Shown here piece after piece: positions 1-64,000 of a stretch of 64,000 nucleotides of DNA. The notes under the pieces are model-generated. The model worked only from the letters and a program-made list of their open reading frames with translations. It did not search any database and was not told the origin of the DNA. How positions within the stretch are numbered: position 1 is the first letter of the stretch; each line of letters opens with the position of its first letter. This stretch comes from an uncultured Bacteroidales bacterium (GTDB lineage: Bacteria > Bacteroidota > Bacteroidia > Bacteroidales > CAIXZF01). The DNA is taken from positions 1 to 64,000 of the forward strand of contig CAIXZF010000059.1 in assembly GCA_903923925.1 (NCBI GenBank). The letters run 5' to 3'. The position numbers and the translations under genes were made by a program.

Positions 1-301
1 ATCTCACCCTAAAAATTGATCAAGAGCTGACATTTTTTGTCATCTTCGTCTCACATGGTAAGGTTTTTTATACGAATTTTGAGTTTATGAATTATTCAGG
101 CTAAAAAGCTTCCGGTTGTGTTAATATACACGAAATAGAACGGACCTTGAGTGACAGAGTAACTTCCTTTATCACTCCCTGCCTCTTATGTTATTATCTT
201 AATAATGTCGATACTCCTTGTTTTAATTGCCTGTACAGATTGCTTATTGTCTTCAAAATGAAAACATTTTAATTTGTTGCCGGGCCAGTATATCAACAAA
301 T
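1..301. other. Gene-free stretch at the window edge
   Basis: No convincing coding frame is seen here. The stretch lies downstream of the minus-strand gene ending at 302. The only structure noticed is a weak hairpin around 150-178 (arms GAGTGA and TCACTC with a 17-base loop) that has no T-tract and is not called a terminator. Confidence 0.5.
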
Positions 302-1033
302 TTAATCCGAGATTCGTTTCGTGAATTCCCTGGCTGTAACATAATACTCAAGGATTTTTGTTGAAGTTTTCTCTACAAAAAGCACTGTTTCGTTATTGCG
401 CAATACCGGTCGGGTCCATTCGCCCAGCGACACAATGGATTGTGCTGGTATTTCTTTAAAATCGGTATTCAAAACCCTGTTAATGGCAAGGATTTCACAA
501 ACCTGTTCCGGGCTGTAAACTCCGTTTGTTTCTCTGAGATTTTTCATCCAGAGCACCCTGCCGTCATTGCCGCCCTTGCGCAAGCCAACAGCTGCCAATG
601 CTCCGATTACTCCAATTTTCTCACCTACCAGTCCTTCCAGGAATATACCTGCATTCTCTGCAGTTTTCAGAGCATCATCATAAAAAAGCAAATCCTTCTT
701 TGCCATATTTCCCCAGGCAAGAATACTGTCCGAAACCATTGATTCTATTGCAATACATAAACCCGCATCAGAACCCGGAGCACTTTCAGCATACAGAAAA
801 TTACGACAGAATTCAATCATATCTGCCTCTCTTTCTGATTCAACTACCAGACTTGCCGAACTGTTATGCGAAGTGTAGGGTATTCGCGGATCAACCAATA
901 ATTGATGGCGAGCTACCATTTGCAACGTACAAATACCCTTTTCAGTCATCAATCTTCCCATTTCCCTTGCTCTGAAGCCGGTTCCCCGGTTTTCCAGACT
1001 GTCGGTATCGTCAACTCCAATGTAATACTTCAT
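302..1033 (-). CDS. Stand-alone TiaS-kinase-like domain protein
   Basis: The N-terminus carries GVDDTDSLENRGTG, which resembles the GIDDTD ATP-binding start of the kinase domain of archaeal TiaS (tRNA-Ile2 agmatidine synthetase). The rest of TiaS (OB-fold and zinc-ribbon parts) is absent, so this is the kinase-like domain alone at about 243 residues. Bacteria normally modify this tRNA with TilS and lysidine, so a tRNA role is not assumed. An upstream ATG at 1057 is possible, but the ATG at 1033 begins directly at the conserved MKYYIGVDD segment and has GGAAGG a few bases upstream, so it is preferred. The gene is divergent from the T9SS cargo at 1202, and a ModE-like regulator lies about 1.7 kb away. 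The exact substrate is unknown. Confidence 0.6.
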   Translation of the reverse strand: MKYYIGVDDTDSLENRGTGFRAREMGRLMTEKGICTLQMVARHQLLVDPRIPYTSHNSSASLVVESEREADMIEFCRNFLYAESAPGSDAGLCIAIESMVSDSILAWGNMAKKDLLFYDDALKTAENAGIFLEGLVGEKIGVIGALAAVGLRKGGNDGRVLWMKNLRETNGVYSPEQVCEILAINRVLNTDFKEIPAQSIVSLGEWTRPVLRNNETVLFVEKTSTKILEYYVTAREFTKRISD

Positions 1034-1201
1034 AATTCCTTCCGTTCCCCGTTTCAAAGATTCAGCAAAGGTAAGGTATTCGAAACTTATTATAGTCCAT
1101 ATACAGTTTTACTGAGCAACCAAATTCAATTCTATTTGTCTTAATTAACAGATATAGGAATCAGATCAATAAATTCGATAATTACCCCAATTGGACTTCT
1201 T

Positions 1202-2065
1202 ATGAAAACTATTACTCTATCTGTTATTTGTTTATTAGCTGGATTACTTTCGTATTCGCAACAGCTTCTTATCCATGAGGATTTCAACCCACCCTCAAAT
1301 GCCGATAGTCTCACCAATATTACCGGATGGACAATTAACGACACCTTATTTCCCAATACCGTTTTCTTTAACAGTAAAGTTGCACCGGCTCAAACAAACA
1401 GTTTTTCTACCGGAGTTCTTCCAGTACCTTCATTATCTAACAGTCACTTAGTTCTGACATTTGATCACATATGCAAAATCGATTTTCTGGATATGGCAAG
1501 AATCGAATTAACAATTTTTGATTCTTTGAATTCAATTGATACAATTGTTTACAGATTACCAGTACAGACTTATTTTGGCACAGGTTCATATGTTTCAAAC
1601 GGAGGCGGATTTGGTTGTGCCAGTTATGGCGCCTTATGGATGCCATCAGTAGCTTCAGCAATCCCACAGATTAGCTGGTGGAGACATGAGACATTCTTAC
1701 TTAATTATGGCAACACTCTTTTTGCAAATGCGCAGTATTTCTCCTTAAGATTTGTTTTAAGTGATGCTGGAACTGTTGGTGCTATGGGTAACTTCGGTTG
1801 GCTAATCGATAACTTTGACCTGTCAAATGTTAATACTGTAACTATAAGTGCCATTGCCGATCCTGAAATCATGTTTTACCCTAATCCAACGAAGGATTAT
1901 CTTTATTTCGGCAGCTTGTATAAAACTGCTAGGATTTACAATTCATTCGGAGGTTTATACAAGGAAGTGCTCAATACTGATCGGATAAACCTTTCCACAG
2001 CAAAAGCCGGAATCTATTTTGTTGAACTTAACGGCAGCAACAGCGTTAAAGTAGTAAAAGAATAG
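1202..2065 (+). CDS. T9SS type A sorting-domain surface protein
   Basis: A 287-residue exported protein. A signal peptide covers about residues 1-20. Residues 21-210 form a beta-rich domain starting IHEDFN and ending GWLIDNFDL, which resembles the MAM or choice-of-anchor J fold used in adhesion or carbohydrate binding. Residues about 223-287 match the type A T9SS sorting domain: FYPNPT, then an IYN segment, then the GIYFVEL block and a basic end. The family logic is Sec export, transport through the T9SS, and removal of the sorting domain at the cell surface. The ligand is not recognisable. It is transcribed away from the TiaS-like gene and is followed by a palindrome-rich spacer. Confidence 0.75.
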   Translation: MKTITLSVICLLAGLLSYSQQLLIHEDFNPPSNADSLTNITGWTINDTLFPNTVFFNSKVAPAQTNSFSTGVLPVPSLSNSHLVLTFDHICKIDFLDMARIELTIFDSLNSIDTIVYRLPVQTYFGTGSYVSNGGGFGCASYGALWMPSVASAIPQISWWRHETFLLNYGNTLFANAQYFSLRFVLSDAGTVGAMGNFGWLIDNFDLSNVNTVTISAIADPEIMFYPNPTKDYLYFGSLYKTARIYNSFGGLYKEVLNTDRINLSTAKAGIYFVELNGSNSVKVVKE

Positions 2066-2201
2066 GGCTTTTCATTCTCCGTCAGGAGATCAATGACAAC
2101 AGAAACATGGAAATCGTTGTGTAATTTTTCTCCGAAGGAGATTAATGAAATTGGGTTAGTGCTAAAAATAAAGGGCAAATAATCACCGAAGGCGTTTTGT
2201 T
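2066..2201. repeat. Short palindromes in the spacer after the cargo gene
   Basis: Two related hairpins lie 53 bases apart: TCTCC-gtca-GGAGA at 2076-2089 and TCTCC-gaa-GGAGA at 2129-2141. A degraded third copy (CACCGAAGGCG) lies near 2184. They run into the GCCCTACGGGC element that follows. No coding frame is supported here. Confidence 0.55.
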
Positions 2202-2290
2202 GATGCCCTACGGGCAATTGATTGGTTTTTTGCCGCGCTTCTATTGGCATTAAAGCCCTATGGGCTACATATATAATGTAAGATGTTAAG
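2202..2290. repeat. Paired-palindrome element, family A, copy 1
   Basis: It contains GCCCTACGGGC at 2205-2215 and AGCCCTATGGGCT at 2254-2266, starting 49 bases apart, with the segment TTCTATTGGCATTAAAG before the second palindrome and ATATATAATG after it. A second copy with the same order and the same 49-base offset lies at 4942-5030. It is a dispersed intergenic element of unknown function. Confidence 0.7.
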
Positions 2291-2375
2291 CTCAGCTTTG
2301 AACAGAAAATGAAATAGTGTATATGAACTAAGCCAAAGATAGCTCTTTCTATGCCCTAGTCAAGGGAAGACGAAA

Positions 2376-2753
2376 TCATTCGGATTTCTCCAGGTTCTCA
2401 CGAAATTTTTCAAACTCTTTCTGCATCAGTTTATCGGCACGGCTATGGAAACGGTCGAAGGCTTTAACGATCTTTTTACCTTCAGCGGTGAGCATTGTAT
2501 TTCCTTTGTCGCTGCCACCACGGCTGGTTTCAAGTATCGGAAACCCAAGTCTTTCTTCAATCTGCTGAAGATTATTCCAGGTTTTTCTGTAACTTAAACC
2601 AAGCTTTTCTATTGCATTTTTTAGTGATCCTGTTTCATCAATTGCCTTAAGCAACTGCCACTTCCCGTCGCCAAGTACTCCTTCCTGATCAGCCGTTTCA
2701 AGCCAGATTTTGTAGTTCAGTCGGAGCTTCGAATATTTGCTGTTTGCTTCCAT
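2376..2753 (-). CDS. ModE-like winged-helix transcription regulator
   Basis: About 125 residues matching the N-terminal winged-helix domain of the molybdate regulator ModE and its LysR-like relatives: GKWQLLKAIDETGSLKNAIEKLGLSYRKTWN (given here only as a region, residues about 30-60, key residues G, L, I, SL, A, S, W), then the wing around GGSDKGNTMLTAEG. There is no C-terminal molybdate-binding (MOP) domain, so metal sensing is not shown. The ATG at 2753 (MEANS) is preferred over 2780 because the upstream residues are not family-like. The molybdenum enzyme xanthine dehydrogenase is encoded about 10 kb away, and regulation of it is an inference only. Confidence 0.75.
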   Translation of the reverse strand: MEANSKYSKLRLNYKIWLETADQEGVLGDGKWQLLKAIDETGSLKNAIEKLGLSYRKTWNNLQQIEERLGFPILETSRGGSDKGNTMLTAEGKKIVKAFDRFHSRADKLMQKEFEKFRENLEKSE

Positions 2754-2783
2754 ATACCTGAGGTTGAAATTATACTGCAATGT

Positions 2784-2820
2784 ATAAAAAAAGAGGATGC
2801 CCTTTTAAAGCACCCTCTTC
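2784..2820 (-). terminator. Rho-independent terminator of the Omp28-like gene
   Basis: On the minus strand AAGAGGGTGC and GGCATCCTCTT pair as a hairpin (2791-2819) that runs directly into a T-tract (complement of 2786-2792). It lies about 45 bases past the stop at 2865. A second small perfect palindrome, GCATGATAGTATCATGC, sits at 2828-2844. Confidence 0.8.
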
Positions 2821-2864
2821 TTTTAATGCATGATAGTATCATGCTAAACTACGAAATCCCAATA

Positions 2865-4763
2865 TTACCGGTTAACTGAAATCTTCTTAACCATGTTTTC
2901 GCCATCAATATTGAAATTGATGTAGTACATGCCAGAACCGAAATTAGCTGAATTCAGGGTAGTATTGTAAGTACCTGTTGATAACTGACCCATTGAACGA
3001 GTGTAAACAACTTGTCCAAGCATGTTAACAACATTGAATGAAACATTTGCTGATTTTGCAAGAGTTACACTAACATTTGCCACTCCATTGAATGGGTTAG
3101 GATATACCTCAACAGCATTTTCTGAAGTTTTTTCGTTAATACCAACAGCAGTTGTAAGGTTTACATCATCAAGGTAAAGATTGTTGCCATAGCCATTGAT
3201 AGCCTGGAATTTAACCATTACCTGTGACTGGCCTAAATAAGGAGTCATATCAACGCTCTCATTTCTCCACTGAGAAACTGTTGGAATATAGGATGTTGTT
3301 ACAAGTGTAGTTGTAGTTGCAAGAGTAGCACCTGACTTATCCCAAGGAGTTGTCCAGGTGGTTCCGCAATCTGTAGAAACCATAACTTTCAACCTGTCGG
3401 TAAAAGAAGCACTGTAACGGGCATGTGCAATAATAAAGGTAAGCTGAGCAGCAGTTGCAGTAGAGAAATCCATTGGAGGGAGGAATAATTCATCTAACTC
3501 ACCAACAGTACCCATATCATAGAAAGGTATTTTTGAAGAGGCAGTGCTTGAACCAAAAGCACCTGTATTTCCAACTCTTACCCATGTATAGTCATTGTTT
3601 CCAATGTTATTGATAAACCAATCGGCTGGTGGGAAAGTTGTAGACTGGAATCCTGAATAAACAGGAATTGGGAATGTGCTGTTTGCAAGCGCAAAACCTG
3701 CAGATTTAGCGTTGTTTGATGCATTGATATCAACACTTCCGTTTGGATTTGTTACCCAAACTTTCAGAGTATGTCCACCATAAGCAATAGAAACGCCATC
3801 AAGTCCTAAGTGAATGGTATCACCTGGAATCATTGTACCTACCCAAGCGAGGGTGTCTATTGTGCCATTATCAAGCTGCCATTTAATAGTACATGTGGTA
3901 ACATCCATAGTACCTGTGTTCTTGATAACTGCATAAGTTCCGGTTGGAGAAGTACAGTTAATGCCTGTAAATCCGTTAATTGAAACAACAGCCATATCGT
4001 AACCAGCAGTGTTTGGAGCACTTCTTACAGCCTGATGTACAACTTTTGTAGTCATATCCTGAACCCATGCAAGCGTGGAAACCTGAGCAAGAGAATAGAT
4101 ATAAGCTGGTAAAGGAAGAGCGAAAGTAATAGTCTGAGTCTGACCAACAGTCCATGTGGTTGGCAATAAGGTACCGTTTGCGTTTGGTAACATTTTCCTC
4201 ATTACATTGAAGAATTCAGTTTCACCATTCGATCCCGGAGGAGTTGCAAATTGAATTACGTCCTCTAGAATAGCTGCATGCAGGTAAAGATTACCCTGAG
4301 TTGCAACAGTTGCAGTTACTACGCAAGTCATATAAATAGAATCATAATCAGGGCTGATTGTGTGGGTCAATGTCATTGTAAACGGTGATGCAACTGCGTA
4401 TTCAGCATCAATCTGTCCTTGAGTGAAATTAGCAGGATGACCATTCCAGGTACTACCATCCATTTGTGAATGAGGTACACCGGTAATTCCGTACAAAGTA
4501 ACTTTGGTTGCAACTTCAGATGGATTCTGTGCATTCATCGGGTCAACTCCCGGCCAGTTAGTCTGATACTTAATTGAAACAATTTTTTCAGGATTTGTTC
4601 CAGCATTAAGAAGTGCATTAAAAGCAGGATTCGCCGCAGCGCATGGGGCGCATGAGGCATTTGTAAATTCCTCAATCAGAACAAGTCTCTGAGACTTAGC
4701 CTGACTAAATCCCTGGAAAGCCAGAAATAAAAAGGCAAAGAAAAGGGTAAAGGATTTTTTCAT
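2865..4763 (-). CDS. Omp28-related T9SS type A surface protein
   Basis: A 632-residue exported protein. The signal peptide spans about residues 1-20. Residues about 25-260 match the Omp28 family, a thioredoxin-like fold, with a CAPC motif at residues 38-41. A CARDB-like beta domain (about 255-355) and a choice-of-anchor J/MAM-like domain (about 370-540) follow. The last 80 residues (VEVYPNPFNG to the basic end) are a type A T9SS sorting domain. Omp28 proteins of Bacteroidota are surface proteins of uncertain role. The CXXC pair leaves room for a redox activity, but this is not shown. The gene stands alone with a TACATTTG promoter element upstream and a strong terminator downstream. Confidence 0.85.
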   Translation of the reverse strand: MKKSFTLFFAFLFLAFQGFSQAKSQRLVLIEEFTNASCAPCAAANPAFNALLNAGTNPEKIVSIKYQTNWPGVDPMNAQNPSEVATKVTLYGITGVPHSQMDGSTWNGHPANFTQGQIDAEYAVASPFTMTLTHTISPDYDSIYMTCVVTATVATQGNLYLHAAILEDVIQFATPPGSNGETEFFNVMRKMLPNANGTLLPTTWTVGQTQTITFALPLPAYIYSLAQVSTLAWVQDMTTKVVHQAVRSAPNTAGYDMAVVSINGFTGINCTSPTGTYAVIKNTGTMDVTTCTIKWQLDNGTIDTLAWVGTMIPGDTIHLGLDGVSIAYGGHTLKVWVTNPNGSVDINASNNAKSAGFALANSTFPIPVYSGFQSTTFPPADWFINNIGNNDYTWVRVGNTGAFGSSTASSKIPFYDMGTVGELDELFLPPMDFSTATAAQLTFIIAHARYSASFTDRLKVMVSTDCGTTWTTPWDKSGATLATTTTLVTTSYIPTVSQWRNESVDMTPYLGQSQVMVKFQAINGYGNNLYLDDVNLTTAVGINEKTSENAVEVYPNPFNGVANVSVTLAKSANVSFNVVNMLGQVVYTRSMGQLSTGTYNTTLNSANFGSGMYYINFNIDGENMVKKISVNR

Positions 4764-4791
4764 AATGGTTTTGTTTTGAGTTTTCGATACA

Positions 4792-4799
4792 CAAATGTA
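4792..4799 (-). promoter_or_regulatory. Candidate -7 element of the Omp28-like gene
   Basis: TACATTTG on the minus strand fits the Bacteroidota -7 consensus TAnnTTTG, 28 bases before the ATG at 4763. A clear TTTG -33 box was not seen at the expected distance. Confidence 0.4.
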
Positions 4800-4941
4800 C
4801 GAATTTGTTCGGGAAAAAGAATGTTTTTAAGAAACTTTAAAAAGAAGCGGATTCTTAATATTTCAACATTAAAAAAATGGTTATGCTACAGGATAATGTA
4901 GGTTATTTTTAACTTGATGTTTCAATTCGGGACCTTTCATT

Positions 4942-5030
4942 TATGCCCTAAGGGCAATAATTATTCCTACCCCGCATTTTCTATTGACATTAAAGCCCTC
5001 TGGGCTATATATATAATGCAAGGTATTAGA
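4942..5030. repeat. Paired-palindrome element, family A, copy 2
   Basis: GCCCTAAGGGC at 4945-4955 and AGCCCTCTGGGCT at 4994-5006 start 49 bases apart, as in the copy at 2202-2290. It also shares TTCTATTGACATTAAAG and ATATATAATGCAAGGTATTA. The remainder of the 4764-5093 spacer shows no coding frame. Confidence 0.7.
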
Positions 5031-5093
5031 TTTAAAGTTCAGGAAAAATTATAGTATTGAATCTGCAATATTCTGAAACATAACCAAAAATAA

Positions 5094-5723
5094 TTAGTGA
5101 TACGTTTTTTCGCCTGCTTCAATTTTAATAGAAAGGTCGTTCTGTTGTGGAGGCAAAGGACAGGAATACTCGTGGTTGTAAGCACAATAGGGGTTGTAGG
5201 ATTTGTTAAAATCGATCACAATTTTTTCGCCATGTGTGTTCGTCAGGTCAATGAATCTTCCGCCCCCATATGTTTCTCTTCCTGAGGTTTCATCAGAATA
5301 AGGAAGGAAAAGGTAATTTTCATAACCGGGTCGAGAAATTAGCTCAACATTCTGAAAAACTTCCAGCTTGAATTCCTTCCCGTCGATAGTGAAATATACA
5401 TTTGCATAATGCCTGTATTCAGGAAGCCTGTCGGTGGTGGTCTTCATTTTGAAAACCTCTGTTTTATTGGTGAGTTCAAAACGTGCTTTCACTCTGTATT
5501 TCAGATCGTATGGGTAGTAGGAGAGGTGCTTGAAACCCGACACTTCTGCGGCAGACAACGGGGAGCTTTCTTTCACCCTGAATTCTGTATCTTTCTGTGC
5601 CCTTTCTTTCTCAACCTGCAAACGAAAGGTGTCCGATATTACCTGTCCATGATCCTGTCCTGAACATGAACTAACTATCATTAATAAAAATAAACCTGAA
5701 AGGATGTAATTGATTTGTTTCAT
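5094..5723 (-). CDS. DUF1684 family lipoprotein
   Basis: A 209-residue protein. The N-terminal signal ends in a lipobox (VSSC, Cys at residue 20), so it is predicted to be lipid-anchored. The body matches DUF1684: the YGGGRFIDL segment, the DFNKSYNPYCAYN segment, and SCPLPP near the C-terminus. The function of DUF1684 is not established. The start codon overlaps the end of the upstream OmpA-family gene by 4 bases (ATGA type), which points to co-translation. It is the last gene of the minus-strand set that begins at 13018, so it may serve the same envelope function. Confidence 0.85.
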   Translation of the reverse strand: MKQINYILSGLFLLMIVSSCSGQDHGQVISDTFRLQVEKERAQKDTEFRVKESSPLSAAEVSGFKHLSYYPYDLKYRVKARFELTNKTEVFKMKTTTDRLPEYRHYANVYFTIDGKEFKLEVFQNVELISRPGYENYLFLPYSDETSGRETYGGGRFIDLTNTHGEKIVIDFNKSYNPYCAYNHEYSCPLPPQQNDLSIKIEAGEKTYH

Positions 5724-8700
5724 TTTTCTGCGATAATAATAAATTCTGTTCTTCTGTTCATTGCCCTGCCTTCGGGGTTATCTTCGCCATTCGACAGTTT
5801 ATTTGGTGCAATTGGTCGTGTTTTCCCATATCCTTTCGCTAAAAGTCTTCCCGCAGCAATACCTTTCTTAATGAGATAGGACTCCACCGACCTTGCACGG
5901 CGCAAAGATAATTCCATATTGTATTCATCGCTGCCTATGTTATCGGAATGTCCTGATATTTCTATACGAATCTTCGGATTCTGATTTAACAGATCCAGAA
6001 GTTTGCCTAATTCATTTGCAGATTCACTTTTCAATGCAATCTGATCATATTCAAAGAATATATTGTTGAGAATAATACTTGCAACGAATTTTTGAGGAAT
6101 AACAAGGTTTGTGTTAAGTAGATTGTTGAATGCCTGCCTGCTAATCGATTTTAGCAGAGGATCAGCGGCAAGCCTGCTTCCGGAATTGCTGATAATTTCT
6201 TCAAGAAATTTTTCCTGAAGGTTTGATATTGGAACGCCCGTTTTAATAATTGCTGAAATAATACTCTGATTCATAAGAAATATCTTTTTGAATTCATTCA
6301 GCAAGCCTGCAGAGTCCTGAATTCCTGCAGAATAGTTGTGCAATAATGTTTTTAGATGAGTGCTGACCGGCATCCCGAACAATGAAATATTTTGTCCAAT
6401 CATCTTTGTCGCAAGACGTTTATGAATCAGCTCGAGGAGTTTTGGGCTGCTGTTTCCTTTATTTTTCTCATCCACAGCACCCGATTTTCTTGCAATCTGT
6501 TCTGCTAAAGTAGACTCAATTTGTGTATATGTATTTCCGATTGATAGTAAAGCAATTATCAGATCCTTGTTATCATCAATTATTTTATCAATATCCAGCG
6601 CAATATACTCCTGGTCTTTCTCATTAAAGCTTCCATCGGCATCGTCAATGGCATCCAGTGTTGTTTCATACACGTTTACATTGAAAATGTTATTATCTGG
6701 CATGATTGCCGGTAAATTTTCTTCCAAAATTCTCTTTGTTCGTTCTGATTCTATCTGGATATCTGAGTCGCTGAAAATTTGAGGACTGCTGCAATTTTCC
6801 GGCATTAAAGATCCTCTGCTTAACATCTTTGTAATTTGACTGTAGGTAATCCCACTGCTCACCAACATTTTTATTTTATCGCTTTGCAGCGCTATATTCT
6901 TCCCGCTGACTTTCGAATTGTTGAGTACATGTATCATATTCAGGTCAAGAAAGATGTTTTCAACTGCTATGTTAGAAATCATTTTTAGCTTTTCTTCTAT
7001 AGTTGCAGGAAGGATTTCATTCCCGGATTTAATACTCTCAGTTAAATCGGTGTAAAATGATTTCTGTATTTCCGGCAGGCTCTTACCTGAAGCAAAGAGG
7101 AGTTCAAACCGAACATTATTCTCTAATGCAATTCTGTTGATTTTGTTGATAAGTGTATCTTCGGTTTCCTTCGTAATAACCGCAGCATTTTTTGAAGAAA
7201 TATCGAAATATGAGGAGGGAAGCGGAATGTCAAAAACTGGTTTATGGTAAATTTCAGGATAGATTACTGAAAGTGCCTCCCTGAGATACGAAGCAACACT
7301 TTTCGATCTTAATGCACCTTGATTCGAAATTGGAAGTCCACCTGCTTCGCAGATTTCTTTAATTAGCTGTTGCATTATTTCGGATGGAGCAGTGTTTTGT
7401 TTTAATGAATTACTGATAATGAATTTGTTGTCGATTACAATGTTGAGGAAGTTCTGATGTATGCTTTGTTCCAGTTCAGGAAGAGATTCTAATTCACCGG
7501 TAGTGTCATTTATAGCGTCTCCGGATAACTGGAGAAGGTCGATATCAAACTTGCCTTTCGAAGAATTAGGAATTGTTTGCTTGTTAGTTTTGTGCTGGTT
7601 TTCGGTTAAGTCGAGTTCTGTTGATATTCTGAAATTCTTCATTTCATTCTCAACTAAACCTGAAAGTTCTGTTTTAGCCGGTATTGCCATATTAGTGCTG
7701 TCGTCAGCAACAGTGTTAATTATTTCCTGGCAAACAAGATCAATAATATCTTCCATGTCGATACCCGCATCAAAAAGTAATACGAGCCTGTCGCGGTTTC
7801 TTTGCAGCACCTTTTCAACATTGCGTTGGACAAATATTTCTTTCCCCTTTGTGATCTTCCCGTTTGCCGGGTCTATAAGTAACTTTGCCTCCTCATCAAC
7901 AACAACTTCGAAACAATTCCCGCGCAAGGCTTTCTGAAGTTCCTGTTCGGGATACTCTGTATTCCTTATTTTGTATAAAAAGACATTCTTTAATGAACTT
8001 TCGTAACTGTCGAGCGAACTTAAATCTACATTTACTGAATGAAAGAGATATCCGGGGACACTAAATGTAATGCCATATTTCTTACCTGGTTCGAGCGAAA
8101 AACTGAATTTACCGCTGCTTGAATTTGAACTGGTGATAAATGCAGGTTTTCCGGATGATATATCGTAAACCTCTATTCGGGCGCCTACAGCCTGCAGCTG
8201 TACTGCATCTAAAACACGGCCACTCAGGAACTTCATGGCCAGGGGTTCGGTTACTTTTTCATCGGTTTTATTGAAGCTGATCATGTAGATATCCTGACCG
8301 CCAAATCCTGTTGTGCGCTCTGAAGAATAGAAGGCTGTTTTTCCATCAGCAGTTATTGTAAAGAAAACATCGTCATCAACAGTATTTACGGGATACCCAA
8401 GGTTAACAGCTTCGCTCCACTGATCGTTCTTTAAAGTGCTTTTAAAAATATCATACCCTCCAATAGAATTATGCCCTTCTGAACTGAAATACAGGGTTTT
8501 CCCATCGGGATGAATGAAAACAGATTCCTCATTGAATTTTGTATTGATTTTTGGACCCAGGTTTTCGGGATGTCCAAGACTACCGTCCATATTTACTTTT
8601 GCCACATAAATATCACCACCACCATAGCCGCCTGCTCTGTCGGAAGTGAAATAAATCCGCATTCCATCTGCCGACCAACAAGCTGAAGACTCAATTTCTT

Positions 8701-9619
8701 CACTGTTAATTACTTTAGGTAGTTTTTCCGGCCTCGACCAACGTGAACCATAGAGTTTCGATTCGTAAATGTCGCCACTTATGCCGCCGTAGTCTGTTAG
8801 TAGTGTCTGGCCGTCAACAGAAAGCGCAATAACTCCATCGTTGAGTTCTGTATTTACCGGTCTGCCAACATTAACCGGACTAGTCCATTCTCCGTTCTTT
8901 TTAATGCTAATATAGATGTCTTCGAAATATTTTTCATCAAGTTTGAGTTTTCCTCCGCCTGTGGTATTCGGGCGTCTGGATGTAAATACCAGAAGGTTGT
9001 TGTCTGCTGATATTTTGGGATTATATTCAGGATTGCTGGTATTAATTGTAGGGCCAATGTTTTGTATTTCAGCGATTATCGGATTCGAACAGATTTCGCG
9101 TGCATTTATGCTGTAATTCAAGTTTAAATTGAGTTCTTCATTGAAAAAGCTTAATTCGGCAGGCAGCATACCTGAGGTGTATTCTTTCAAAAAGCGGGTT
9201 TTGAAAATATCATAACAGATCAATGCACTGTCGAATCGTTCTGAATGATGATATGCCTGTGCGAGCAGGTACATCAGATCAGGGTTTACACCGATATCGT
9301 ATTTGAGAGCTTTGGTTAAAAAGGGGAGGGCCTTTTCTTTAAAGGCTGAATTGAGATAGCAGGCACCTATCTTGTAGTTGAGAAAAGCATTCTCTGAATT
9401 AAAATTCTGAGCAGCGAGAAAATGCGTTAAAGCTTCCTGGTCACTGCCGTCTTTGTTCTTATAGAATAAACTGTCGCCTTTATCAATTTCGGATAAGGCT
9501 GTTTCAAGTTCGTGAATCCTGTTAGGGAAATATTTTGCAGAGAAGTCAATATTTTGTCCTTTCAATTGCGGACAAGTGAAGAGAAAACCCAAAATAAGTC
9601 CGACAATTGTCCGGATCAT
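5720..9619 (-). CDS. TPR/PD40/OmpA envelope protein with six internal repeats
   Basis: A 1299-residue exported protein. Domains in order: signal peptide 1-21; TPR-like helices about 35-150; PD40/WD40-like propeller about 185-450, with repeated FTSRR, YFTSDRAGG and YFSSEG blocks; a carboxypeptidase-regulatory-like beta domain about 460-550; a long helical region about 590-1175; an OmpA C-terminal peptidoglycan-binding domain about 1180-1299 (FFEYDQ, GHSDNIG, RRARSVESYL, NRRTEF). The TPR-propeller-CRD-OmpA order is that of T9SS PorE, but PorE has no such helical insert. The insert holds six copies of a motif of the type LLxxGxxxxxI...I at about 606, 726, 835, 911, 1018 and 1116. It lies 57 bases after a T9SS cargo gene and overlaps the lipoprotein gene, suggesting one operon. 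Confidence 0.85.
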   Translation of the reverse strand: MIRTIVGLILGFLFTCPQLKGQNIDFSAKYFPNRIHELETALSEIDKGDSLFYKNKDGSDQEALTHFLAAQNFNSENAFLNYKIGACYLNSAFKEKALPFLTKALKYDIGVNPDLMYLLAQAYHHSERFDSALICYDIFKTRFLKEYTSGMLPAELSFFNEELNLNLNYSINAREICSNPIIAEIQNIGPTINTSNPEYNPKISADNNLLVFTSRRPNTTGGGKLKLDEKYFEDIYISIKKNGEWTSPVNVGRPVNTELNDGVIALSVDGQTLLTDYGGISGDIYESKLYGSRWSRPEKLPKVINSEEIESSACWSADGMRIYFTSDRAGGYGGGDIYVAKVNMDGSLGHPENLGPKINTKFNEESVFIHPDGKTLYFSSEGHNSIGGYDIFKSTLKNDQWSEAVNLGYPVNTVDDDVFFTITADGKTAFYSSERTTGFGGQDIYMISFNKTDEKVTEPLAMKFLSGRVLDAVQLQAVGARIEVYDISSGKPAFITSSNSSSGKFSFSLEPGKKYGITFSVPGYLFHSVNVDLSSLDSYESSLKNVFLYKIRNTEYPEQELQKALRGNCFEVVVDEEAKLLIDPANGKITKGKEIFVQRNVEKVLQRNRDRLVLLFDAGIDMEDIIDLVCQEIINTVADDSTNMAIPAKTELSGLVENEMKNFRISTELDLTENQHKTNKQTIPNSSKGKFDIDLLQLSGDAINDTTGELESLPELEQSIHQNFLNIVIDNKFIISNSLKQNTAPSEIMQQLIKEICEAGGLPISNQGALRSKSVASYLREALSVIYPEIYHKPVFDIPLPSSYFDISSKNAAVITKETEDTLINKINRIALENNVRFELLFASGKSLPEIQKSFYTDLTESIKSGNEILPATIEEKLKMISNIAVENIFLDLNMIHVLNNSKVSGKNIALQSDKIKMLVSSGITYSQITKMLSRGSLMPENCSSPQIFSDSDIQIESERTKRILEENLPAIMPDNNIFNVNVYETTLDAIDDADGSFNEKDQEYIALDIDKIIDDNKDLIIALLSIGNTYTQIESTLAEQIARKSGAVDEKNKGNSSPKLLELIHKRLATKMIGQNISLFGMPVSTHLKTLLHNYSAGIQDSAGLLNEFKKIFLMNQSIISAIIKTGVPISNLQEKFLEEIISNSGSRLAADPLLKSISRQAFNNLLNTNLVIPQKFVASIILNNIFFEYDQIALKSESANELGKLLDLLNQNPKIRIEISGHSDNIGSDEYNMELSLRRARSVESYLIKKGIAAGRLLAKGYGKTRPIAPNKLSNGEDNPEGRAMNRRTEFIIIAEK

Positions 9620-9676
9620 AAAATTCTGCTATTGTTAGTCCTGATATATAGATGGAATTACCACCGCAAGTCGGAA

Positions 9677-12600
9677 CTAATTCGCAAGAAAAAGTTTTCT
9701 CCTCTCGGTAACAGATTTATTCTTGCCATCAAATCTGACCACAAGATAGTATAAACCTGGCATACATGAAGAGAGGTCAACAGCAAAATTAATTGAACTC
9801 GTGTTATTTGCAAAAAAGGAATTGTGTGATACTAGTTTGCCCAATTGATCATAAATTGATGCTTCGCATTCACCCTTTGCCGGAAAGTACAATGATACCT
9901 GGGAAAAACCTGTTGTTGGATTTGGTGTTACTAACTGAATCAGATTTGTTTTAATAGTTTCATCTGATTGTATTTTTGAGAAATTATTTTGAATATCGAG
10001 TGGCATGTATAAACGAACATCAGCTATAGCATTTGCATCGTCATCGGCAAATTCAGTTTCAGAATCAATAGAAAATTGAAGTGGAAATGGCATGACTGCT
10101 GTTTGTTTTAATCTTGCCGATATCTTGAAAAGCATACCGCCGGGTCTGAAACTTCTTGCATTAACATCAAACCAACCAATTCTTATTTTATCACCAATAA
10201 TTGAATACTGCAATCCCTCAAGCTTGGAGATTATTCCTGAAATCTCAAGTTCAGTAGTATCGAAAGCCATTACCATCGACATAGCAGAGAGATTTAATTC
10301 ACGTTCTGTATAAACTGGTAGCAGTAAGCTTTTGTCAGGATTAATTTCAGAAGTTCCACTGGAAACTAATATAGGTGTAAATTCATTATTTGAATAGGGT
10401 TTTTGTCCGTTTAAAGGTGGAATATACGATCCATTTACATCGCCCGCACAAAGAGTTATGAAGCCGCAACTGACGGATTGACTGGCAACAACAACATTAA
10501 TAAAAGGTTCTTTAATCCAGTCGCCGCAAGGGAATGAATTCACCACATGAATATATCGTCTTACAATCATGTATGCATCAGCAGCATTCAGATAACCACT
10601 CAGATTCACATCACCGGCAAGCTGCCGGAACGGACTGAGGTTAGTAAGACCAATAGAAAACTGAGCTGTTAAAAGAGCATCGGTGGCATTTACGCCACCC
10701 CATTTTTTTATCGAAGAAAAACTATTTGTGTAATTTCCTGAGTTAACGCAGCGGAAGGTATATGTTCCGTCGATTTCATTCCAAACGCTATCTATTAATT
10801 GTCCGGCAGTGTTTTTCAGACATACTTTACAACTGTCAATGTTGGAGTTTAAGGTATTGTCGTAGGTTATATGTCCGAGAATTTTGGGTTTTACAATAGT
10901 TGTGATAAACTGGCTTGCACTACCAATACAGCCGCTGGAATTTAAATACTGGTAAGTAATTGAATATGTACCAGCAGCAATTGAACCGGGATTGAAAAAA
11001 CCAGCAGAAATACCGGGTCCCGAATATGTACCTCCCAGCGGATGTCCGCCTGTAAGGAATAGAGGAGCTGCATCTCGGCATATGATTGGGAAGTTTGAAA
11101 GACTTACAGTTGGATTTGGCTCAACTGTAACTAACATGGGTTTTGTTTTTGTGCAAGCAGTTGCAGAAATTGTTTCAGTAAGTTTATACGTTGTTGTTAC
11201 TGATGGATATACTATTGGGTTTGATGCCGAAGAAGTAAAGCCAGCCGGAACTGATACCCAACTGTAAACCGACCCCTGAACTGATGGACCTCCGATAGTG
11301 GTGCTATTTCCGGCACAAATGCTTTGATCGGGACCTGTATTTGCCAATGGAAGAGGATTGACGATAACTGTTACTGAATTTGATTTTGTACAGCCGGTTG
11401 AAGTAATTGTTTCGGTGAGAGTGTAAGTTGTTGTTACCATTGGAGTAACAACCGGATCTGAAACAGTTGAAGTAAAACCTGCCGGATTTGAAGTCCAGCT
11501 ATAGGTGTTCCCGGCAACAGAGGGTGCACCAATCGATGCTGATGTATTTTTACAAACAGCACTGTTATAGCCTGCTACTGCTGCTGGATAAGGCACAGCT
11601 GTAATTGTAAGACTGTTGGTAGCTACGCATCCGTTAACTAAATTTGTTTCAACCAAAGTGTAAGTGGTGTTAACAACCGGGCTCACAATTGGATTGGAAA
11701 TGGAAGAGGTAAATCCTGCAGGAACTGATGTCCAGACGTAATTAAATCCCTGAGCGGATTGTGCCCCTATTGTAACCTGGTTGCCAATACAGAGGTTTTG
11801 AGATGGTCCGGTATAGGCGGATGGTCCTGGTTGCACGTCGATGTCTGCACTGTCAATTGCAACACACATTGCAGATGAAGTTACTGTTAATATGTACAAA
11901 GTGGTGGCAAATGGAAAAACAACAGGGTTAGCCTGATTAGAGTAAAATCCAGCAGGAATAGAGCTCCATAAATATGTGTTTCCTGCAATTGGTGGTGCTC
12001 CCAGCTGTATACTGTTGCCACTGCATACTGAAGTAATTGTACCTGCAGAGGCAACAGGCATTGGATTTACATTAATTGTGACTGATGAGGAACCTGAACA
12101 TCCATTTGTAGCTGTAACAGTTTCAGTATATGTTGTTGTTTGAGTGGGAATAACTGAGGGGTTTGCTAAATTTGATGAAAATCCTGAAGGCGCAGACGAC
12201 CAATTATACGTAATTCCGGGCTGTATAACGCCACCAATATATAATTCGGTACCGGCACAAACTGAAGTATTGCCAATAGTACTTGTTTGTGGTGACTGAT
12301 TTACTATCACATTCAATGTTACGGGGGCAGTTGATGCGTTTCCGTTTGTTAGAACAAGGCTGTAATTGCCGGCAGAAGAAGTAGTTGCATTTGGGATTAC
12401 AGGATTTTGAACGTTTGAAGTGAATCCGTTAGGACCTGTCCACTGATAGGTTGCACCTGCAACAGCAGTAGAGAATAGTTGCAGGTTCTGCCCTGAACAA
12501 AGCGGACTATTTGAGCTGATTACAGGTGGAATCAAACAACTCATATTACCTGTTCCACTCGTCTGGTTTATTGTAATACCACAAGCCAGGTTCGAGAAAT

Positions 12601-13018
12601 TTGTTACCATTATAATATAATATTTGCCCTGAACTGTTGTTGGAAGATCAACAACTTCCAATGCGGTTCCCCCTGCATAACTACAATCAATTTTATTAGA
12701 ATTGGTCAGTCCGGAAGTACATCCCAGATCAACAGAGTCGAATGGGCCCCAACATACAAAATCAATATCTCTTGCAGGATTCGAGCTGATGGTAATATGA
12801 ATATCGCCGGCTATTCCAACATAAAAATAGAACCAACCTCGGTTTGGAGTTGTTGAACAGCAACTTATTGCTGCTGTATTTGGTTGGCCGGTTAAGCCTG
12901 CATAGTTAAAAGGCTGCCCGGAACAAATCTGTGTTGCAGAACTACACGATAGTCCCTGACAGAAAAGAGCGCAGGGAAAGAAAATTGTTATGACCCAAAC
13001 AATAAAATTTCTATACAT
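9677..13018 (-). CDS. Large T9SS type A cargo with Ig/PKD-like repeats
   Basis: A 1113-residue exported protein. Signal peptide about 1-21. A beta domain covers about 22-160 (PNRGWFYFYVG, DIDFVCWGPF). An Ig-like domain (about 165-240) is followed by five repeats of about 79 residues, each with a Cys near the start, an (Y/V)W(S/T/V)S..PAGF core and a TTTYTLTET-type strand, to about 635. Next come a GxYSGPG domain, a carboxypeptidase-regulatory-like segment, dockerin-like sequence (VNATDALLTAQ and GDVNLSGYLNAADAYMIVRR) and a cohesin-like beta domain. The last 80 residues are a type A sorting domain. It heads the minus-strand set that includes the 1299-residue OmpA protein. The ligand is unknown. 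A surface scaffold or adhesin is the likely role. Confidence 0.8.
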   Translation of the reverse strand: MYRNFIVWVITIFFPCALFCQGLSCSSATQICSGQPFNYAGLTGQPNTAAISCCSTTPNRGWFYFYVGIAGDIHITISSNPARDIDFVCWGPFDSVDLGCTSGLTNSNKIDCSYAGGTALEVVDLPTTVQGKYYIIMVTNFSNLACGITINQTSGTGNMSCLIPPVISSNSPLCSGQNLQLFSTAVAGATYQWTGPNGFTSNVQNPVIPNATTSSAGNYSLVLTNGNASTAPVTLNVIVNQSPQTSTIGNTSVCAGTELYIGGVIQPGITYNWSSAPSGFSSNLANPSVIPTQTTTYTETVTATNGCSGSSSVTINVNPMPVASAGTITSVCSGNSIQLGAPPIAGNTYLWSSIPAGFYSNQANPVVFPFATTLYILTVTSSAMCVAIDSADIDVQPGPSAYTGPSQNLCIGNQVTIGAQSAQGFNYVWTSVPAGFTSSISNPIVSPVVNTTYTLVETNLVNGCVATNSLTITAVPYPAAVAGYNSAVCKNTSASIGAPSVAGNTYSWTSNPAGFTSTVSDPVVTPMVTTTYTLTETITSTGCTKSNSVTVIVNPLPLANTGPDQSICAGNSTTIGGPSVQGSVYSWVSVPAGFTSSASNPIVYPSVTTTYKLTETISATACTKTKPMLVTVEPNPTVSLSNFPIICRDAAPLFLTGGHPLGGTYSGPGISAGFFNPGSIAAGTYSITYQYLNSSGCIGSASQFITTIVKPKILGHITYDNTLNSNIDSCKVCLKNTAGQLIDSVWNEIDGTYTFRCVNSGNYTNSFSSIKKWGGVNATDALLTAQFSIGLTNLSPFRQLAGDVNLSGYLNAADAYMIVRRYIHVVNSFPCGDWIKEPFINVVVASQSVSCGFITLCAGDVNGSYIPPLNGQKPYSNNEFTPILVSSGTSEINPDKSLLLPVYTERELNLSAMSMVMAFDTTELEISGIISKLEGLQYSIIGDKIRIGWFDVNARSFRPGGMLFKISARLKQTAVMPFPLQFSIDSETEFADDDANAIADVRLYMPLDIQNNFSKIQSDETIKTNLIQLVTPNPTTGFSQVSLYFPAKGECEASIYDQLGKLVSHNSFFANNTSSINFAVDLSSCMPGLYYLVVRFDGKNKSVTERRKLFLAN

Positions 13019-13058
13019 TCTGAACCTCGTATGAATATAATTAATGACCCTAAATAAT

Positions 13059-15371
13059 CTATTTTGGTTGCCGGTTAAAAAATGTAAATTTATTAATAAT
13101 CAATTCAAAAGCTAATGGAATATCAAAATTATTTCCTACGAATGTGTCTCTGCAACATGTTAGCGCATCCTTTGAGGCCATCCAAACTGAGAGTGAAAGC
13201 ATAAAGGGAGGCTCTCCTATTGCTTTGGAATTTGATATAGTTTTGGGATTAGTTCTGTTGCTCAGGAAATTAATTCTGAAATCAAAAGGTATGTCACTTA
13301 TTGTAGGAATTTTATAGGTATCGGGAGAATGCTGAAGTAAATGGCCCGAATTATCCCACTCAACAACTTCTGTTGTGCACCAGCCTAATCCCATCACAAA
13401 CCCACCGGCAATCTGACCTTTGTCAATTTCAGGATTAAGGGAAATCCCGCCATCATGAAGAATATCTGTCCGTAATAATTTCAATCCGCCTGTCAGAACA
13501 TCAATTTCAACTTCTGAAACAGCCATACTGAAAACAAAGTAGTAAAATGGTGTCCCTTTTCCTTTCTGTGGGTCATATTGTATTCCGGGAGTACTGTAAA
13601 AGCCAGTGGCGCTCAGGCTGGTCTGCCGGAGATAAGCGATTTTTACGGCATCTTTAAAACTGATGATCCGCTTTGGATAAAGGATGTCGGTAAGATTATT
13701 ATTCTGGTAAACGATGTTTTCGGGTTTTGTAATATTCTGAGGATCTGCTGCATTCCAATGATTGGCAATTGCTGTCGAAATCCTCTTTTTAAGTTTTCCA
13801 ATTGCATCATTTACAGCCATACCATTGAGGTCGCTGCCCGAAGAAGCGGCAGTTGCTGAGGTGTTTGGAACTTTGGATGTATTGGTAGAAGAAACCTTGA
13901 TGAATTCTGCATCAACTCCCAACGCATTGCTGGCAATACCGATAATTTTTGTGTGCAAACCCTGTCCCATCTCAGTACCACCATGATTCAGCAACACTGT
14001 TCCATCCTGGTATATATTAACAAGGGCAGCAGCCTGGTTCAGAAAACTTGTTGTAAATGAAATTCCAAACTTAACAGGGGTAATGGCCAGTCCGCGCTTA
14101 GCAAATTCATTTTTGCTGTTAAATTCTTTAATAGCAGATCTTCTGCTATTATAATCAGAGGAGATAAGTAATTCGTTATAAAGAATTTCGAGTGAATTAT
14201 TCTCCACATTCTGCCCGAAATGGGTAATGTTTTCTGAATGCTGTTTGTAAAAGTTTTTATACCTGATTTCACTGGCATCTTTTCCAAGAAAGCGGGCTAT
14301 GCTATCCATGGCATTTTCGATTACAGCCATGCCCTGTGGCCCGCCAAACCCTCTGAAGGCTGTATTTGACGGAAGATTGGTCTTCCATAAATAACCAACA
14401 GCTCTCATATTCGGGATATAATAAGCATTGTCGGTGTGGAAAAGTGCCCTGTCGAGTATTGCACGGCTCAGATCAGTTGAATAGCCGGCATCAGCATTAA
14501 GTTCCACTTCATAGGCCAGAACCTTCCCCTCGCAGGTAAAACCGATTTTGTAGCGGGAAATAAACCTGTGACGCTTACCTGTCATAATCTGATCATCATC
14601 CCTGAAAAGATGAATCTTTACTGCCTTGCCTGTATGCCTTGCCAGCAATGCTGCCCAGGCTGCAACATGATTTGCCTGGGTTTCCTTTCCCCCGAAAGCA
14701 CCGCCCATTCGCTGTACTTCAACAACCACCAAATTTCTGTTTATTCCCAGTACCCCGGCAACAATGGCCTGAGTTTCGGAGGGATGCTGACTTGAAGCAT
14801 GTATTGTTATTTCGTCTCCTTCTTCCGGTATTGCCAAAGCAGTCTGGGTTTCTAAATACCAATGTTCCTGAGCACCGGTGCGTACTTCGCCCTCAATACA
14901 ATGTGCCGATTCTGCAAACCCGGATTCGAGATCACCTGTTTCAATTTTTCTTGGAGGACAAAGCATATTATCAGAGGAAATTGCCTCTTCCAGACTTGTT
15001 ATTGAAGGTAAAGGTTCGTATTCAATATGAATGAGTTTTGAAGCTTTAATAGCTGTTTCTCTGTCAATGGCGGCAATAAGCAATACGGCCTGCCCGATAA
15101 ATTCAACCCTGTCTTCAGCCAGGCAAGGCTCATCATGAATTACTGGTCCCATTTGATTCTGGCCCGGGATATTTTTGTAATCTACTATTGAAATTACACC
15201 CGCTAATTCATTGGCTGCATTTATGTTGATATCTTTTATTCTTGCATGAGCTTCTGAACTGTATACAACCAGACCATATAAGACATCCTTCCGGGGCTCA
15301 AGGTCATTTACGAATCTTGCCTCTCCGGTAACATGCTTTATAGCCGACTCATGCCTGATTTCAGATGACAT
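13059..15371 (-). CDS. xdhB: Xanthine dehydrogenase, molybdenum-binding subunit
   Basis: This 770-residue protein is the molybdopterin subunit, which oxidises hypoxanthine to xanthine and xanthine to urate. Family motifs are present: GGAFGGKE at 223-230, TAFRGFGGPQG at 337-347 (contains the substrate-binding Arg of xanthine oxidases), GGTEMGQGLHTK at 464-475, and GEPPF at about 719, whose Glu is the catalytic base position. FGISFTTSFLNQ and the TSATAAS segment are also typical of true xanthine dehydrogenases rather than of CO dehydrogenase or aldehyde oxidase relatives. It overlaps the upstream FeS/FAD subunit gene by 11 bases, so the two are co-translated. No signal peptide is seen, so it is cytoplasmic. 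Confidence 0.92.
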   Translation of the reverse strand: MSSEIRHESAIKHVTGEARFVNDLEPRKDVLYGLVVYSSEAHARIKDININAANELAGVISIVDYKNIPGQNQMGPVIHDEPCLAEDRVEFIGQAVLLIAAIDRETAIKASKLIHIEYEPLPSITSLEEAISSDNMLCPPRKIETGDLESGFAESAHCIEGEVRTGAQEHWYLETQTALAIPEEGDEITIHASSQHPSETQAIVAGVLGINRNLVVVEVQRMGGAFGGKETQANHVAAWAALLARHTGKAVKIHLFRDDDQIMTGKRHRFISRYKIGFTCEGKVLAYEVELNADAGYSTDLSRAILDRALFHTDNAYYIPNMRAVGYLWKTNLPSNTAFRGFGGPQGMAVIENAMDSIARFLGKDASEIRYKNFYKQHSENITHFGQNVENNSLEILYNELLISSDYNSRRSAIKEFNSKNEFAKRGLAITPVKFGISFTTSFLNQAAALVNIYQDGTVLLNHGGTEMGQGLHTKIIGIASNALGVDAEFIKVSSTNTSKVPNTSATAASSGSDLNGMAVNDAIGKLKKRISTAIANHWNAADPQNITKPENIVYQNNNLTDILYPKRIISFKDAVKIAYLRQTSLSATGFYSTPGIQYDPQKGKGTPFYYFVFSMAVSEVEIDVLTGGLKLLRTDILHDGGISLNPEIDKGQIAGGFVMGLGWCTTEVVEWDNSGHLLQHSPDTYKIPTISDIPFDFRINFLSNRTNPKTISNSKAIGEPPFMLSLSVWMASKDALTCCRDTFVGNNFDIPLAFELIINKFTFFNRQPK

Positions 15372-16848
15372 CTGCCTGGGTTTTAGTATAATAATTTACA
15401 TCAAGAAAGAACTTCATAAGGAGATTGCCTGCAAGTATTGAGCGGCTTTCTGCTTTAGCCCTGGCATCAGAAATTGGTTGAAATTCAGTGTACAAAAGTT
15501 GCATAGCCTCTTCAATTACATTGCGTTCCCATTGCTTACCGCTTAGAAATGCCTCCGTAATGGCTGCCCTTTTTGCCTGAGCTGCCATGCCTCCAAATCC
15601 GATCCGGATATCGTCTATTCTGTTGTTCCTGCTTAATTCGACACTAAAAGCCCCGTTAACACAGGAAATGTCTACATCTTTTCTCCTTGAAACCTTATAA
15701 GTGTTGATAAACGTAATTCTCTCATTTTTTGGAATTCTTACCATCAGAATTATTTCGTCAGCTTTGAGGTCGGTTTGCCTGTACCCTTTGATAAATTCTT
15801 CAAGTTTAAGCTCCCGCTGCCCATGAATGCTTATTAACCTGATGCTGGCATCAGCCACCAATAAGATCGGGATCATATCGCTGATCGGGGAGGCTGTTGC
15901 CAGATTACCTCCAAGAGTTGCCAGGTGCCTTATCTGGTGACTGCCAAAAACATTCAGCACATTAAAGAGAGCTGGATAACGATCTTCACTGAAATCACGA
16001 AGTTCTTCAATTGAAATTCCTGCCCCAAAATAAAATCCTGCATGATCTTCCTGTATAAACTTCAGATCATTTAGCTGTGAGATGTCGATAAGATTAGGAA
16101 GCAGTTCATTCTTTTTTGTCTGCCGGAGGGCAATATCACTGGCACCGGCTATTATCAGCGCTTCGGGATGACCGGATTTGTAGTGAAGTAAATCCTCTGT
16201 TGTAAATGGTATATAATATTGGTAGTCATCCGTTTGAAGCAATATGGGATCAGTGTTTTTATGGATTGAATGAATAAGTTCCAGAACAGCATCTTCTCCA
16301 TTTGTAAAATGATCTTCCGGTCCTTTCGAACAAGCAATTTTAGCAGCATTTAGGATGGATTTGTAACCAGTACATCTGCACAAATTCCCTGATAATGCTA
16401 ATTTTATAGAATCTTCCTGAGCGTGAGGCGAATTTTTGTAAAGAGAAAACATCGAAAGAACCATTCCGGGAGTGCAATACCCGCATTGGCTTCCATATTC
16501 GTCTACAATTGCCTGTTGTACAGGATGCAGCAGAATCTCCTGACCCTTCTTTTGAGCAAGATTTTCGATGGTAATAAGCTGTTTTCCATGCAACATCGGG
16601 AGGAACAAAAGGCAGGAATTCAAGGCTTTATATTCAAGATTACCTCTGATTCCTTCTTCTGCTACAACGATAGTGCAGGCTCCGCAATCTCCTTCTCCAC
16701 AGCCTTCTTTTACACCTTTGTGCCCATGAATGCTCCGCAGGTAGTTTAAAACTGTTGTTGTTGGTTTAATTGCTGATTCTTCGGCAAAATTAAGACGAAG
16801 GATTTTGCCATCAAGTATAAATTCAACACAGTTTCTTGTTGTTTTCAT
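15361..16848 (-). CDS. xdhA: Xanthine dehydrogenase, FeS and FAD subunit
   Basis: A 495-residue protein that carries electrons from the molybdenum site to NAD+. Residues 1-90 are a plant-ferredoxin-type [2Fe-2S] domain (Cys 50, 55, 58, 79). Residues about 100-170 are the second [2Fe-2S] domain (Cys 122, 125, 157, 159 in CGYCTPG and CRCTG). Residues about 205-495 are the FAD domain, with IIAGASDIA and the LGGNLATASPISD block. The fused FeS plus FAD layout matches the bacterial two-subunit enzyme. It starts 2 bases after the xdhC stop and overlaps xdhB by 11 bases, so all three are one transcription unit. Confidence 0.92.
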   Translation of the reverse strand: MKTTRNCVEFILDGKILRLNFAEESAIKPTTTVLNYLRSIHGHKGVKEGCGEGDCGACTIVVAEEGIRGNLEYKALNSCLLFLPMLHGKQLITIENLAQKKGQEILLHPVQQAIVDEYGSQCGYCTPGMVLSMFSLYKNSPHAQEDSIKLALSGNLCRCTGYKSILNAAKIACSKGPEDHFTNGEDAVLELIHSIHKNTDPILLQTDDYQYYIPFTTEDLLHYKSGHPEALIIAGASDIALRQTKKNELLPNLIDISQLNDLKFIQEDHAGFYFGAGISIEELRDFSEDRYPALFNVLNVFGSHQIRHLATLGGNLATASPISDMIPILLVADASIRLISIHGQRELKLEEFIKGYRQTDLKADEIILMVRIPKNERITFINTYKVSRRKDVDISCVNGAFSVELSRNNRIDDIRIGFGGMAAQAKRAAITEAFLSGKQWERNVIEEAMQLLYTEFQPISDARAKAESRSILAGNLLMKFFLDVNYYTKTQADVI

Positions 16849-16850
16849 TT

Positions 16851-17615
16851 TTAAAACAAACTGTTCTTGCAGTCGATAAGCTGGGCAAGAATGCTTATTG
16901 CAATTTCTTCAGCGGTAACCGCTGAAAAAGGAATCCCAATGGGCATATGAATATGTTCAAGTTCACTTTCAGTGAGGATATCAGCACTGATAAGATTCTT
17001 ACGTAAGGTTGCTACCTTTGATTTGCTTCCTATCATTCCGAGGTAAGCATGTTGTTTTTTAGCGCAGGTTTTTAATACAAATTCGTCGGTAAGATGGCCG
17101 GGAGTGGCAATAACTACAAAGGTTCTGGAGTCGAATTCAACCTCCTCAATACTTTCTGCGAAAGGCTTCACAAGGATGCTGGCATTCTGGTATTCCGGAC
17201 TTGCCTCTATTCCCGGCCTTTCATCAAACAATGTCACTCTGAAACCAAAATCTGGTGCATATTTATTCAAAGCCCTGTTTACGTGACCGGCACCAAATAA
17301 ATAAAGCGGACAATTACTTACGATTGGCTCAATAAACACGCTGGCTTTACCATTACATTTCATACCCAAATCATCTCCCAAATTATAGGAAAGAAGTTTG
17401 GGCTTGCAATCTTTGATTACCTCCATGGCTTCGCGGATTACAGTGTACTCAATGTTACCGCCACCAATTGTACCGAAAATTGTACCATCACCATGCACAA
17501 TCATCTTAGCTCCGGCTTTCCTCGGTGTTGATCCTTTGGTTTCAACAATAAGACACAGAGCAGCAGGCTGACGCGCAGCAATCACCTCCTGAATTTTTGT
17601 GTAAATATCTTTCAT
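16851..17615 (-). CDS. xdhC: XdhC, molybdenum cofactor insertion chaperone
   Basis: A 254-residue XdhC/CoxI family protein with both parts: the N-terminal domain (ETKGSTPRKAGAKM and GTIGGGNIEY) and a C-terminal Rossmann-like domain with the LFGAGHVNRAL nucleotide-binding turn. In the family, XdhC binds molybdenum cofactor, promotes its sulfuration and hands it to xanthine dehydrogenase. The location directly before xdhA and xdhB fits that role. It begins 19 bases after the pepT stop, so it is probably read from the same transcript as the peptide genes. Confidence 0.9.
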   Translation of the reverse strand: MKDIYTKIQEVIAARQPAALCLIVETKGSTPRKAGAKMIVHGDGTIFGTIGGGNIEYTVIREAMEVIKDCKPKLLSYNLGDDLGMKCNGKASVFIEPIVSNCPLYLFGAGHVNRALNKYAPDFGFRVTLFDERPGIEASPEYQNASILVKPFAESIEEVEFDSRTFVVIATPGHLTDEFVLKTCAKKQHAYLGMIGSKSKVATLRKNLISADILTESELEHIHMPIGIPFSAVTAEEIAISILAQLIDCKNSLF

Positions 17616-17634
17616 TTAACGGATTCCAATCAAA

Positions 17635-18864
17635 TTATTTACGGTCGACAACCAGGGATAATATTTTAATAATCACATCTGTTGCCTTAACCATACTGTC
17701 GAGCGGAACATATTCATATTTGCCGTGGAAATTGTGTCCCCCGGCGAAAATGTTCGGACAGGGAAGCCCCATGTACGATAATCTCGAGCCATCTGTCCCC
17801 CCGCGAATCGGAACGATTACTGGTTTTACCCCAACGGCAATCATTGCTTCCTCGGCATAATCAACAATATATTTTACAGGTTCCACTTTTTCCCGCATAT
17901 TGTAGTATTGATCGCGCAATTCAAGTGTAATCCTGTTATCATATCGCTCGTTCATATATGCTACTGCCGACTTGATAAATTCTTTCTTTTTTTCAAATTT
18001 TGCCCTGTCGTGATCGCGGATAATGTATTGAAGACTTGCATTTTCAACAGTGCCTTCCATTTTTACGATATGATAAAAACCTTCGTATCCTTCTGTAAAT
18101 TCGGGCCTTTCATTCACCGGGAGAATTGCATTTACTTCCATTGCTACCAGCATGGCGTTTATCATTTTATTTTTGGCGTAGCCCGGATGGATATTTCTTC
18201 CCTGGATACTGATTTTTGCATGTGCCGCGTTGAAATTCTCATATTCAAGTTCTCCGATGGCGCCGCCATCCATGGTATAGGCATATTCTGCTCCAAACTT
18301 CTGAACATCAAAATGATCAACACCTCTGCCGATTTCCTCGTCGGGCGTAAACCCGATTTTAACCGGACCATGTTTGAATTCAGGATGCGTCATTATGTAT
18401 TCAGCTGCTGCCATAATTTCTGTTACTCCGGCTTTATCGTCAGCACCTAAAAGTGTGGTCCCATCAGTCGTAATGATGTCAAACCCAATATAATCAAGGA
18501 GCTCAGGGAATTCTTTTGGCGAAAGCACCAAGTCGTTTTCCTTACTGAGCTTAAGCACTTCTCCCTGGTAATTCCGGTGAATCTGTGGTTTAACGTTGTT
18601 GCCAGGGTTATCGGGACTTGTATCTACATGGGCAATAAATCCGATTGCAGGAACAACTCTTTCAATATTCGACGGGATTGTTGCCATCAGGTAACCTTTT
18701 TCATCAAGGCTAACATCCGCTATTCCCATTTTTGTGAGTTCCTGTTTCAATAACTTCAATAAATCAAATTGAACTTTTGTGCTGGGGCAGCTTGCTGACG
18801 ATTCATCACTCTTTGTATCAATCGCCACATATCGTAGAAATCGTTCTAATATTCTATCTTTCAT
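17635..18864 (-). CDS. pepT: Peptidase T (tripeptide aminopeptidase)
   Basis: A 409-residue M20B zinc peptidase that removes N-terminal residues from tripeptides in the cytoplasm. Metal-ligand segments are in place: HVDTSPD (His79, Asp81), GADDKAG (Asp142), the catalytic DEEIGRG (Glu176/177), TMDGG (Asp199), and a late HNFHGKYEY His. Length matches PepT, which is about 410. Its place between the OPT oligopeptide transporter (31 bases upstream) and xdhC (19 bases downstream) suggests that imported peptides are its substrates. Confidence 0.93.
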
Positions 18865-18895
18865 CTGTTAATAATTTTGAACTGATTGACTAATT

Positions 18896-20878
18896 CTATT
18901 CCTCTACTTTAGCTCTGAGTGAATCCCAAACTATATACCCGCAAATTACCAGGAACATCACAAGACCCAATATTGCAGCTCCATTAGATTCAAACCATGT
19001 TTCATTTACAAAATCAAATTTTGCAAATTTCAGCAGGGCAGCGCAAACACCCATCAGCGCTCCGCCGGCAATAAAACCGGAAGCAATCAGAGTACCACGA
19101 TCGCGTCTTGCATTGTTTAGCTTTTCGTCTTTCGAACGAGTAGAAACATACCAGGCAATAATACCGCCTACAAGCAATGGAGTGTTAAGTTCAAGCGGAA
19201 TAAACATTCCAAGTGAAAATGCTAAAGCCGGCACACCAATCATAGTAAGTATCAGGGAAAGAAAACATCCGGCAGCATATAGCAGCCATGGTGCCGGCAT
19301 CCCCGACATCATCGGTCCGATTACAGCTGCCATTGCATTGGCCTGAGGTGCGACAAGAGCGTTAGGTCCTGTAAATCCGTAGGTTTTATTAAGAATGATG
19401 ATAACACCACCAACTGTTGCAGCTGATACAAAGGTGCCGAGGAATTTCCATGCCTGCTGTTTGTATGGGGAAGATCCAAGCCAGTACCCGATTTTCAGGT
19501 CGGTGATAAAACCACCTGCCATCGACAAAGCTGTGCAAACAACACCGCCGATAATAAGCGCGGCCACCATCCCGGTTGTGCCTGAAAGCCCCACAGATAC
19601 CAAAATTAATGAGGAAATAATCAAGGTCATCAGCGTCATTCCGGATACAGGGTTTGTTCCGACAATAGCAATTGCATTTGCTGCAACTGTAGTAAAGAGG
19701 AAGGCAATAATCATAACAATTGCGAGTCCGACGAGCGATTGCCCCAGGTTATGAACTACGCCAAACTGGAAGAATACAAAAATCATAATAGCTACCAGAA
19801 CAATTCCGATTACGATAATGCTCATCGGAAGATCGCGGCGTGTACGTAAAGTTTCTTTATTTGCAGCCTTTTTTCCTGTCATTTCGCTCACAGCCAGGGC
19901 AAAAGCAGTTCTGATGATTTTTGAAGAACGGATAATTCCAATGATTCCTGCCATTGCTATACCCCCAATGCCGATCTGTCGGACATAAGCACGGAAAATC
20001 TCCTCAGCCGACATGTCTTTAATAAGTTTGGTAATATTTGCGCCAACAGCGATTGTTTGTCCGTCGGCAAAATGATTCACGATTGGAATAAGCACAAACC
20101 AGCTTACAAAAGAACCAGCGCAGATAATGGCTGCATACCGCAGTCCTACGATATAACCAAGTCCTACAATTGCTGCGCCGACATTGAGTTTCATTACAAC
20201 TTTTGCCTTATCGGCAACCATCTGCCCCAGTGGGAATACCCTTGTAGTAAAAACTTCACTCCACCATCCAAATGTTGCGATTATAAAGTCATAGATCCCA
20301 CCGATAAGTCCGGCTACCAGCAGGAGTTTTGCCTGGTTACCACCTTTTTCACCCGAAACCAGAACTTCTGTTGTGGCTGTTGCCTCAGGGAAAGGAAAAT
20401 GCCCATGCATATCGGCTACAAAATATTTTCTGAAAGGAATCAGAAACAGAATTCCAAGAAAACCGCCCAGGAGGGAAGAAAGAAAAACCTGGAAAAATTC
20501 AGCCTGCAGATTTAATATGTATAAGGCCGGAAGTGTAAAAATTGCTCCTGCAACAATAACTCCTGAACTTGCCCCTATCGATTGAATAATTACATTTTCA
20601 CCAAGAGCATTTTTTCGTTTGAATACTGTGGATAATCCAACAGCAATAATGGCAATAGGAATAGCGGCTTCGAAAACCTGTCCGATTTTTAATCCAAGAT
20701 AGGCGGCGGCGGCAGAAAAAATTACTGCCATTACTAAGCCAAGGCTTACCGAACGGAAATTAACTTCCGGATAAACCTGTAAAGGCGACATTATTGGTTT
20801 GTACTCTTCACCATTTTTTAGCTCTGTGTAAGCATTCTCGGGTAAACCTTTAATACCTTGAGGGTTGTGTTCTGACAT
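18896..20878 (-). CDS. OPT family oligopeptide transporter
   Basis: About 660 residues with many hydrophobic segments (roughly 14-16 membrane helices). The N-terminal region after the start (SPLQVYPEVNFRSV) and the paired glycine-rich helices AAYLGLKIGQVFEA and NAIAIVGTNPVSGMT are typical of prokaryotic OPT transporters, which import oligopeptides or metal chelates with protons. The ATG at 20878 (MSEHNPQG) is chosen over 20956 because the upstream extension is a basic, non-conserved leader. It is the first gene of the OPT-pepT-xdhC-xdhA-xdhB run. A 49-base palindromic repeat cluster lies just upstream and may be part of, or may insulate, its leader. Confidence 0.88.
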   Translation of the reverse strand: MSEHNPQGIKGLPENAYTELKNGEEYKPIMSPLQVYPEVNFRSVSLGLVMAVIFSAAAAYLGLKIGQVFEAAIPIAIIAVGLSTVFKRKNALGENVIIQSIGASSGVIVAGAIFTLPALYILNLQAEFFQVFLSSLLGGFLGILFLIPFRKYFVADMHGHFPFPEATATTEVLVSGEKGGNQAKLLLVAGLIGGIYDFIIATFGWWSEVFTTRVFPLGQMVADKAKVVMKLNVGAAIVGLGYIVGLRYAAIICAGSFVSWFVLIPIVNHFADGQTIAVGANITKLIKDMSAEEIFRAYVRQIGIGGIAMAGIIGIIRSSKIIRTAFALAVSEMTGKKAANKETLRTRRDLPMSIIVIGIVLVAIMIFVFFQFGVVHNLGQSLVGLAIVMIIAFLFTTVAANAIAIVGTNPVSGMTLMTLIISSLILVSVGLSGTTGMVAALIIGGVVCTALSMAGGFITDLKIGYWLGSSPYKQQAWKFLGTFVSAATVGGVIIILNKTYGFTGPNALVAPQANAMAAVIGPMMSGMPAPWLLYAAGCFLSLILTMIGVPALAFSLGMFIPLELNTPLLVGGIIAWYVSTRSKDEKLNNARRDRGTLIASGFIAGGALMGVCAALLKFAKFDFVNETWFESNGAAILGLVMFLVICGYIVWDSLRAKVEE

Positions 20879-20960
20879 GGGATTTCTGAGTTTATTATTC
20901 AGCGAATATAAAAAAACCACAGCAATCCTGCGCAATCTGAATAGAAAATATTGCATTATC

Positions 20961-21083
20961 GTTCTAACCCTGTCGGGGTTAGAACCCCCGGCAGGGTTTA
21001 GAGTTCGCCGTTCTAACCCTGTCGGGGTTAAAAAACCCGACAGGGTTGAGATTTCGTCGTTCTAACCCCGGCAGGGTTTAGAA
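20961..21083. repeat. Tandem 49-bp palindromic repeats, family B, cluster 1
   Basis: Units begin GTTCTAACCC at 20961, 21010 and 21059, giving two full 49-base units and a partial third. Each full unit has a near-perfect inverted pair built on AACCCTGTCGGGGTT, and the first forms GTTCTAACCC-tgtcg-GGGTTAGAAC. The same palindrome recurs at 45702-45766. The spacing lacks unique spacers, so this is not a CRISPR array. Confidence 0.75.
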
Positions 21084-21094
21084 GAAGTGTGGTG

Positions 21095-21490
21095 CTATTT
21101 CTTGAGCAAATCCCGGATCTCGGTCAGCAATGCCTCTGAGGCTGTAGGAGCGGGAGGGGCCGCCGGTTTTGCCGCTTCTTTCATTCTCATGTTGTTAAAT
21201 CCTTTAACAATCAGGAAGACAATAAAAGCAACAATCAAAAACTCAACAGCCACCTGGATAAACATTCCGTAGTTTATGGTTACTGGTTTTTCTGCAGTTC
21301 CGCCGATAATGATCTTTAAATCTGTAAAATTAACCTTACCCAGAATAAGGCCGAGCGGAGGCATAAGGATGTCGTTAACAATAGAGTTCACAATTTTTCC
21401 GAAAGCCGCCCCGATTATCACACCCACTGCCAGATCCAGAACATTGCCGCGGCTAATGAAAGTCTTGAATTCTTGTATCATAGTTGCCAT
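21095..21490 (-). CDS. mscL: Large-conductance mechanosensitive channel MscL
   Basis: A 131-residue inner-membrane channel that opens under membrane tension to release solutes during osmotic downshock. It has the expected MscL layout: N-terminal helix with FKTFISRGNVLDLAVGVIIG, first membrane helix with the AAFGKIV pore segment, a periplasmic loop, a second helix (about 72-97), and a C-terminal cytoplasmic helix that is rich in Ala and Pro before LLTEIRDLLKK. Length is normal for the family. It is transcribed toward the palindromic repeat cluster. Confidence 0.95.
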   Translation of the reverse strand: MATMIQEFKTFISRGNVLDLAVGVIIGAAFGKIVNSIVNDILMPPLGLILGKVNFTDLKIIIGGTAEKPVTINYGMFIQVAVEFLIVAFIVFLIVKGFNNMRMKEAAKPAAPPAPTASEALLTEIRDLLKK

Positions 21491-21509
21491 TTTATCTTGT
21501 GTTAATTAA

Positions 21510-22391
21510 TTACTGTTTGAATTCCGAGAAATTATACATTAATCCCAATCCGAAAACCTGGCTGAACTGTACATCTGCATCCTGGTTCGTATCATTGATA
21601 ACGGAAATCGCAATATTTGTGCTGATATATTTGTTTACTTTAGCTGTCAATGAAACATCCAGACGTGATACAATACTCGTCATTTTATCATAAGGCGAAA
21701 GTGCCATTAACCTCACTTTAAGGTTGGTATTCTTCATAATATCCTTGTCGAAATTCGATATTAACTGAAAAACGGCTTCTGTCTTCAGCTTCTTACCGAC
21801 ATCAACTCCATAATTTTTTGGTTCATTCTGATATAGCGAAGTATCAAGAACGAAGGTCTGACGCATTGTTCCCAATCCGAAACGCGTCCAGAAATAATCA
21901 ACAGGTTTATACTCCATTCCCAATGAACTGGTCAGATAGGCTGGAGCCATAAATTTCGAGATCAGGGTACCATGTTCAATACCAGCCGCATCCCTGGCAT
22001 AGGAAAAACCTGCATCAAACTGGGAGGTGAAGTTCATGGAAGCAAATAAATTCCATTTTTTGCCAATCACATACCCTAACTTCGAATCAAAAAAGATACG
22101 GTCAACCGTCTTTTTTGCATTTTCTCCTTTGTTTTGTACAAATCCATAAGATAATTGAAGGTCATTGTCCCAGTTCATCTTTTTCCCATTGGTGTAATTG
22201 GCTTTGGCATTGCACAAACCACCAAGGGCAAGGGAGCTGGTACCTCCTCCTTTCCAATTGTCGCTGAATGAAGCCTGGTTAATGTTTATTCCGGTTTGAA
22301 GTGATCTTTTCCATTTCGACAGTGTGTCTTGTCCGAAAAGATTTAATGACATAGAGATAATAACACCCAGGATAAGGAATTTAACTTTCAT
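21510..22391 (-). CDS. DUF3078 family beta-barrel-like protein
   Basis: A 293-residue exported protein with a signal peptide (about 1-20). The body matches DUF3078 of Bacteroidota: WKRSLQTGININQASFS with SDNWKGGG early on, alternating aromatic strands, and a terminal strand ending LGLMYNF. The pattern suggests a small outer-membrane beta-barrel, but the function is not known. It lies 19 bases upstream of mscL on the same strand, and both could share a transcript. Confidence 0.8.
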   Translation of the reverse strand: MKVKFLILGVIISMSLNLFGQDTLSKWKRSLQTGININQASFSDNWKGGGTSSLALGGLCNAKANYTNGKKMNWDNDLQLSYGFVQNKGENAKKTVDRIFFDSKLGYVIGKKWNLFASMNFTSQFDAGFSYARDAAGIEHGTLISKFMAPAYLTSSLGMEYKPVDYFWTRFGLGTMRQTFVLDTSLYQNEPKNYGVDVGKKLKTEAVFQLISNFDKDIMKNTNLKVRLMALSPYDKMTSIVSRLDVSLTAKVNKYISTNIAISVINDTNQDADVQFSQVFGLGLMYNFSEFKQ

Positions 22392-22435
22392 ATTTTTTTT
22401 TTAATTGTACAATTAACGGGAAGACATGATGACTA

Positions 22436-23311
22436 TCAATAGTGCAATAACAAATCAGCAATTACGAACATCGCAAAAAGAATGCTTGCAATACCATTTA
22501 ATGTAAAAAAAGCCACATTTACCCTGCTTAAATCGTTTGGTTTTACAAGCAGGTGCTGGTAAACGATTAAGAGGCTGAAAATGAGAACACCAATCCAGAA
22601 AAAAGTTCCGAATGGACCCAGGTATCCTGCAATAACGATCAATAATATGGATAAAAAATGACAAATTGAGGAGACCCAAAGCGAAGTTCGCTTTCCAAGC
22701 CAGGCGGGAATAGACTTCAAATTATTACTTTTATCAAACTCCTCATCCTGAAGAGCATAAATCACATCAAAACCGCCAACCCATAAAAGCACTGAGGCAG
22801 AAAATAACACTGGGATAATATCAAATATTCCTGTAACTGCCAGATAGGCTCCAATCGGAGCTAAAGATAATCCAAGCCCCAGGAAAAAATGAGCGAGGGA
22901 AGTAAATCTCTTGGTAAAACTATACCCCAACACTATAGTCAGAGCCACAGGCGAAAGGTAAAAACAGAGAGGATTTATAAAAAAAGAGGTGGCAATAAAG
23001 AGAGTGCCCATTAACAAAGTGAAGAATCTGGCCGAATTTTCTTTAATTATTCCTGCAGGAATTTCCCGTTTCTTAGTGCGTGGATTAATACTGTCTATAT
23101 CCCTGTCAACGTAACGGTTAAAGCCCATTGCAGCGCTTCTTGCAAACACCATGGACAATAATACCAAACCGAATAAGCGGTAACTGAAAATATAACGGTC
23201 GTCGGATACTGCAAGCGTAAATCCAATCATCGCAAAAGGTAAAGCAAATACCGTATGCGCGAATTTTACCAGCGAAAGATAGTTGTTTATATGTGTAAGT
23301 GTCCTTGCCAA
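22436..23311 (-). CDS. UbiA-type prenyltransferase (MqnP-like)
   Basis: A 291-residue membrane prenyltransferase. Two Asp-rich motifs that bind prenyl diphosphate and magnesium are seen: NRYVDRDID near residue 70 and DVIYALQDEEFDKS near 180. Eight or so hydrophobic helices fill the rest. The class is that annotated as putative 4-hydroxybenzoate polyprenyltransferase, which in organisms using the futalosine pathway is MqnP for menaquinone synthesis. Menaquinone is the normal quinone of Bacteroidota, so MqnP is the likelier role, but the window holds no other quinone gene. It ends 44 bases before the DUF3078 gene. Confidence 0.85.
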   Translation of the reverse strand: MARTLTHINNYLSLVKFAHTVFALPFAMIGFTLAVSDDRYIFSYRLFGLVLLSMVFARSAAMGFNRYVDRDIDSINPRTKKREIPAGIIKENSARFFTLLMGTLFIATSFFINPLCFYLSPVALTIVLGYSFTKRFTSLAHFFLGLGLSLAPIGAYLAVTGIFDIIPVLFSASVLLWVGGFDVIYALQDEEFDKSNNLKSIPAWLGKRTSLWVSSICHFLSILLIVIAGYLGPFGTFFWIGVLIFSLLIVYQHLLVKPNDLSRVNVAFFTLNGIASILFAMFVIADLLLHY

Positions 23312-23343
23312 AACGCGGTCAAAATTAATAAATATTCTTAAGC

Positions 23344-24294
23344 TTACATGTACCTTGCATTCTTATACCGTGTCATTGATGGTTTTTGTTCAATTTTAAG
23401 CAGGTAATTCAGCATAATCTCGTGGCTTCCCATACTTCCGGCCTTTTTCATTCCGGAAGTCGTCCAGTCATAAGCATAACCTATCCTGAACCCATGATAA
23501 TCAATACCAAGCATAATCATAACTGCATCCTGATTTCTGTATCCTAATCCCCCCCAGAAAGTGTTTTTGTTGATTAGTAAACAACTGAGATCAAATTGTG
23601 TTGAAATAAGTTCAGATTCTACAAATACTGAGGGCTCAATTTCCCATCTTTCATCGGATGCCAGGGTATAGCGATAAACAGAAGTGAGGAAATAATGCCT
23701 CTTTAACTTTACTGTCGATTCACCTTCCAGAATAGCTTTCGCCTCACTCAACTGGGTAGTTGATAGTGAAATGTTGAATTTTGAAGGGATAATATACAAA
23801 AACCCTGCCCCGAAATCTGTAAGCATGGTCGATTGAATTCCCTTGTTCATGAACAGCGGATCTCCTTGTTCAAGAACTTCAAATTTCGAAAAATCACGCT
23901 TCAGATTCAGAAACATCAGCTGTGCTCCAAGTGCAAATGTCCCTTTTCCAATATAGAATTTATAACAATAATCAAGGTTAACCCTCAGCTTTGAATCGAA
24001 TCCAAGCAGATCCTGCATCACCGATAATCCCATACCTCCATGCAGAAATTTTACGGGACCGTCGGTATTCACCAGGAAGCTATGCGGGTTAACGGAGTTC
24101 CCTTTACTGTCCTTGAATCCCACCCATTGCTGGCGATAGATGCCCGTGAAATTTACAGCATCATTCATCCCGGCGGCCGCAGGATTGTAAAAAACCTGGT
24201 TGAACATAAATTGGGTGAATTGCGCCTCCTGCTGAGCACTTAGCGAAATCCATCCACAAACCAGAATATATATAAGCAGTACTTTTTTCATCAT
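23344..24294 (-). CDS. PorP/SprF-family T9SS outer-membrane protein
   Basis: About 316 residues with a signal peptide (MMKKVLLIYILVCGWISLSAQ region) followed at once by the family hallmark QFTQFMFNQVFYNPAAAG. The remainder is an alternating-strand beta-barrel. In Flavobacterium, SprF is needed to secrete the type B cargo SprB, and PorP in Porphyromonas is a T9SS component. Here the gene follows a type B cargo and a PorE-like gene, which supports a cargo-specific role. The ATG at 24294 is chosen because the longer form would lack a proper signal peptide and would overlap the preceding gene. Confidence 0.88.
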   Translation of the reverse strand: MMKKVLLIYILVCGWISLSAQQEAQFTQFMFNQVFYNPAAAGMNDAVNFTGIYRQQWVGFKDSKGNSVNPHSFLVNTDGPVKFLHGGMGLSVMQDLLGFDSKLRVNLDYCYKFYIGKGTFALGAQLMFLNLKRDFSKFEVLEQGDPLFMNKGIQSTMLTDFGAGFLYIIPSKFNISLSTTQLSEAKAILEGESTVKLKRHYFLTSVYRYTLASDERWEIEPSVFVESELISTQFDLSCLLINKNTFWGGLGYRNQDAVMIMLGIDYHGFRIGYAYDWTTSGMKKAGSMGSHEIMLNYLLKIEQKPSMTRYKNARYM

Positions 24295-24301
24295 GCAAAG
24301 T

Positions 24302-26746
24302 TTAGCGACAATTATTTCGTTTATCATCAATCGGGGCTACAAAGGCATCAGGCACAAACTTTTTGGCCTGCTTGCAATATTCAATCGCCTCATTTTTTGT
24401 GGGAAAGACACCAGTAATTATTCTGTTTATCTTATCCGGACCTTCGCATACTCTCAGATTTCTGAAATTGGCTGAAAGCTCCGCTGTTATTCTTCCTGTT
24501 CCTACCTGTACAGTAAACTGAAGTGTTGCAGGAGATACAGGTTTCGGAACGTCTTTCTGTACAAGGGGTTCCGCCTTTTTAACCTCTGGCTTTGGTGTGG
24601 CAACAATCAAAGGCTTGCTTTCCTGCCGGATTTCTGCACCTACTACAGTGCTCGTGTTTACAGGAGGTTTATGTTTTTCTGCTACCTGGGGGGGCGTTTT
24701 TTGTGTCACATCTTCCATTACTGCCAGTGCAGGTTTGTAATCATCACGAAGTACCTTAAATGCCGTTCTTCGGTTAAGTTGATGTGCATTTTCCCTGTCT
24801 TCTGCATTTAAGGTCTTAATAAAACTATCATCCAGAATTGTCCCTTTTCTGAAAGTTGATGTATTTACAAGGAAATCCTTCTCCAGCGCCCTTGGCTGTC
24901 TCTTTCCAAAACCTTTGGCCACAAGCCTTCCCGGGTCAACACCTTGTAACACAAGAAAGTTGACAACAGCCTCAGCTCTTTTCTGCGACAATGCATCATT
25001 AACCTCATCGTTGTCGCGGGAATCGGTATAGGCACTGATTTCTACTACAATATTTTTGTATTCCCTGAGTGTCCTTACCAAACCAACCAGAGAATCCTGG
25101 TATTGTGAGGCAATGTCCCACTTTCCGAAGTCAAAGAATATCTCAGGCAACACAATTGGCTGTTTAGCAATGGGGATAATTTTACATTCAACTTCAAACA
25201 CCTTGTTTCTTGCCAGCCCAACTGTACTAACACTGCTTTTATACGAATAATAATTCTTCACCTGGTTGCTCAGCTCATAGGTTCGTTCTGCTTTTACAAT
25301 GGTGCTGTCGAAAACAAATTTTCCGGATCTGTCACTTTTGGCTTCTGATGTTGAACCGTCAGACCCATTAAGTTTGATGGTTGCATCTTTCACAGGCTGA
25401 TTGGTCTTTATATCTTTTATCACTCCTTTAAGTGAAAAAACAAGCGGAGGGAAGTAGTATGAATAGATGTCGTCGCCTCCCATGCCGCCACTTCTGTTGG
25501 ATGTGAAATACCCACGCGCATGGTCAGCGCTTGTTATAAACTCAAAGTCATCAGCTGAAGAGTTAATGGGTGCTCCCATGTTTTCGGGCGTCGACCATTT
25601 ACCATTACTTTTTACCGACTTAAAAATGTCATATCCTCCAAGCCCCGGATGGGTGTTTGATGAGAAATATAATATGCTGTCCATAAAAAGAACCGGGAAT
25701 TCTTCCTTTCCTGGCGTATTAATTATTTCACCAAGGTTTTCAGCCTTCCCAAAGGGCTGCGTCTTTTTCTTCCTGCTGGCTGTCCATATATCCATATCAC
25801 CCATTCCACCCGCCATGTTGGCCACAAAATAAATATTCAACTCATCGGAGCTGATACTTGGATGAATTACATCATACTCTGATGAAGCCAGGGAAAGAAG
25901 CTCAGCCACCGACCAGCTGTTTCCTTTTGAATCTGAATACCAGATCTGGCATTTTGATTCCTTTTTCTTTTCATACCCGCAACGTGTAAAATACAAGGTG
26001 TTAAACCTGCTGTCGAATGCTCCGGGGCCCTCATTTGCCTGAGTGTTGATGATGTTCTGAGATTCCAGTAAAACAGGAACCTCCCAATCTCCTCCTTTAG
26101 GCTTCTTTTTAGCGATAAAAATATCCGTGAACGACTGCCCTGTCCAGTTGTCTGTAAGGTTTCCCGTTGTTCCTGTTCTGTTCGACGAAAAGATCAATGC
26201 ATTATACTTATTGTTTGCAAATGATGCTGCCCAGTCATCTTTTGAAGTATTAAGCTTCTTTTCGTTGATAACCTCATAGCGTGTGGGATTACTAAGCCAG
26301 GTTTCAGCCATTTCGCAGCTTTTAATTCCGTTTTCCCCCCGGATATCGTCGGGTTTGGCAGTTTTATATGCCTTATATTGCTGTAGTGCTTCAACATATT
26401 TCTGGTTAATCCTCAATGCATCTGCATAATAAAGTAAGGTCAATGCTTCGGTTTTCTGGTAGTTTGCTTTAACCAACTTCCCGAACTGCGCTTCTGCTTT
26501 CTTGTTATTGTTGATATTGCGGTAACATTCCCCAATTCTGAATAATATCCTTTGCTGCTCAACCTTATTCTGCTTTATCTTATCATAGGCTTTTTCATAT
26601 TTACTGATGGCAGAAGTGAACTGGTAATCAGAAAAAGCCTGGTCCGCTTCCGCAGAATAGTTCCGCTGAGCCTCAACGGATACTGATATCAACAGTAATA
26701 ATAAACCTAGTATATATAGCCTGCTCATTTCTCTTTTCCTTTTCAT
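24302..26746 (-). CDS. PorE-like TPR/PD40/OmpA protein with SPOR tail
   Basis: An 814-residue exported protein. Signal peptide about 1-26; TPR helices about 28-140; PD40 propeller about 170-415 (FSSNRTG, YFTSNRSGGMGGDD); carboxypeptidase-regulatory-like domain about 430-515; OmpA peptidoglycan-binding domain about 520-690 (EIFFDFGKWD, YTDSRDNDEVN, KRAEAVVNFL, NRRTAF); Pro/Lys-rich linker; SPOR-like domain about 745-812 (FTVQVGTG, GVFPTKNEA). The order up to OmpA is that of PorE, which tethers T9SS parts to peptidoglycan. The added SPOR domain is known for binding denuded glycan at division sites. It starts 1 base after the giant cargo gene and is followed 8 bases later by the SprF-like gene. 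Confidence 0.87.
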   Translation of the reverse strand: MKRKREMSRLYILGLLLLLISVSVEAQRNYSAEADQAFSDYQFTSAISKYEKAYDKIKQNKVEQQRILFRIGECYRNINNNKKAEAQFGKLVKANYQKTEALTLLYYADALRINQKYVEALQQYKAYKTAKPDDIRGENGIKSCEMAETWLSNPTRYEVINEKKLNTSKDDWAASFANNKYNALIFSSNRTGTTGNLTDNWTGQSFTDIFIAKKKPKGGDWEVPVLLESQNIINTQANEGPGAFDSRFNTLYFTRCGYEKKKESKCQIWYSDSKGNSWSVAELLSLASSEYDVIHPSISSDELNIYFVANMAGGMGDMDIWTASRKKKTQPFGKAENLGEIINTPGKEEFPVLFMDSILYFSSNTHPGLGGYDIFKSVKSNGKWSTPENMGAPINSSADDFEFITSADHARGYFTSNRSGGMGGDDIYSYYFPPLVFSLKGVIKDIKTNQPVKDATIKLNGSDGSTSEAKSDRSGKFVFDSTIVKAERTYELSNQVKNYYSYKSSVSTVGLARNKVFEVECKIIPIAKQPIVLPEIFFDFGKWDIASQYQDSLVGLVRTLREYKNIVVEISAYTDSRDNDEVNDALSQKRAEAVVNFLVLQGVDPGRLVAKGFGKRQPRALEKDFLVNTSTFRKGTILDDSFIKTLNAEDRENAHQLNRRTAFKVLRDDYKPALAVMEDVTQKTPPQVAEKHKPPVNTSTVVGAEIRQESKPLIVATPKPEVKKAEPLVQKDVPKPVSPATLQFTVQVGTGRITAELSANFRNLRVCEGPDKINRIITGVFPTKNEAIEYCKQAKKFVPDAFVAPIDDKRNNCR

Positions 26747-26747
26747 A

Positions 26748-29700
26748 CTACCTGACCAATGTTACGGATCCCTGATCTGTTAGTTCTTTGCCATCAAGAC
26801 CTTGTGCCTTCAGAATATAGTAATATACCCCGTCAGGCGCCTGCTGACCACTGAGATTCCCATCCCAAAACCCATCTATTGTATTGAATTCAAATATCTT
26901 CTTTCCCCAGCGATCCATAATAATTACATCCAGTTCCGATAAACTCACCGATTCAACACGGAAAACATCATTGTAACCATCATTATTCGGCGAAAAAGCA
27001 TTGGGTACTTTTATTTTTGAAGGACCGTCGAGGATTATCCTGACACTCACAGTATCAGTGCAATTGTCGGGGAGGCCGCTGTTAATCGTAAGCAGCACTA
27101 TATAGATACCGGCATCATTGTAATGTGCAAAAGGCGCTGGAGATGTGGAATTACTTCCATTCCCAAAATCCCAGGCATAGGTGGTGGCGCCATATCCGCT
27201 GAAGGTAAAACCAATGTCAACCGGGGCATAACCAATAGTATCGCTTGCCGTGAAAGCAGCATGTATACTTGTATTCGTTCCCACTACAGATGTGTCGGTA
27301 GATATACTGCATCCGTGCAAATCGGTTATCGTGGCAAAATAACTCCCTGTACACAATTGTTTCGCTATAGAATCGCTTTGTACTGGTATTGTATTCCAGC
27401 TGTAAGAATACGGCCTGCTTCCACCGCTCGGAGCCAGCTGCACGCTCCCGCTGCAACTGCCCTCGCAGCCTTCATTCTGGATAACAGTCTGAAACTGAAT
27501 CATCGCAGGCTCAGTCAACAATATACATATTGACGTATCACAACTATTGCTGTCGGTAACAGTAATGCAATAGTTGCCCGGACCCATATTCTGAATTGTA
27601 GGCAAGGTGATTGCAGGTGTTGTATTCCATAAATACTGGTAAGGAGGCGTTGCTCCTCCGGCAATTACTGTAGCGTGTCCATTTGCCATACCATTACAGC
27701 TTATGTTGCCCTGGTTGTTAATTAAGAGTGTGAATTCCGGAGGTTGCGCAATAACAATACTGTCGATAGTAAGGCATTGAAAACTATTCGATACGCTTAC
27801 ATAGTATTGCCCGGCACTTAAACCACTTGCTGTTGGAGTATTCTGTGCCGGTACACTGCTCCAGGCAAAGGTGAAAGGTGGTGTTCCGCTTACTGTGGCA
27901 GTTGCCGTGCCCGATAAATCTTCATGACATAACAAATCTGTAGCTGTAATTGTAACACCTGGATAACTGAATGAATAAACTTCAAAACTATCAATATGAA
28001 TACATCCGTTTGCATCTGATAGTGTAAGGGTGTAAATTCCGGGAATCAGATTGAATATTGAATCTGAAGTTGCAGTTGTATTCCATAAATATGTATAAGG
28101 AAGTGTACCCCCTGAATACTGAACTTTTATAAACCCATTCGCTGCTGCAGCACAACTGTTCTGGATGTTCGAATAGATAAGAGCAATAGAATCGGATTCT
28201 GTAATTACAACAGAAGTGTCTGAAATACATCCGTTTAAATCGCTAACTGTTACTGAATACAAACCGGAAGGCTCCTGGAAGATGCTGTCGTTAACCGAAG
28301 TGGTATTCCATAAATATGTGTAAGGCCCGGGGGTATTCGCGGCAGTTACCCAGGCCATACCTGTGTTGCTGCCATAACAGTTAATAAGAGTTGTTCCTGC
28401 CGAAAGAGCCGGCAATGCATTAACCGGAACAGCAACATTTAAGGTATCTGTGCAGCCATTTTGTGCTGTAACAACTAAACTAACAGCGAAATTGCCGGAA
28501 CTGCCGAATATATGAGGAGCATTTATGCTGTTGCTTTGTAAGCCATCTCCATAATTCCATAAATATGTTAAGGGTTCTGATGTGGGAATAGTACTGCTAT
28601 TCTGGAATAATGTTGGGAAACCCTGGCATACAGTATCTGCTGTAAATACTGCAACTGGCGGAATATAAATGCTTAATACAACCGAAGTGTCGTTATAGCA
28701 ACCAATGTTCGAATAGGCAGTCAGTTGAACTGTATAGGTTCCGGCGGAAGTATATAAATGAACTGGTGTGGCAAGTACCGATGAGTCCCCGTCGCCAAAA
28801 TGCCAGGTTTGTGATGAAACATAATAGGGCGGAGGCATTTGCGAACTCAGGCTGAATTGTGTTGACTGCCCCACACAGGCCATGGCAGGATTGAAATTCA
28901 TTACTGGCGCAGGATATGAATATCGTGTAACGGTAATTGTATCGTTCCCGGCATTATCATCGTAGGTTTGAATAATCCAGCACTTAAGTATATAGGTTCC
29001 CATGGCCGAAAAATCAAAGGGATGCTTGAACGTATATAGCAGATCGTTATACTGATAGCCAGGTATAGTGTCAGTATATACTGTGCCATTGTTCACTGAA
29101 TATGCAACTTTCAGATCCAGGAACGGAACATCGCCGAATTGCCTGATCCAAATTGTTATGCTGTCGCCTGGCCCCATATTGCAGTGGTTGTCGGGTTGTG
29201 TAATCTGGGTTATTCCAAAGTCAACCATAAATTCATCAGCGCCAATATCCGGTGCTACATTGTTACGGATCTGGTTGTCGATATCATTTGTTATTCCTGA
29301 TAGCGGTATTCCTGCACCATTAAGCTGACGCTGATAAGGCCTTAACTCTGTTGGAGCAGCAAAAAACGGATTCAGATTTTTTGAATTTGCATCACCACTT
29401 ACTACCGTTGCCCACTGATTCAGAATGCCGTAATTTGTTCCGTTATAGTTTCCAAATATAGTGCCACTGCTGTAGTAGTTGTTGAAATCCCAGAGTGAAG
29501 TATTCGTCGGACAAGTTACATATGCAGCATATCCTCCTGCTGTATTGGCGAAAATATTATTCTTGATCACATTCGTATTGCAGCTCAACAACTCAATAGC
29601 CCTGCCGTTAACAAGGTCGATGCTCTGAATGTGAATACTGTTGAAGGTAATTTTATTTCCTGAAGAACTCAGAATTGAAATTCCTTTGGCTGTGGAATAT

Positions 29701-32700
29701 CCTTTTAAATGTATAAAATTATTGTAGATCTCATTATTACTGCTGCTTATTGAAATGCCTGTCCCGTTCTCAATATTGTAAAGCCTGTTTGAATAAACCT
29801 TCAAACTGCCTGTTTCAATTGAAATCCCTATACCTTTTACATCTTTAATAATAGTATGATGTATGGATATGTCGTTGCCTGTCATTATGTTCCTGATGCC
29901 TTTGGAGCCACCTGAAAGGGTATCATTAAAAATTTTAACGACATTGTTCACCCCACTGAGAAGAATTCCGTTAGTATTAATGGCTGTAAGCGTATTTGTA
30001 AGTGTACTATTGCTGACTTTAGCAATATATCCGTCCTGAACCTGCACATTCGCAATTGTTTGAGAAGTGTTGGTATTGCCTGTAATACTAAGGATGTTGT
30101 TATTGCATACGAGGTTCGTATCCTTGCTTGAATTAATGCAGGTCCCGCTTCCACTTATATAAACCGACACTGTATTGTCACTGATATCAGTATTTTTAGT
30201 TTTGTTCAATACTATACCATGCGGATAGTTTGCTTTAACATATATTGAATTGTTGTGGATCACCGCTCCACTCGTATTCAATAAAGAAATACCCGGTTCT
30301 GCTGCAGAACCGTATGTATAGATATCGGAAAGCTTGTTCTTTTCAATAAGGATCCCGCTGTTGAACTTAGCTGAGGGCTGACCGATTTCGATGGAACTCA
30401 GTGGCAGATTATTGCCTGTTATAGTAATAATGGTATCATAGGATGTGGATGGACTGTACATATCGCCCAGAATATTCCCTTCGAAGGTGAGGTTATGGGA
30501 ATTGTTCTGAAATACAATATTCATAGCGCCATTGACCCGTTTAATTCCCATATGCCTGAAGAACATATAGTCTGTGCCATTTAATATAATGGTGTAATCG
30601 TAAGCGCTGTTTGTTAAAATGTATTGTAAAAGTACCTGGCTACTGTCGCCGCTTTGCGATTCAAAGGTGATGGTATTTAGCTGTGAATTTCCTGCTACCT
30701 CATTTATTATTACATGCTCATTATATGTTCCATTCCTGATTTTGAATACTACTGCACATGAAATTCCAACGGTATTAAGGGCATATGCAGCATCTGTAAA
30801 AGTCATAAAATCGGGGTTAACTCCACCAATGGTATACACACCGCATAAGGGCTGATAAATCTGGCTTTGTGAGGTGTCGTTTATGAAGTCGCAGTCAGCA
30901 ACCGAGTTTGGTGAATTGGTCCAGGCCCTGATTTTGTTGTTGATGCTTGTAAAATTATACTGTCCGGCATCTACTTCAGTAGAAAGTCCGGGAGGCAGAC
31001 TTCCTGCAAAAGCGTAAGGCGCCTGCACATTGCCGTTAACGGAATAGTAAATAAGAACGTTGCTTAGTGTAGTATTTCCATGATTTCTCAACATTAGCTT
31101 AATGCTTTGATTGCCTGTTCCAACCGGGCTTGTTGGTGCAGTAATGGCTTCAATTCCCGCATCTGTAATGCATGGACTTATTTCTTTTGCTCCGATATCA
31201 GGAGTAGTGGCATTCCGGAATGTCCCGTCAATATCAGTTGAAATTCCGGCAATAGGAAGTCCTGCGTTATTTATGGAAATATGATTTGGAATTAAAACTG
31301 TATCATTAGTAAAATAGGGTAGTACTGCAATTGAATGCAGATCTCCATTGCTTATTGCCTGCCAGTCGGCTAGTCCCGGATAATTTACAGAGCCTGTATA
31401 TCCTGTTTTATTACCCGAACTGTATAGGTCGTTGTAATCGGATGTAAAACTGCCAGCGCTTACTGTAGAATAAAATGAATATCCCCCGGCAGCATTGTTG
31501 AATATATTGTTCTCAATTATACTTCCGGTCCCGCCTGATATAGAAATGCATTTTGCGTTCATGCCGTCAGGCGATGTTATGTTAACCGAATTAAATACAA
31601 TAGAATTGTTAGTACTCCCGCTAATAACTGAAATGCCTGTAGGATCAGCATTACATGCCTGTATATAGTTGTTGGCAATTTTGCTATTGCTTACTTTTAC
31701 CTGAATACTCAATCCCCCATTGTTGTTAAATATTCTGTTCGACGTACAGCTTATTGCACTTCCCTTAAGATCAATAGCGTTTACATCAGCTCTTCTTATG
31801 GTATTATCATAAATACTCACATTCGACGTATTTGCCGCCAGGCTGATCCCATAGGCAACTCTGGATATCGAATTATTCCCTATCAGTATCGATGAGCAAG
31901 TGCCACTCAAACCAATTCCATAACAACTGTTAAGCTGGTTAGGATAGGATATTGCGTTTTTTCTTACCCGGATATCAAAGCTGTTGTTAATATCAATTGC
32001 CTTTCCAGAGCCGGAAGTGCTGTTATAGGTGCTTGCAATCCGATTAGAATCAATTTCAACAGCTTTTGAATTAAGAAGATAGATCGAGATTAAACCGGAG
32101 GATTGTTTTTGAATAGTATTATTTACGACGCTCCCATAGCTGCAAGCTGTAAGATTTATAACATTGTAATATGAGAATGCAGTATTGCGCCTGATGCTGA
32201 ATCCTTTGGTTTTGTCGAGTACAACAGGAGTGCCGCAGTTGGTGCTGCAGAGTTGAAAGGTATTATTTTCAATTACAATTTTACTTGTTTGAACTGTATC
32301 GGGTTGAGCAATTGAAATAAACTGCCCTGCAATAAAATTGTTGTTTTTTATGGTGAGAACACTGTCGTAGGTTAGGTTTCCCTTGCTTATTCCTGCCAGA
32401 ATATTGTTCAGAAATTGAATATGATGCGATTGATTCTGAATAATGATGTTTGTTCCTATTGTACGTTTTATGCCAAGTTTACGGAAGGTAAGGTAATCTG
32501 TTCCTGAAATGATCAGGTTGTAATTGTTTATTAAATCCGTGACATTGTAATTCAATACGGCAAGGCTGCTGTCGCCGCTTTCGGATTCAAACGTAATTGT
32601 GTTAACTGAAGAATTCCCGGCAACTTCATTGAGAATTATATGTTCGTTGTAAGTGCCATTCCGAACCCTGAAAGTAACGGGACAGGTTATTCCCACAGTA

Positions 32701-35633
32701 TTTAATGTGCTGGCAGCCTCTGTAAATGTTGCGAAGTCAGGATTACTTCCGCCAATAGTATATATGCCGCACAAAGGTGTTATCAGGTTGGTCTTTAGGG
32801 CCGTGTCGTTGTAATTATCGCAGTCGGTTGAATTGTTTGGATTTGTTGTCCATGCTTTAATTGAATAAATAGTGCCTCCGTTAAAAGTGTAGGAACCAAG
32901 CTGAACTTCTGCATTAGCCTTATATCCCAATGAACCAGACCATGGAAAGCTGGTCTGGGCGATTCCATTTACCTGCCAGTGAATCAGTGCCGAACTAAGA
33001 TTTACAGTTCCATGATTCTGCAGTTCAACCTTAACCGGCTGCAATCCTGTTGATAGTGGGTTTGACGGTGCAGTTATCCTGTTAATTCCTGCATCAATGC
33101 TGCAAGGATTGAACTCCAGGGCTCCGATATCGGGCGTAGCTCCGTTCCTGGCCAAATGCATGAGGTCGTTGGATATTCCGGGATATGGATTTCCAGCATT
33201 ATTGAGTAAGCCATGATTAATATTCGGCAACGTATCGCTTGTGAAATACGGATTCTCGCTATAGGAGTTGAAATCCTGTGTTGCCAGGCTCATCCAATTG
33301 TAGATAGCAGGCATGAGTTGTAATTGCTTTTTTATCAGAAAGGCGCCAGGCGAGTAAAAGTCGTTGTAATCGCTGCTTATGTTTGCCAGGCTGCTTATGT
33401 TGAAGTTAGCTGCATATCCTCCGGTTTTATTGGAGAAAATGTTGTTGATTAATTCCAAAGGTGATTCACTGTTTACTTCCAGGGCTGCTGTATTGGCAGG
33501 GTCGTTCGGTATTACGTGAATAGTATTAAAAATTATATGATTGTTTGTGGCTGCAGAAAGAATCCGGAGTCCGGCATTTGCACTAACACCAGCAACTTCG
33601 ATGAAATTATTCTTTACCATACAGCCAGTGGTTGTAAGCGAAATGCCAACACCATTGCTTACCCGTTTAAGCTGGTTGTAACTTATCTCAGCAACCTGAC
33701 CCTCGGCATTAATCCCTGTACCCTGCTGATCGTGTATTTTATTCTCGCGTATATAAGTAAGCGTACCCGTACTTTTTGCATCAATACCGATATTAAAGGC
33801 TTTAACGCTGTTTGAATCGATGTAAATCTGGGAGGATGCACCACTTATTGTTATCCCGCTGGCAAGTACAAATTGCAGATTTGTAAGGTCATTTTGCGAA
33901 ATATGAACGTTGGTGGAGGTATTAACTACGATGCCATTGTGTGTATCACCCGGATTTGCAGTTACCCGTATTTTATTGGCCCTGATAGAAAGCCCTGTTT
34001 CATTTTTTGCATTAATAACAGTGGATTTTGAGTAATTCGTGGTATTGTTGAATGAATTTCCGGTAATTTTTCCGTTTTGTCCATCGCTAACATCAACAAT
34101 TCCAACATTATTAATACTCAAAAGTTGAAACGTATTCAAATCAATGGTATAATCATTATTCTTTGCAATTCGTATTAATGAACCTGACCCACCGCTGAAG
34201 ATATTCCGGTATACAATTAGCTTACTAAATGCTGCAGTTCCCGGCTGATTGATCTCAAGTGAACAGACGTTGAAATTATTGAAACTGAATTGCAGCACAG
34301 TATCATACGTTGTAGTCGACGAAAATATATTGCCGGTAAAATAGTTGTTGTAAAAGCCAATGTGATCTGATGCATTCTGGATGATGATGGTTCTGCTGCC
34401 ATTTGTTCGTTTCACACTTATCTTATTGATGGTTAGGTAGTCAACGCCATTCAGGATCATTGTATAATCATTATTCGGATCGGTATTGGTATACTGAAGG
34501 ATTACCTTGCTGCTGTCGCCGCTTTCCGATTCAAACTTTATTGTATTTGCAGCGGAATTTCCATCCACCTGATTCAGCACAATATGTTCGGTATAAGTGC
34601 CATTTCTCACCTTAAATGTAACCGGGCAATATATTCCTGCATTATTGAGTGCCCAGGCAGCTTCGGCGAAGTTTGCAAAATCGGGGTTCGTACCGCCAAC
34701 TGTGTAGGTACCACATAGTCTGCTAATGAGCAATAGGGTGATTGTGTCGTTTAAGAGATTCTGATCAACACCTCCGTTGGGGATGCTTTGCCAGACTTTT
34801 ATCCGGTTTTTCTGTCCGGGAAGAAAGCTTAAACTCCCGATATTAATAGCATGCATAGTGTCGCCATACATCAGGCTTCCAGTCCAGGGATAAGGAGTTT
34901 GCAGCGTTCCGTTTACCGACCAGTTTATTGTGGTGGAAGTAAGCGCATTGTAGCCATAGTTTATCAAACTGACTTTTATCGGATGAATACCTGCGGGAAT
35001 TGGCATTACAGGCGAATCTAAATTACTGATACCTGCATCAAGTGAGAGTGGCGAAAGGATGCGCAAATTATCTATTGCCCAGTAGCCGCTGCTGTTTCCC
35101 TGCCAGCGGAAGCGTACCTTTGCATTGCTTATACTGCCTGCAACAGCCGAGATATCGATTTTTGTGTGTAAGGTTGAACTGTTGGATGTTGTATAAACAG
35201 CTACTGTAGTCCAGTTACTTCCGTTATAAACTTCAACACTGGCCTGTGCTCCGGAAGAAGCAGATAAAAATTGGTCGAAAAACAGCAGGATGTGATTGCT
35301 GACTGTTGCATCGAAATAGGGTGATTCCAGAATCGCTTCTTCGCTGCCTCCTGCTGATGAATAATTTGCAGCATCAAAGATGGCAAAAGTCCCGGTAATA
35401 GGGAAGCTGAGGCTACGGTTTCCCGGGTTGCTGAAATTCCAGACATCTCCGGCCTGACCGTTTACCATGCTGTTTAACCAGCCAAAGGGAGGCTGTGTTC
35501 CGCTGGCTGTGGTGAAGTCCTCGTTCAGAATGTACATTTGCCCGTATACCGACATTTTCACCAGGCACAATAATATTAAGGTGATCCACACTTTCCATCG
35601 CCGAAAGCATGCAGTATATGTGTTCATAATCAA
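26748..35633 (-). CDS. Giant T9SS type B surface protein with SprB repeats
   Basis: A 2961-residue exported protein. Signal peptide about 1-32; choice-of-anchor J/MAM-like domain about 33-195; then three long modules beginning at residues about 306, 954 and 1597. Each starts CG.YT(V/I)GG.NPDF, continues into a right-handed beta-helix rich in Asn, and ends with DIGA.EF and a CARDB-like domain. Two PKD domains (about 2241-2410), five SprB repeats (about 2410-2788, each with an LWNT or similar core), a third PKD (about 2788-2870) and a type B gliding-associated sorting domain (about 2870-2961, KVPNAFSPNNDGYND, DRWGKKIFE) follow. Type B cargoes such as SprB are cell-surface adhesins that need SprF. 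It is first in the operon with the PorE-like and SprF-like genes. Confidence 0.9.
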   Translation of the reverse strand: MIMNTYTACFRRWKVWITLILLCLVKMSVYGQMYILNEDFTTASGTQPPFGWLNSMVNGQAGDVWNFSNPGNRSLSFPITGTFAIFDAANYSSAGGSEEAILESPYFDATVSNHILLFFDQFLSASSGAQASVEVYNGSNWTTVAVYTTSNSSTLHTKIDISAVAGSISNAKVRFRWQGNSSGYWAIDNLRILSPLSLDAGISNLDSPVMPIPAGIHPIKVSLINYGYNALTSTTINWSVNGTLQTPYPWTGSLMYGDTMHAINIGSLSFLPGQKNRIKVWQSIPNGGVDQNLLNDTITLLLISRLCGTYTVGGTNPDFANFAEAAWALNNAGIYCPVTFKVRNGTYTEHIVLNQVDGNSAANTIKFESESGDSSKVILQYTNTDPNNDYTMILNGVDYLTINKISVKRTNGSRTIIIQNASDHIGFYNNYFTGNIFSSTTTYDTVLQFSFNNFNVCSLEINQPGTAAFSKLIVYRNIFSGGSGSLIRIAKNNDYTIDLNTFQLLSINNVGIVDVSDGQNGKITGNSFNNTTNYSKSTVINAKNETGLSIRANKIRVTANPGDTHNGIVVNTSTNVHISQNDLTNLQFVLASGITISGASSQIYIDSNSVKAFNIGIDAKSTGTLTYIRENKIHDQQGTGINAEGQVAEISYNQLKRVSNGVGISLTTTGCMVKNNFIEVAGVSANAGLRILSAATNNHIIFNTIHVIPNDPANTAALEVNSESPLELINNIFSNKTGGYAANFNISSLANISSDYNDFYSPGAFLIKKQLQLMPAIYNWMSLATQDFNSYSENPYFTSDTLPNINHGLLNNAGNPYPGISNDLMHLARNGATPDIGALEFNPCSIDAGINRITAPSNPLSTGLQPVKVELQNHGTVNLSSALIHWQVNGIAQTSFPWSGSLGYKANAEVQLGSYTFNGGTIYSIKAWTTNPNNSTDCDNYNDTALKTNLITPLCGIYTIGGSNPDFATFTEAASTLNTVGITCPVTFRVRNGTYNEHIILNEVAGNSSVNTITFESESGDSSLAVLNYNVTDLINNYNLIISGTDYLTFRKLGIKRTIGTNIIIQNQSHHIQFLNNILAGISKGNLTYDSVLTIKNNNFIAGQFISIAQPDTVQTSKIVIENNTFQLCSTNCGTPVVLDKTKGFSIRRNTAFSYYNVINLTACSYGSVVNNTIQKQSSGLISIYLLNSKAVEIDSNRIASTYNSTSGSGKAIDINNSFDIRVRKNAISYPNQLNSCYGIGLSGTCSSILIGNNSISRVAYGISLAANTSNVSIYDNTIRRADVNAIDLKGSAISCTSNRIFNNNGGLSIQVKVSNSKIANNYIQACNADPTGISVISGSTNNSIVFNSVNITSPDGMNAKCISISGGTGSIIENNIFNNAAGGYSFYSTVSAGSFTSDYNDLYSSGNKTGYTGSVNYPGLADWQAISNGDLHSIAVLPYFTNDTVLIPNHISINNAGLPIAGISTDIDGTFRNATTPDIGAKEISPCITDAGIEAITAPTSPVGTGNQSIKLMLRNHGNTTLSNVLIYYSVNGNVQAPYAFAGSLPPGLSTEVDAGQYNFTSINNKIRAWTNSPNSVADCDFINDTSQSQIYQPLCGVYTIGGVNPDFMTFTDAAYALNTVGISCAVVFKIRNGTYNEHVIINEVAGNSQLNTITFESQSGDSSQVLLQYILTNSAYDYTIILNGTDYMFFRHMGIKRVNGAMNIVFQNNSHNLTFEGNILGDMYSPSTSYDTIITITGNNLPLSSIEIGQPSAKFNSGILIEKNKLSDIYTYGSAAEPGISLLNTSGAVIHNNSIYVKANYPHGIVLNKTKNTDISDNTVSVYISGSGTCINSSKDTNLVCNNNILSITGNTNTSQTIANVQVQDGYIAKVSNSTLTNTLTAINTNGILLSGVNNVVKIFNDTLSGGSKGIRNIMTGNDISIHHTIIKDVKGIGISIETGSLKVYSNRLYNIENGTGISISSSNNEIYNNFIHLKGYSTAKGISILSSSGNKITFNSIHIQSIDLVNGRAIELLSCNTNVIKNNIFANTAGGYAAYVTCPTNTSLWDFNNYYSSGTIFGNYNGTNYGILNQWATVVSGDANSKNLNPFFAAPTELRPYQRQLNGAGIPLSGITNDIDNQIRNNVAPDIGADEFMVDFGITQITQPDNHCNMGPGDSITIWIRQFGDVPFLDLKVAYSVNNGTVYTDTIPGYQYNDLLYTFKHPFDFSAMGTYILKCWIIQTYDDNAGNDTITVTRYSYPAPVMNFNPAMACVGQSTQFSLSSQMPPPYYVSSQTWHFGDGDSSVLATPVHLYTSAGTYTVQLTAYSNIGCYNDTSVVLSIYIPPVAVFTADTVCQGFPTLFQNSSTIPTSEPLTYLWNYGDGLQSNSINAPHIFGSSGNFAVSLVVTAQNGCTDTLNVAVPVNALPALSAGTTLINCYGSNTGMAWVTAANTPGPYTYLWNTTSVNDSIFQEPSGLYSVTVSDLNGCISDTSVVITESDSIALIYSNIQNSCAAAANGFIKVQYSGGTLPYTYLWNTTATSDSIFNLIPGIYTLTLSDANGCIHIDSFEVYSFSYPGVTITATDLLCHEDLSGTATATVSGTPPFTFAWSSVPAQNTPTASGLSAGQYYVSVSNSFQCLTIDSIVIAQPPEFTLLINNQGNISCNGMANGHATVIAGGATPPYQYLWNTTPAITLPTIQNMGPGNYCITVTDSNSCDTSICILLTEPAMIQFQTVIQNEGCEGSCSGSVQLAPSGGSRPYSYSWNTIPVQSDSIAKQLCTGSYFATITDLHGCSISTDTSVVGTNTSIHAAFTASDTIGYAPVDIGFTFSGYGATTYAWDFGNGSNSTSPAPFAHYNDAGIYIVLLTINSGLPDNCTDTVSVRIILDGPSKIKVPNAFSPNNDGYNDVFRVESVSLSELDVIIMDRWGKKIFEFNTIDGFWDGNLSGQQAPDGVYYYILKAQGLDGKELTDQGSVTLVR

Positions 35634-35736
35634 TTATTTGAGTCGTTATAAATTATGGCATGAATATAATAATTATTTTTAAGACATTTAAATACCATTT
35701 AGTATATTTACACTTCAAAATTAAAATTCAGAAAAA
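35634..35736. promoter_or_regulatory. Divergent promoter region between two T9SS cargo genes
   Basis: A 103-base AT-rich spacer that separates the starts of the giant type B cargo (minus) and the LamG cargo (plus). TATATTTA near 35701 approximates the TAnnTTTG element of the plus-strand gene. No firm -33 box was seen. Confidence 0.3.
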
Positions 35737-36966
35737 ATGAAAAGAATACTTACACTCTGTCTGATTCAACTTGGCTTTTATCTAACAGTTGCAGCTCAAC
35801 CATGTGTTCCGAATACCAATTCACTCTACTTCGATGGTGTTAGCGGCAATGTTAGAATTAGTGGGGTAAACGGACTCGAACCTACTGCTGCAATTACTGT
35901 TGAAGCATGGGTTAATGCAAAATCCTTTGCTGCAGTTCAATCAGGGAACAGCATCTTTTGTAAACACCGCTGGGATAATTTCACGTATGGATATGTTCTC
36001 AGAGCGGGTGGCAACGGAATTCTTTCTTTTAATATGGCGGGTGCTGTTGGTGGAACGGGTGTTGGCTGGAAAGAAGTTGCCAGCAATACCGGTGCTCTTA
36101 CGCTCGATACCTGGTATCATGTGGCCGCCACCTTCGACGGTGCAACGCTCTTATGTTATGTGAATGGAGTGCAGTCTGGCAGCACTGCATTTTCGGGAAC
36201 AATTAATATGTCGACTGGCTTGGTACCAAGGATAGGGCGGCTTGCAGATACTACCTGGGGACAAACCCGCTACTGGAACGGAATGATTGACGAAGTGCGT
36301 GTATGGAACCGTGCACTTTCACAGGCTGAAATCCAGGCTGGCATGAATGATCATCTTGATCCTGCTGCCCAAACCGGACTTGTTGGATACTGGCGACTAA
36401 ATGATGGAACAGGTACATTTGTTACAGATCTTGGAAGCGGGAATAATCCAGGCTCAAATTTTAATGCTTTATGGACACCTCAGGTTCCGTTTAACAATAT
36501 AAGTTTACCAACTCCGGTTGTTACCTGGGTGGCGCCAAATCTGCATTCAAGCTATAGCAGCGGGAATCAGTGGTATAACGGTTCTACACTAATCCCTGGT
36601 GCAACGCTGCAGAATTACCATCCCACAGCATATGGTATTTACAGAGTAATCGTTACCGACACTACTGGCTGTACCGCAACTTCAGCGCCATTTATGTATA
36701 ATACAACCGGTTTATCTGAAGTGGAGCAGGGAAGTTTGAGCATCAGTCCTAATCCTGCAACTGCTCAGACTACACTAAATGTTCCAGCTTTATACAGAAA
36801 TTCCGTTTTCCGGATATCCGATATCACCGGGAGAGTTCTTATTACAGGAAACACGGGAGAAAGCAATAAGCATCTTATCGACATCAGCACGCTTAATCAT
36901 GGGGTCTATCTTTTATCCTTGAAGAATTCCAAGAATCCTCAGGTGTTGAAGTTTATTGTAGAATAA
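35737..36966 (+). CDS. LamG-domain T9SS type A surface protein
   Basis: A 409-residue exported protein. Signal peptide about 1-20. Residues about 26-240 are a LamG/concanavalin-like jellyroll: NSLYFDGVSGNVRI, ITVEAWVNA, WYHVAATFDGATLLCYVNG and MIDEVRVWNRALSQAEI are typical blocks. An Ig/PKD-like segment lies about 260-325. A type A T9SS sorting domain ends the protein (SISPNPATAQTTLNV, ITGRVLITG, GVYLLSLKN). LamG domains commonly bind polysaccharides or adhere to surfaces. The gene is divergent from the giant type B cargo. A rho-independent terminator follows about 100 bases later. Confidence 0.87.
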   Translation: MKRILTLCLIQLGFYLTVAAQPCVPNTNSLYFDGVSGNVRISGVNGLEPTAAITVEAWVNAKSFAAVQSGNSIFCKHRWDNFTYGYVLRAGGNGILSFNMAGAVGGTGVGWKEVASNTGALTLDTWYHVAATFDGATLLCYVNGVQSGSTAFSGTINMSTGLVPRIGRLADTTWGQTRYWNGMIDEVRVWNRALSQAEIQAGMNDHLDPAAQTGLVGYWRLNDGTGTFVTDLGSGNNPGSNFNALWTPQVPFNNISLPTPVVTWVAPNLHSSYSSGNQWYNGSTLIPGATLQNYHPTAYGIYRVIVTDTTGCTATSAPFMYNTTGLSEVEQGSLSISPNPATAQTTLNVPALYRNSVFRISDITGRVLITGNTGESNKHLIDISTLNHGVYLLSLKNSKNPQVLKFIVE

Positions 36967-36970
36967 TTAC

Positions 36971-36998
36971 CCCATAGGCACATAGGTCACATAGAAAG
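36971..36998. repeat. Short CATAGG oligomer array after the LamG gene
   Basis: Three tandem 8- to 9-base units, CATAGGCA, CATAGGTCA and CATAGAAAG, sit 6 bases past the stop codon. It is one of three such oligomer arrays in the window that follow a stop codon (see 45804 and 51678). Confidence 0.45.
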
Positions 36999-37067
36999 TT
37001 GGATAATAAAGGAGTCTGTTTTTTATTTAGAAATAATTAAGGGAGATGGGATTTGCGAAGAAGAATG

Positions 37068-37106
37068 AAAAAAGCCGGTCTCCATTTCTGGGATCGGCTT
37101 TTTTTT
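37068..37106 (+). terminator. Rho-independent terminator of the LamG cargo gene
   Basis: AGCCGGTC (37073-37080) pairs with GATCGGCT (37092-37099), with an A-run before and a run of eight T after. It lies about 100 bases past the stop at 36966. Confidence 0.75.
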
Positions 37107-37805
37107 CAGGAGTCTACGGGTCAAATAGATCCTTTCAAAACAAATTAACAGGCAAATGTTAAATAGTGTTGTGGCCGTTTAATGCCGTAACAAGATTACT
37201 AAAATAAATAATGTCATTTATTTTCTGAAATGTCAATTACTCAACGAACTGATAATCGAACTGAAATTTAAAATGAATGATGTTATTTCTTTAATGTTTG
37301 ACTAAAAATAAAATTGCCAATTATGCTTGATCTTTGCATTTATGTGGATAAACTGACTAAAAATCATGAAATTAAACACCAATTTTGCCTTTTCTGAACA
37401 GAATATGCAGGGAAGTATTAAATATTTTTAATATTATATTTCATATTTACGTATCTTTAGCAGGTATCTAAGAATTCCCTGGTCGAAGAGAAGGGTAAAT
37501 ATTCCAATTATTGAAATATATATTAGAAGTTGTCTGTATCGGACAAATCCTGTAACAGTTTGAATTTACTCCTGGGAAGCAGGAATAAAGGCGCGATGGG
37601 CGCGAAGTAAAAGTATTGATTGGTAATTTGACAGAGCTGGTGGTGCAAAATGGATGCCGACAGAGCATGGTGCACTTTTAATCGGGATTGAACTTGTATT
37701 TATCGCAGCAGGTTTTCTGATTTATTTCTTCTATGTGAATAAAAAATCGCAGATAAACATTAGGTTTTGGAGTCATTCTATTTTCAATGCGCAGGTATAT
37801 TCGTA
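37107..37805. other. 700-base stretch with no supported gene
   Basis: This stretch lies between the terminator at 37106 and the end of the DUF5916 gene. It is AT-rich, with no frame that resembles a known protein. A 61-residue plus-strand frame at 37654-37839 has one hydrophobic stretch but runs into the DUF5916 gene and is not supported. No RNA gene or clear mobile-element trace was recognised. Confidence 0.45.
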
Positions 37806-40268
37806 TTATAGCTGCGTTTTAGTTTTCCGGAGTTTCTGATAATCAAGGTAATAGCGTAGTTTAATGCTGATGCCGTTTGTTTGAGGATAATCGAAGATAG
37901 TATTCAGGTTCTTTGAATAGTTGTAGATGATTTGCTGATTCTCGTTTTCAATAGAGTTTTTATAGGAGATGCTGAGGTTGCTGCCTGCTGCAAATTGCCA
38001 TGAAAAGAGAAGATCGATATAGAAAGCAGTATAGCTGAAGTTGTTGTTTCCGGTATAGGTATCATTGTCATTTAGCTCACCATCAGCCTGCAGAGTGTAA
38101 TATTTTTTATATACACCAACATTCCAGTAATGCCGTGAATTAAGGCTTAGCGACATATCATTTTTGAAAAGGTACTGGATCCCAAGACTATTGACATAGG
38201 TTGTTAGTTCGCGGCCACCGTAAATAATATCACCGTTTTCGAGCATATCGGCAAATCCGATATTGAAATGATCCTTGTAGTAGTTAAATGTGTATTTCAC
38301 TTGGAGTTTGTCGTTGACCCGGTATCGGATATCCGGAATTATGGCAAATCCAGTACCTATCATCTTTTCCAGAAAATCTCCATACTCAAGGTGGAGGGAA
38401 AACAATAAAGCTTTGCGCCCATCAGTTGAATAATCGCCATAAAAATAATAGTAACGATAACTTCTGGAGAATCTTCCATCCACACGGGGTTCATCATAAT
38501 TGTAGCTTTTAAGGGGTGTGCATAACACACCTATTCCAAGATTGTGGTAATTTTTGAGTATGAAATAGTGACTAAGGCTCAATTGGTTGAATACATCTTT
38601 TCCTGTTTCCGGATTTGTCATATAGTCAACAGCAAAACTGTTGTAGGATTCTCTGAAGAGCTTTTTTGGTTTGAATGTATTGTAATCGATATAGAAGCGT
38701 TCCTTGGTTTTGTTACCGAAAACCTCATAGCCGAGATCTCTGGTGTCGTAAGCTTTACTGATAAAGGAATGCGAATATCCGAACTGCAGATTTCCCGAGA
38801 TTTTCCTGGCTCCAATGAAATACCTGTACCCCAGTTTATTGGTAAAGGTGTCGGTTAAGGTGTCGTTTTTGCTGTATTTCTGGCTCACCATTGCCTGCCC
38901 GTCGATTGCAAACGAATTCTTCTTGTTTTGAAGGGTGAATCCGCTTCCGCTTACGTTAGCATCATTGTAGCCTTTGCTTCTGATTACGTTGGTATTAATC
39001 AGGTAAATGTTTGAATTATTTTTAAGTTGCTGGTCAAAAACGATAAGGCTGTAATTGGTAAGCGGTTCGGTAAGGATCTTTCGTTTGTTTCCGTCAATGT
39101 CCTCCACAACAGCATACATATTGTCGGTGAGGGCATTGAATATGCCAATGCCCAGCCCGTTGTTGTTTCTGCCGGAAAGTTTGACAGCGTTCAAAAGCCT
39201 TGTTCTGCTGGGGTTTTCTTTGACTATTTCACCTTCAGCAAGTTCATTGTTCAGGGAATAAAATCCCTGTGGTCTTCTTCCGATACGACGGGAATAGAAC
39301 AATCCCCCAAGGTTAAACAGATCGGTTCCTTCTTTAAAAAACGACCTGTTTTCATCATATGTTACTTCCTGGTAGGAGAGACTTTTGACGAGATTATCTG
39401 ATTTTACCTGGCTGAAATCGGGGAGGAGCGTGAGATCAAGCGTGAATTTTTCGTCGAGACCATATTTAAGGTCTGCGCCGGCACTATAGGAAGAATTATT
39501 CTGGTAGCTTATTGAATTGTCGTTTTCAATGGTAGGCGTTTTTTCGGAATTTGCAATTATAAATGGGGTAAGAGAAAGTCGCAGAGGTGCTGAAATATTC
39601 TTTAAGTTGGAAATTTTACCCCAGTGGAGGCGGCTATTGGAAATAGTACGCGAAGTAAGCGCCCATTGATCGTATTCCTGGTTTCTTGTGATGGTGCGGA
39701 TAAGCTGGAATCCCCAGGTTTGTTCAGGTTTTCCGGGGAAACGAATTGCGCTGTAAGGGATCCGCATTTCAATGGCCCAGCCTTTATCGTTTATTTTTAC
39801 AGCGCTCTCCCAAACTGCATCATAGGTAGGGTCAGAATCCTTGTAATCATACTGCACACCTGAAGCGTTAACTCCGAAAACGTAGGCGTCATAGGTGTTG
39901 TAGGTATCGAAACCAATATAGAACTGGTCGGCAATTATGGATTGGTCGTCGCGGGAGCCCAGGTCGTGACGGATACTATCCGGATGAAGATCGAAAAACA
40001 TTGCATAAACGTATACTGCATTGTCGTCGTAGAGTATACGTATATCCTGCTGCTGGCTTGTTGCGGCTCCTTCAACAGGTTCGCGCTGGGTCATTTTTGT
40101 TATTGCAGGAACCGTTTTCCATACCTCATCATTAAGGATTCCATCGATGCGGGGAGAACTGCTGGCGCGGCTTGCAGCGTATTCCAGGGCTGTATTCTGG
40201 GCTGATAAGCAGAAATTGCACAATACTGCTATTGCGGTTAGAATTCTGAATTTTAACGATAAAGACAT
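37806..40268 (-). CDS. DUF5916 protein with CBM9-like domain
   Basis: An 820-residue exported protein. Signal peptide about 1-23. Residues about 25-215 resemble a carbohydrate-binding family 9-like fold (DGILNDEVWKTVPAI, DNAVYVYAMFFD, WAIEMRIPYSAIRF). Residues about 225-820 match DUF5916, with ADLKYGLDEKFTLDLTLLPDFSQV, RSFFKEGTDLF, and many aromatic amphipathic strands ending in SIKLRYYLDYQ, which suggests an outer-membrane beta-barrel. The natural substrate of this family is not known. The gene is monocistronic by spacing. An inverted repeat lies 15 bases before the start (40283-40311). Confidence 0.87.
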   Translation of the reverse strand: MSLSLKFRILTAIAVLCNFCLSAQNTALEYAASRASSSPRIDGILNDEVWKTVPAITKMTQREPVEGAATSQQQDIRILYDDNAVYVYAMFFDLHPDSIRHDLGSRDDQSIIADQFYIGFDTYNTYDAYVFGVNASGVQYDYKDSDPTYDAVWESAVKINDKGWAIEMRIPYSAIRFPGKPEQTWGFQLIRTITRNQEYDQWALTSRTISNSRLHWGKISNLKNISAPLRLSLTPFIIANSEKTPTIENDNSISYQNNSSYSAGADLKYGLDEKFTLDLTLLPDFSQVKSDNLVKSLSYQEVTYDENRSFFKEGTDLFNLGGLFYSRRIGRRPQGFYSLNNELAEGEIVKENPSRTRLLNAVKLSGRNNNGLGIGIFNALTDNMYAVVEDIDGNKRKILTEPLTNYSLIVFDQQLKNNSNIYLINTNVIRSKGYNDANVSGSGFTLQNKKNSFAIDGQAMVSQKYSKNDTLTDTFTNKLGYRYFIGARKISGNLQFGYSHSFISKAYDTRDLGYEVFGNKTKERFYIDYNTFKPKKLFRESYNSFAVDYMTNPETGKDVFNQLSLSHYFILKNYHNLGIGVLCTPLKSYNYDEPRVDGRFSRSYRYYYFYGDYSTDGRKALLFSLHLEYGDFLEKMIGTGFAIIPDIRYRVNDKLQVKYTFNYYKDHFNIGFADMLENGDIIYGGRELTTYVNSLGIQYLFKNDMSLSLNSRHYWNVGVYKKYYTLQADGELNDNDTYTGNNNFSYTAFYIDLLFSWQFAAGSNLSISYKNSIENENQQIIYNYSKNLNTIFDYPQTNGISIKLRYYLDYQKLRKTKTQL

Positions 40269-40282
40269 TGTCAGATTGGTTT

Positions 40283-40311
40283 GAGATACTATTAAGCTAA
40301 AGTAGTATCTC
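40283..40311. repeat. Perfect inverted repeat before the DUF5916 gene
   Basis: GAGATACTA (40283-40291) and TAGTATCTC (40303-40311) are exact reverse complements with an 11-base spacer. Position, 15 bases before the start codon at 40268, would suit an operator or a leader hairpin. The regulator is unknown. Confidence 0.6.
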
Positions 40312-40396
40312 CAAAGTCACTGAAAAAAAGAAATAGATAAACAGGGCAAATAAGTAGATTATTCTAACAAAAAGCGCGATAAACAGTTAAAAGTAA

Positions 40397-40660
40397 TTAC
40401 GATTTCCAGCGTTCTAATTTTGAGATGTGCATCGTATAAAACCAACGTTTTACGGGGCTTATTCCATCCTTTTTCAGGATTCCCTTAACAAAGCCAACCA
40501 TTTCTTTCGAAGAGGTGAAATTATCTTTGAATTTGCCGTTTACGTAGCAAAGGCTACAAAATTTCACTGATTTTGACCCGTCAGCTGTTGTGCCACCGCC
40601 CTGGGCGTCTTTTTCCATTGGCATCCCACAACTCTGACAGAATTTGTCCCATTTTCCCAT
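40397..40660 (-). CDS. Small zinc-ribbon domain protein
   Basis: An 87-residue protein with two Cys pairs, FCQSCG (Cys 8, 11) and FCSLC (Cys 35, 38), spaced as in the putative zinc-ribbon family that begins near the N-terminus and contains a GxPM segment. The C-terminal half is helical and basic. No enzymatic motif is present, so the role is unknown. A metal-binding or nucleic-acid-binding function is possible. No signal peptide is seen. Confidence 0.8.
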   Translation of the reverse strand: MGKWDKFCQSCGMPMEKDAQGGGTTADGSKSVKFCSLCYVNGKFKDNFTSSKEMVGFVKGILKKDGISPVKRWFYTMHISKLERWKS

Positions 40661-40701
40661 ATGTACTGTTTTTTAAAGCCGGTAAATATAGCCAATATCG
40701 G

Positions 40702-41874
40702 TTAATCTGCATCCAAAAATTCTTCATTGTCATCGTAAGCCTCTATTTTACGACCAAGTAGCGGGAGAACTTTCCCGGTTATTAGTCCGGCAAGAAAGGC
40801 AACAACAATTGTTATAAAGATTCCAAACATCTGATGACCTATATTCAGGCTGCGTACTATAGGTAATACTGCAATACCTCCCATCAGTCCGGGAAGACCG
40901 TGAAGGTTAGTTACACCGCAGGTATCGATTAGCTTCATCAGGTTCTGCTGTTTCGATTGAATTACGGCAAATCCGAAGGTGGAGAGTGCACCAGCCATAA
41001 TTCCAATGCCAATAGCTTCGGTATGAGAAGCAACGGCGCAAGCTGACCCTATTGCTACACCACCGGCAAGCGCCGCATTAGCAATGTCGGCAATGCTTAC
41101 TTTTTTTCTTAAGGAAACAGAAACAATATAGGTTGTCAGGGTTGATCCACATAAAGCCAGAATTACATTCACAACGGTATGAGGCATTTGTTCGGCAGGT
41201 ACCAGAGCTGCACAGAAACTTGGCCAGAAAATCCACAGCATCATAGATCCGAGCATCGAATAACGGTCGCTGGTGGAATCGGTTTCAATTGTTTTCTCAA
41301 ATTCCTGTTTAGTAGTCATAGTAAGAGCAACACCAAGACCGAAAATTGCACCAAAAGCATGAATAACAATAGAACCACCAGTATCCAGAACACCACCTTT
41401 GGGTATCAGGTTTAGTCCGCCCTCTAACACCACCCATTCATTAAGCATGTAAAACGGGATAAAAAGCAGTCCGAGCAGGATATATTGAGGCATTTTGAGT
41501 CTTCCCAGAACAGCACCTGCAGCAATAAGCAAACTGGCTGCACCAAACTCGGCTAAAATAAGACGTTCTATTTCGTCGGTTGCCATTGTAAATAGCCCGG
41601 TAGTTTTTATGGCCATATATAATGGAAGTGATGTGCTTACCAGTAAGAAAGTTGCGGTTAGGGCAGAACGACCGTATTTCCGGACAAAAACCATTAAAAA
41701 ACCAAAACCAATAAGAAGCATTGCCATAATGTGAATGGCACGGTTGTAACGCTGATCGTTTACAACTCCTTCAGGAAGACCTTCAGGGAGAAGGCCGGCA
41801 GCGGCGGAAAGCATCGGAATGGCAAGTATAAGCAGGCAGGTAAGCAGGCAGTAGTGTAGTAATAGTTTTTTCAT
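40702..41874 (-). CDS. Rh-type ammonium/ammonia channel
   Basis: A 390-residue membrane protein with 11-12 hydrophobic segments. It looks closer to Rh glycoproteins than to bacterial AmtB: MLLIGFGFLMVFVRKYG early on, DTGGSIVIHAFGAIFGL (His172) and MLWIFWPSF in the middle, and DTCGVTNLHGLPG (His325) late. His172 and His325 correspond to the twin histidines of the Amt/Rh pore. Rh proteins conduct ammonia and possibly CO2. No PII (glnK) gene, the usual partner of amtB, is adjacent, which also fits an Rh type. It stands alone with a TACATTTG promoter element. Confidence 0.82.
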   Translation of the reverse strand: MKKLLLHYCLLTCLLILAIPMLSAAAGLLPEGLPEGVVNDQRYNRAIHIMAMLLIGFGFLMVFVRKYGRSALTATFLLVSTSLPLYMAIKTTGLFTMATDEIERLILAEFGAASLLIAAGAVLGRLKMPQYILLGLLFIPFYMLNEWVVLEGGLNLIPKGGVLDTGGSIVIHAFGAIFGLGVALTMTTKQEFEKTIETDSTSDRYSMLGSMMLWIFWPSFCAALVPAEQMPHTVVNVILALCGSTLTTYIVSVSLRKKVSIADIANAALAGGVAIGSACAVASHTEAIGIGIMAGALSTFGFAVIQSKQQNLMKLIDTCGVTNLHGLPGLMGGIAVLPIVRSLNIGHQMFGIFITIVVAFLAGLITGKVLPLLGRKIEAYDDNEEFLDAD

Positions 41875-41877
41875 GCA

Positions 41878-41913
41878 GCACAGTTATTTGTTAATGATTT
41901 CACAATACTGTGC
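41878..41913 (-). other. Inverted repeat in the leader of the Rh-type gene
   Basis: GCACAGT (41878-41884) and ACTGTGC (41907-41913) are exact 7-base inverted arms with a 22-base spacer, just before the ATG at 41874. They could form a leader hairpin or a regulator site. The upper arm abuts the -7 element. Confidence 0.45.
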
Positions 41914-41947
41914 AAATGTATAAGATTTCCGTTAAATACTGAACAAA
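41913..41947 (-). promoter_or_regulatory. Candidate promoter of the Rh-type channel gene
   Basis: On the minus strand TTTG (complement of 41944-41947) is followed after 23 bases by TACATTTG (complement of 41913-41920), matching the Bacteroidota TTTG / TAnnTTTG promoter. The ATG is 38 bases downstream. Confidence 0.5.
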
Positions 41948-42018
41948 ATATACGCGAATCACTTAGGCCTGATTAAAATTATACCGGCCTAATGTTCTCA
42001 TTATACTTTAATTGATGA

Positions 42019-43332
42019 TCAGATTTCGTCAATGAACTTGATCAGGAGACGACAGTAATCTTCGAATTCGGTGAGCGGTAAGGTTTCTGGCCTGTCGTAA
42101 ACATCATGATATGCATTGATGCCTCCAAGTGTATAAATGTAGAAGGATGGAACGCCTTTACGATAGAACATACAATGATCGCTGATGCAGGCTTCACCAC
42201 GGATTTCTACCTTGGGAAGGAGTTTGTTTTCAGTATTGATTTTACTTAGGAGATCAAATTTGTCTTTAAAAATGGAGCCATTAACAACTTTTATCCCCTC
42301 ATCACCGGTGCCTGCAAGGTCGAGGTTTATAAGGAAGTTGATTTTCCTGAGGTCCAGAGGTGGGTTGTCAACAAACTCTATTGCACCGAATAAGCCGAGT
42401 TCTTCGGCTCCCAGGGCGACAAAAACCATAGTGTATTTGGGTTTATTAACGGAATAATATTTTGCAAGGTTCAGCATCAGGGCTACTCCACTGGCATTAT
42501 CGTTTGCCCCAGGGAAAAGAGTGGCCTTTCCCATCATTCCAAGATGGTCGTAATGGGCGGTAACCAGAATGTATAAATCAGAATTAGTTGCACCTGGAAT
42601 AACTCCGCAGATATTCTGAGTAGGGTACTTTTTAAAAAAGGTACTCTCAACAATTATCTCAATACGTGTAACAGAATTTACATCGAGGTCCTTGTTTATG
42701 GTAACAACAGGTCTTGGGTTTTCAATTGATGAAGGCTCCCATGAAAGCTTATCGTTGGTTAAAACCAGTATGCCCTTGATGTTTTTATTAGGGCAATGCT
42801 TGAGCAACTCAATAAATTCATCTGTCCTGCTGCTGTGTTCTTTTGTTTCACCGGATTTATCACGATTATCAACCAGAATAAATGTTTTAGTCTTTATATC
42901 CAGAAGGCGAAGTGCATTATCTCCTACCGAAATATCCTTTCGGGTGATTGTTTTAACCGGGAAATTGCCACTTATTCCCGGTGTTCCTGCTTCGATAAGG
43001 TAATCCGTTCCCGGTATGAGAAGATTATTGTTAAGTTTTATCATCAGCTCGCCCGGCAGGGCATTTACTGAAACATTGAATTGCTGGAAATAATCACTTC
43101 CTTTTTTTACAGCCTGAGTTTTGCTGTTGGCAATACTGTTCAAACCCAATTTCTGAAATTCAACGGCAATATAATCTGCAGCTATACGATCACCGTTGTC
43201 GACATAACCTCGTCCTTTAAATTCCGGTGAGGATAACGTATTGATAATTTCCCTGGCATATGGCAGATCCTGGGAAAAAGATGGAATGACAGCTGTGGCC
43301 AGGGTCAAAACGAAGAGCAGTAATTTTTTCAT
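42019..43332 (-). CDS. M28 family zinc aminopeptidase, exported
   Basis: A 437-residue protein with signal peptide about 1-20. The catalytic M28 domain fills about 240-437. Zinc-ligand segments are AHYDHLG (His, Asp), NDNASG (Asp), GAEELGLFG (catalytic Glu and zinc Glu), NLDLAG (Asp) and SDHCMFYRKGVP (His). An inserted PA-like domain occupies about 100-220. Members remove N-terminal residues from peptides outside the cytoplasm. No sorting domain is present, so it is probably periplasmic. It is divergent from the methyltransferase gene, with about 115 bases between the starts. Confidence 0.87.
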   Translation of the reverse strand: MKKLLLFVLTLATAVIPSFSQDLPYAREIINTLSSPEFKGRGYVDNGDRIAADYIAVEFQKLGLNSIANSKTQAVKKGSDYFQQFNVSVNALPGELMIKLNNNLLIPGTDYLIEAGTPGISGNFPVKTITRKDISVGDNALRLLDIKTKTFILVDNRDKSGETKEHSSRTDEFIELLKHCPNKNIKGILVLTNDKLSWEPSSIENPRPVVTINKDLDVNSVTRIEIIVESTFFKKYPTQNICGVIPGATNSDLYILVTAHYDHLGMMGKATLFPGANDNASGVALMLNLAKYYSVNKPKYTMVFVALGAEELGLFGAIEFVDNPPLDLRKINFLINLDLAGTGDEGIKVVNGSIFKDKFDLLSKINTENKLLPKVEIRGEACISDHCMFYRKGVPSFYIYTLGGINAYHDVYDRPETLPLTEFEDYCRLLIKFIDEI

Positions 43333-43434
43333 CTTTATGGAAATAAGGGACGAAGATACATTAATTGAATTTTCCGATTGCTATTATTTAGCGGATAAAG
43401 TTTCGCCTATTGCTGATTTTAATGACAGCCTTCG

Positions 43435-43442
43435 TATTTTTG
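43435..43442 (+). promoter_or_regulatory. Candidate -7 element of the methyltransferase gene
   Basis: TATTTTTG fits TAnnTTTG and ends 5 bases before the ATG at 43447, which would give a leaderless or nearly leaderless transcript. TTG at 43410-43412 is a possible -33 box. Confidence 0.35.
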
Positions 43443-43446
43443 TTTC

Positions 43447-44244
43447 ATGCCTTCTGATAAAAAGTATACGGTATTAAGGATATTTCTTAAGTACCTTCAT
43501 TATTACATAAACTCGAACAATGCGCATGGAGTTCATTCACCTTTCGTATTCAGTTTGTACAGAAATATCATCAGAAATGAATGGCCAAATTCCGATTTTA
43601 GGGAAATTGAAATGATCCGGCAGAGTTTAAGGGTGGCAAAAGAAAATCATCCCTGTGAATTTGCCTCCAAAAATCAAAATGGACTCAATTCCAGAAGTAT
43701 CAGCAATCTTGCCATTAAAAGTGGTATTAAACCCCGTTATGGAAGCTTACTTTACCGCTTGATTTCTTATTTTAAGCCTGATTTAATACTTGAAATCGGT
43801 ACTTCTTTGGGCTTAAGCAGCATGTATATCGGCAAAGCAAATTCATTTGTGCAGTTTATTACGCTTGAGGGCTGTAAACAGTGTGCAGAGATGGCTGAGC
43901 AAAATTTCAGAAATGCAAAGCTGGATTCCGTTGAAGTAATCTCAGGAGAATTCAGTTCGACATTACCTATTGCATTGAACAGGCTTGGGAAGCTTGATTT
44001 TGCATTTATTGACGGAAACCACAAAAAGACTGCTGTTATAGAATATTACGAACAGATTCTTCCATTTGTTCATACGGAAACGATGCTTATTTTTGATGAT
44101 ATTCACTGGTCGGGTGGGATGGAGGAGGCCTGGGAATTGATCAGGAATGATTGCCGGGTTAAGGTTACAATTGATCTTTTCTTTCTGGGAATTGTGTTTT
44201 TTAAGGATAATCAGGCCAAGGAGAATTTTATCCTCAGATTTTAA
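43447..44244 (+). CDS. Class I SAM-dependent methyltransferase
   Basis: A 265-residue protein with a Rossmann methyltransferase core. LILEIGTSLGLSSMYIG (about 115-131) is the SAM-binding motif I, ITLEGC is motif II, FAFIDGNH (about 195) is the acidic loop typical of O-methyltransferase-like Methyltransf_24 proteins, and FDDIHWSGG follows. The substrate is unknown. The first 100 residues are a conserved Bacteroidota extension containing HGVHSPFVF. It is followed by the ABC ATPase gene 118 bases later on the same strand. Confidence 0.83.
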   Translation: MPSDKKYTVLRIFLKYLHYYINSNNAHGVHSPFVFSLYRNIIRNEWPNSDFREIEMIRQSLRVAKENHPCEFASKNQNGLNSRSISNLAIKSGIKPRYGSLLYRLISYFKPDLILEIGTSLGLSSMYIGKANSFVQFITLEGCKQCAEMAEQNFRNAKLDSVEVISGEFSSTLPIALNRLGKLDFAFIDGNHKKTAVIEYYEQILPFVHTETMLIFDDIHWSGGMEEAWELIRNDCRVKVTIDLFFLGIVFFKDNQAKENFILRF

Positions 44245-44338
44245 AAGGCTTTGTGTTCCAAAAGCATTTCACTTGAATTAACACGAATTTAATGCGTTAA
44301 ATAACAAAGAAGCCATAGAAACGTTCTGAAATATAGTT

Positions 44339-44346
44339 TAATTTTG
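44339..44346 (+). promoter_or_regulatory. Candidate -7 element of the ABC ATPase gene
   Basis: TAATTTTG matches TAnnTTTG and lies 16 bases before the ATG at 44363. No good TTTG -33 box is visible at the usual distance. Confidence 0.35.
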
Positions 44347-44362
44347 CATAAATTCTCAGTGT

Positions 44363-45091
44363 ATGAATAAAGAGATCATCCATCTTTCAGATATTGCCAA
44401 ACACTATACAGTTGGTAACCAGCAGGTGCTTGCGTTAAGAAGTATAAACCTTTCGATTTACAAGAATGAATACGTTGCTTTAATGGGGCCATCCGGTTCC
44501 GGAAAATCAACGCTCATGAATATTATTGGTTGTCTGGATACCGCCACACGGGGCCAGTATATTCTGAATGAAAACGATGTAAGTAAGATGAACGATAATA
44601 GTCTTGCTGAAGTTCGGAATAAGGAAATCGGTTTTGTTTTTCAGACGTTTAATCTGCTGCCCCGATCAACCGCTTTGGAAAACGTGATGTTACCACTTAT
44701 ATATGCCGGTGTTACTAAAGTAAAACGGATAGAACTTGCAAAAAGGGCTCTTGCAGATGTAAATCTGTCTGATCGTATTGAGCATAGGCCCAGTGAGTTA
44801 AGCGGTGGTCAACGACAAAGAGTTGCTGTTGCACGTGCTTTAGTAACCAATCCATCCATTATTCTGGCCGACGAACCAACGGGAAACCTCGACTCTAAGA
44901 CTTCAATAGAAATAATGGGGCTTTTTGAAGAGATCCATAAACTTGGAAATACGGTTATCCTGGTTACTCATGAAGAGAGCATTGCACGGCATGCGCACCG
45001 GATAATCCGCCTGATCGACGGGAATGTTTCTTCGGATGAAGTAAATGCCAACATTCAGACAATGAAAGATTATGCAGCTCAGGAGGTTTAA
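44363..45091 (+). CDS. ABC transporter ATP-binding protein (LolD/MacB class)
   Basis: A 242-residue ATPase with complete motifs: Walker [10 protein letters not shown] near 42, Q-loop FQTFNLLP, signature [15 protein letters not shown], Walker [13 protein letters not shown], and the switch His in VTHE. The family includes LolD, FtsE and MacB-type ATPases that drive FtsX-like permeases. No permease is adjacent, so the partner is unknown. The next gene, the adenosyltransferase, starts 43 bases later, so the two may share a transcript without sharing a function. Confidence 0.9.
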
Positions 45092-45134
45092 CATTTTTTA
45101 GAAATCATTGTTTATTGTAGAAAGTTAATTGAGG

Positions 45135-45692
45135 ATGGAATTTAAGATTTATACAAAAACAGGCGATACAGGAGAGACTTCGCTGATTGGCGGAAGGCGG
45201 TTGCCTAAATATGACGATCAGATTGAAGCCTATGGCACTGTTGACGAGTTAAATTCTTTTATTGGTGTGGTTAGGGATATGGAAATTGATGCACATTCGA
45301 AAGAAGTTTTAACTGAAATTCAGGACCGTCTTTTCACATTTGAATCTATTTTAGCCGAAGACATTGAAAAGATAGGCCATCGCAGGCTGCCTCAATTATG
45401 CGAGGCAGATATTGTAAGGCTTGAGAACGAGATCGATAAAATGAATGAATCACTTCCGGCACTAACTTCATTTGTTTTGCCCGGAGGTCATATTACTGCT
45501 GCTCACACTCATGTTGCCAGAACAGTTTGCCGTCGTGCTGAAAGAGTTGTTCTGAGGTTATCCGAGAAGATTCCTGTAGATAAACTGGGTATAAAATATC
45601 TGAATCGATTATCAGATTATTTATTTGTACTTGCCAGGTATTTTGTTTACTTCAATAATGGAAAGGAATTACTTTGGAATCCAAGACTTTAA
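45135..45692 (+). CDS. PduO-type cob(I)alamin adenosyltransferase
   Basis: About 185 residues. It converts cob(I)alamin and ATP to adenosylcobalamin. Signature segments are [17 protein letters not shown] (ATP-binding N-terminus), [36 protein letters not shown] (catalytic Arg region) and [15 protein letters not shown] near the end. The ATG at 45135 is chosen over an in-frame TTG at 45129 because it directly starts [10 protein letters not shown]. Use in methylmalonyl-CoA mutase is likely in Bacteroidota, but no such gene lies here. Confidence 0.92.
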
Positions 45693-45701
45693 CTATAGCA
45701 C

Positions 45702-45766
45702 CAACCCTGACGGGGTTGATGGATCGTCGCTAACCCTGTCGGGGGTTTGTAACCCCGACAGGGTTG
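45702..45766. repeat. Family B palindromes, cluster 2
   Basis: CAACCC-tgacg-GGGTTG at 45702-45718 is followed by a 13-base perfect hairpin, AACCCTGTCGGGG (45732-45744) with CCCCGACAGGGTT (45753-45765). The core AACCCTGTCGGGG and the flanking TCGTCG are shared with the cluster at 20961-21083. It starts 10 bases after the adenosyltransferase stop and may end its transcript. Confidence 0.75.
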
Positions 45767-45803
45767 AAAATTTCCTGCCTGAAGGCTGCTCTGCAGCAAC
45801 CAC

Positions 45804-45981
45804 TTTCTGCCTCCTGCCTCCTGCCTCCTGCCTCCTGCCTTCTGCCTCCTGCCTCCTGCCTCCTGCTTTCTGCCTTCTGCCTTCTGCCTTCTGCCTTCTG
45901 CCTTCTGCCTTCTGCCTTCTGCCTTCTGCCTCCTGCCTTCTGCCTTCTGCCCTCCTGCCTCCTGCCTCCTGCCTTCTGCCT
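45804..45981. repeat. Heptanucleotide tandem array (TGCCTYC)n
   Basis: About 25 units of seven bases, alternating CTGCCTC and CTGCCTT types, with one variant unit (CTGCTTT) and one 8-base slip (CTGCCCTC). The array abuts the stop codon (TAA, complement of 45984-45986) of the TMTC-like gene. On the minus strand it has no stop codon in any frame, so loss of the stop would add an RRQKAEG-type repeat tail. Confidence 0.9.
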
Positions 45982-45983
45982 TT

Positions 45984-47900
45984 TTACCGGCAATACCTCT
46001 CAATTTCCCCCTGTGCCTGAGTAAGCCCCATTTCCCTGGCTTTGCTGAGATCCTCGCAACCCCCGTTTTTGTCGCCTGAGCGTACTTTTGCCATTCCGCG
46101 GATCGCAATTGAAACCGGGTTTACAGAACCTTTTGCAATTGCAATGTTTAAATCTGAAATAGTTGCGGGCATATCGTTGCTGTTAAAGTTTGCATATCCC
46201 CGGTACATATGTAAAGAAGGATATTCGGGTGCAAGCTTTTCAACCTTATTGAATTCAAGAATGGCTTTGTTAAAGTCTTTTAAATTGTACCATGCGATAC
46301 CGGTTTCATAAAACAGCATTGGATTATTAAAACCCAGCCGGGCACTCTTTTCAAGATCAGCAAGAGCAGCATTGAACTCGCCATTTAAGTTGAGGCAGCG
46401 GGCGCGGTTTGCATAAATAGCAGGTTGTGAAGGGTTGATTTTCAATGATTTGTTGAAATCGGTGAGGGCTCTTTTACAATCTCCGGTTTTTGCGAGCAGC
46501 GTGCCCCTGTTTCCATAAGCTCTGCTGAATTGTGGCCGAAGCTGTATGGCCATGTTGAAATCGCGCATTGCTGATGCTGTATCTCCTTCAGAGGCAAATA
46601 CATCGCCACGTGAATTAAGTGCTGTGTAAACCCGGGGATTTTTTGCCAGGATATCGTTCAGCAGGGTTAGGCTGTTTTCCCATACTTTACAGCGGTTGTA
46701 GGTATTCCAGCTGAGGCTGCTGAAAAGCAGTATCAGCAAAGCACCCACAAACAGTTTACTTTTTGGTTTCCTGATTATTAATTCATTAAGACCATAAGCT
46801 GCCAGAATAAAAATTCCGATTCCGGCGAGGTAGGTATAACGATCAGCAATAATATAGTTTGAAACAGGAATCCATTTCAGGAACATGAAAATATTGATCA
46901 CAAAAAACAACAAAGCAAAAGCTATTAATCTGTTTTTACGTAAAGCGAAAAATACAATTGATAAAAAGGCGAGCGCAAGTGGGATAGACAACCACAACAA
47001 GGCTGCTATGGAGCCGTCAGCCGACTCAGGGTAAGGGTAGTAGGCGCTGAGGTTTAGCGGAAGTACGATCTTCGACAGGTAAAGAATTAAGCTAAGTGAA
47101 GGGTAGACCAGGAATTCCTGAGTTGACAAACCCGAAGCATCTTTTGATGTATACCCCGTTTCCTTCTGGGCATAAATGGCCACTGCCGCTGTTAATACAG
47201 CAATCAGCAGATAGGCAATCTTATTTTTTAAGAAAATGGCTAGAGTTTGCTTTTCTTTGAGAAAATAATCGATAGCAATCAGACAAAATGGCAGAACGAA
47301 AGCTTGCCCTTTAGATAAACAGGCTAATAGAAAGGCAAACACGGATAAATAATAATATAATTTCTTTTTTGTTCTGAAAGCGTCAAGGTATAACACTAAA
47401 GAAAGCAGAAACCAGAATGAAAACAGCACATCTTTACGTGCTGTAGCCCAGGCTATTGCCTCAACATTCATGGAGTGAACCGCGAAAAGTGAGGCTACAA
47501 AAACAGGAAGATAAGTGAAGTAATTGTTGGCAGGACGGTTGGGTTGACCTGAAGAAAGCAGTTTTTGTAAAAACAAAAAGACAAGGCAAGTGTTGACCAA
47601 ATGTAGAATGAGGTTATGAATATGGAATGCTTTTGGGCTTAATCCGAAGAAAAAATTGTCGGCAGACAGGGAAATTAAGGTAAGAGGATGATAATGCCCT
47701 TCGAAGCTTCCAGAAAACATATCAACAATTTTTATAAGATTAAATCCGTTAAGGAGAGGGTTTGACGTGATATATACATTGTCATCCCAATTTACAAAAG
47801 CGTTGAAAAATACCGGTGAATACGCCAGTACAGAGATAATAAGGGTAAAAAGGAGCAGCAGGATTTGAGCTTTTTGGGAGTCGTTTGAAAAGAGCCTCAT
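45984..47900 (-). CDS. TMTC-like multi-spanning membrane protein with TPRs
   Basis: A 638-residue protein. About ten hydrophobic helices fill residues 12-420. The first periplasmic loop has [10 protein letters not shown], with paired acidic residues at the place used by GT-C glycosyltransferases, and GHYHPLTL follows. Residues about 440-635 are tandem TPRs ([36 protein letters not shown] and more). This order, GT-C-like membrane part then TPRs, resembles eukaryotic TMTC O-mannosyltransferases and bacterial relatives. Transferase activity is an inference. The stop codon directly borders a heptanucleotide array. It is divergent from the DUF2795 gene. Confidence 0.8.
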
Positions 47901-47953
47901 TCTAGGGGATTTGATAATTGTTCATAAAAAATGGCTTTACAAAAATAAGACAG

Positions 47954-47983
47954 TTGCTTTTTTTTTAAAATAATATATTTTTG
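47954..47983 (+). promoter_or_regulatory. Candidate promoter of the DUF2795 gene
   Basis: TTGC (47954-47957) is followed after 18 bases by TATTTTTG (47976-47983), close to the Bacteroidota TTTG / TAnnTTTG pattern. The ATG at 48012 is 28 bases downstream. Confidence 0.45.
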
Positions 47984-48011
47984 CAGCTAAATTAACTAAA
48001 ACTTCACGAGC

Positions 48012-48233
48012 ATGTACTGGACACTTGAATTGGCCTCTAAGCTTGAAGATGCTCCCTGGCCGGCAACAAAGGAGGAGCTCATTGACTTTTGCCTGAGATC
48101 CGGAGCGCCGGCAGAAGTTATTGAAAACCTCAGGGAAATCGAGGATGAGGGGGAGATGTATGAGAGTATCGAAGATCTCTGGCCTGAGTATCCTACAAAG
48201 GAAGATTTTTTCTTTCACGAAGATGAATATTAA
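48012..48233 (+). CDS. DUF2795 family small acidic protein
   Basis: A 73-residue acidic protein matching DUF2795: MYWTLELASKLEDAPWPATKEELIDFC, with conserved P(W/Y)P and the L..IEDEGE..ES segment ending in an Asp/Glu-rich tail. Function is unknown. Small size and helical acidic nature suggest a regulatory or adaptor protein. It has its own promoter-like sequence and a perfect hairpin right after the stop. Confidence 0.85.
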   Translation: MYWTLELASKLEDAPWPATKEELIDFCLRSGAPAEVIENLREIEDEGEMYESIEDLWPEYPTKEDFFFHEDEY

Positions 48234-48238
48234 GGTGA

Positions 48239-48265
48239 AAGACGCCAGGCTATGCCTGGCGTCTT
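48239..48265 (+). terminator. Perfect hairpin after the DUF2795 gene
   Basis: AAGACGCCAGGC (48239-48250) and GCCTGGCGTCTT (48254-48265) form a 12-base perfect stem with a 3-base loop. It starts 5 bases after the stop. Only short T-stretches follow, so the termination strength is uncertain. Confidence 0.65.
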
Positions 48266-48320
48266 AGTTTCTGTAAAATTACACAGTACCTGCCAAACCG
48301 GGAACATTATTTTAAATTCG

Positions 48321-48360
48321 TATTTTTGGCATAACTATTGAACCGGCCGGCGCAACCGGT
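48321..48360 (+). promoter_or_regulatory. Candidate secA promoter and GC-rich leader
   Basis: TATTTTTG at 48321-48328 fits TAnnTTTG. The leader then holds ACCGG (48342-48346) and CCGGT (48356-48360), a short GC-rich inverted repeat in otherwise AT-rich sequence. The start codon is at 48384. A regulatory role, such as control of SecA translation, is only a possibility. Confidence 0.35.
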
Positions 48361-48383
48361 CTCTATTATTTAATATAAATCCA

Positions 48384-51300
48384 ATGTTAGGAATCTTCAA
48401 GAAATTTTTCAAAAGCAAGTCGGAGAAGGATGTTTCTGTGCTTCTGCCGGCTGTTGATGAAGCTATTGCAGCCTATGCTGAAATTACTAAGCTAGATAAC
48501 GATGCCCTTAGGGCGAAAACCTTTGAATTCCGCACAAAGATTTTTGATTATGTTGCGGAGGAGGAAGCTCAGATTCTGGTTCTTAAAGATAGAATAGAGC
48601 AGGAATACGACATGAATGTTGATGAGAAGGAGCAGATTTACTCTGAAATTGACAAGATTTCGAAGAAACAATATGAGAAATCTCAGGAGATTCTGAACAT
48701 AATTTTACCTGAGGCTTTTGCCGTAGTTAAAGAAACCGCTAAGCGCTTCGTTGAGAATGAATGGGTTGAAGTAACTGCTACACAGTACGACCGTGATCTT
48801 GCTGCTCATAAGGCGAATGTTGAGATCATGGGTGAAAAAGCACGCTACCGTAACTCCTGGACTGCCGGCGGTAACCTTATTAAATGGGACATGGTGCACT
48901 ATGATGTTCAGTTAATAGGAGGTATGGTGCTTCATCAGGGTAAGATTGCTGAAATGGCCACAGGGGAAGGAAAAACCCTGGTTGCTACCCTGCCGGTTTA
49001 CCTGAATGCCTTGCCGGGAAAAGGAGTTCATATCGTTACAGTTAATGATTATCTTGCACGACGCGACTCTGAATGGATGGGGATGATGTTTGAGTTCCAC
49101 GGTTTGAAAGTTGATTGTATCGACAAGCATGAACCAAACTCTGATGCCCGGAAGAATGCCTACCTGGCCGATGTTACCTATGGCACAAATAATGAATTCG
49201 GCTTTGATTATCTGCGCGATAATATGGCCAGAAACCCTGAAGAACTTGTTCAGAGAGCGCATAATTATGCCATAGTTGATGAGGTTGACTCAGTTTTGAT
49301 TGACGATGCCCGTACACCTTTGATTATTTCCGGACCAACTCCGAAAGGCGATAACCAGGAATTTGAAGCATTACGCCCACAGATTCTAAAACTGTATACT
49401 GCTCAGCGTAACCTTGTTACAAAAATACTTGCTGATGCAAAGAATTTGCTTTCCGGGACTCCTTCAGCTGAAGATGAGAAAAAAGGCGGAGAGTTTCTGC
49501 TTCGTGCACAGCATGGTTTGCCCAAAAACAAAGCCATTATAAAATTCCTGAGTGAACCTGGTATGAAGGCTTTGCTGCAGAAAACTGAGAATTTTTATAT
49601 GCAGGAGCAAAATAAGAACATGCATCTTATTGATGATGAGCTTTACTTTGTAATTGATGAGAAGAACCACACCATCGATTTGATGGAAAAAGGCATAGAC
49701 CTGATCACCGAGTCCTATGACGAGCCTAAATTCTATATAATCCCTGATATTGGTTCTGAACTTGCTGATCTGGATAAACAAACCCTGCCGGAGGCTAAGA
49801 AAATCGAGAGAAAAAATACCCTGCTTCAGGAGTTTTCTATAAAATCAGAGCGAATACATACAGTAAACCAGCTTTTAAGGGCGTATGCGCTTTTTGAAAA
49901 GGATGTTGAATATGTTATTATTGACAATAAAGTAAAGATTGTTGATGAACAAACCGGCCGTATTCTCGAAGGCAGAAGGTATTCTGACGGTCTCCATCAG
50001 GCTATTGAGGCTAAAGAAAATGTGAAAATCGAGGCCGCTACTCAAACCTATGCTACCATTACTCTCCAGAATTATTTCAGAATGTACAAAAAACTGGCCG
50101 GTATGACTGGTACAGCTGAGACCGAAGCAGGGGAGTTGTGGAATATCTATAAACTCGATGTCGTTGTAATTCCTACAAACAGATCAATTGTAAGGGCCGA
50201 CAGGGAAGATTTGGTTTATAAAACAAAGCGCGAAAAATTCAATGCAGTAATAGAAGAGATTCAGGCGCTGGTTGACAAAGGAAGGCCAGTTCTTGTGGGT
50301 ACAACTTCGGTTGAGACTTCCGAGTTGCTGAGCAGGATGTTAAAGCGTGTAAATATTAATCATAATGTATTAAATGCAAAGCTCCATGCCAGGGAGGCAG
50401 AAATTGTAGCCCATGCCGGTTTGCCTGGTACAGTTACGATTGCTACAAATATGGCAGGTCGTGGTACCGACATCAAGCTGGGACCAGGAGTGAAGGAGGC
50501 CGGTGGTCTTGCCATTATTGGTACCGAACGCCATGAATCGAGACGTGTTGACAGGCAGTTGCGCGGACGTGCCGGACGACAGGGAGATCCCGGTAGTTCT
50601 CAGTTCTTTGTTTCCCTGGACGATGACCTGATGCGTTTGTTTGGTTCCGACCGTATTGCGAAGGTAATGGACAGGCTGGGGTTGAAGGAAGGCGAAATGA
50701 TTCAGCATTCGATGATCACAAAGTCTATCGAACGGGCACAGCGTAAAGTTGAGGAAAACAACTTCGGAACCCGTAAACGACTTCTGGAATATGACGACGT
50801 TATGAATTCGCAGCGTGAAGTAATTTATAGCAAACGCCGTCATGCGCTTTACGGAGAACGTCTGGCTTTGGATATTTCCAATATGTATTATGATTTAAGT
50901 GAGTTCTTTGTAACCGATTATTCCGAAAAAGGAGATTATGAAGGTTTCCGTTTTGAGATTCTGAAAAGTCTGGCTGTTGAACCTCCGTTTACAGAGAAGG
51001 AATTTCTGAATGAATCTACTGGTAAACTTGTGGCGGAACTATATGACCATGTATCAAGTAGTTACAAGGAGCGTTCTGCGTTTTTAGCAGAGATGGTTTA
51101 CCCTGTTGTTTCGGATGTGTATCTGAATCAGCCCAGATTTGAGAATATTGCCATTCCGATTACCGATGGAATAAAGACATTGCAGGTAGTTGCCAATATG
51201 AAAAAGGCTTACGAAGACAGAGGCCGCGAAGTGGTATTGTCTATTGAAAAGGGCCTTTCTCTTGCCATTATCGATGATGCATGGAAAGAGCATCTGCGCG

Positions 51301-51677
51301 AAATGGATGAGTTGAAACAAAGTGTTCAATCTGCTACTTATGAGCAAAAAGATCCTTTACTTATTTATAAGTTTGAATCGTTTCAGTTATTTAAAACGAT
51401 GCTGCAACGTATTAACAAAGAGATCTGCGCATTCCTGATGAAAGGCACATTGCCTGGTATGGAAACGAATATCCAGGAAGCAAGGGCTCCACGCCGCACC
51501 GACATGAGTAATCTAAAGACTGGGCGTGAGGATCAGACTCCTGCAGCAAACAGCACTTCCGAACCACAGAAACCTCAGCCTGTAAAGGTTGAGAAGAAGG
51601 TCGGAAGAAATGATGCCTGCCCCTGTGGGAGCGGAAAGAAGTTTAAACAGTGTCATGGCAAAGGACTTGAAGCCTGA
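48384..51677 (+). CDS. secA: SecA protein-export ATPase
   Basis: A 1097-residue motor that drives unfolded proteins through SecYEG. Motifs: Walker A TGEGKT at 193-198, DEVD at 299-302, GTDIKLG and [19 protein letters not shown] in the second helicase domain. The C-terminus has the zinc-binding CPCGSG....QCH motif (Cys 1079, 1081, 1090, His 1091) used for lipids and SecB. It is longer than Escherichia coli SecA (901), with the extra sequence in the N-terminal third (about 40-130) and around 325-470, as is usual in Bacteroidota. It likely exports every signal-peptide protein listed here. Confidence 0.96.
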
Positions 51678-51709
51678 TTTGCTGGTTTGCTATTGTGCTA
51701 GTTTGCTAA
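51678..51709. repeat. Octamer array TTTGCTNN after secA
   Basis: Four tandem 8-base units, TTTGCTGG, TTTGCTAT, TGTGCTAG and TTTGCTAA, begin directly after the secA stop codon. Confidence 0.6.
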
Positions 51710-51715
51710 TTAGAT

Positions 51716-51752
51716 AAAAAAAAGGCTGCCTTTTGAGCGACCTTTTTTTTTA
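51716..51752. terminator. Bidirectional terminator between secA and the small gene
   Basis: A run of eight A followed by GG (51716-51725) pairs with CC followed by eight or more T (51741-51752). The inner stem is TGC with GCG. The T-rich arm on each strand makes it usable in both directions, for secA and for the convergent small gene. Confidence 0.7.
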
Positions 51753-51781
51753 CCAAAAACAAATTAACTGAACTGTGATTA

Positions 51782-52003
51782 TTATTTTTTTACCGGAGCA
51801 GCTTCTTTTGCAACTTTTGCAGATTTTTTGTGTGATTTAACGGCTGTTTTTTCAACTGCCTTTACTGGCTCTGCAGCTTTAACTTCTTTCTTTACTTCTG
51901 TTTTAGGAGCTTCTTTTTTCTCAGCAGGTTTTTGTGTCTGACCAAAAACTGTTACACTTGCAGCAAATAATAAAGTGATTGAAATTACAAAAAACTTTTT
52001 CAT
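51782..52003 (-). CDS. Small exported Lys/Ala/Pro-rich protein
   Basis: A 73-residue protein. A clear signal peptide (about 1-22, ending VFGQ) is followed by about 50 residues of Lys, Ala, Glu, Val and Pro in loose KKE and KAVEK repeats. No globular domain is visible and no family was recognised. It is likely a disordered periplasmic protein. It is followed by the shared terminator with secA. The upstream spacer to the divergent flavoprotein gene holds several candidate sites. Confidence 0.65.
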   Translation of the reverse strand: MKKFFVISITLLFAASVTVFGQTQKPAEKKEAPKTEVKKEVKAAEPVKAVEKTAVKSHKKSAKVAKEAAPVKK

Positions 52004-52046
52004 TGGATGTTCTTTTTTAGGTTGGTTATCATTGTTAATTATGAAG

Positions 52047-52054
52047 CAAAATTA
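52047..52054 (-). promoter_or_regulatory. Candidate -7 element of the small exported gene
   Basis: TAATTTTG on the minus strand fits TAnnTTTG, 43 bases before the ATG at 52003. No clear -33 TTTG was seen. Confidence 0.4.
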
Positions 52055-52086
52055 TACTGCTTTCGCTGTGTTGAAACATTTACTGC

Positions 52087-52125
52087 GTTAAACAATGTTA
52101 AAGGTTTCTGTTAAATAGTGTTAAT
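52087..52125. promoter_or_regulatory. Four GTTAAA direct repeats in a divergent spacer
   Basis: GTTAAA occurs at 52087, 52097 and 52110, and GTTAAT at 52120. The two pairs are each spaced 10 bases, one helical turn, as in paired response-regulator boxes. A perfect palindrome ATCTTCGAAGAT follows at 52132-52143. They lie between the two divergent starts, at 52003 and 52214. Confidence 0.45.
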
Positions 52126-52168
52126 AAAGATATCTTCGAAGATTATATGTTGTTTGTCTGTGTTTTAA

Positions 52169-52200
52169 TTTGGGTTAAAGTAATTTTTAATGTAGGTTTG
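52169..52200 (+). promoter_or_regulatory. Promoter of the flavoprotein gene
   Basis: TTTG at 52169-52172 and TAGGTTTG at 52193-52200 are separated by 20 bases, an exact fit to the Bacteroidota TTTG / TAnnTTTG promoter. The ATG at 52214 is 13 bases downstream. Confidence 0.6.
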
Positions 52201-52213
52201 CATTTTGGAAAGG

Positions 52214-53440
52214 ATGTCTCAGAAAGTTTATGATGTAGTTGTAATCGGTGCAGGACCTGCCGGGTCTATGGCGGCTTATTATCTTGCTGATCGTGGTTTT
52301 ACGGTTGCTGTTATTGAAAAGGAGAACTTCCCAAGGTATAAACCCTGTGGTGGCGGACTTACTCACAGAACCCTGAAACTTTTTCCGTTTAGCCTTGATT
52401 CTGTTATTGAAACAGAGATTTATAATTTCAGGTTCAGTAAGAATTTTAAAAATGCATATACGCGCCACAGCGATGAGCCGCTGATGTATTGCCTGATGCG
52501 CGATAAGTTTGACAATTTCCTTATTAATAATGCGGTATCAAAAGGGGCTGATTTCTTTCAAGGCACGCGTGTAACAGGGCTTACTGAAAGTTTCGACCAG
52601 GTTCTGGTGCATACCAGCGAGGGCGAATTTTCTGCCTCATTTGTTATTGGAGCTGATGGTGCCAGTAGTATTACTGCCAGAACTTTTTTACTTACCGGCC
52701 ATGTTAAAAAAGGAATTGCTATTGAAAGTGAGGTAAAAGTTTCTGATGAAGATTTTGAAAGATTTAAAAATACGGTTTATCTTGATTGGGGAACTTTTAT
52801 AAGAGGATATGCATGGATCTTTCCTAAAGGCGACCATTTATCAATAGGTGTTGGTGGTCCGGCAAAACTTTCGAAATATTTAAAGGATTATTTCTTTAAA
52901 TTTCTTGAATCACTGGAAATTAAGGATTTAACTATGATGTCATTCCGAACAAATCCTATTCCCTACCGAAGTGGTTACGACAGGATACAGGCGGGCAGGG
53001 TTTTGCTTATCGGCGATGCTGCTGGATTTACTGACCCCATGACTGGGGAAGGGATTTATTACGCTGTGAAGAGCGCTGGAATAGCTTCAGAAACCATTAT
53101 AAGTTTCCTTGATGGAACTACTAATCATCCTTTCGACTACAGAAAAAACGTAGAAGCTGAAGTAGTGTCCGAATTATTGGCAGCTTATCCTCTTCTTAAA
53201 ATATTTAATTCGGCACCTGGTCTGATACATAAGAAACTTGGAACGAGCGAACGTTTATGGCGAGGCTTCCGTAAAGTATTGCGTGGAGATATTACTTATA
53301 ATGACTTCAAAATGCGCTTTGGAAGGTATCAGTTTATCTGGAACCCAATTATTAAACTTGCTACAATAATCGAAAAGTTTAAACGAACGAATTTTAAGTT
53401 CGTCCACGAAAAGAAGGTTAAGAAGGAAGCAGGCTCCTGA
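52214..53440 (+). CDS. Geranylgeranyl-reductase-family FAD oxidoreductase
   Basis: A 408-residue flavoprotein. DVVVIGAGPAGSMAAYYL is the N-terminal Rossmann FAD-binding motif, YKPCGGGLT is the substrate-side loop typical of geranylgeranyl reductases, VIGADGASS is the second FAD motif, and VLLIGDAAGFTDPMTGEGI is the third. Family members hydrogenate isoprenoid chains of chlorophyll, archaeal lipids or quinones. In this window the isoprenoid partner is unknown. An upstream TTG at 52205 is possible, but the ATG at 52214 fits better. The stop overlaps the end of yqeY by 23 bases in convergent orientation. Confidence 0.82.
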   Translation: MSQKVYDVVVIGAGPAGSMAAYYLADRGFTVAVIEKENFPRYKPCGGGLTHRTLKLFPFSLDSVIETEIYNFRFSKNFKNAYTRHSDEPLMYCLMRDKFDNFLINNAVSKGADFFQGTRVTGLTESFDQVLVHTSEGEFSASFVIGADGASSITARTFLLTGHVKKGIAIESEVKVSDEDFERFKNTVYLDWGTFIRGYAWIFPKGDHLSIGVGGPAKLSKYLKDYFFKFLESLEIKDLTMMSFRTNPIPYRSGYDRIQAGRVLLIGDAAGFTDPMTGEGIYYAVKSAGIASETIISFLDGTTNHPFDYRKNVEAEVVSELLAAYPLLKIFNSAPGLIHKKLGTSERLWRGFRKVLRGDITYNDFKMRFGRYQFIWNPIIKLATIIEKFKRTNFKFVHEKKVKKEAGS

Positions 53441-53870
53441 TAATCTCCGAAACCATTTTATTGTCAGCTTTGCCAGCGAGCTTTTTCGAAACGATTCCCA
53501 TAACTTTTCCAAGCTCTTTTACAGATGTAGCGCCGGTTTCATCAATAACTGAAGAAATTATTGCTTTTACTTCCTCAACCGGCATCTGCTGTGGGAGGAA
53601 TTTTTCGATGATGGCTGCCTGGAATAATTCAGGTTCAGCCAGGTCGTTCCTGTCTTGTCCGAGATAGATCTCTGCCGCCTCTTTCCGTTGTTTCACGAGT
53701 TTCTGAAGCAGTTTTATTTCATCATCTTCTGTAACATCGCCACCTGCTCCTCCCTGAGTTTTAGCAAGGAGCAGGGCGGCCTTTACAGCGCGGAGGGCTT
53801 CCAGCTTGTCCTTTTCTTTGGCAAGCATGGCGGCTTTAATATCATCGTTAATTTTATCGGTAAGGCTCAT
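53418..53870 (-). CDS. GatB/YqeY domain protein
   Basis: A 150-residue protein of the GatB/YqeY family, related to the C-terminal domain of the aspartyl/glutamyl-tRNA amidotransferase B subunit. Typical features are the N-terminal SLTDKINDDIKAAML, a helical middle and GKVMGIVSKKLAGKAD near the end. The exact role of free YqeY is not established, though tRNA binding is expected from the family. It follows ftsZ by about 20 bases, as in many Bacteroidota, and its 3' end overlaps the convergent flavoprotein gene by 23 bases. Confidence 0.9.
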   Translation of the reverse strand: MSLTDKINDDIKAAMLAKEKDKLEALRAVKAALLLAKTQGGAGGDVTEDDEIKLLQKLVKQRKEAAEIYLGQDRNDLAEPELFQAAIIEKFLPQQMPVEEVKAIISSVIDETGATSVKELGKVMGIVSKKLAGKADNKMVSEIIRSLLPS

Positions 53871-53888
53871 AGTAGGTTTTACCTCATG

Positions 53889-55541
53889 CTAATCAATATT
53901 GTCGTGAAGAAAGGAGTTATTCGCTTTTAACTCTACACCATTTTTAAGGTCGTCAGACAGAGAGAAACGTGAAACTTCGGATTCGGATGAATGCTTTGGT
54001 TCCTTAAGTTCTACTTCGCGACGCCGATAGGCTGGTTCTCTTTCAAGACGATCGATTTCTTCAGGCTTTTTTAGTTGCAGGCTCAGTTCTTTTAGCTTAT
54101 TTATCCTGGAATTTGAATTCCTGTCGAATGTGGTTTTATCAACCGGAAAAAAATCCTGCCTGATGGCCTGAGGTGTTTCTCTCTGCGATTGACCTTCCGA
54201 ATTATTCACCATATACATTCCAGATGAGCTGTTCTCAGGGGAGATGTATGGTTTATCTGAAGGTGGTTTTGGTGAAGAATGCTGGGGTGTATCGTTAAGG
54301 CTGAAAATAACAGAGCGTGGGATTTCCCTGATTTCTTCAGGTTCTGTGCGGAGTTCAATATCGTCGAAGCCCTCATTAAGATCCGGTTCTTCAATTTGAT
54401 GGTCTCTCGACAGCAGTGTAATTTCGTTTACAACCGGAGGCTCAACTTCAGAAATTGGTTCTTGTTTAGGTGGCATCACTACGGTATCTCTTCCAGAAAT
54501 AATGCCAACGATGTTCTTTTTAGGTTCTTCTTTTTTTTCGTTTTCTCCTGTTGGTTCAAAACCTGTAGCCACAAGTGTGATGCTTATGGCTGTACCAAGG
54601 CTTTCGTCGCGACCGTTACCCCAGATAATATCTGCATTCTGGCCAGCTTTCGACTGAATATAATCGGTAATTTCAGTAACTTCATCCATAGAAACTTCTT
54701 CAGAACCTGAAGAAATGTAGAGCAGGATGTTACGGGCACCATCAATATTGCTGTCGTTAAGTAGTGGTGATGACATGGCTTCTTCAACAGCTTTTGTGGC
54801 TCTGTTTTCGCCATCGGCAATACCCGAGCCCATTATTGCTACACCACTGTTTTTCATTACAGTTTTAACGTCTTCAAAATCGACGTTAATGTAACCGGCA
54901 ACAGTAATGATTTCGGCAATACCTTTTGCGGCAGTAGTAAGAATATTGTCTGCTTTATGGAAAGCTTTCGAAAGCGGGAGGTCGCCATATAGCTCTCTGA
55001 GTTTATCATTGCAGATAATCAGCAGCGTATCAACATGTTCGCGTAATTCGTTAATTCCCTGTTCCGCTTGCAGTCTTCTTTTCCTGCCTTCGAAACTGAA
55101 AGGAATGGTAACTATGCCAACTGTAAGTATGTCAAGTTTTCTGGCTTCAGCTGCAATTACCGGAGCTGCGCCTGTTCCGGTGCCACCTCCCATTCCGGCT
55201 GTGATGAAGAGCATTTTCGTGTTGGGATCGAGGACTTTTCTGATGTCTTCGATGTTTTCGATGGCTGCATTTTTGCCAACTTCAGGAATTGAACCGGCTC
55301 CACGACCTTCGGTAAGGCCTGATCCCAGTTGAATTTTGTTAGGAATGGGACTCAGATTCAGAGCCTGAGAATCAGTATTGCAGATCACAAAATCCACACC
55401 CCTGATACCTTCATTAAACATGTGATTCACCGCATTGCTTCCGCCGCCACCAACACCCAATACCTTAATAATAGAGGACTGGTATTTCGGTAAATCAAAT
55501 TTAATCATACTGGGATTTATTTGTTCTTCTCGGTAGGTCAT
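53889..55541 (-). CDS. ftsZ: Cell division GTPase FtsZ
   Basis: A 550-residue tubulin homologue that builds the Z-ring. GVGGGGSNAVNHM near 29-41, the GGGTGTG GTP motif at 118-124 and the T7-loop NVDFEDV at about 219 are intact. The C-terminal linker is long (about 330-535) and ends in the conserved tail NSFLHDNID, a Bacteroidota feature, which binds FtsA and other partners. The ATG at 55541 is supported by a GGAGG 7 bases upstream, rare for this phylum. It is the last division gene before yqeY. Confidence 0.96.
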   Translation of the reverse strand: MTYREEQINPSMIKFDLPKYQSSIIKVLGVGGGGSNAVNHMFNEGIRGVDFVICNTDSQALNLSPIPNKIQLGSGLTEGRGAGSIPEVGKNAAIENIEDIRKVLDPNTKMLFITAGMGGGTGTGAAPVIAAEARKLDILTVGIVTIPFSFEGRKRRLQAEQGINELREHVDTLLIICNDKLRELYGDLPLSKAFHKADNILTTAAKGIAEIITVAGYINVDFEDVKTVMKNSGVAIMGSGIADGENRATKAVEEAMSSPLLNDSNIDGARNILLYISSGSEEVSMDEVTEITDYIQSKAGQNADIIWGNGRDESLGTAISITLVATGFEPTGENEKKEEPKKNIVGIISGRDTVVMPPKQEPISEVEPPVVNEITLLSRDHQIEEPDLNEGFDDIELRTEPEEIREIPRSVIFSLNDTPQHSSPKPPSDKPYISPENSSSGMYMVNNSEGQSQRETPQAIRQDFFPVDKTTFDRNSNSRINKLKELSLQLKKPEEIDRLEREPAYRRREVELKEPKHSSESEVSRFSLSDDLKNGVELKANNSFLHDNID

Positions 55542-55548
55542 TGTTTCG

Positions 55549-55553
55549 CCTCC
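55549..55553 (-). promoter_or_regulatory. Strong Shine-Dalgarno site of ftsZ
   Basis: GGAGG on the minus strand (complement of 55549-55553) with 7 bases to the ATG at 55541. It decides the start codon and stands out because most genes in the window lack such a site. Confidence 0.7.
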
Positions 55554-55623
55554 TAAATTAATCGATTTATAATTATCTTTTTTGAAATTTTATCAACTAT
55601 GTTGATAACATCGTAAATAATTG

Positions 55624-57015
55624 TTAATTAGACTTTTTCATGTCTTCTTCGAACCATTTTGTAATGGTATCGAGCCAGTTTTTTCGCTTGCTCGACGAGG
55701 CAATTATTGATTCAGATGACTCGGTTTCAAAAGTTTCTTCTACAAATTCAGAAACTACTGGTTCTGGTTCAGCAGGAATTTCTAATTTTTTAGGTTCATC
55801 AATTGCATAACTGTTGCCTTCGAAAATGAATTCTTCCTTGCAGTTTCTCTGCTGGTCTTTTCTTGTTCTCGAATTTCCAAGAATTACAAGGCCGATACCT
55901 GTTGCAAACATTGGGCTTGCCACATCATCTGGCACTTCGTTGCCAAGGTGCTCGTTCGGATAGCCAATTCGGGTATCCATGCCTGTCATGTATTCGGTAA
56001 GCTGGGCAATATGTTTGAGAAGTGCGCCTCCACCGGTAAGAACAATACCAGCAATAAGTTTTTTCTCGTAGCCTGAATTTTTAATTTCAAAGATGATTGC
56101 ATCAATAATCTCTTCCATACGGGCCTGGATTATATTGGCCAGGTTTTTAAGTGAAATTTCCTTAGGTGCCCGACCCCGAAGACCTGGGATTGCAACGATT
56201 TCATCGTCTTTATTCTCACTTGCAAGCGTACTTCCGAACTTAATTTTAAGTTCTTCAGCATGTCGGCGGATAATGTGACAACCTTCTTTAACATCTTCCG
56301 TAATTACATCGCCCCCGAAAGGAATTACAGCGGTATGACGGATGATATTATCCTGGAAAATTGCAATATCTGTAGTGCCACCACCAATATCTACCAAAAC
56401 AACACCTGCTTCTTTCTCCTCTTCACTAAGAACTGATTCTGCAGAAGCCAGTGGCTCAAGAATCAGGTTAGTGATGTTTAAACCAGAGCGTTTTACACAT
56501 TTGTAGATGTTTTTTGCCGCTGCAGTTTGCCCGATAATAATGTGGAAATTCGCCTCAAGAGAAATTCCCGACATTCCTATTGGCTGCTTAATACCCTGCT
56601 CTCCGTCTATGATATATTCCTGGGGAATCACATCAATAATTTCTTCTCCCGGCAGCATCACCAGTTTATACATATTCTCATGCAGCATATCAATGTCATC
56701 CTGGCTGATTTCATCTTCCTGGGAGTGCCTCATCATGCTTCCGCGATGCTGAATACTTTTAATATGCTGACCAGCAATTCCGACATTAACTTCCCGGATT
56801 CTGATTCCTGCATTTTCTTCTGCCAGTTCCACTGCGCGGCGGATTGACTTGATAGTATCTTCGATGTTTGAAACAACTCCGCGTTTAACACCGATAGATT
56901 CGGTTTTGCCACTCCCTAAAATGTGGATTTTGCCGTGTTCGTTTCTACGGCCTACAATCGCCGCAATTTTTGTGGTGCCAATGTCGAGGCCAACGATGAT
57001 GTTTGATGCTTCCAT
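55624..57015 (-). CDS. ftsA: Cell division protein FtsA
   Basis: A 463-residue actin-like ATPase that anchors FtsZ to the membrane. IVGLDIGTTKIAAIVG is the phosphate 1 motif, VVLVDIGGGTTDIAIF phosphate 2, and GIVLTGGGALLKHI the adenosine motif. Residues about 400-463 are a divergent tail rich in Glu and Ser, ending in NWLDTITKWFEEDMKKSN, a likely amphipathic membrane helix. It ends 82 bases before ftsZ and starts 6 bases after ftsQ. Confidence 0.95.
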   Translation of the reverse strand: MEASNIIVGLDIGTTKIAAIVGRRNEHGKIHILGSGKTESIGVKRGVVSNIEDTIKSIRRAVELAEENAGIRIREVNVGIAGQHIKSIQHRGSMMRHSQEDEISQDDIDMLHENMYKLVMLPGEEIIDVIPQEYIIDGEQGIKQPIGMSGISLEANFHIIIGQTAAAKNIYKCVKRSGLNITNLILEPLASAESVLSEEEKEAGVVLVDIGGGTTDIAIFQDNIIRHTAVIPFGGDVITEDVKEGCHIIRRHAEELKIKFGSTLASENKDDEIVAIPGLRGRAPKEISLKNLANIIQARMEEIIDAIIFEIKNSGYEKKLIAGIVLTGGGALLKHIAQLTEYMTGMDTRIGYPNEHLGNEVPDDVASPMFATGIGLVILGNSRTRKDQQRNCKEEFIFEGNSYAIDEPKKLEIPAEPEPVVSEFVEETFETESSESIIASSSKRKNWLDTITKWFEEDMKKSN

Positions 57016-57021
57016 GAGATA

Positions 57022-57837
57022 TTAGTTTTTGGAACAGATTACTTGATTCTTATATTTAATATTTAGTGTTTTGTATTTATTCCATCCGGCTTTATTAAGG
57101 CCATTGTTGTAAAAGGCAGAGAGTTTTTGAAACTTCTCAGCTATGTTGCAAACACCTCCGAAAAGTATAGTATGCCTTCCTACCTTGGGCGTTAATTCAA
57201 ATTCACGATACTCATTTACATAAATCTGATCAACTTGTAATTTAAAGAACTCATCCTGATCAATATACATTGCTAAAACATATAATTTCTGCATAGTTGA
57301 AAGAACCAGATCTGCTTCATCCCAGCTTATTAGTCCCGGAATGAGGTTGCGCGACATTGAAAATTCCTCCTTCAGGATTCCGTTTGATACGGGTACTCTT
57401 GCTGTGTACTTGTCGCTGAGGGGAACCATTTGCCCATCGGAGGTTATGTAGAAACTCTGCCCGGCCATATTGAACACCCGAAGTATTGGTTTTCGCTGAA
57501 TGAGTATAATATGAACACCTCCGTCAACTGTCGAATAAACTTTAGCCTTAGCTATATAAGGGTTCTGAAGGAGGCGCTCCCTGATTTTAATGCTGCTGAT
57601 GTCAATCAGCGGTTTTCCAATCAGGCTGTCGTTGTATAAAGAGTTGATTTCTGCTTTTACTTCTGATTCACTTACAAAGATTTCTCCGTTCTGATAATCA
57701 ATCTTTACCCCGATTGAATTACAAAGTATGGTTTTCTGTTCAACCTGTACAAAGCCGAGCAAAGCAAAGAAGCCTGATATCATTACGACCCAGAGGAGGA
57801 TATTTAAAACTTTTATTGCTTTCTGTTTAAAACTCAT
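57022..57837 (-). CDS. ftsQ: Cell division protein FtsQ/DivIB
   Basis: A 271-residue bitopic protein. A short cytoplasmic part, one membrane helix (about 10-30) and a periplasmic region with a POTRA-like part (about 45-115, including RLLQNPYIAKAKV and the QRKPILRV strand) and a C-terminal FtsQ domain ending near LNIKYKNQVICSKN. FtsQ bridges early and late division proteins. The C-terminal part is poorly conserved, so identity rests on topology, the POTRA pattern and position between murC and ftsA. Confidence 0.85.
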   Translation of the reverse strand: MSFKQKAIKVLNILLWVVMISGFFALLGFVQVEQKTILCNSIGVKIDYQNGEIFVSESEVKAEINSLYNDSLIGKPLIDISSIKIRERLLQNPYIAKAKVYSTVDGGVHIILIQRKPILRVFNMAGQSFYITSDGQMVPLSDKYTARVPVSNGILKEEFSMSRNLIPGLISWDEADLVLSTMQKLYVLAMYIDQDEFFKLQVDQIYVNEYREFELTPKVGRHTILFGGVCNIAEKFQKLSAFYNNGLNKAGWNKYKTLNIKYKNQVICSKN

Positions 57838-57841
57838 GTTT

Positions 57842-59221
57842 TTATATGTTAAACTTTTTGATAAGCGCCTGTTGCACAGGTTTTACAAGCTGATCAATAT
57901 TCCCTGCTCCAAGAGTAAGCAGTATACCTGGTTTTATTTTCTCTAATTCTATGATTAATTGATAGTTGTCGCAAAGATGTTTGTCTTTGATCTCCATTTT
58001 GTTGAAAATCAGCGATGAATCCACACCTTCAATAGGGAGTTCTCTTGCCGGGTAAATTTCCAGAAGGTAGCAGCTGTCAAGTAAATCGAGACTTTTAGCA
58101 AATCCATCTGCAAAATCTCTTGTTCTTGAAAATAAATGTGGCTGAAAAATTCCTGTTATATGCCTGTCGGGCCACATTAAACGGGTAGAATTAATGCAGG
58201 CCTTTAGTTCTTCAGGATGATGTGCATAATCATCCATATAGATAATGCTTTCAGAGCGTAATTGAATGTCGAACCGACGACGCACTCCTGCATAGGAAAA
58301 TAATCCATTTTTTAGTTTTTCAACATCAATACCACAGTTCAAGGCAACAGCAAGTGCTGCAATAGAATTTTCGACATTAATAATCCCGGGTAAGCCTAGT
58401 TTGAAGTCTTTTAGTGCTCCCTGAGGAGTGATAAGATCGAAATTATAGTACCCGTTTTCAACTCTTGTATTTACTGCATAATAATCCGATGGACCTGAAA
58501 GGCTGTAAGTCTGTACATTGACGCTTTCCTTTGTATGCAAAAGGATATTAAGTCCTTCTCTCAGAATCAGCGTTCCATTCTCCCTGATATTTGCAGTGAA
58601 ATCGCCATAGGCTTCTGCCAGCTGTTCCGCACTGCCATAAATGTCGAGATGATCAGCGTCAGCAGAAGTTATTACTGCCGTCGATGGAAACAATTGCATA
58701 AAAGAGCGGTCGAATTCATCGGCTTCAGTGATAACATATTCCCAATCTTTGGATAGGAGCAGGTTCGTATTGTAATTCTTCGAAACTCCACCAAGAAATG
58801 CTGCTGATTTTGTACCTGATGCTTTAAACAGATGCGCTATAAGGGTAGAAGTAGTGGTTTTTCCATGAGTACCTGCAACTGCTATTGCGTTTTTTTCCAG
58901 GGTAAGCAATCCTAGAATTTCTGCGCGTTTTTTAAGGGGATACGATTTACTAAGAATGTACTGCAATTCAATACTATCAGCAGGAATTGCCGGTGTAAAA
59001 ATTACCAGCTCTGTGTCGGCAGGAATCTTTTTCACATCCTCTGAATAATGAATTATAACTCCTTCTGCTTCCAGTTCCATGCTTAATGGTGTACGGGTAC
59101 GGTCGTAGCCGCTTACTCTGGCTCCTGCAAACCTGAAATACCTGGCCAGGGCGCTCATGCCGATGCCGCCGATACCGAGAAGGTAGATTGAATTCAGGTT
59201 ATTCAGATTCAGTTGATTCAT
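57842..59221 (-). CDS. murC: UDP-N-acetylmuramate-L-alanine ligase MurC
   Basis: A 459-residue ligase that adds L-Ala to UDP-MurNAc. LGIGGIGMSALARYF is the N-terminal UDP-binding Rossmann motif, AGTHGKTTTSTLIAHLF (about 115-131) is the ATP P-loop, and YAHHPEELKA and FQPHLFSRTRDF are further Mur-ligase blocks characteristic of MurC. It is cytoplasmic and starts 8 bases after murG. Confidence 0.95.
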   Translation of the reverse strand: MNQLNLNNLNSIYLLGIGGIGMSALARYFRFAGARVSGYDRTRTPLSMELEAEGVIIHYSEDVKKIPADTELVIFTPAIPADSIELQYILSKSYPLKKRAEILGLLTLEKNAIAVAGTHGKTTTSTLIAHLFKASGTKSAAFLGGVSKNYNTNLLLSKDWEYVITEADEFDRSFMQLFPSTAVITSADADHLDIYGSAEQLAEAYGDFTANIRENGTLILREGLNILLHTKESVNVQTYSLSGPSDYYAVNTRVENGYYNFDLITPQGALKDFKLGLPGIINVENSIAALAVALNCGIDVEKLKNGLFSYAGVRRRFDIQLRSESIIYMDDYAHHPEELKACINSTRLMWPDRHITGIFQPHLFSRTRDFADGFAKSLDLLDSCYLLEIYPARELPIEGVDSSLIFNKMEIKDKHLCDNYQLIIELEKIKPGILLTLGAGNIDQLVKPVQQALIKKFNI

Positions 59222-59229
59222 GGTTTATT

Positions 59230-60348
59230 CTATTGTTTTTCTTTGTTGAGAAGTGAAATGATTTCTGAAGTTATCTGTGCAATTGCAAAAGGCTTTGCCA
59301 GGTTTGCTATGTTGGTATGCAGTGTATTCAGTCTTTCAGTATTGTAGATCAGCTCAAGTGCCTCATTAATCAGACTTTCGTTTGCTGAACTATCTTTTAC
59401 CATTATTGCTGCCTGTTTTTCAACAAGTGCTTTTGCATTTTTTGTCTGATGGTCTTCGGCCACATTTGGCGAAGGCACAAGTATGCTGGGTTTGCCAGCA
59501 ATGCATAATTCAGAAATTGCAATAGCGCCGGCTCTTGAAATCACCAGGTCGGCAGCAGCATAGGCCAGATCCATTTCTTTGATGAAGGCAAATGCCTTAA
59601 CAGACTGGTGGTTATTCTTTTCTACCGAAGCTTTTGCCTGTGAATAGAAGGATTTGCCTGTTTGCCAGAGTAATTGCACCCCGGATTCTTTGATAGCCTT
59701 AAGCTGTCCTTCTATACTCATATTAATCGTTCTGGCACCAAGACTACCTCCAATAACAAGAATGGTTTTCTTTTCGGCCGATAAGCCAAAATGATTTAAT
59801 GCTTTTGTTCTCAGATCAGCACCTTCGGCAAGGAGTTGGATCTCTTTTCTAACTGGATTACCTGTTAATACTACTTTGGCTGCTGGGAACCAGCGTTCCA
59901 TCCCTTCGTAGGCAACACATATTTTATCAACTTTAGCAGCAAGCAGTTTATTCGTAATTCCGGGAAAGGAGTTCTGTTCAAGGATAAGTGTAGGGATCCC
60001 CTTGCTGGAAGCCACTCTGAGCGTCGGTCCGCTGGCATAGCCGCCGGTACCTATAACCACGTCGGGTTTGAACCTGTTAATGATGGATCGGGCTTTTAAC
60101 AAACTTGCTGTTACTTTTAAGGGAAAGCTGAGATTCTGAAGTGTAAGTTTTCTTTGTAATCCGCTGATCCATAGACCTTCAATGGTGTATCCAGCTTCCG
60201 GAACTTTTTCCATTTCCATTCTTCCCAAAGCACCAACAAATAAGAATCCTGCTTCCGGAAAACTTTTTTTCAATGCATCCGCAATAGCAACAGCCGGGAA
60301 GATATGTCCCCCGGTACCTCCGCCGCTGATCAGGAATTTAGGCTGCAT
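59230..60348 (-). CDS. murG: Lipid II glycosyltransferase MurG
   Basis: A 372-residue GT28 enzyme that transfers GlcNAc to lipid I to make lipid II on the inner face of the inner membrane. SGGGTGGHIFPAVAIADAL is the N-terminal G-loop, VIGTGGYASGPTLR and EQNSFPGITN follow, and VIGGSLGARTIN plus VISRAGAIAISELCIAGKPSILVPSP form the UDP-GlcNAc site. The start overlaps ftsW by 11 bases. Confidence 0.95.
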   Translation of the reverse strand: MQPKFLISGGGTGGHIFPAVAIADALKKSFPEAGFLFVGALGRMEMEKVPEAGYTIEGLWISGLQRKLTLQNLSFPLKVTASLLKARSIINRFKPDVVIGTGGYASGPTLRVASSKGIPTLILEQNSFPGITNKLLAAKVDKICVAYEGMERWFPAAKVVLTGNPVRKEIQLLAEGADLRTKALNHFGLSAEKKTILVIGGSLGARTINMSIEGQLKAIKESGVQLLWQTGKSFYSQAKASVEKNNHQSVKAFAFIKEMDLAYAAADLVISRAGAIAISELCIAGKPSILVPSPNVAEDHQTKNAKALVEKQAAIMVKDSSANESLINEALELIYNTERLNTLHTNIANLAKPFAIAQITSEIISLLNKEKQ

Positions 60349-61498
60349 TTGCTTCTACAGTTTTAGGTTGATTTTCAGTATCGATTTCTTTGCTTACACT
60401 CAACAGGATTCCAATTGAAATACTTGTAAACCATATTGATGTTCCTCCCATGCTCACAAAAGGCAGAGGCTGACCGGTTACAGGGAAAATGTGAACTGCC
60501 ACTGCCATATTAACCATGGCCTGAAACACCAGGCTGAAACTAATGCCAATGGCAAGGAATGCCCCGAAATCTCCGGGACTTTTCACCACAATCCGGGTTC
60601 CCCTGAATAGAAGTATGAGATAAAGCAACACAAGTACAAAACCGCCAATTATTCCATATTCTTCAACAATAATGGCGAAAATGAAATCAGAATAGGGGTG
60701 AGGCAGAAAGTTTCTTTGTGTAGAACGACCTGGCATTTTCCCAAAAATTCCACCTGTAGCAATTGCAATTTTTGCCTGTTCTACCTGGTATTCTTCCTCA
60801 CCTCCGTCGCCATTTGCATAACTCACCAGCCTGTGATGCCAGGTGCCTAATCGGCCTTGTGCCGGTGAATTGTAAATAATGACAACCAGAATGCCCATTG
60901 CTACAATGAATATTCCTATCATAGATATAATGTAGCGAAGATTAACACGGCCTATAAACATTAGAACGAGGCAGGTGATAAACAGCATTGCTGCAGTTGA
61001 CAGGTTCGCCGGAAATATCAGGCCGCAAATTATAATAATAGGCGCCAGAATAGGAATAAATGCTGATTTGAAATCTTTTATCTGATCCTGCTTTTTTGTT
61101 ATCAACCTTGCCACATACATTATGAGCGCCAACTTTGCAAAGTCGGAACTCTGAAATGTCAGGTTTATGACAGGAAGTGTTAGCCAGCGGGAAGCTTCGT
61201 TGTAATTTGTACCCATGGCAAGTGTTCCTAAAAGCAGAAATCCTGCAATTACAATGGCTACCTGTGAAATTCTAGAATAGTAATTATATTTTATCAGATG
61301 CGTTACATACATCAATCCAAAACCAAACACCAGTATTATCAGGTGTTTAAGCATGTAGTATTCTGTATTGCCTCCTTGCTTTCTGTAGGCAAGCGATCCG
61401 GTAGAGCTGTATACAGCCAATAAAGAAAATACCGACAGAATAATTACTACTGCCCATATTACTTTATCACCTTTTATTTTCCTTAAAGCTCCAAACAT
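60338..61498 (-). CDS. ftsW: Septal peptidoglycan polymerase FtsW
   Basis: A 386-residue SEDS protein with about ten membrane helices. Family blocks include YNEASRWLTLP with INLTFQSSDFAKLAL, GRLGTWHHRL, and late GISFSLVFQAMVNMAVAVHIFPVTGQPLPFVSMGG, the SEDS signature (shown as a region: key residues N, A, P, TG, PLPF, S, GG). The partner is a septal class B PBP not encoded here. RodA is a paralogue, but location in the dcw cluster favours FtsW. It starts 39 bases after murD. Confidence 0.93.
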   Translation of the reverse strand: MFGALRKIKGDKVIWAVVIILSVFSLLAVYSSTGSLAYRKQGGNTEYYMLKHLIILVFGFGLMYVTHLIKYNYYSRISQVAIVIAGFLLLGTLAMGTNYNEASRWLTLPVINLTFQSSDFAKLALIMYVARLITKKQDQIKDFKSAFIPILAPIIIICGLIFPANLSTAAMLFITCLVLMFIGRVNLRYIISMIGIFIVAMGILVVIIYNSPAQGRLGTWHHRLVSYANGDGGEEEYQVEQAKIAIATGGIFGKMPGRSTQRNFLPHPYSDFIFAIIVEEYGIIGGFVLVLLYLILLFRGTRIVVKSPGDFGAFLAIGISFSLVFQAMVNMAVAVHIFPVTGQPLPFVSMGGTSIWFTSISIGILLSVSKEIDTENQPKTVEANAA

Positions 61499-61537
61499 TT
61501 TACCGGATGTTAATATTTAGTTTTTTTAATTGGGTAA

Positions 61538-62875
61538 TTACAAACTCTTTACAGCTTCTTTAAATAAATCGCCGCGTTCTTCGTAGTTCTCAAACAAATC
61601 GAAACTTGCGCAGGCTGGCGATAAAAGCACCACATCATCTTGTTTTCCATGACGATACGCAATTGCAACTGCTTCTTCCATCGATTTCGTCTGATACATT
61701 TCTATGCCCGTACTGTAAAAAGTGTCAATTAGTTTTTCGTTGTCCATACCAAGACAGATTATTGCTTTTACTTTTTGCTTTACTAGTTCTTCAAGCATTG
61801 AATAATCATTGCCCTTATCTACCCCGCCTGCTATCCAGATTATTTTTTTTGTAAAGGATTCAAGAGCATACCAGGTGGAATTCACATTGGTGGCTTTTGA
61901 ATCATTAATAAATTCAATCCCATGGATATTGGCAACAAATTCAAGCCGGTGTTCAATATGCTGGAAATCTGAAAGGCATTCTTTCACTGTGTCTTTACGT
62001 ATATCCAATACTCTCGCAGCAATACCTGCTGCCATAGAATTGTATATATTGTGTTTTCCCTGTAATGCTAATGCCTCTAATGTCATGGTAAGGGTGTTAG
62101 ATTGTATGTTAATTATTAAATTAGTATCTTGAATGTGAGCTCCTTCTGCAACATCATTTTTGATGGAAAACGGATAGAGTTTCTGATTTAATTGCCTCTT
62201 TTTCAGCTCTTTGGTAATCACTTCATCATCCATGCAGTAAATAAAATTGTCGCTGTGTTGCTGATTATTGATAATCCGGAGTTTTGAATTTGTATATTCC
62301 TGGAAATCATAGTTGTACCTGTCGAGATGATCGGGTGTAATATTCATTAGTACAGCGGTGTCTGCTTTAAATTTAAACATTCCATCCAGCTGAAAACTAC
62401 TGATTTCCAATACGTAATACTCAAAATTGTTTTCTGCAACCTGCCAGGCAAAACTTCTTCCTATATTTCCTGCCAAGCCTGCATTCAAACCTGCTTTTTT
62501 AAGAATATTATAGGTTAACAGAGTAGTGGTTGTTTTGCCATTACTCCCGGTGATGCAGGTTTTATGTGCAGAAGTGTACCTGGAGGCAAATTCGATTTCA
62601 GAAATCACAGGGATTCTGTTTTCTTTTGCCTTTTGGATAATTGCTGCTGTATCTGGTATTCCCGGACTTTTTACGATCTCATCAGCCTGGAGGACAAGAT
62701 TTTCGCTATGTTTTCCCTCTTCAAAACGGATTCCGCCCTCATTGAGAAAATCGGCATACTTAAGCGCTACTTTTCCTTTATCGGAAACAAAAACGTCATA
62801 GCCATGCTTAGAAGCAAGCCAGGCTGCGCCTGTTCCACTTTCTCCTGCACCTAATATGACGATTTTTTTCCCCAT
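61538..62875 (-). CDS. murD: UDP-MurNAc-L-Ala-D-Glu ligase MurD
   Basis: A 445-residue ligase adding D-Glu to UDP-MurNAc-L-Ala. VILGAGESGTGAAWLA is the N-terminal Rossmann motif, ITGSNGKTTTTLLTYNIL (about 112-129) the P-loop, EISSFQLDG and NITPDHLDRY the central Mur blocks, and LSPACASFDLFENYEERGD the C-terminal MurD block. It is placed between mraY and ftsW, as is usual. Confidence 0.95.
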   Translation of the reverse strand: MGKKIVILGAGESGTGAAWLASKHGYDVFVSDKGKVALKYADFLNEGGIRFEEGKHSENLVLQADEIVKSPGIPDTAAIIQKAKENRIPVISEIEFASRYTSAHKTCITGSNGKTTTTLLTYNILKKAGLNAGLAGNIGRSFAWQVAENNFEYYVLEISSFQLDGMFKFKADTAVLMNITPDHLDRYNYDFQEYTNSKLRIINNQQHSDNFIYCMDDEVITKELKKRQLNQKLYPFSIKNDVAEGAHIQDTNLIINIQSNTLTMTLEALALQGKHNIYNSMAAGIAARVLDIRKDTVKECLSDFQHIEHRLEFVANIHGIEFINDSKATNVNSTWYALESFTKKIIWIAGGVDKGNDYSMLEELVKQKVKAIICLGMDNEKLIDTFYSTGIEMYQTKSMEEAVAIAYRHGKQDDVVLLSPACASFDLFENYEERGDLFKEAVKSL

Positions 62876-62901
62876 TTATAATATCTTGTTATTTGTTGAG
62901 T

Positions 62902-64000
62902 CTAACGTAGTTTCAGTGTTACTATAGTGAAAATTGCAAGCATAATTCCTACAATGAAAAACCGCATTACGATTTTGGGTTCTGCATAATTAAGTTTCTG
63001 ATAATGATGATGTAATGGCGACATTTTGAATATCCTCCTGCCTTCTCCGTATTTTCTTTTAGTGTATTTGAAATAACTCACCTGTAGAATCACTGAAAGG
63101 CTTTCTGCAAGAAATACTCCGCATAAAATCGGAATAAGTAATTCTTTACGGATCATTATCGCAAATACTGCTATGATACCGCCAATGGATAAACTCCCTG
63201 TATCACCCATAAAAACCTGGGCCGGGTTCGTATTGTACCAAAGAAATCCCACACAAGCCCCTACAAAGGCGCTTATGTATATTGCCAGCTCGCCGGTGTT
63301 CGGAATATACATGATATTCAGATAGTTGGCGAATACGGTATTTCCAGACACGTAGGCCAGAATACCGAGAGTAACTCCTATAATTGCAGATGTTCCGGTG
63401 GCAAGGCCATCCAGACCATCGGTGAGGTTGGCGCCGTTGGAGACTGCTGCAATAATCAATATTACGATAGGGATAAATACCAGGAATGCCCATTTTCTGT
63501 AATTTGGTCCCATCCAGATCAGCAGATATGCATAGTCAAATTCATGATTCTTCATGAACGGAATAGTGGTTTTTGTTGATTTTATAACTTCATGCGGAAA
63601 TAGGTTCCTGGTCGAATGTTCATTGTCAATGTTGAAGGCTGTTTTTGATATTACAAAGCCCTGTGAGGTTGATTTTTCTTTTATTACAACACTATCGTTG
63701 AAGTAAAGAGTAGTCCCTACAATTATCCCAAGAATTACCTGGGCCAGAATTTTGAATTTACCTGCAAGTCCTGCCTTATCTTTTCTGAAAACTTTGATGT
63801 AATCGTCAATAAATCCGAAAATCCCCATCCAAATGGTAGTGAATATTATGAGAATTATATAGATGTTATCAAGTTTTGCAAAAAGCAGCGTAGGTATGAG
63901 AATTGCACCAAGAATGATAAGTCCGCCCATAGTAGGTGTGCCTTTTTTTGCAAGCTGACCTTCAAGACCAAGGTCGCGAACAAGTTCTCCTACCTGTTTT
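62902..64000 (-). CDS. mraY: Phospho-MurNAc-pentapeptide transferase MraY (partial)
   Basis: The frame is open to the window edge, so the N-terminus is missing. From the edge it reads [20 protein letters not shown] and then TPTMGG, which is typical MraY, and the internal Met at 63930 is therefore not the true start. Further motifs: [17 protein letters not shown] (Asp pair), [27 protein letters not shown] and SPLHHHYQ (active-site His). MraY moves phospho-MurNAc-pentapeptide to undecaprenyl phosphate, the first membrane step. About ten membrane helices are expected. The insert between the second and third blocks (about residues 60-130 of this part) is longer than in E. coli, as in other Bacteroidota. 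Confidence 0.93.

Follow-up and report, generated by a model that had tools for sequence, protein, structure and literature searches.

The described proteins closest to the one analysed here are PorE (PG1058) of Porphyromonas gingivalis and CHU_0125 of Cytophaga hutchinsonii. According to its published description, PorE contacts peptidoglycan via residues whose spacing is matched by the OmpA domain of the protein described below (PMC7192894), and another paper mentions, without detail, PG1058/PorE homologues whose carboxypeptidase-regulatory-like domain (CRD) regions are longer through insertions (PMC5053529). Deletion of CHU_0125, a published and viable mutation, impairs outer-membrane integrity, as stated in its report (PMC5891637).

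The window, i.e., the whole 64,000-nucleotide stretch of DNA that was analysed, which comes from the genome of an uncultured Bacteroidales bacterium, contains a gene whose product is best explained, judging by its sequence, as a PorE/CHU_0125-type protein that is exported to the periplasm and binds peptidoglycan (Table 1). The open reading frame, strand and coordinates given for it in the preliminary description are all correct. The order TPR, PD40, CRD, OmpA_C was found with Pfam, with PD40 and OmpA scoring above their cut-offs (for PF00691, 78.7 bits against 27.2) and TPR and CRD below theirs. In the OmpA domain D1226, Y1233, N1234 and R1241 are all present (Asp, then Tyr at +7, Asn at +8 and Arg at +15); this is the spacing seen in PorE, and the peptidoglycan site is intact. 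The two best NCBIfam models are those of CHU_0125 (312 bits, cut-off 620) and PorE (280 bits, cut-off 600), and because both scores lie below the cut-offs we call the protein PorE-like rather than PorE or CHU_0125 proper; three relatives without the array likewise fall below the CHU_0125 cut-off, at 330–346 bits. The signal peptides of relatives, compared by eye, mostly end in Q.

Table 1. Features of the PorE-like gene, its insert and the adjoining genes (nucleotide positions are those of the window).
Feature	Residues	Position	Strand	Basis
Upstream gene, 1113 aa, T9SS type A sorting domain, 57 nt from the open reading frame		9677..13018	(-)	
Gene, 1299-aa PorE/CHU_0125-like protein		5720..9619	(-)	NCBIfam CHU_0125_OmpA 6e-93, T9SS_PorE 3e-83, both below cut-off
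Signal peptide, KGQ end followed by N, no canonical lipobox	1-22	9554..9619	(-)	By eye and comparison with relatives
TPR region	~58-137	9209..9448	(-)	Pfam TPR matches, all below cut-off
PD40 beta-propeller, approximate limits, best stretch 354-392	~190-450	8270..9052	(-)	PF07676, 1.9e-30, 4 stretches
CRD	465-532	8024..8227	(-)	PF13620, 2.5e-4, below cut-off
Insert, 628 aa	549-1176	6092..7975	(-)	No family above cut-off; CRD-OmpA junction placement from relatives
Unit 1, followed by a 28-residue linker	569-660	7640..7915	(-)	Self-match cores, alignment, leave-one-out profile
Unit 2	689-790	7250..7555	(-)	Self-match cores, alignment, leave-one-out profile
Unit 3	794-888	6956..7240	(-)	Self-match cores, alignment, leave-one-out profile
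Unit 4, start shortened, weakest copy	889-977	6689..6955	(-)	Self-match cores, alignment, leave-one-out profile
Unit 5, five helices modelled	978-1077	6389..6688	(-)	AlphaFold2, leave-one-out profile
Unit 6, five helices likewise in two-unit model	1078-1176	6092..6388	(-)	AlphaFold2, leave-one-out profile
OmpA_C-like peptidoglycan-binding domain	1177-1299	5723..6091	(-)	PF00691, 4.4e-22
Downstream gene, 209 aa, DUF1684, 4-nt overlap with the end of the open reading frame		5094..5723	(-)	

The insert separates the CRD from the OmpA domain, as placed in the preliminary description, although its length is 628 residues (549–1176) and not about 580. The claim that it holds a six-fold repeat is borne out: six gapless 34-residue cores begin at residues 600, 723, 826, 904, 1009 and 1109 (previously put at about 606, 726, 835, 911, 1018 and 1116), with core-to-core spacings of 123, 103, 78, 105 and 100 residues, and the summed score of the ten highest-scoring ungapped self-matches of 34 aa is 366, whereas 60 shuffles gave 246 ± 19 (maximum 306). 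A unit is some 90–120 aa long, or 89–102 residues as aligned. When a profile was built from five units, the one left out scored above 2000 of 2000 natural 100-aa decoy pieces, and this held for every unit, the margin of unit 4 over natural decoys being narrow (9.1 against 9.0); E-values of the six units against their own profile are circular. Per 1000 shuffles of the left-out unit, its score was reached by none for units 1, 3, 5 and 6, by one for unit 2 and by four for unit 4, making units 2 and 4 the weakest in this test. Unit 4 is without most of the front part that is common to units 1, 2, 3, 5 and 6, which has an invariant Phe and hydrophobic positions. Identity to unit 5 is 15–25% across the other units, and the turn glycine, in the preliminary description a Gly or similar residue in every copy, is present in five and missing from the sixth, with the Asn that precedes it likewise found in five of the six. 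The six units share common descent, as shown by computation on the protein sequences. At the DNA level, direct repeats within the gene occur only as two copies of 12–30 nt, which suggests that the duplications are old.

No database family was found to account for the repeat: nothing in Pfam or NCBIfam rises above cut-off across the insert, and no known non-repeat domain spanning the whole of it was found with the profiles of either collection. The only Pfam match over residues 549–1176 is DUF3969 at 595–653 (14.9 bits against 25, E 0.028), which is also the best match when single units are compared with Pfam (E 0.0019, in one of the six), where none exceeds the gathering score. With the insert as query, the own genome gave only the self-match, 59 genomes of relatives gave nothing credible (best other E 0.055), and neither did 395 genomes of the class (best other 7e-4, in a frame with a stop); the best match among plasmid records was 0.1, and there was none among assembled genome contigs. 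The six-unit profile had a match at E ≤ 0.5 in 140 of 393 genomes of the order, the best outside the own genome being 8e-4, and since E-values were calculated per genome, 140 is by our own arithmetic about what chance would produce; among 395 genomes of the phylum one outside match was obtained (1e-3, in a frame with stops). All four of these genome sets include the own genome and they partly overlap. Five profile-match loci were inspected by eye, and we take them to be two CheR-type proteins, one helicase-like, one small lipoprotein-like and one TPR protein.

With the whole protein as query, four relatives were found on genome contigs, in frames of 451–737 aa (one of them ended by the contig end) into which the array does not fit, and no relative was found on viral contigs. 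The family sample consists of two genomes, the own one included, and the insert was not found in the other (best E 0.055), so that its orphan status partly reflects sampling: the insert may be young in its distribution or merely unsampled. Orthologues with more or fewer units were not found in the genomes sampled, and no report of such an array turned up among the open-licence papers searched.

The helical nature of the units, suggested in the preliminary description, agrees with structure prediction, which is all helical. The AlphaFold2 model of unit 5, for which the alignment consisted of the six units alone, has helices at 8–13, 23–39, 41–49, 54–68 and 82–97 (mean pLDDT 83.5, pTM 0.75). The model of units 5 and 6 together has five helices per unit, with pLDDT 75.4, pTM 0.51 and values below 50 for residues 99–105 between the units; its alignment had three rows and shares sequences with the unit 5 run, so the two runs are not independent. 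The unit is therefore predicted to be a five-helix fold, the two modelled units being joined by a linker of low confidence, and given a pTM of 0.51 and three alignment rows the arrangement of the units relative to each other is not established. Foldseek returned no PDB match with E < 1 (best 3.7 for the unit, 1.2 for the pair) and none of weight among viral models for the unit (best E 2.9). With VIA-align the best Z for the unit was 3.4 among 47 chains, and the pair matched 8x61_D (Z 6.1, rmsd 3.3, 96 residues aligned, among 997 chains); according to the note of the tool, values of this size are low and common for helical bundles. A sequence profile search of the PDB gave no convincing solved structure, the best match being to a Cas9 (E 0.038). 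A missing fold match in the PDB does not prove that a fold is new.

The insertion is a clean one: '..VFLYKIR' lies on one side and 'KFVASIILNNIFFEYD' on the other, and in close relatives a short join stands at this place. In 48 open reading frame rows of relatives (50 minus two of the window protein, with some genes represented by two loci) the distance between the CRD end and the next OmpA match is 19–29 residues in 36, 49–53 in 3 and 117–540 in 9, against 646 in the window protein; the shares of long gaps are biased upward, since L049–L067 were chosen mostly for their long frames. The gap of 117 in L052 ends at a weak OmpA-like copy and is 215 to the true OmpA, while L055, one of the three with 49–53, has 296 under a stricter measure. 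A tree built from 60 rows, 58 of them distinct, places the window protein in a clade of 24 with support 99/93, in which the gap is 19–22 in 22 of the 23 other rows, the remaining one having no OmpA to measure. Eight of the nine long-gap rows fall in another group with weaker support (89/90), and the ninth, L056, is elsewhere. Weak OmpA-like copies (best domain E each 6.5e-11 to 0.018) occupy the gap in L049, L050, L052, L053, L054, L059 and L063; by eye, several of these have no recognisable peptidoglycan motif. The earlier statement that known PorE-type proteins lack the insert thus stands for this particular insert in the relatives seen, but elsewhere the junction carries other inserts.

With the array in the window protein and OmpA-like material in another group, the junction has been lengthened more than once and with different material, as would be expected under selection for length. 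The protein of the own genome encoded on contig C113 pairs with one from the sister genome (support 100/99), which makes the window protein look like an extra paralogue; five other sister-genome matches, which lie outside the tree, may include an array-less orthologue. Two further proteins were noted during these comparisons: an 887-aa PorE-like frame (L055 from base 1225, G028:C64) in which, by eye, two tandem copies of a Gly/Trp-containing repeat lie between propeller and OmpA, and a same-genome PD40 paralogue (L060 from base 5955, G000:C112) with a 1064-aa frame, in which BLAST gave no OmpA match and a long stretch is rich in K/D/S/E and resembles a coiled coil.

We give about even chances to a reading in which the array acts as an extender that links the scaffold head to the grip on peptidoglycan. 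The TPR/propeller/CRD head would scaffold outer-membrane machinery, as is thought for this type of protein, the OmpA domain would grip peptidoglycan, and six tandem five-helix domains would separate the two, so that the head could stand at a greater distance from the peptidoglycan or be held by a longer, more compliant tether. In raw, uncontrolled counts, 23 of the 86 columns compared have a hydrophobic residue in every unit or in every unit except one, and identity in at least four units is seen in eight hydrophobic columns, two Gly columns and three polar ones, with two of the three polar ones outside the modelled helices. Conservation that is mostly hydrophobic points to a conserved core rather than a ligand site and so favours a spacer. 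It also bears on the main rival, multivalent binding, in which every unit would be a docking site for a partner in the periplasm or outer membrane, for example T9SS machinery or cargo, and which we consider somewhat unlikely: protein binding is common among helical repeats, T9SS type A sorting domains abound in the genome, and the product of the upstream gene has one, but few polar positions are conserved between units, and a neighbouring sorting domain is weak evidence where a 4.6-Mb genome has so many (at least 150: of 300 candidates 150 were scored, and all 150 matched TIGR04183). The surfaces of the units could nevertheless each bind a different partner, which between-unit conservation would not reveal. 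Improbable, in our view, is drift, i.e., a repeat expansion tolerated in a redundant paralogue and having no role of its own; the many other PD40/OmpA relatives in the genome (26 matches, several of them places in one protein) and the failure to find the insert in the only other family genome would fit it, whereas units at 15–25% identity still retain core, turn and reading frame, and the insert and the N-terminal part are much alike in G+C content by codon position.

Two other explanations concern the origin of the units. Their kinship with a helical-looking repeat of about 67 aa in the PD40 protein L057, of which they would be a far-diverged version, is very unlikely: the short motif is similar, a match to that repeat is present in 16 of 295 order genomes (source included), and the hhalign score of 12.2 is higher than the 95th percentile, 11.3, obtained from 100 column shuffles, but the match covers 16 columns with a probability of 0.78% and stays below the shuffle maximum (13.2), and at least 12 of the 217 control pieces score higher than the L057 region (13.8). 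A relationship of this repeat to the units is not supported. As an observation of its own, the repeat (L057:3188-4012, G007:C126, together with L092–L114) is found in frames of 859–1567 aa, and over its copy in L057 Pfam gives only sub-threshold matches (RPN13_C, 0.0024). Still less credible, to the point of being nearly negligible, are units that descend from degenerate OmpA domains, as in the group with weak copies at the same junction; besides those copies, there is a loose likeness of pattern (Asn, hydrophobic stretch, Gly), and MAFFT puts units 1–3 onto OmpA in a mixed alignment, a register which we take to be an artefact of mixing. Hhalign probabilities of 0.35% with 49 true OmpA rows, 0.19% with 11 weak rows and 0.37% with both speak against such descent, as do the single match of the OmpA profile in the window protein and the all-helical model predicted for the unit.

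The distances separating the gene from its neighbours (Table 1) make co-transcription of the three likely. Elsewhere in the window, 23344-35633 on the minus strand holds an operon-like set with an 814-aa PD40-OmpA protein, presumably a PorP/SprF-like protein, and a 2961-aa protein whose tail we take to be like type B sorting domains.

A more far-reaching reading, which we hold to be less likely than not, is that the units represent a new family of five-helix repeats of about 100 residues, lacking sequence relatives and a matching solved fold and serving as a modular ruler from outer-membrane scaffold to peptidoglycan, which, together with the OmpA-like inserts, would mark the CRD-OmpA junction of PorE-type proteins as a site of length tuning in Bacteroidota envelopes. 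The place of lengthening is less new, as CRD-region insertions are already in print, and this leaves the novelty of the repeat unaffected. What determines the spacing of outer-membrane machines from the wall in Bacteroidota is, in our judgement, little known, and the array-bearing protein is a ready-made test, since its units can be removed singly with distance or secretion as the readout. The unit itself is a candidate new small helical domain.

Compared with known systems, the window protein shares with PorE the order TPR, five-bladed propeller, CRD and OmpA_C and the spacing of the peptidoglycan contacts (PMC7192894). In PorE, a lipoprotein, the CRD extends to residue 527 and OmpA starts at 534, whereas the window protein has no canonical lipobox by eye and carries the 628-residue array between the two domains. 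CHU_0125, whose NCBIfam model is the best match (6.1e-93), likewise has TPR, PD40 and OmpA, but is 656 aa long against 1299 aa here, and the window protein reaches 312 of the 620 bits required. The seven relatives with weak OmpA-like copies resemble it in having a long gap at the CRD-OmpA junction and differ in the OmpA-like nature of the gap material and in belonging to the other tree group (89/90). Lpp+21 of Escherichia coli, an engineered coiled-coil lipoprotein having no kinship with the array, is comparable only in the way it works, as a longer link between outer membrane and peptidoglycan (PMC8824477).
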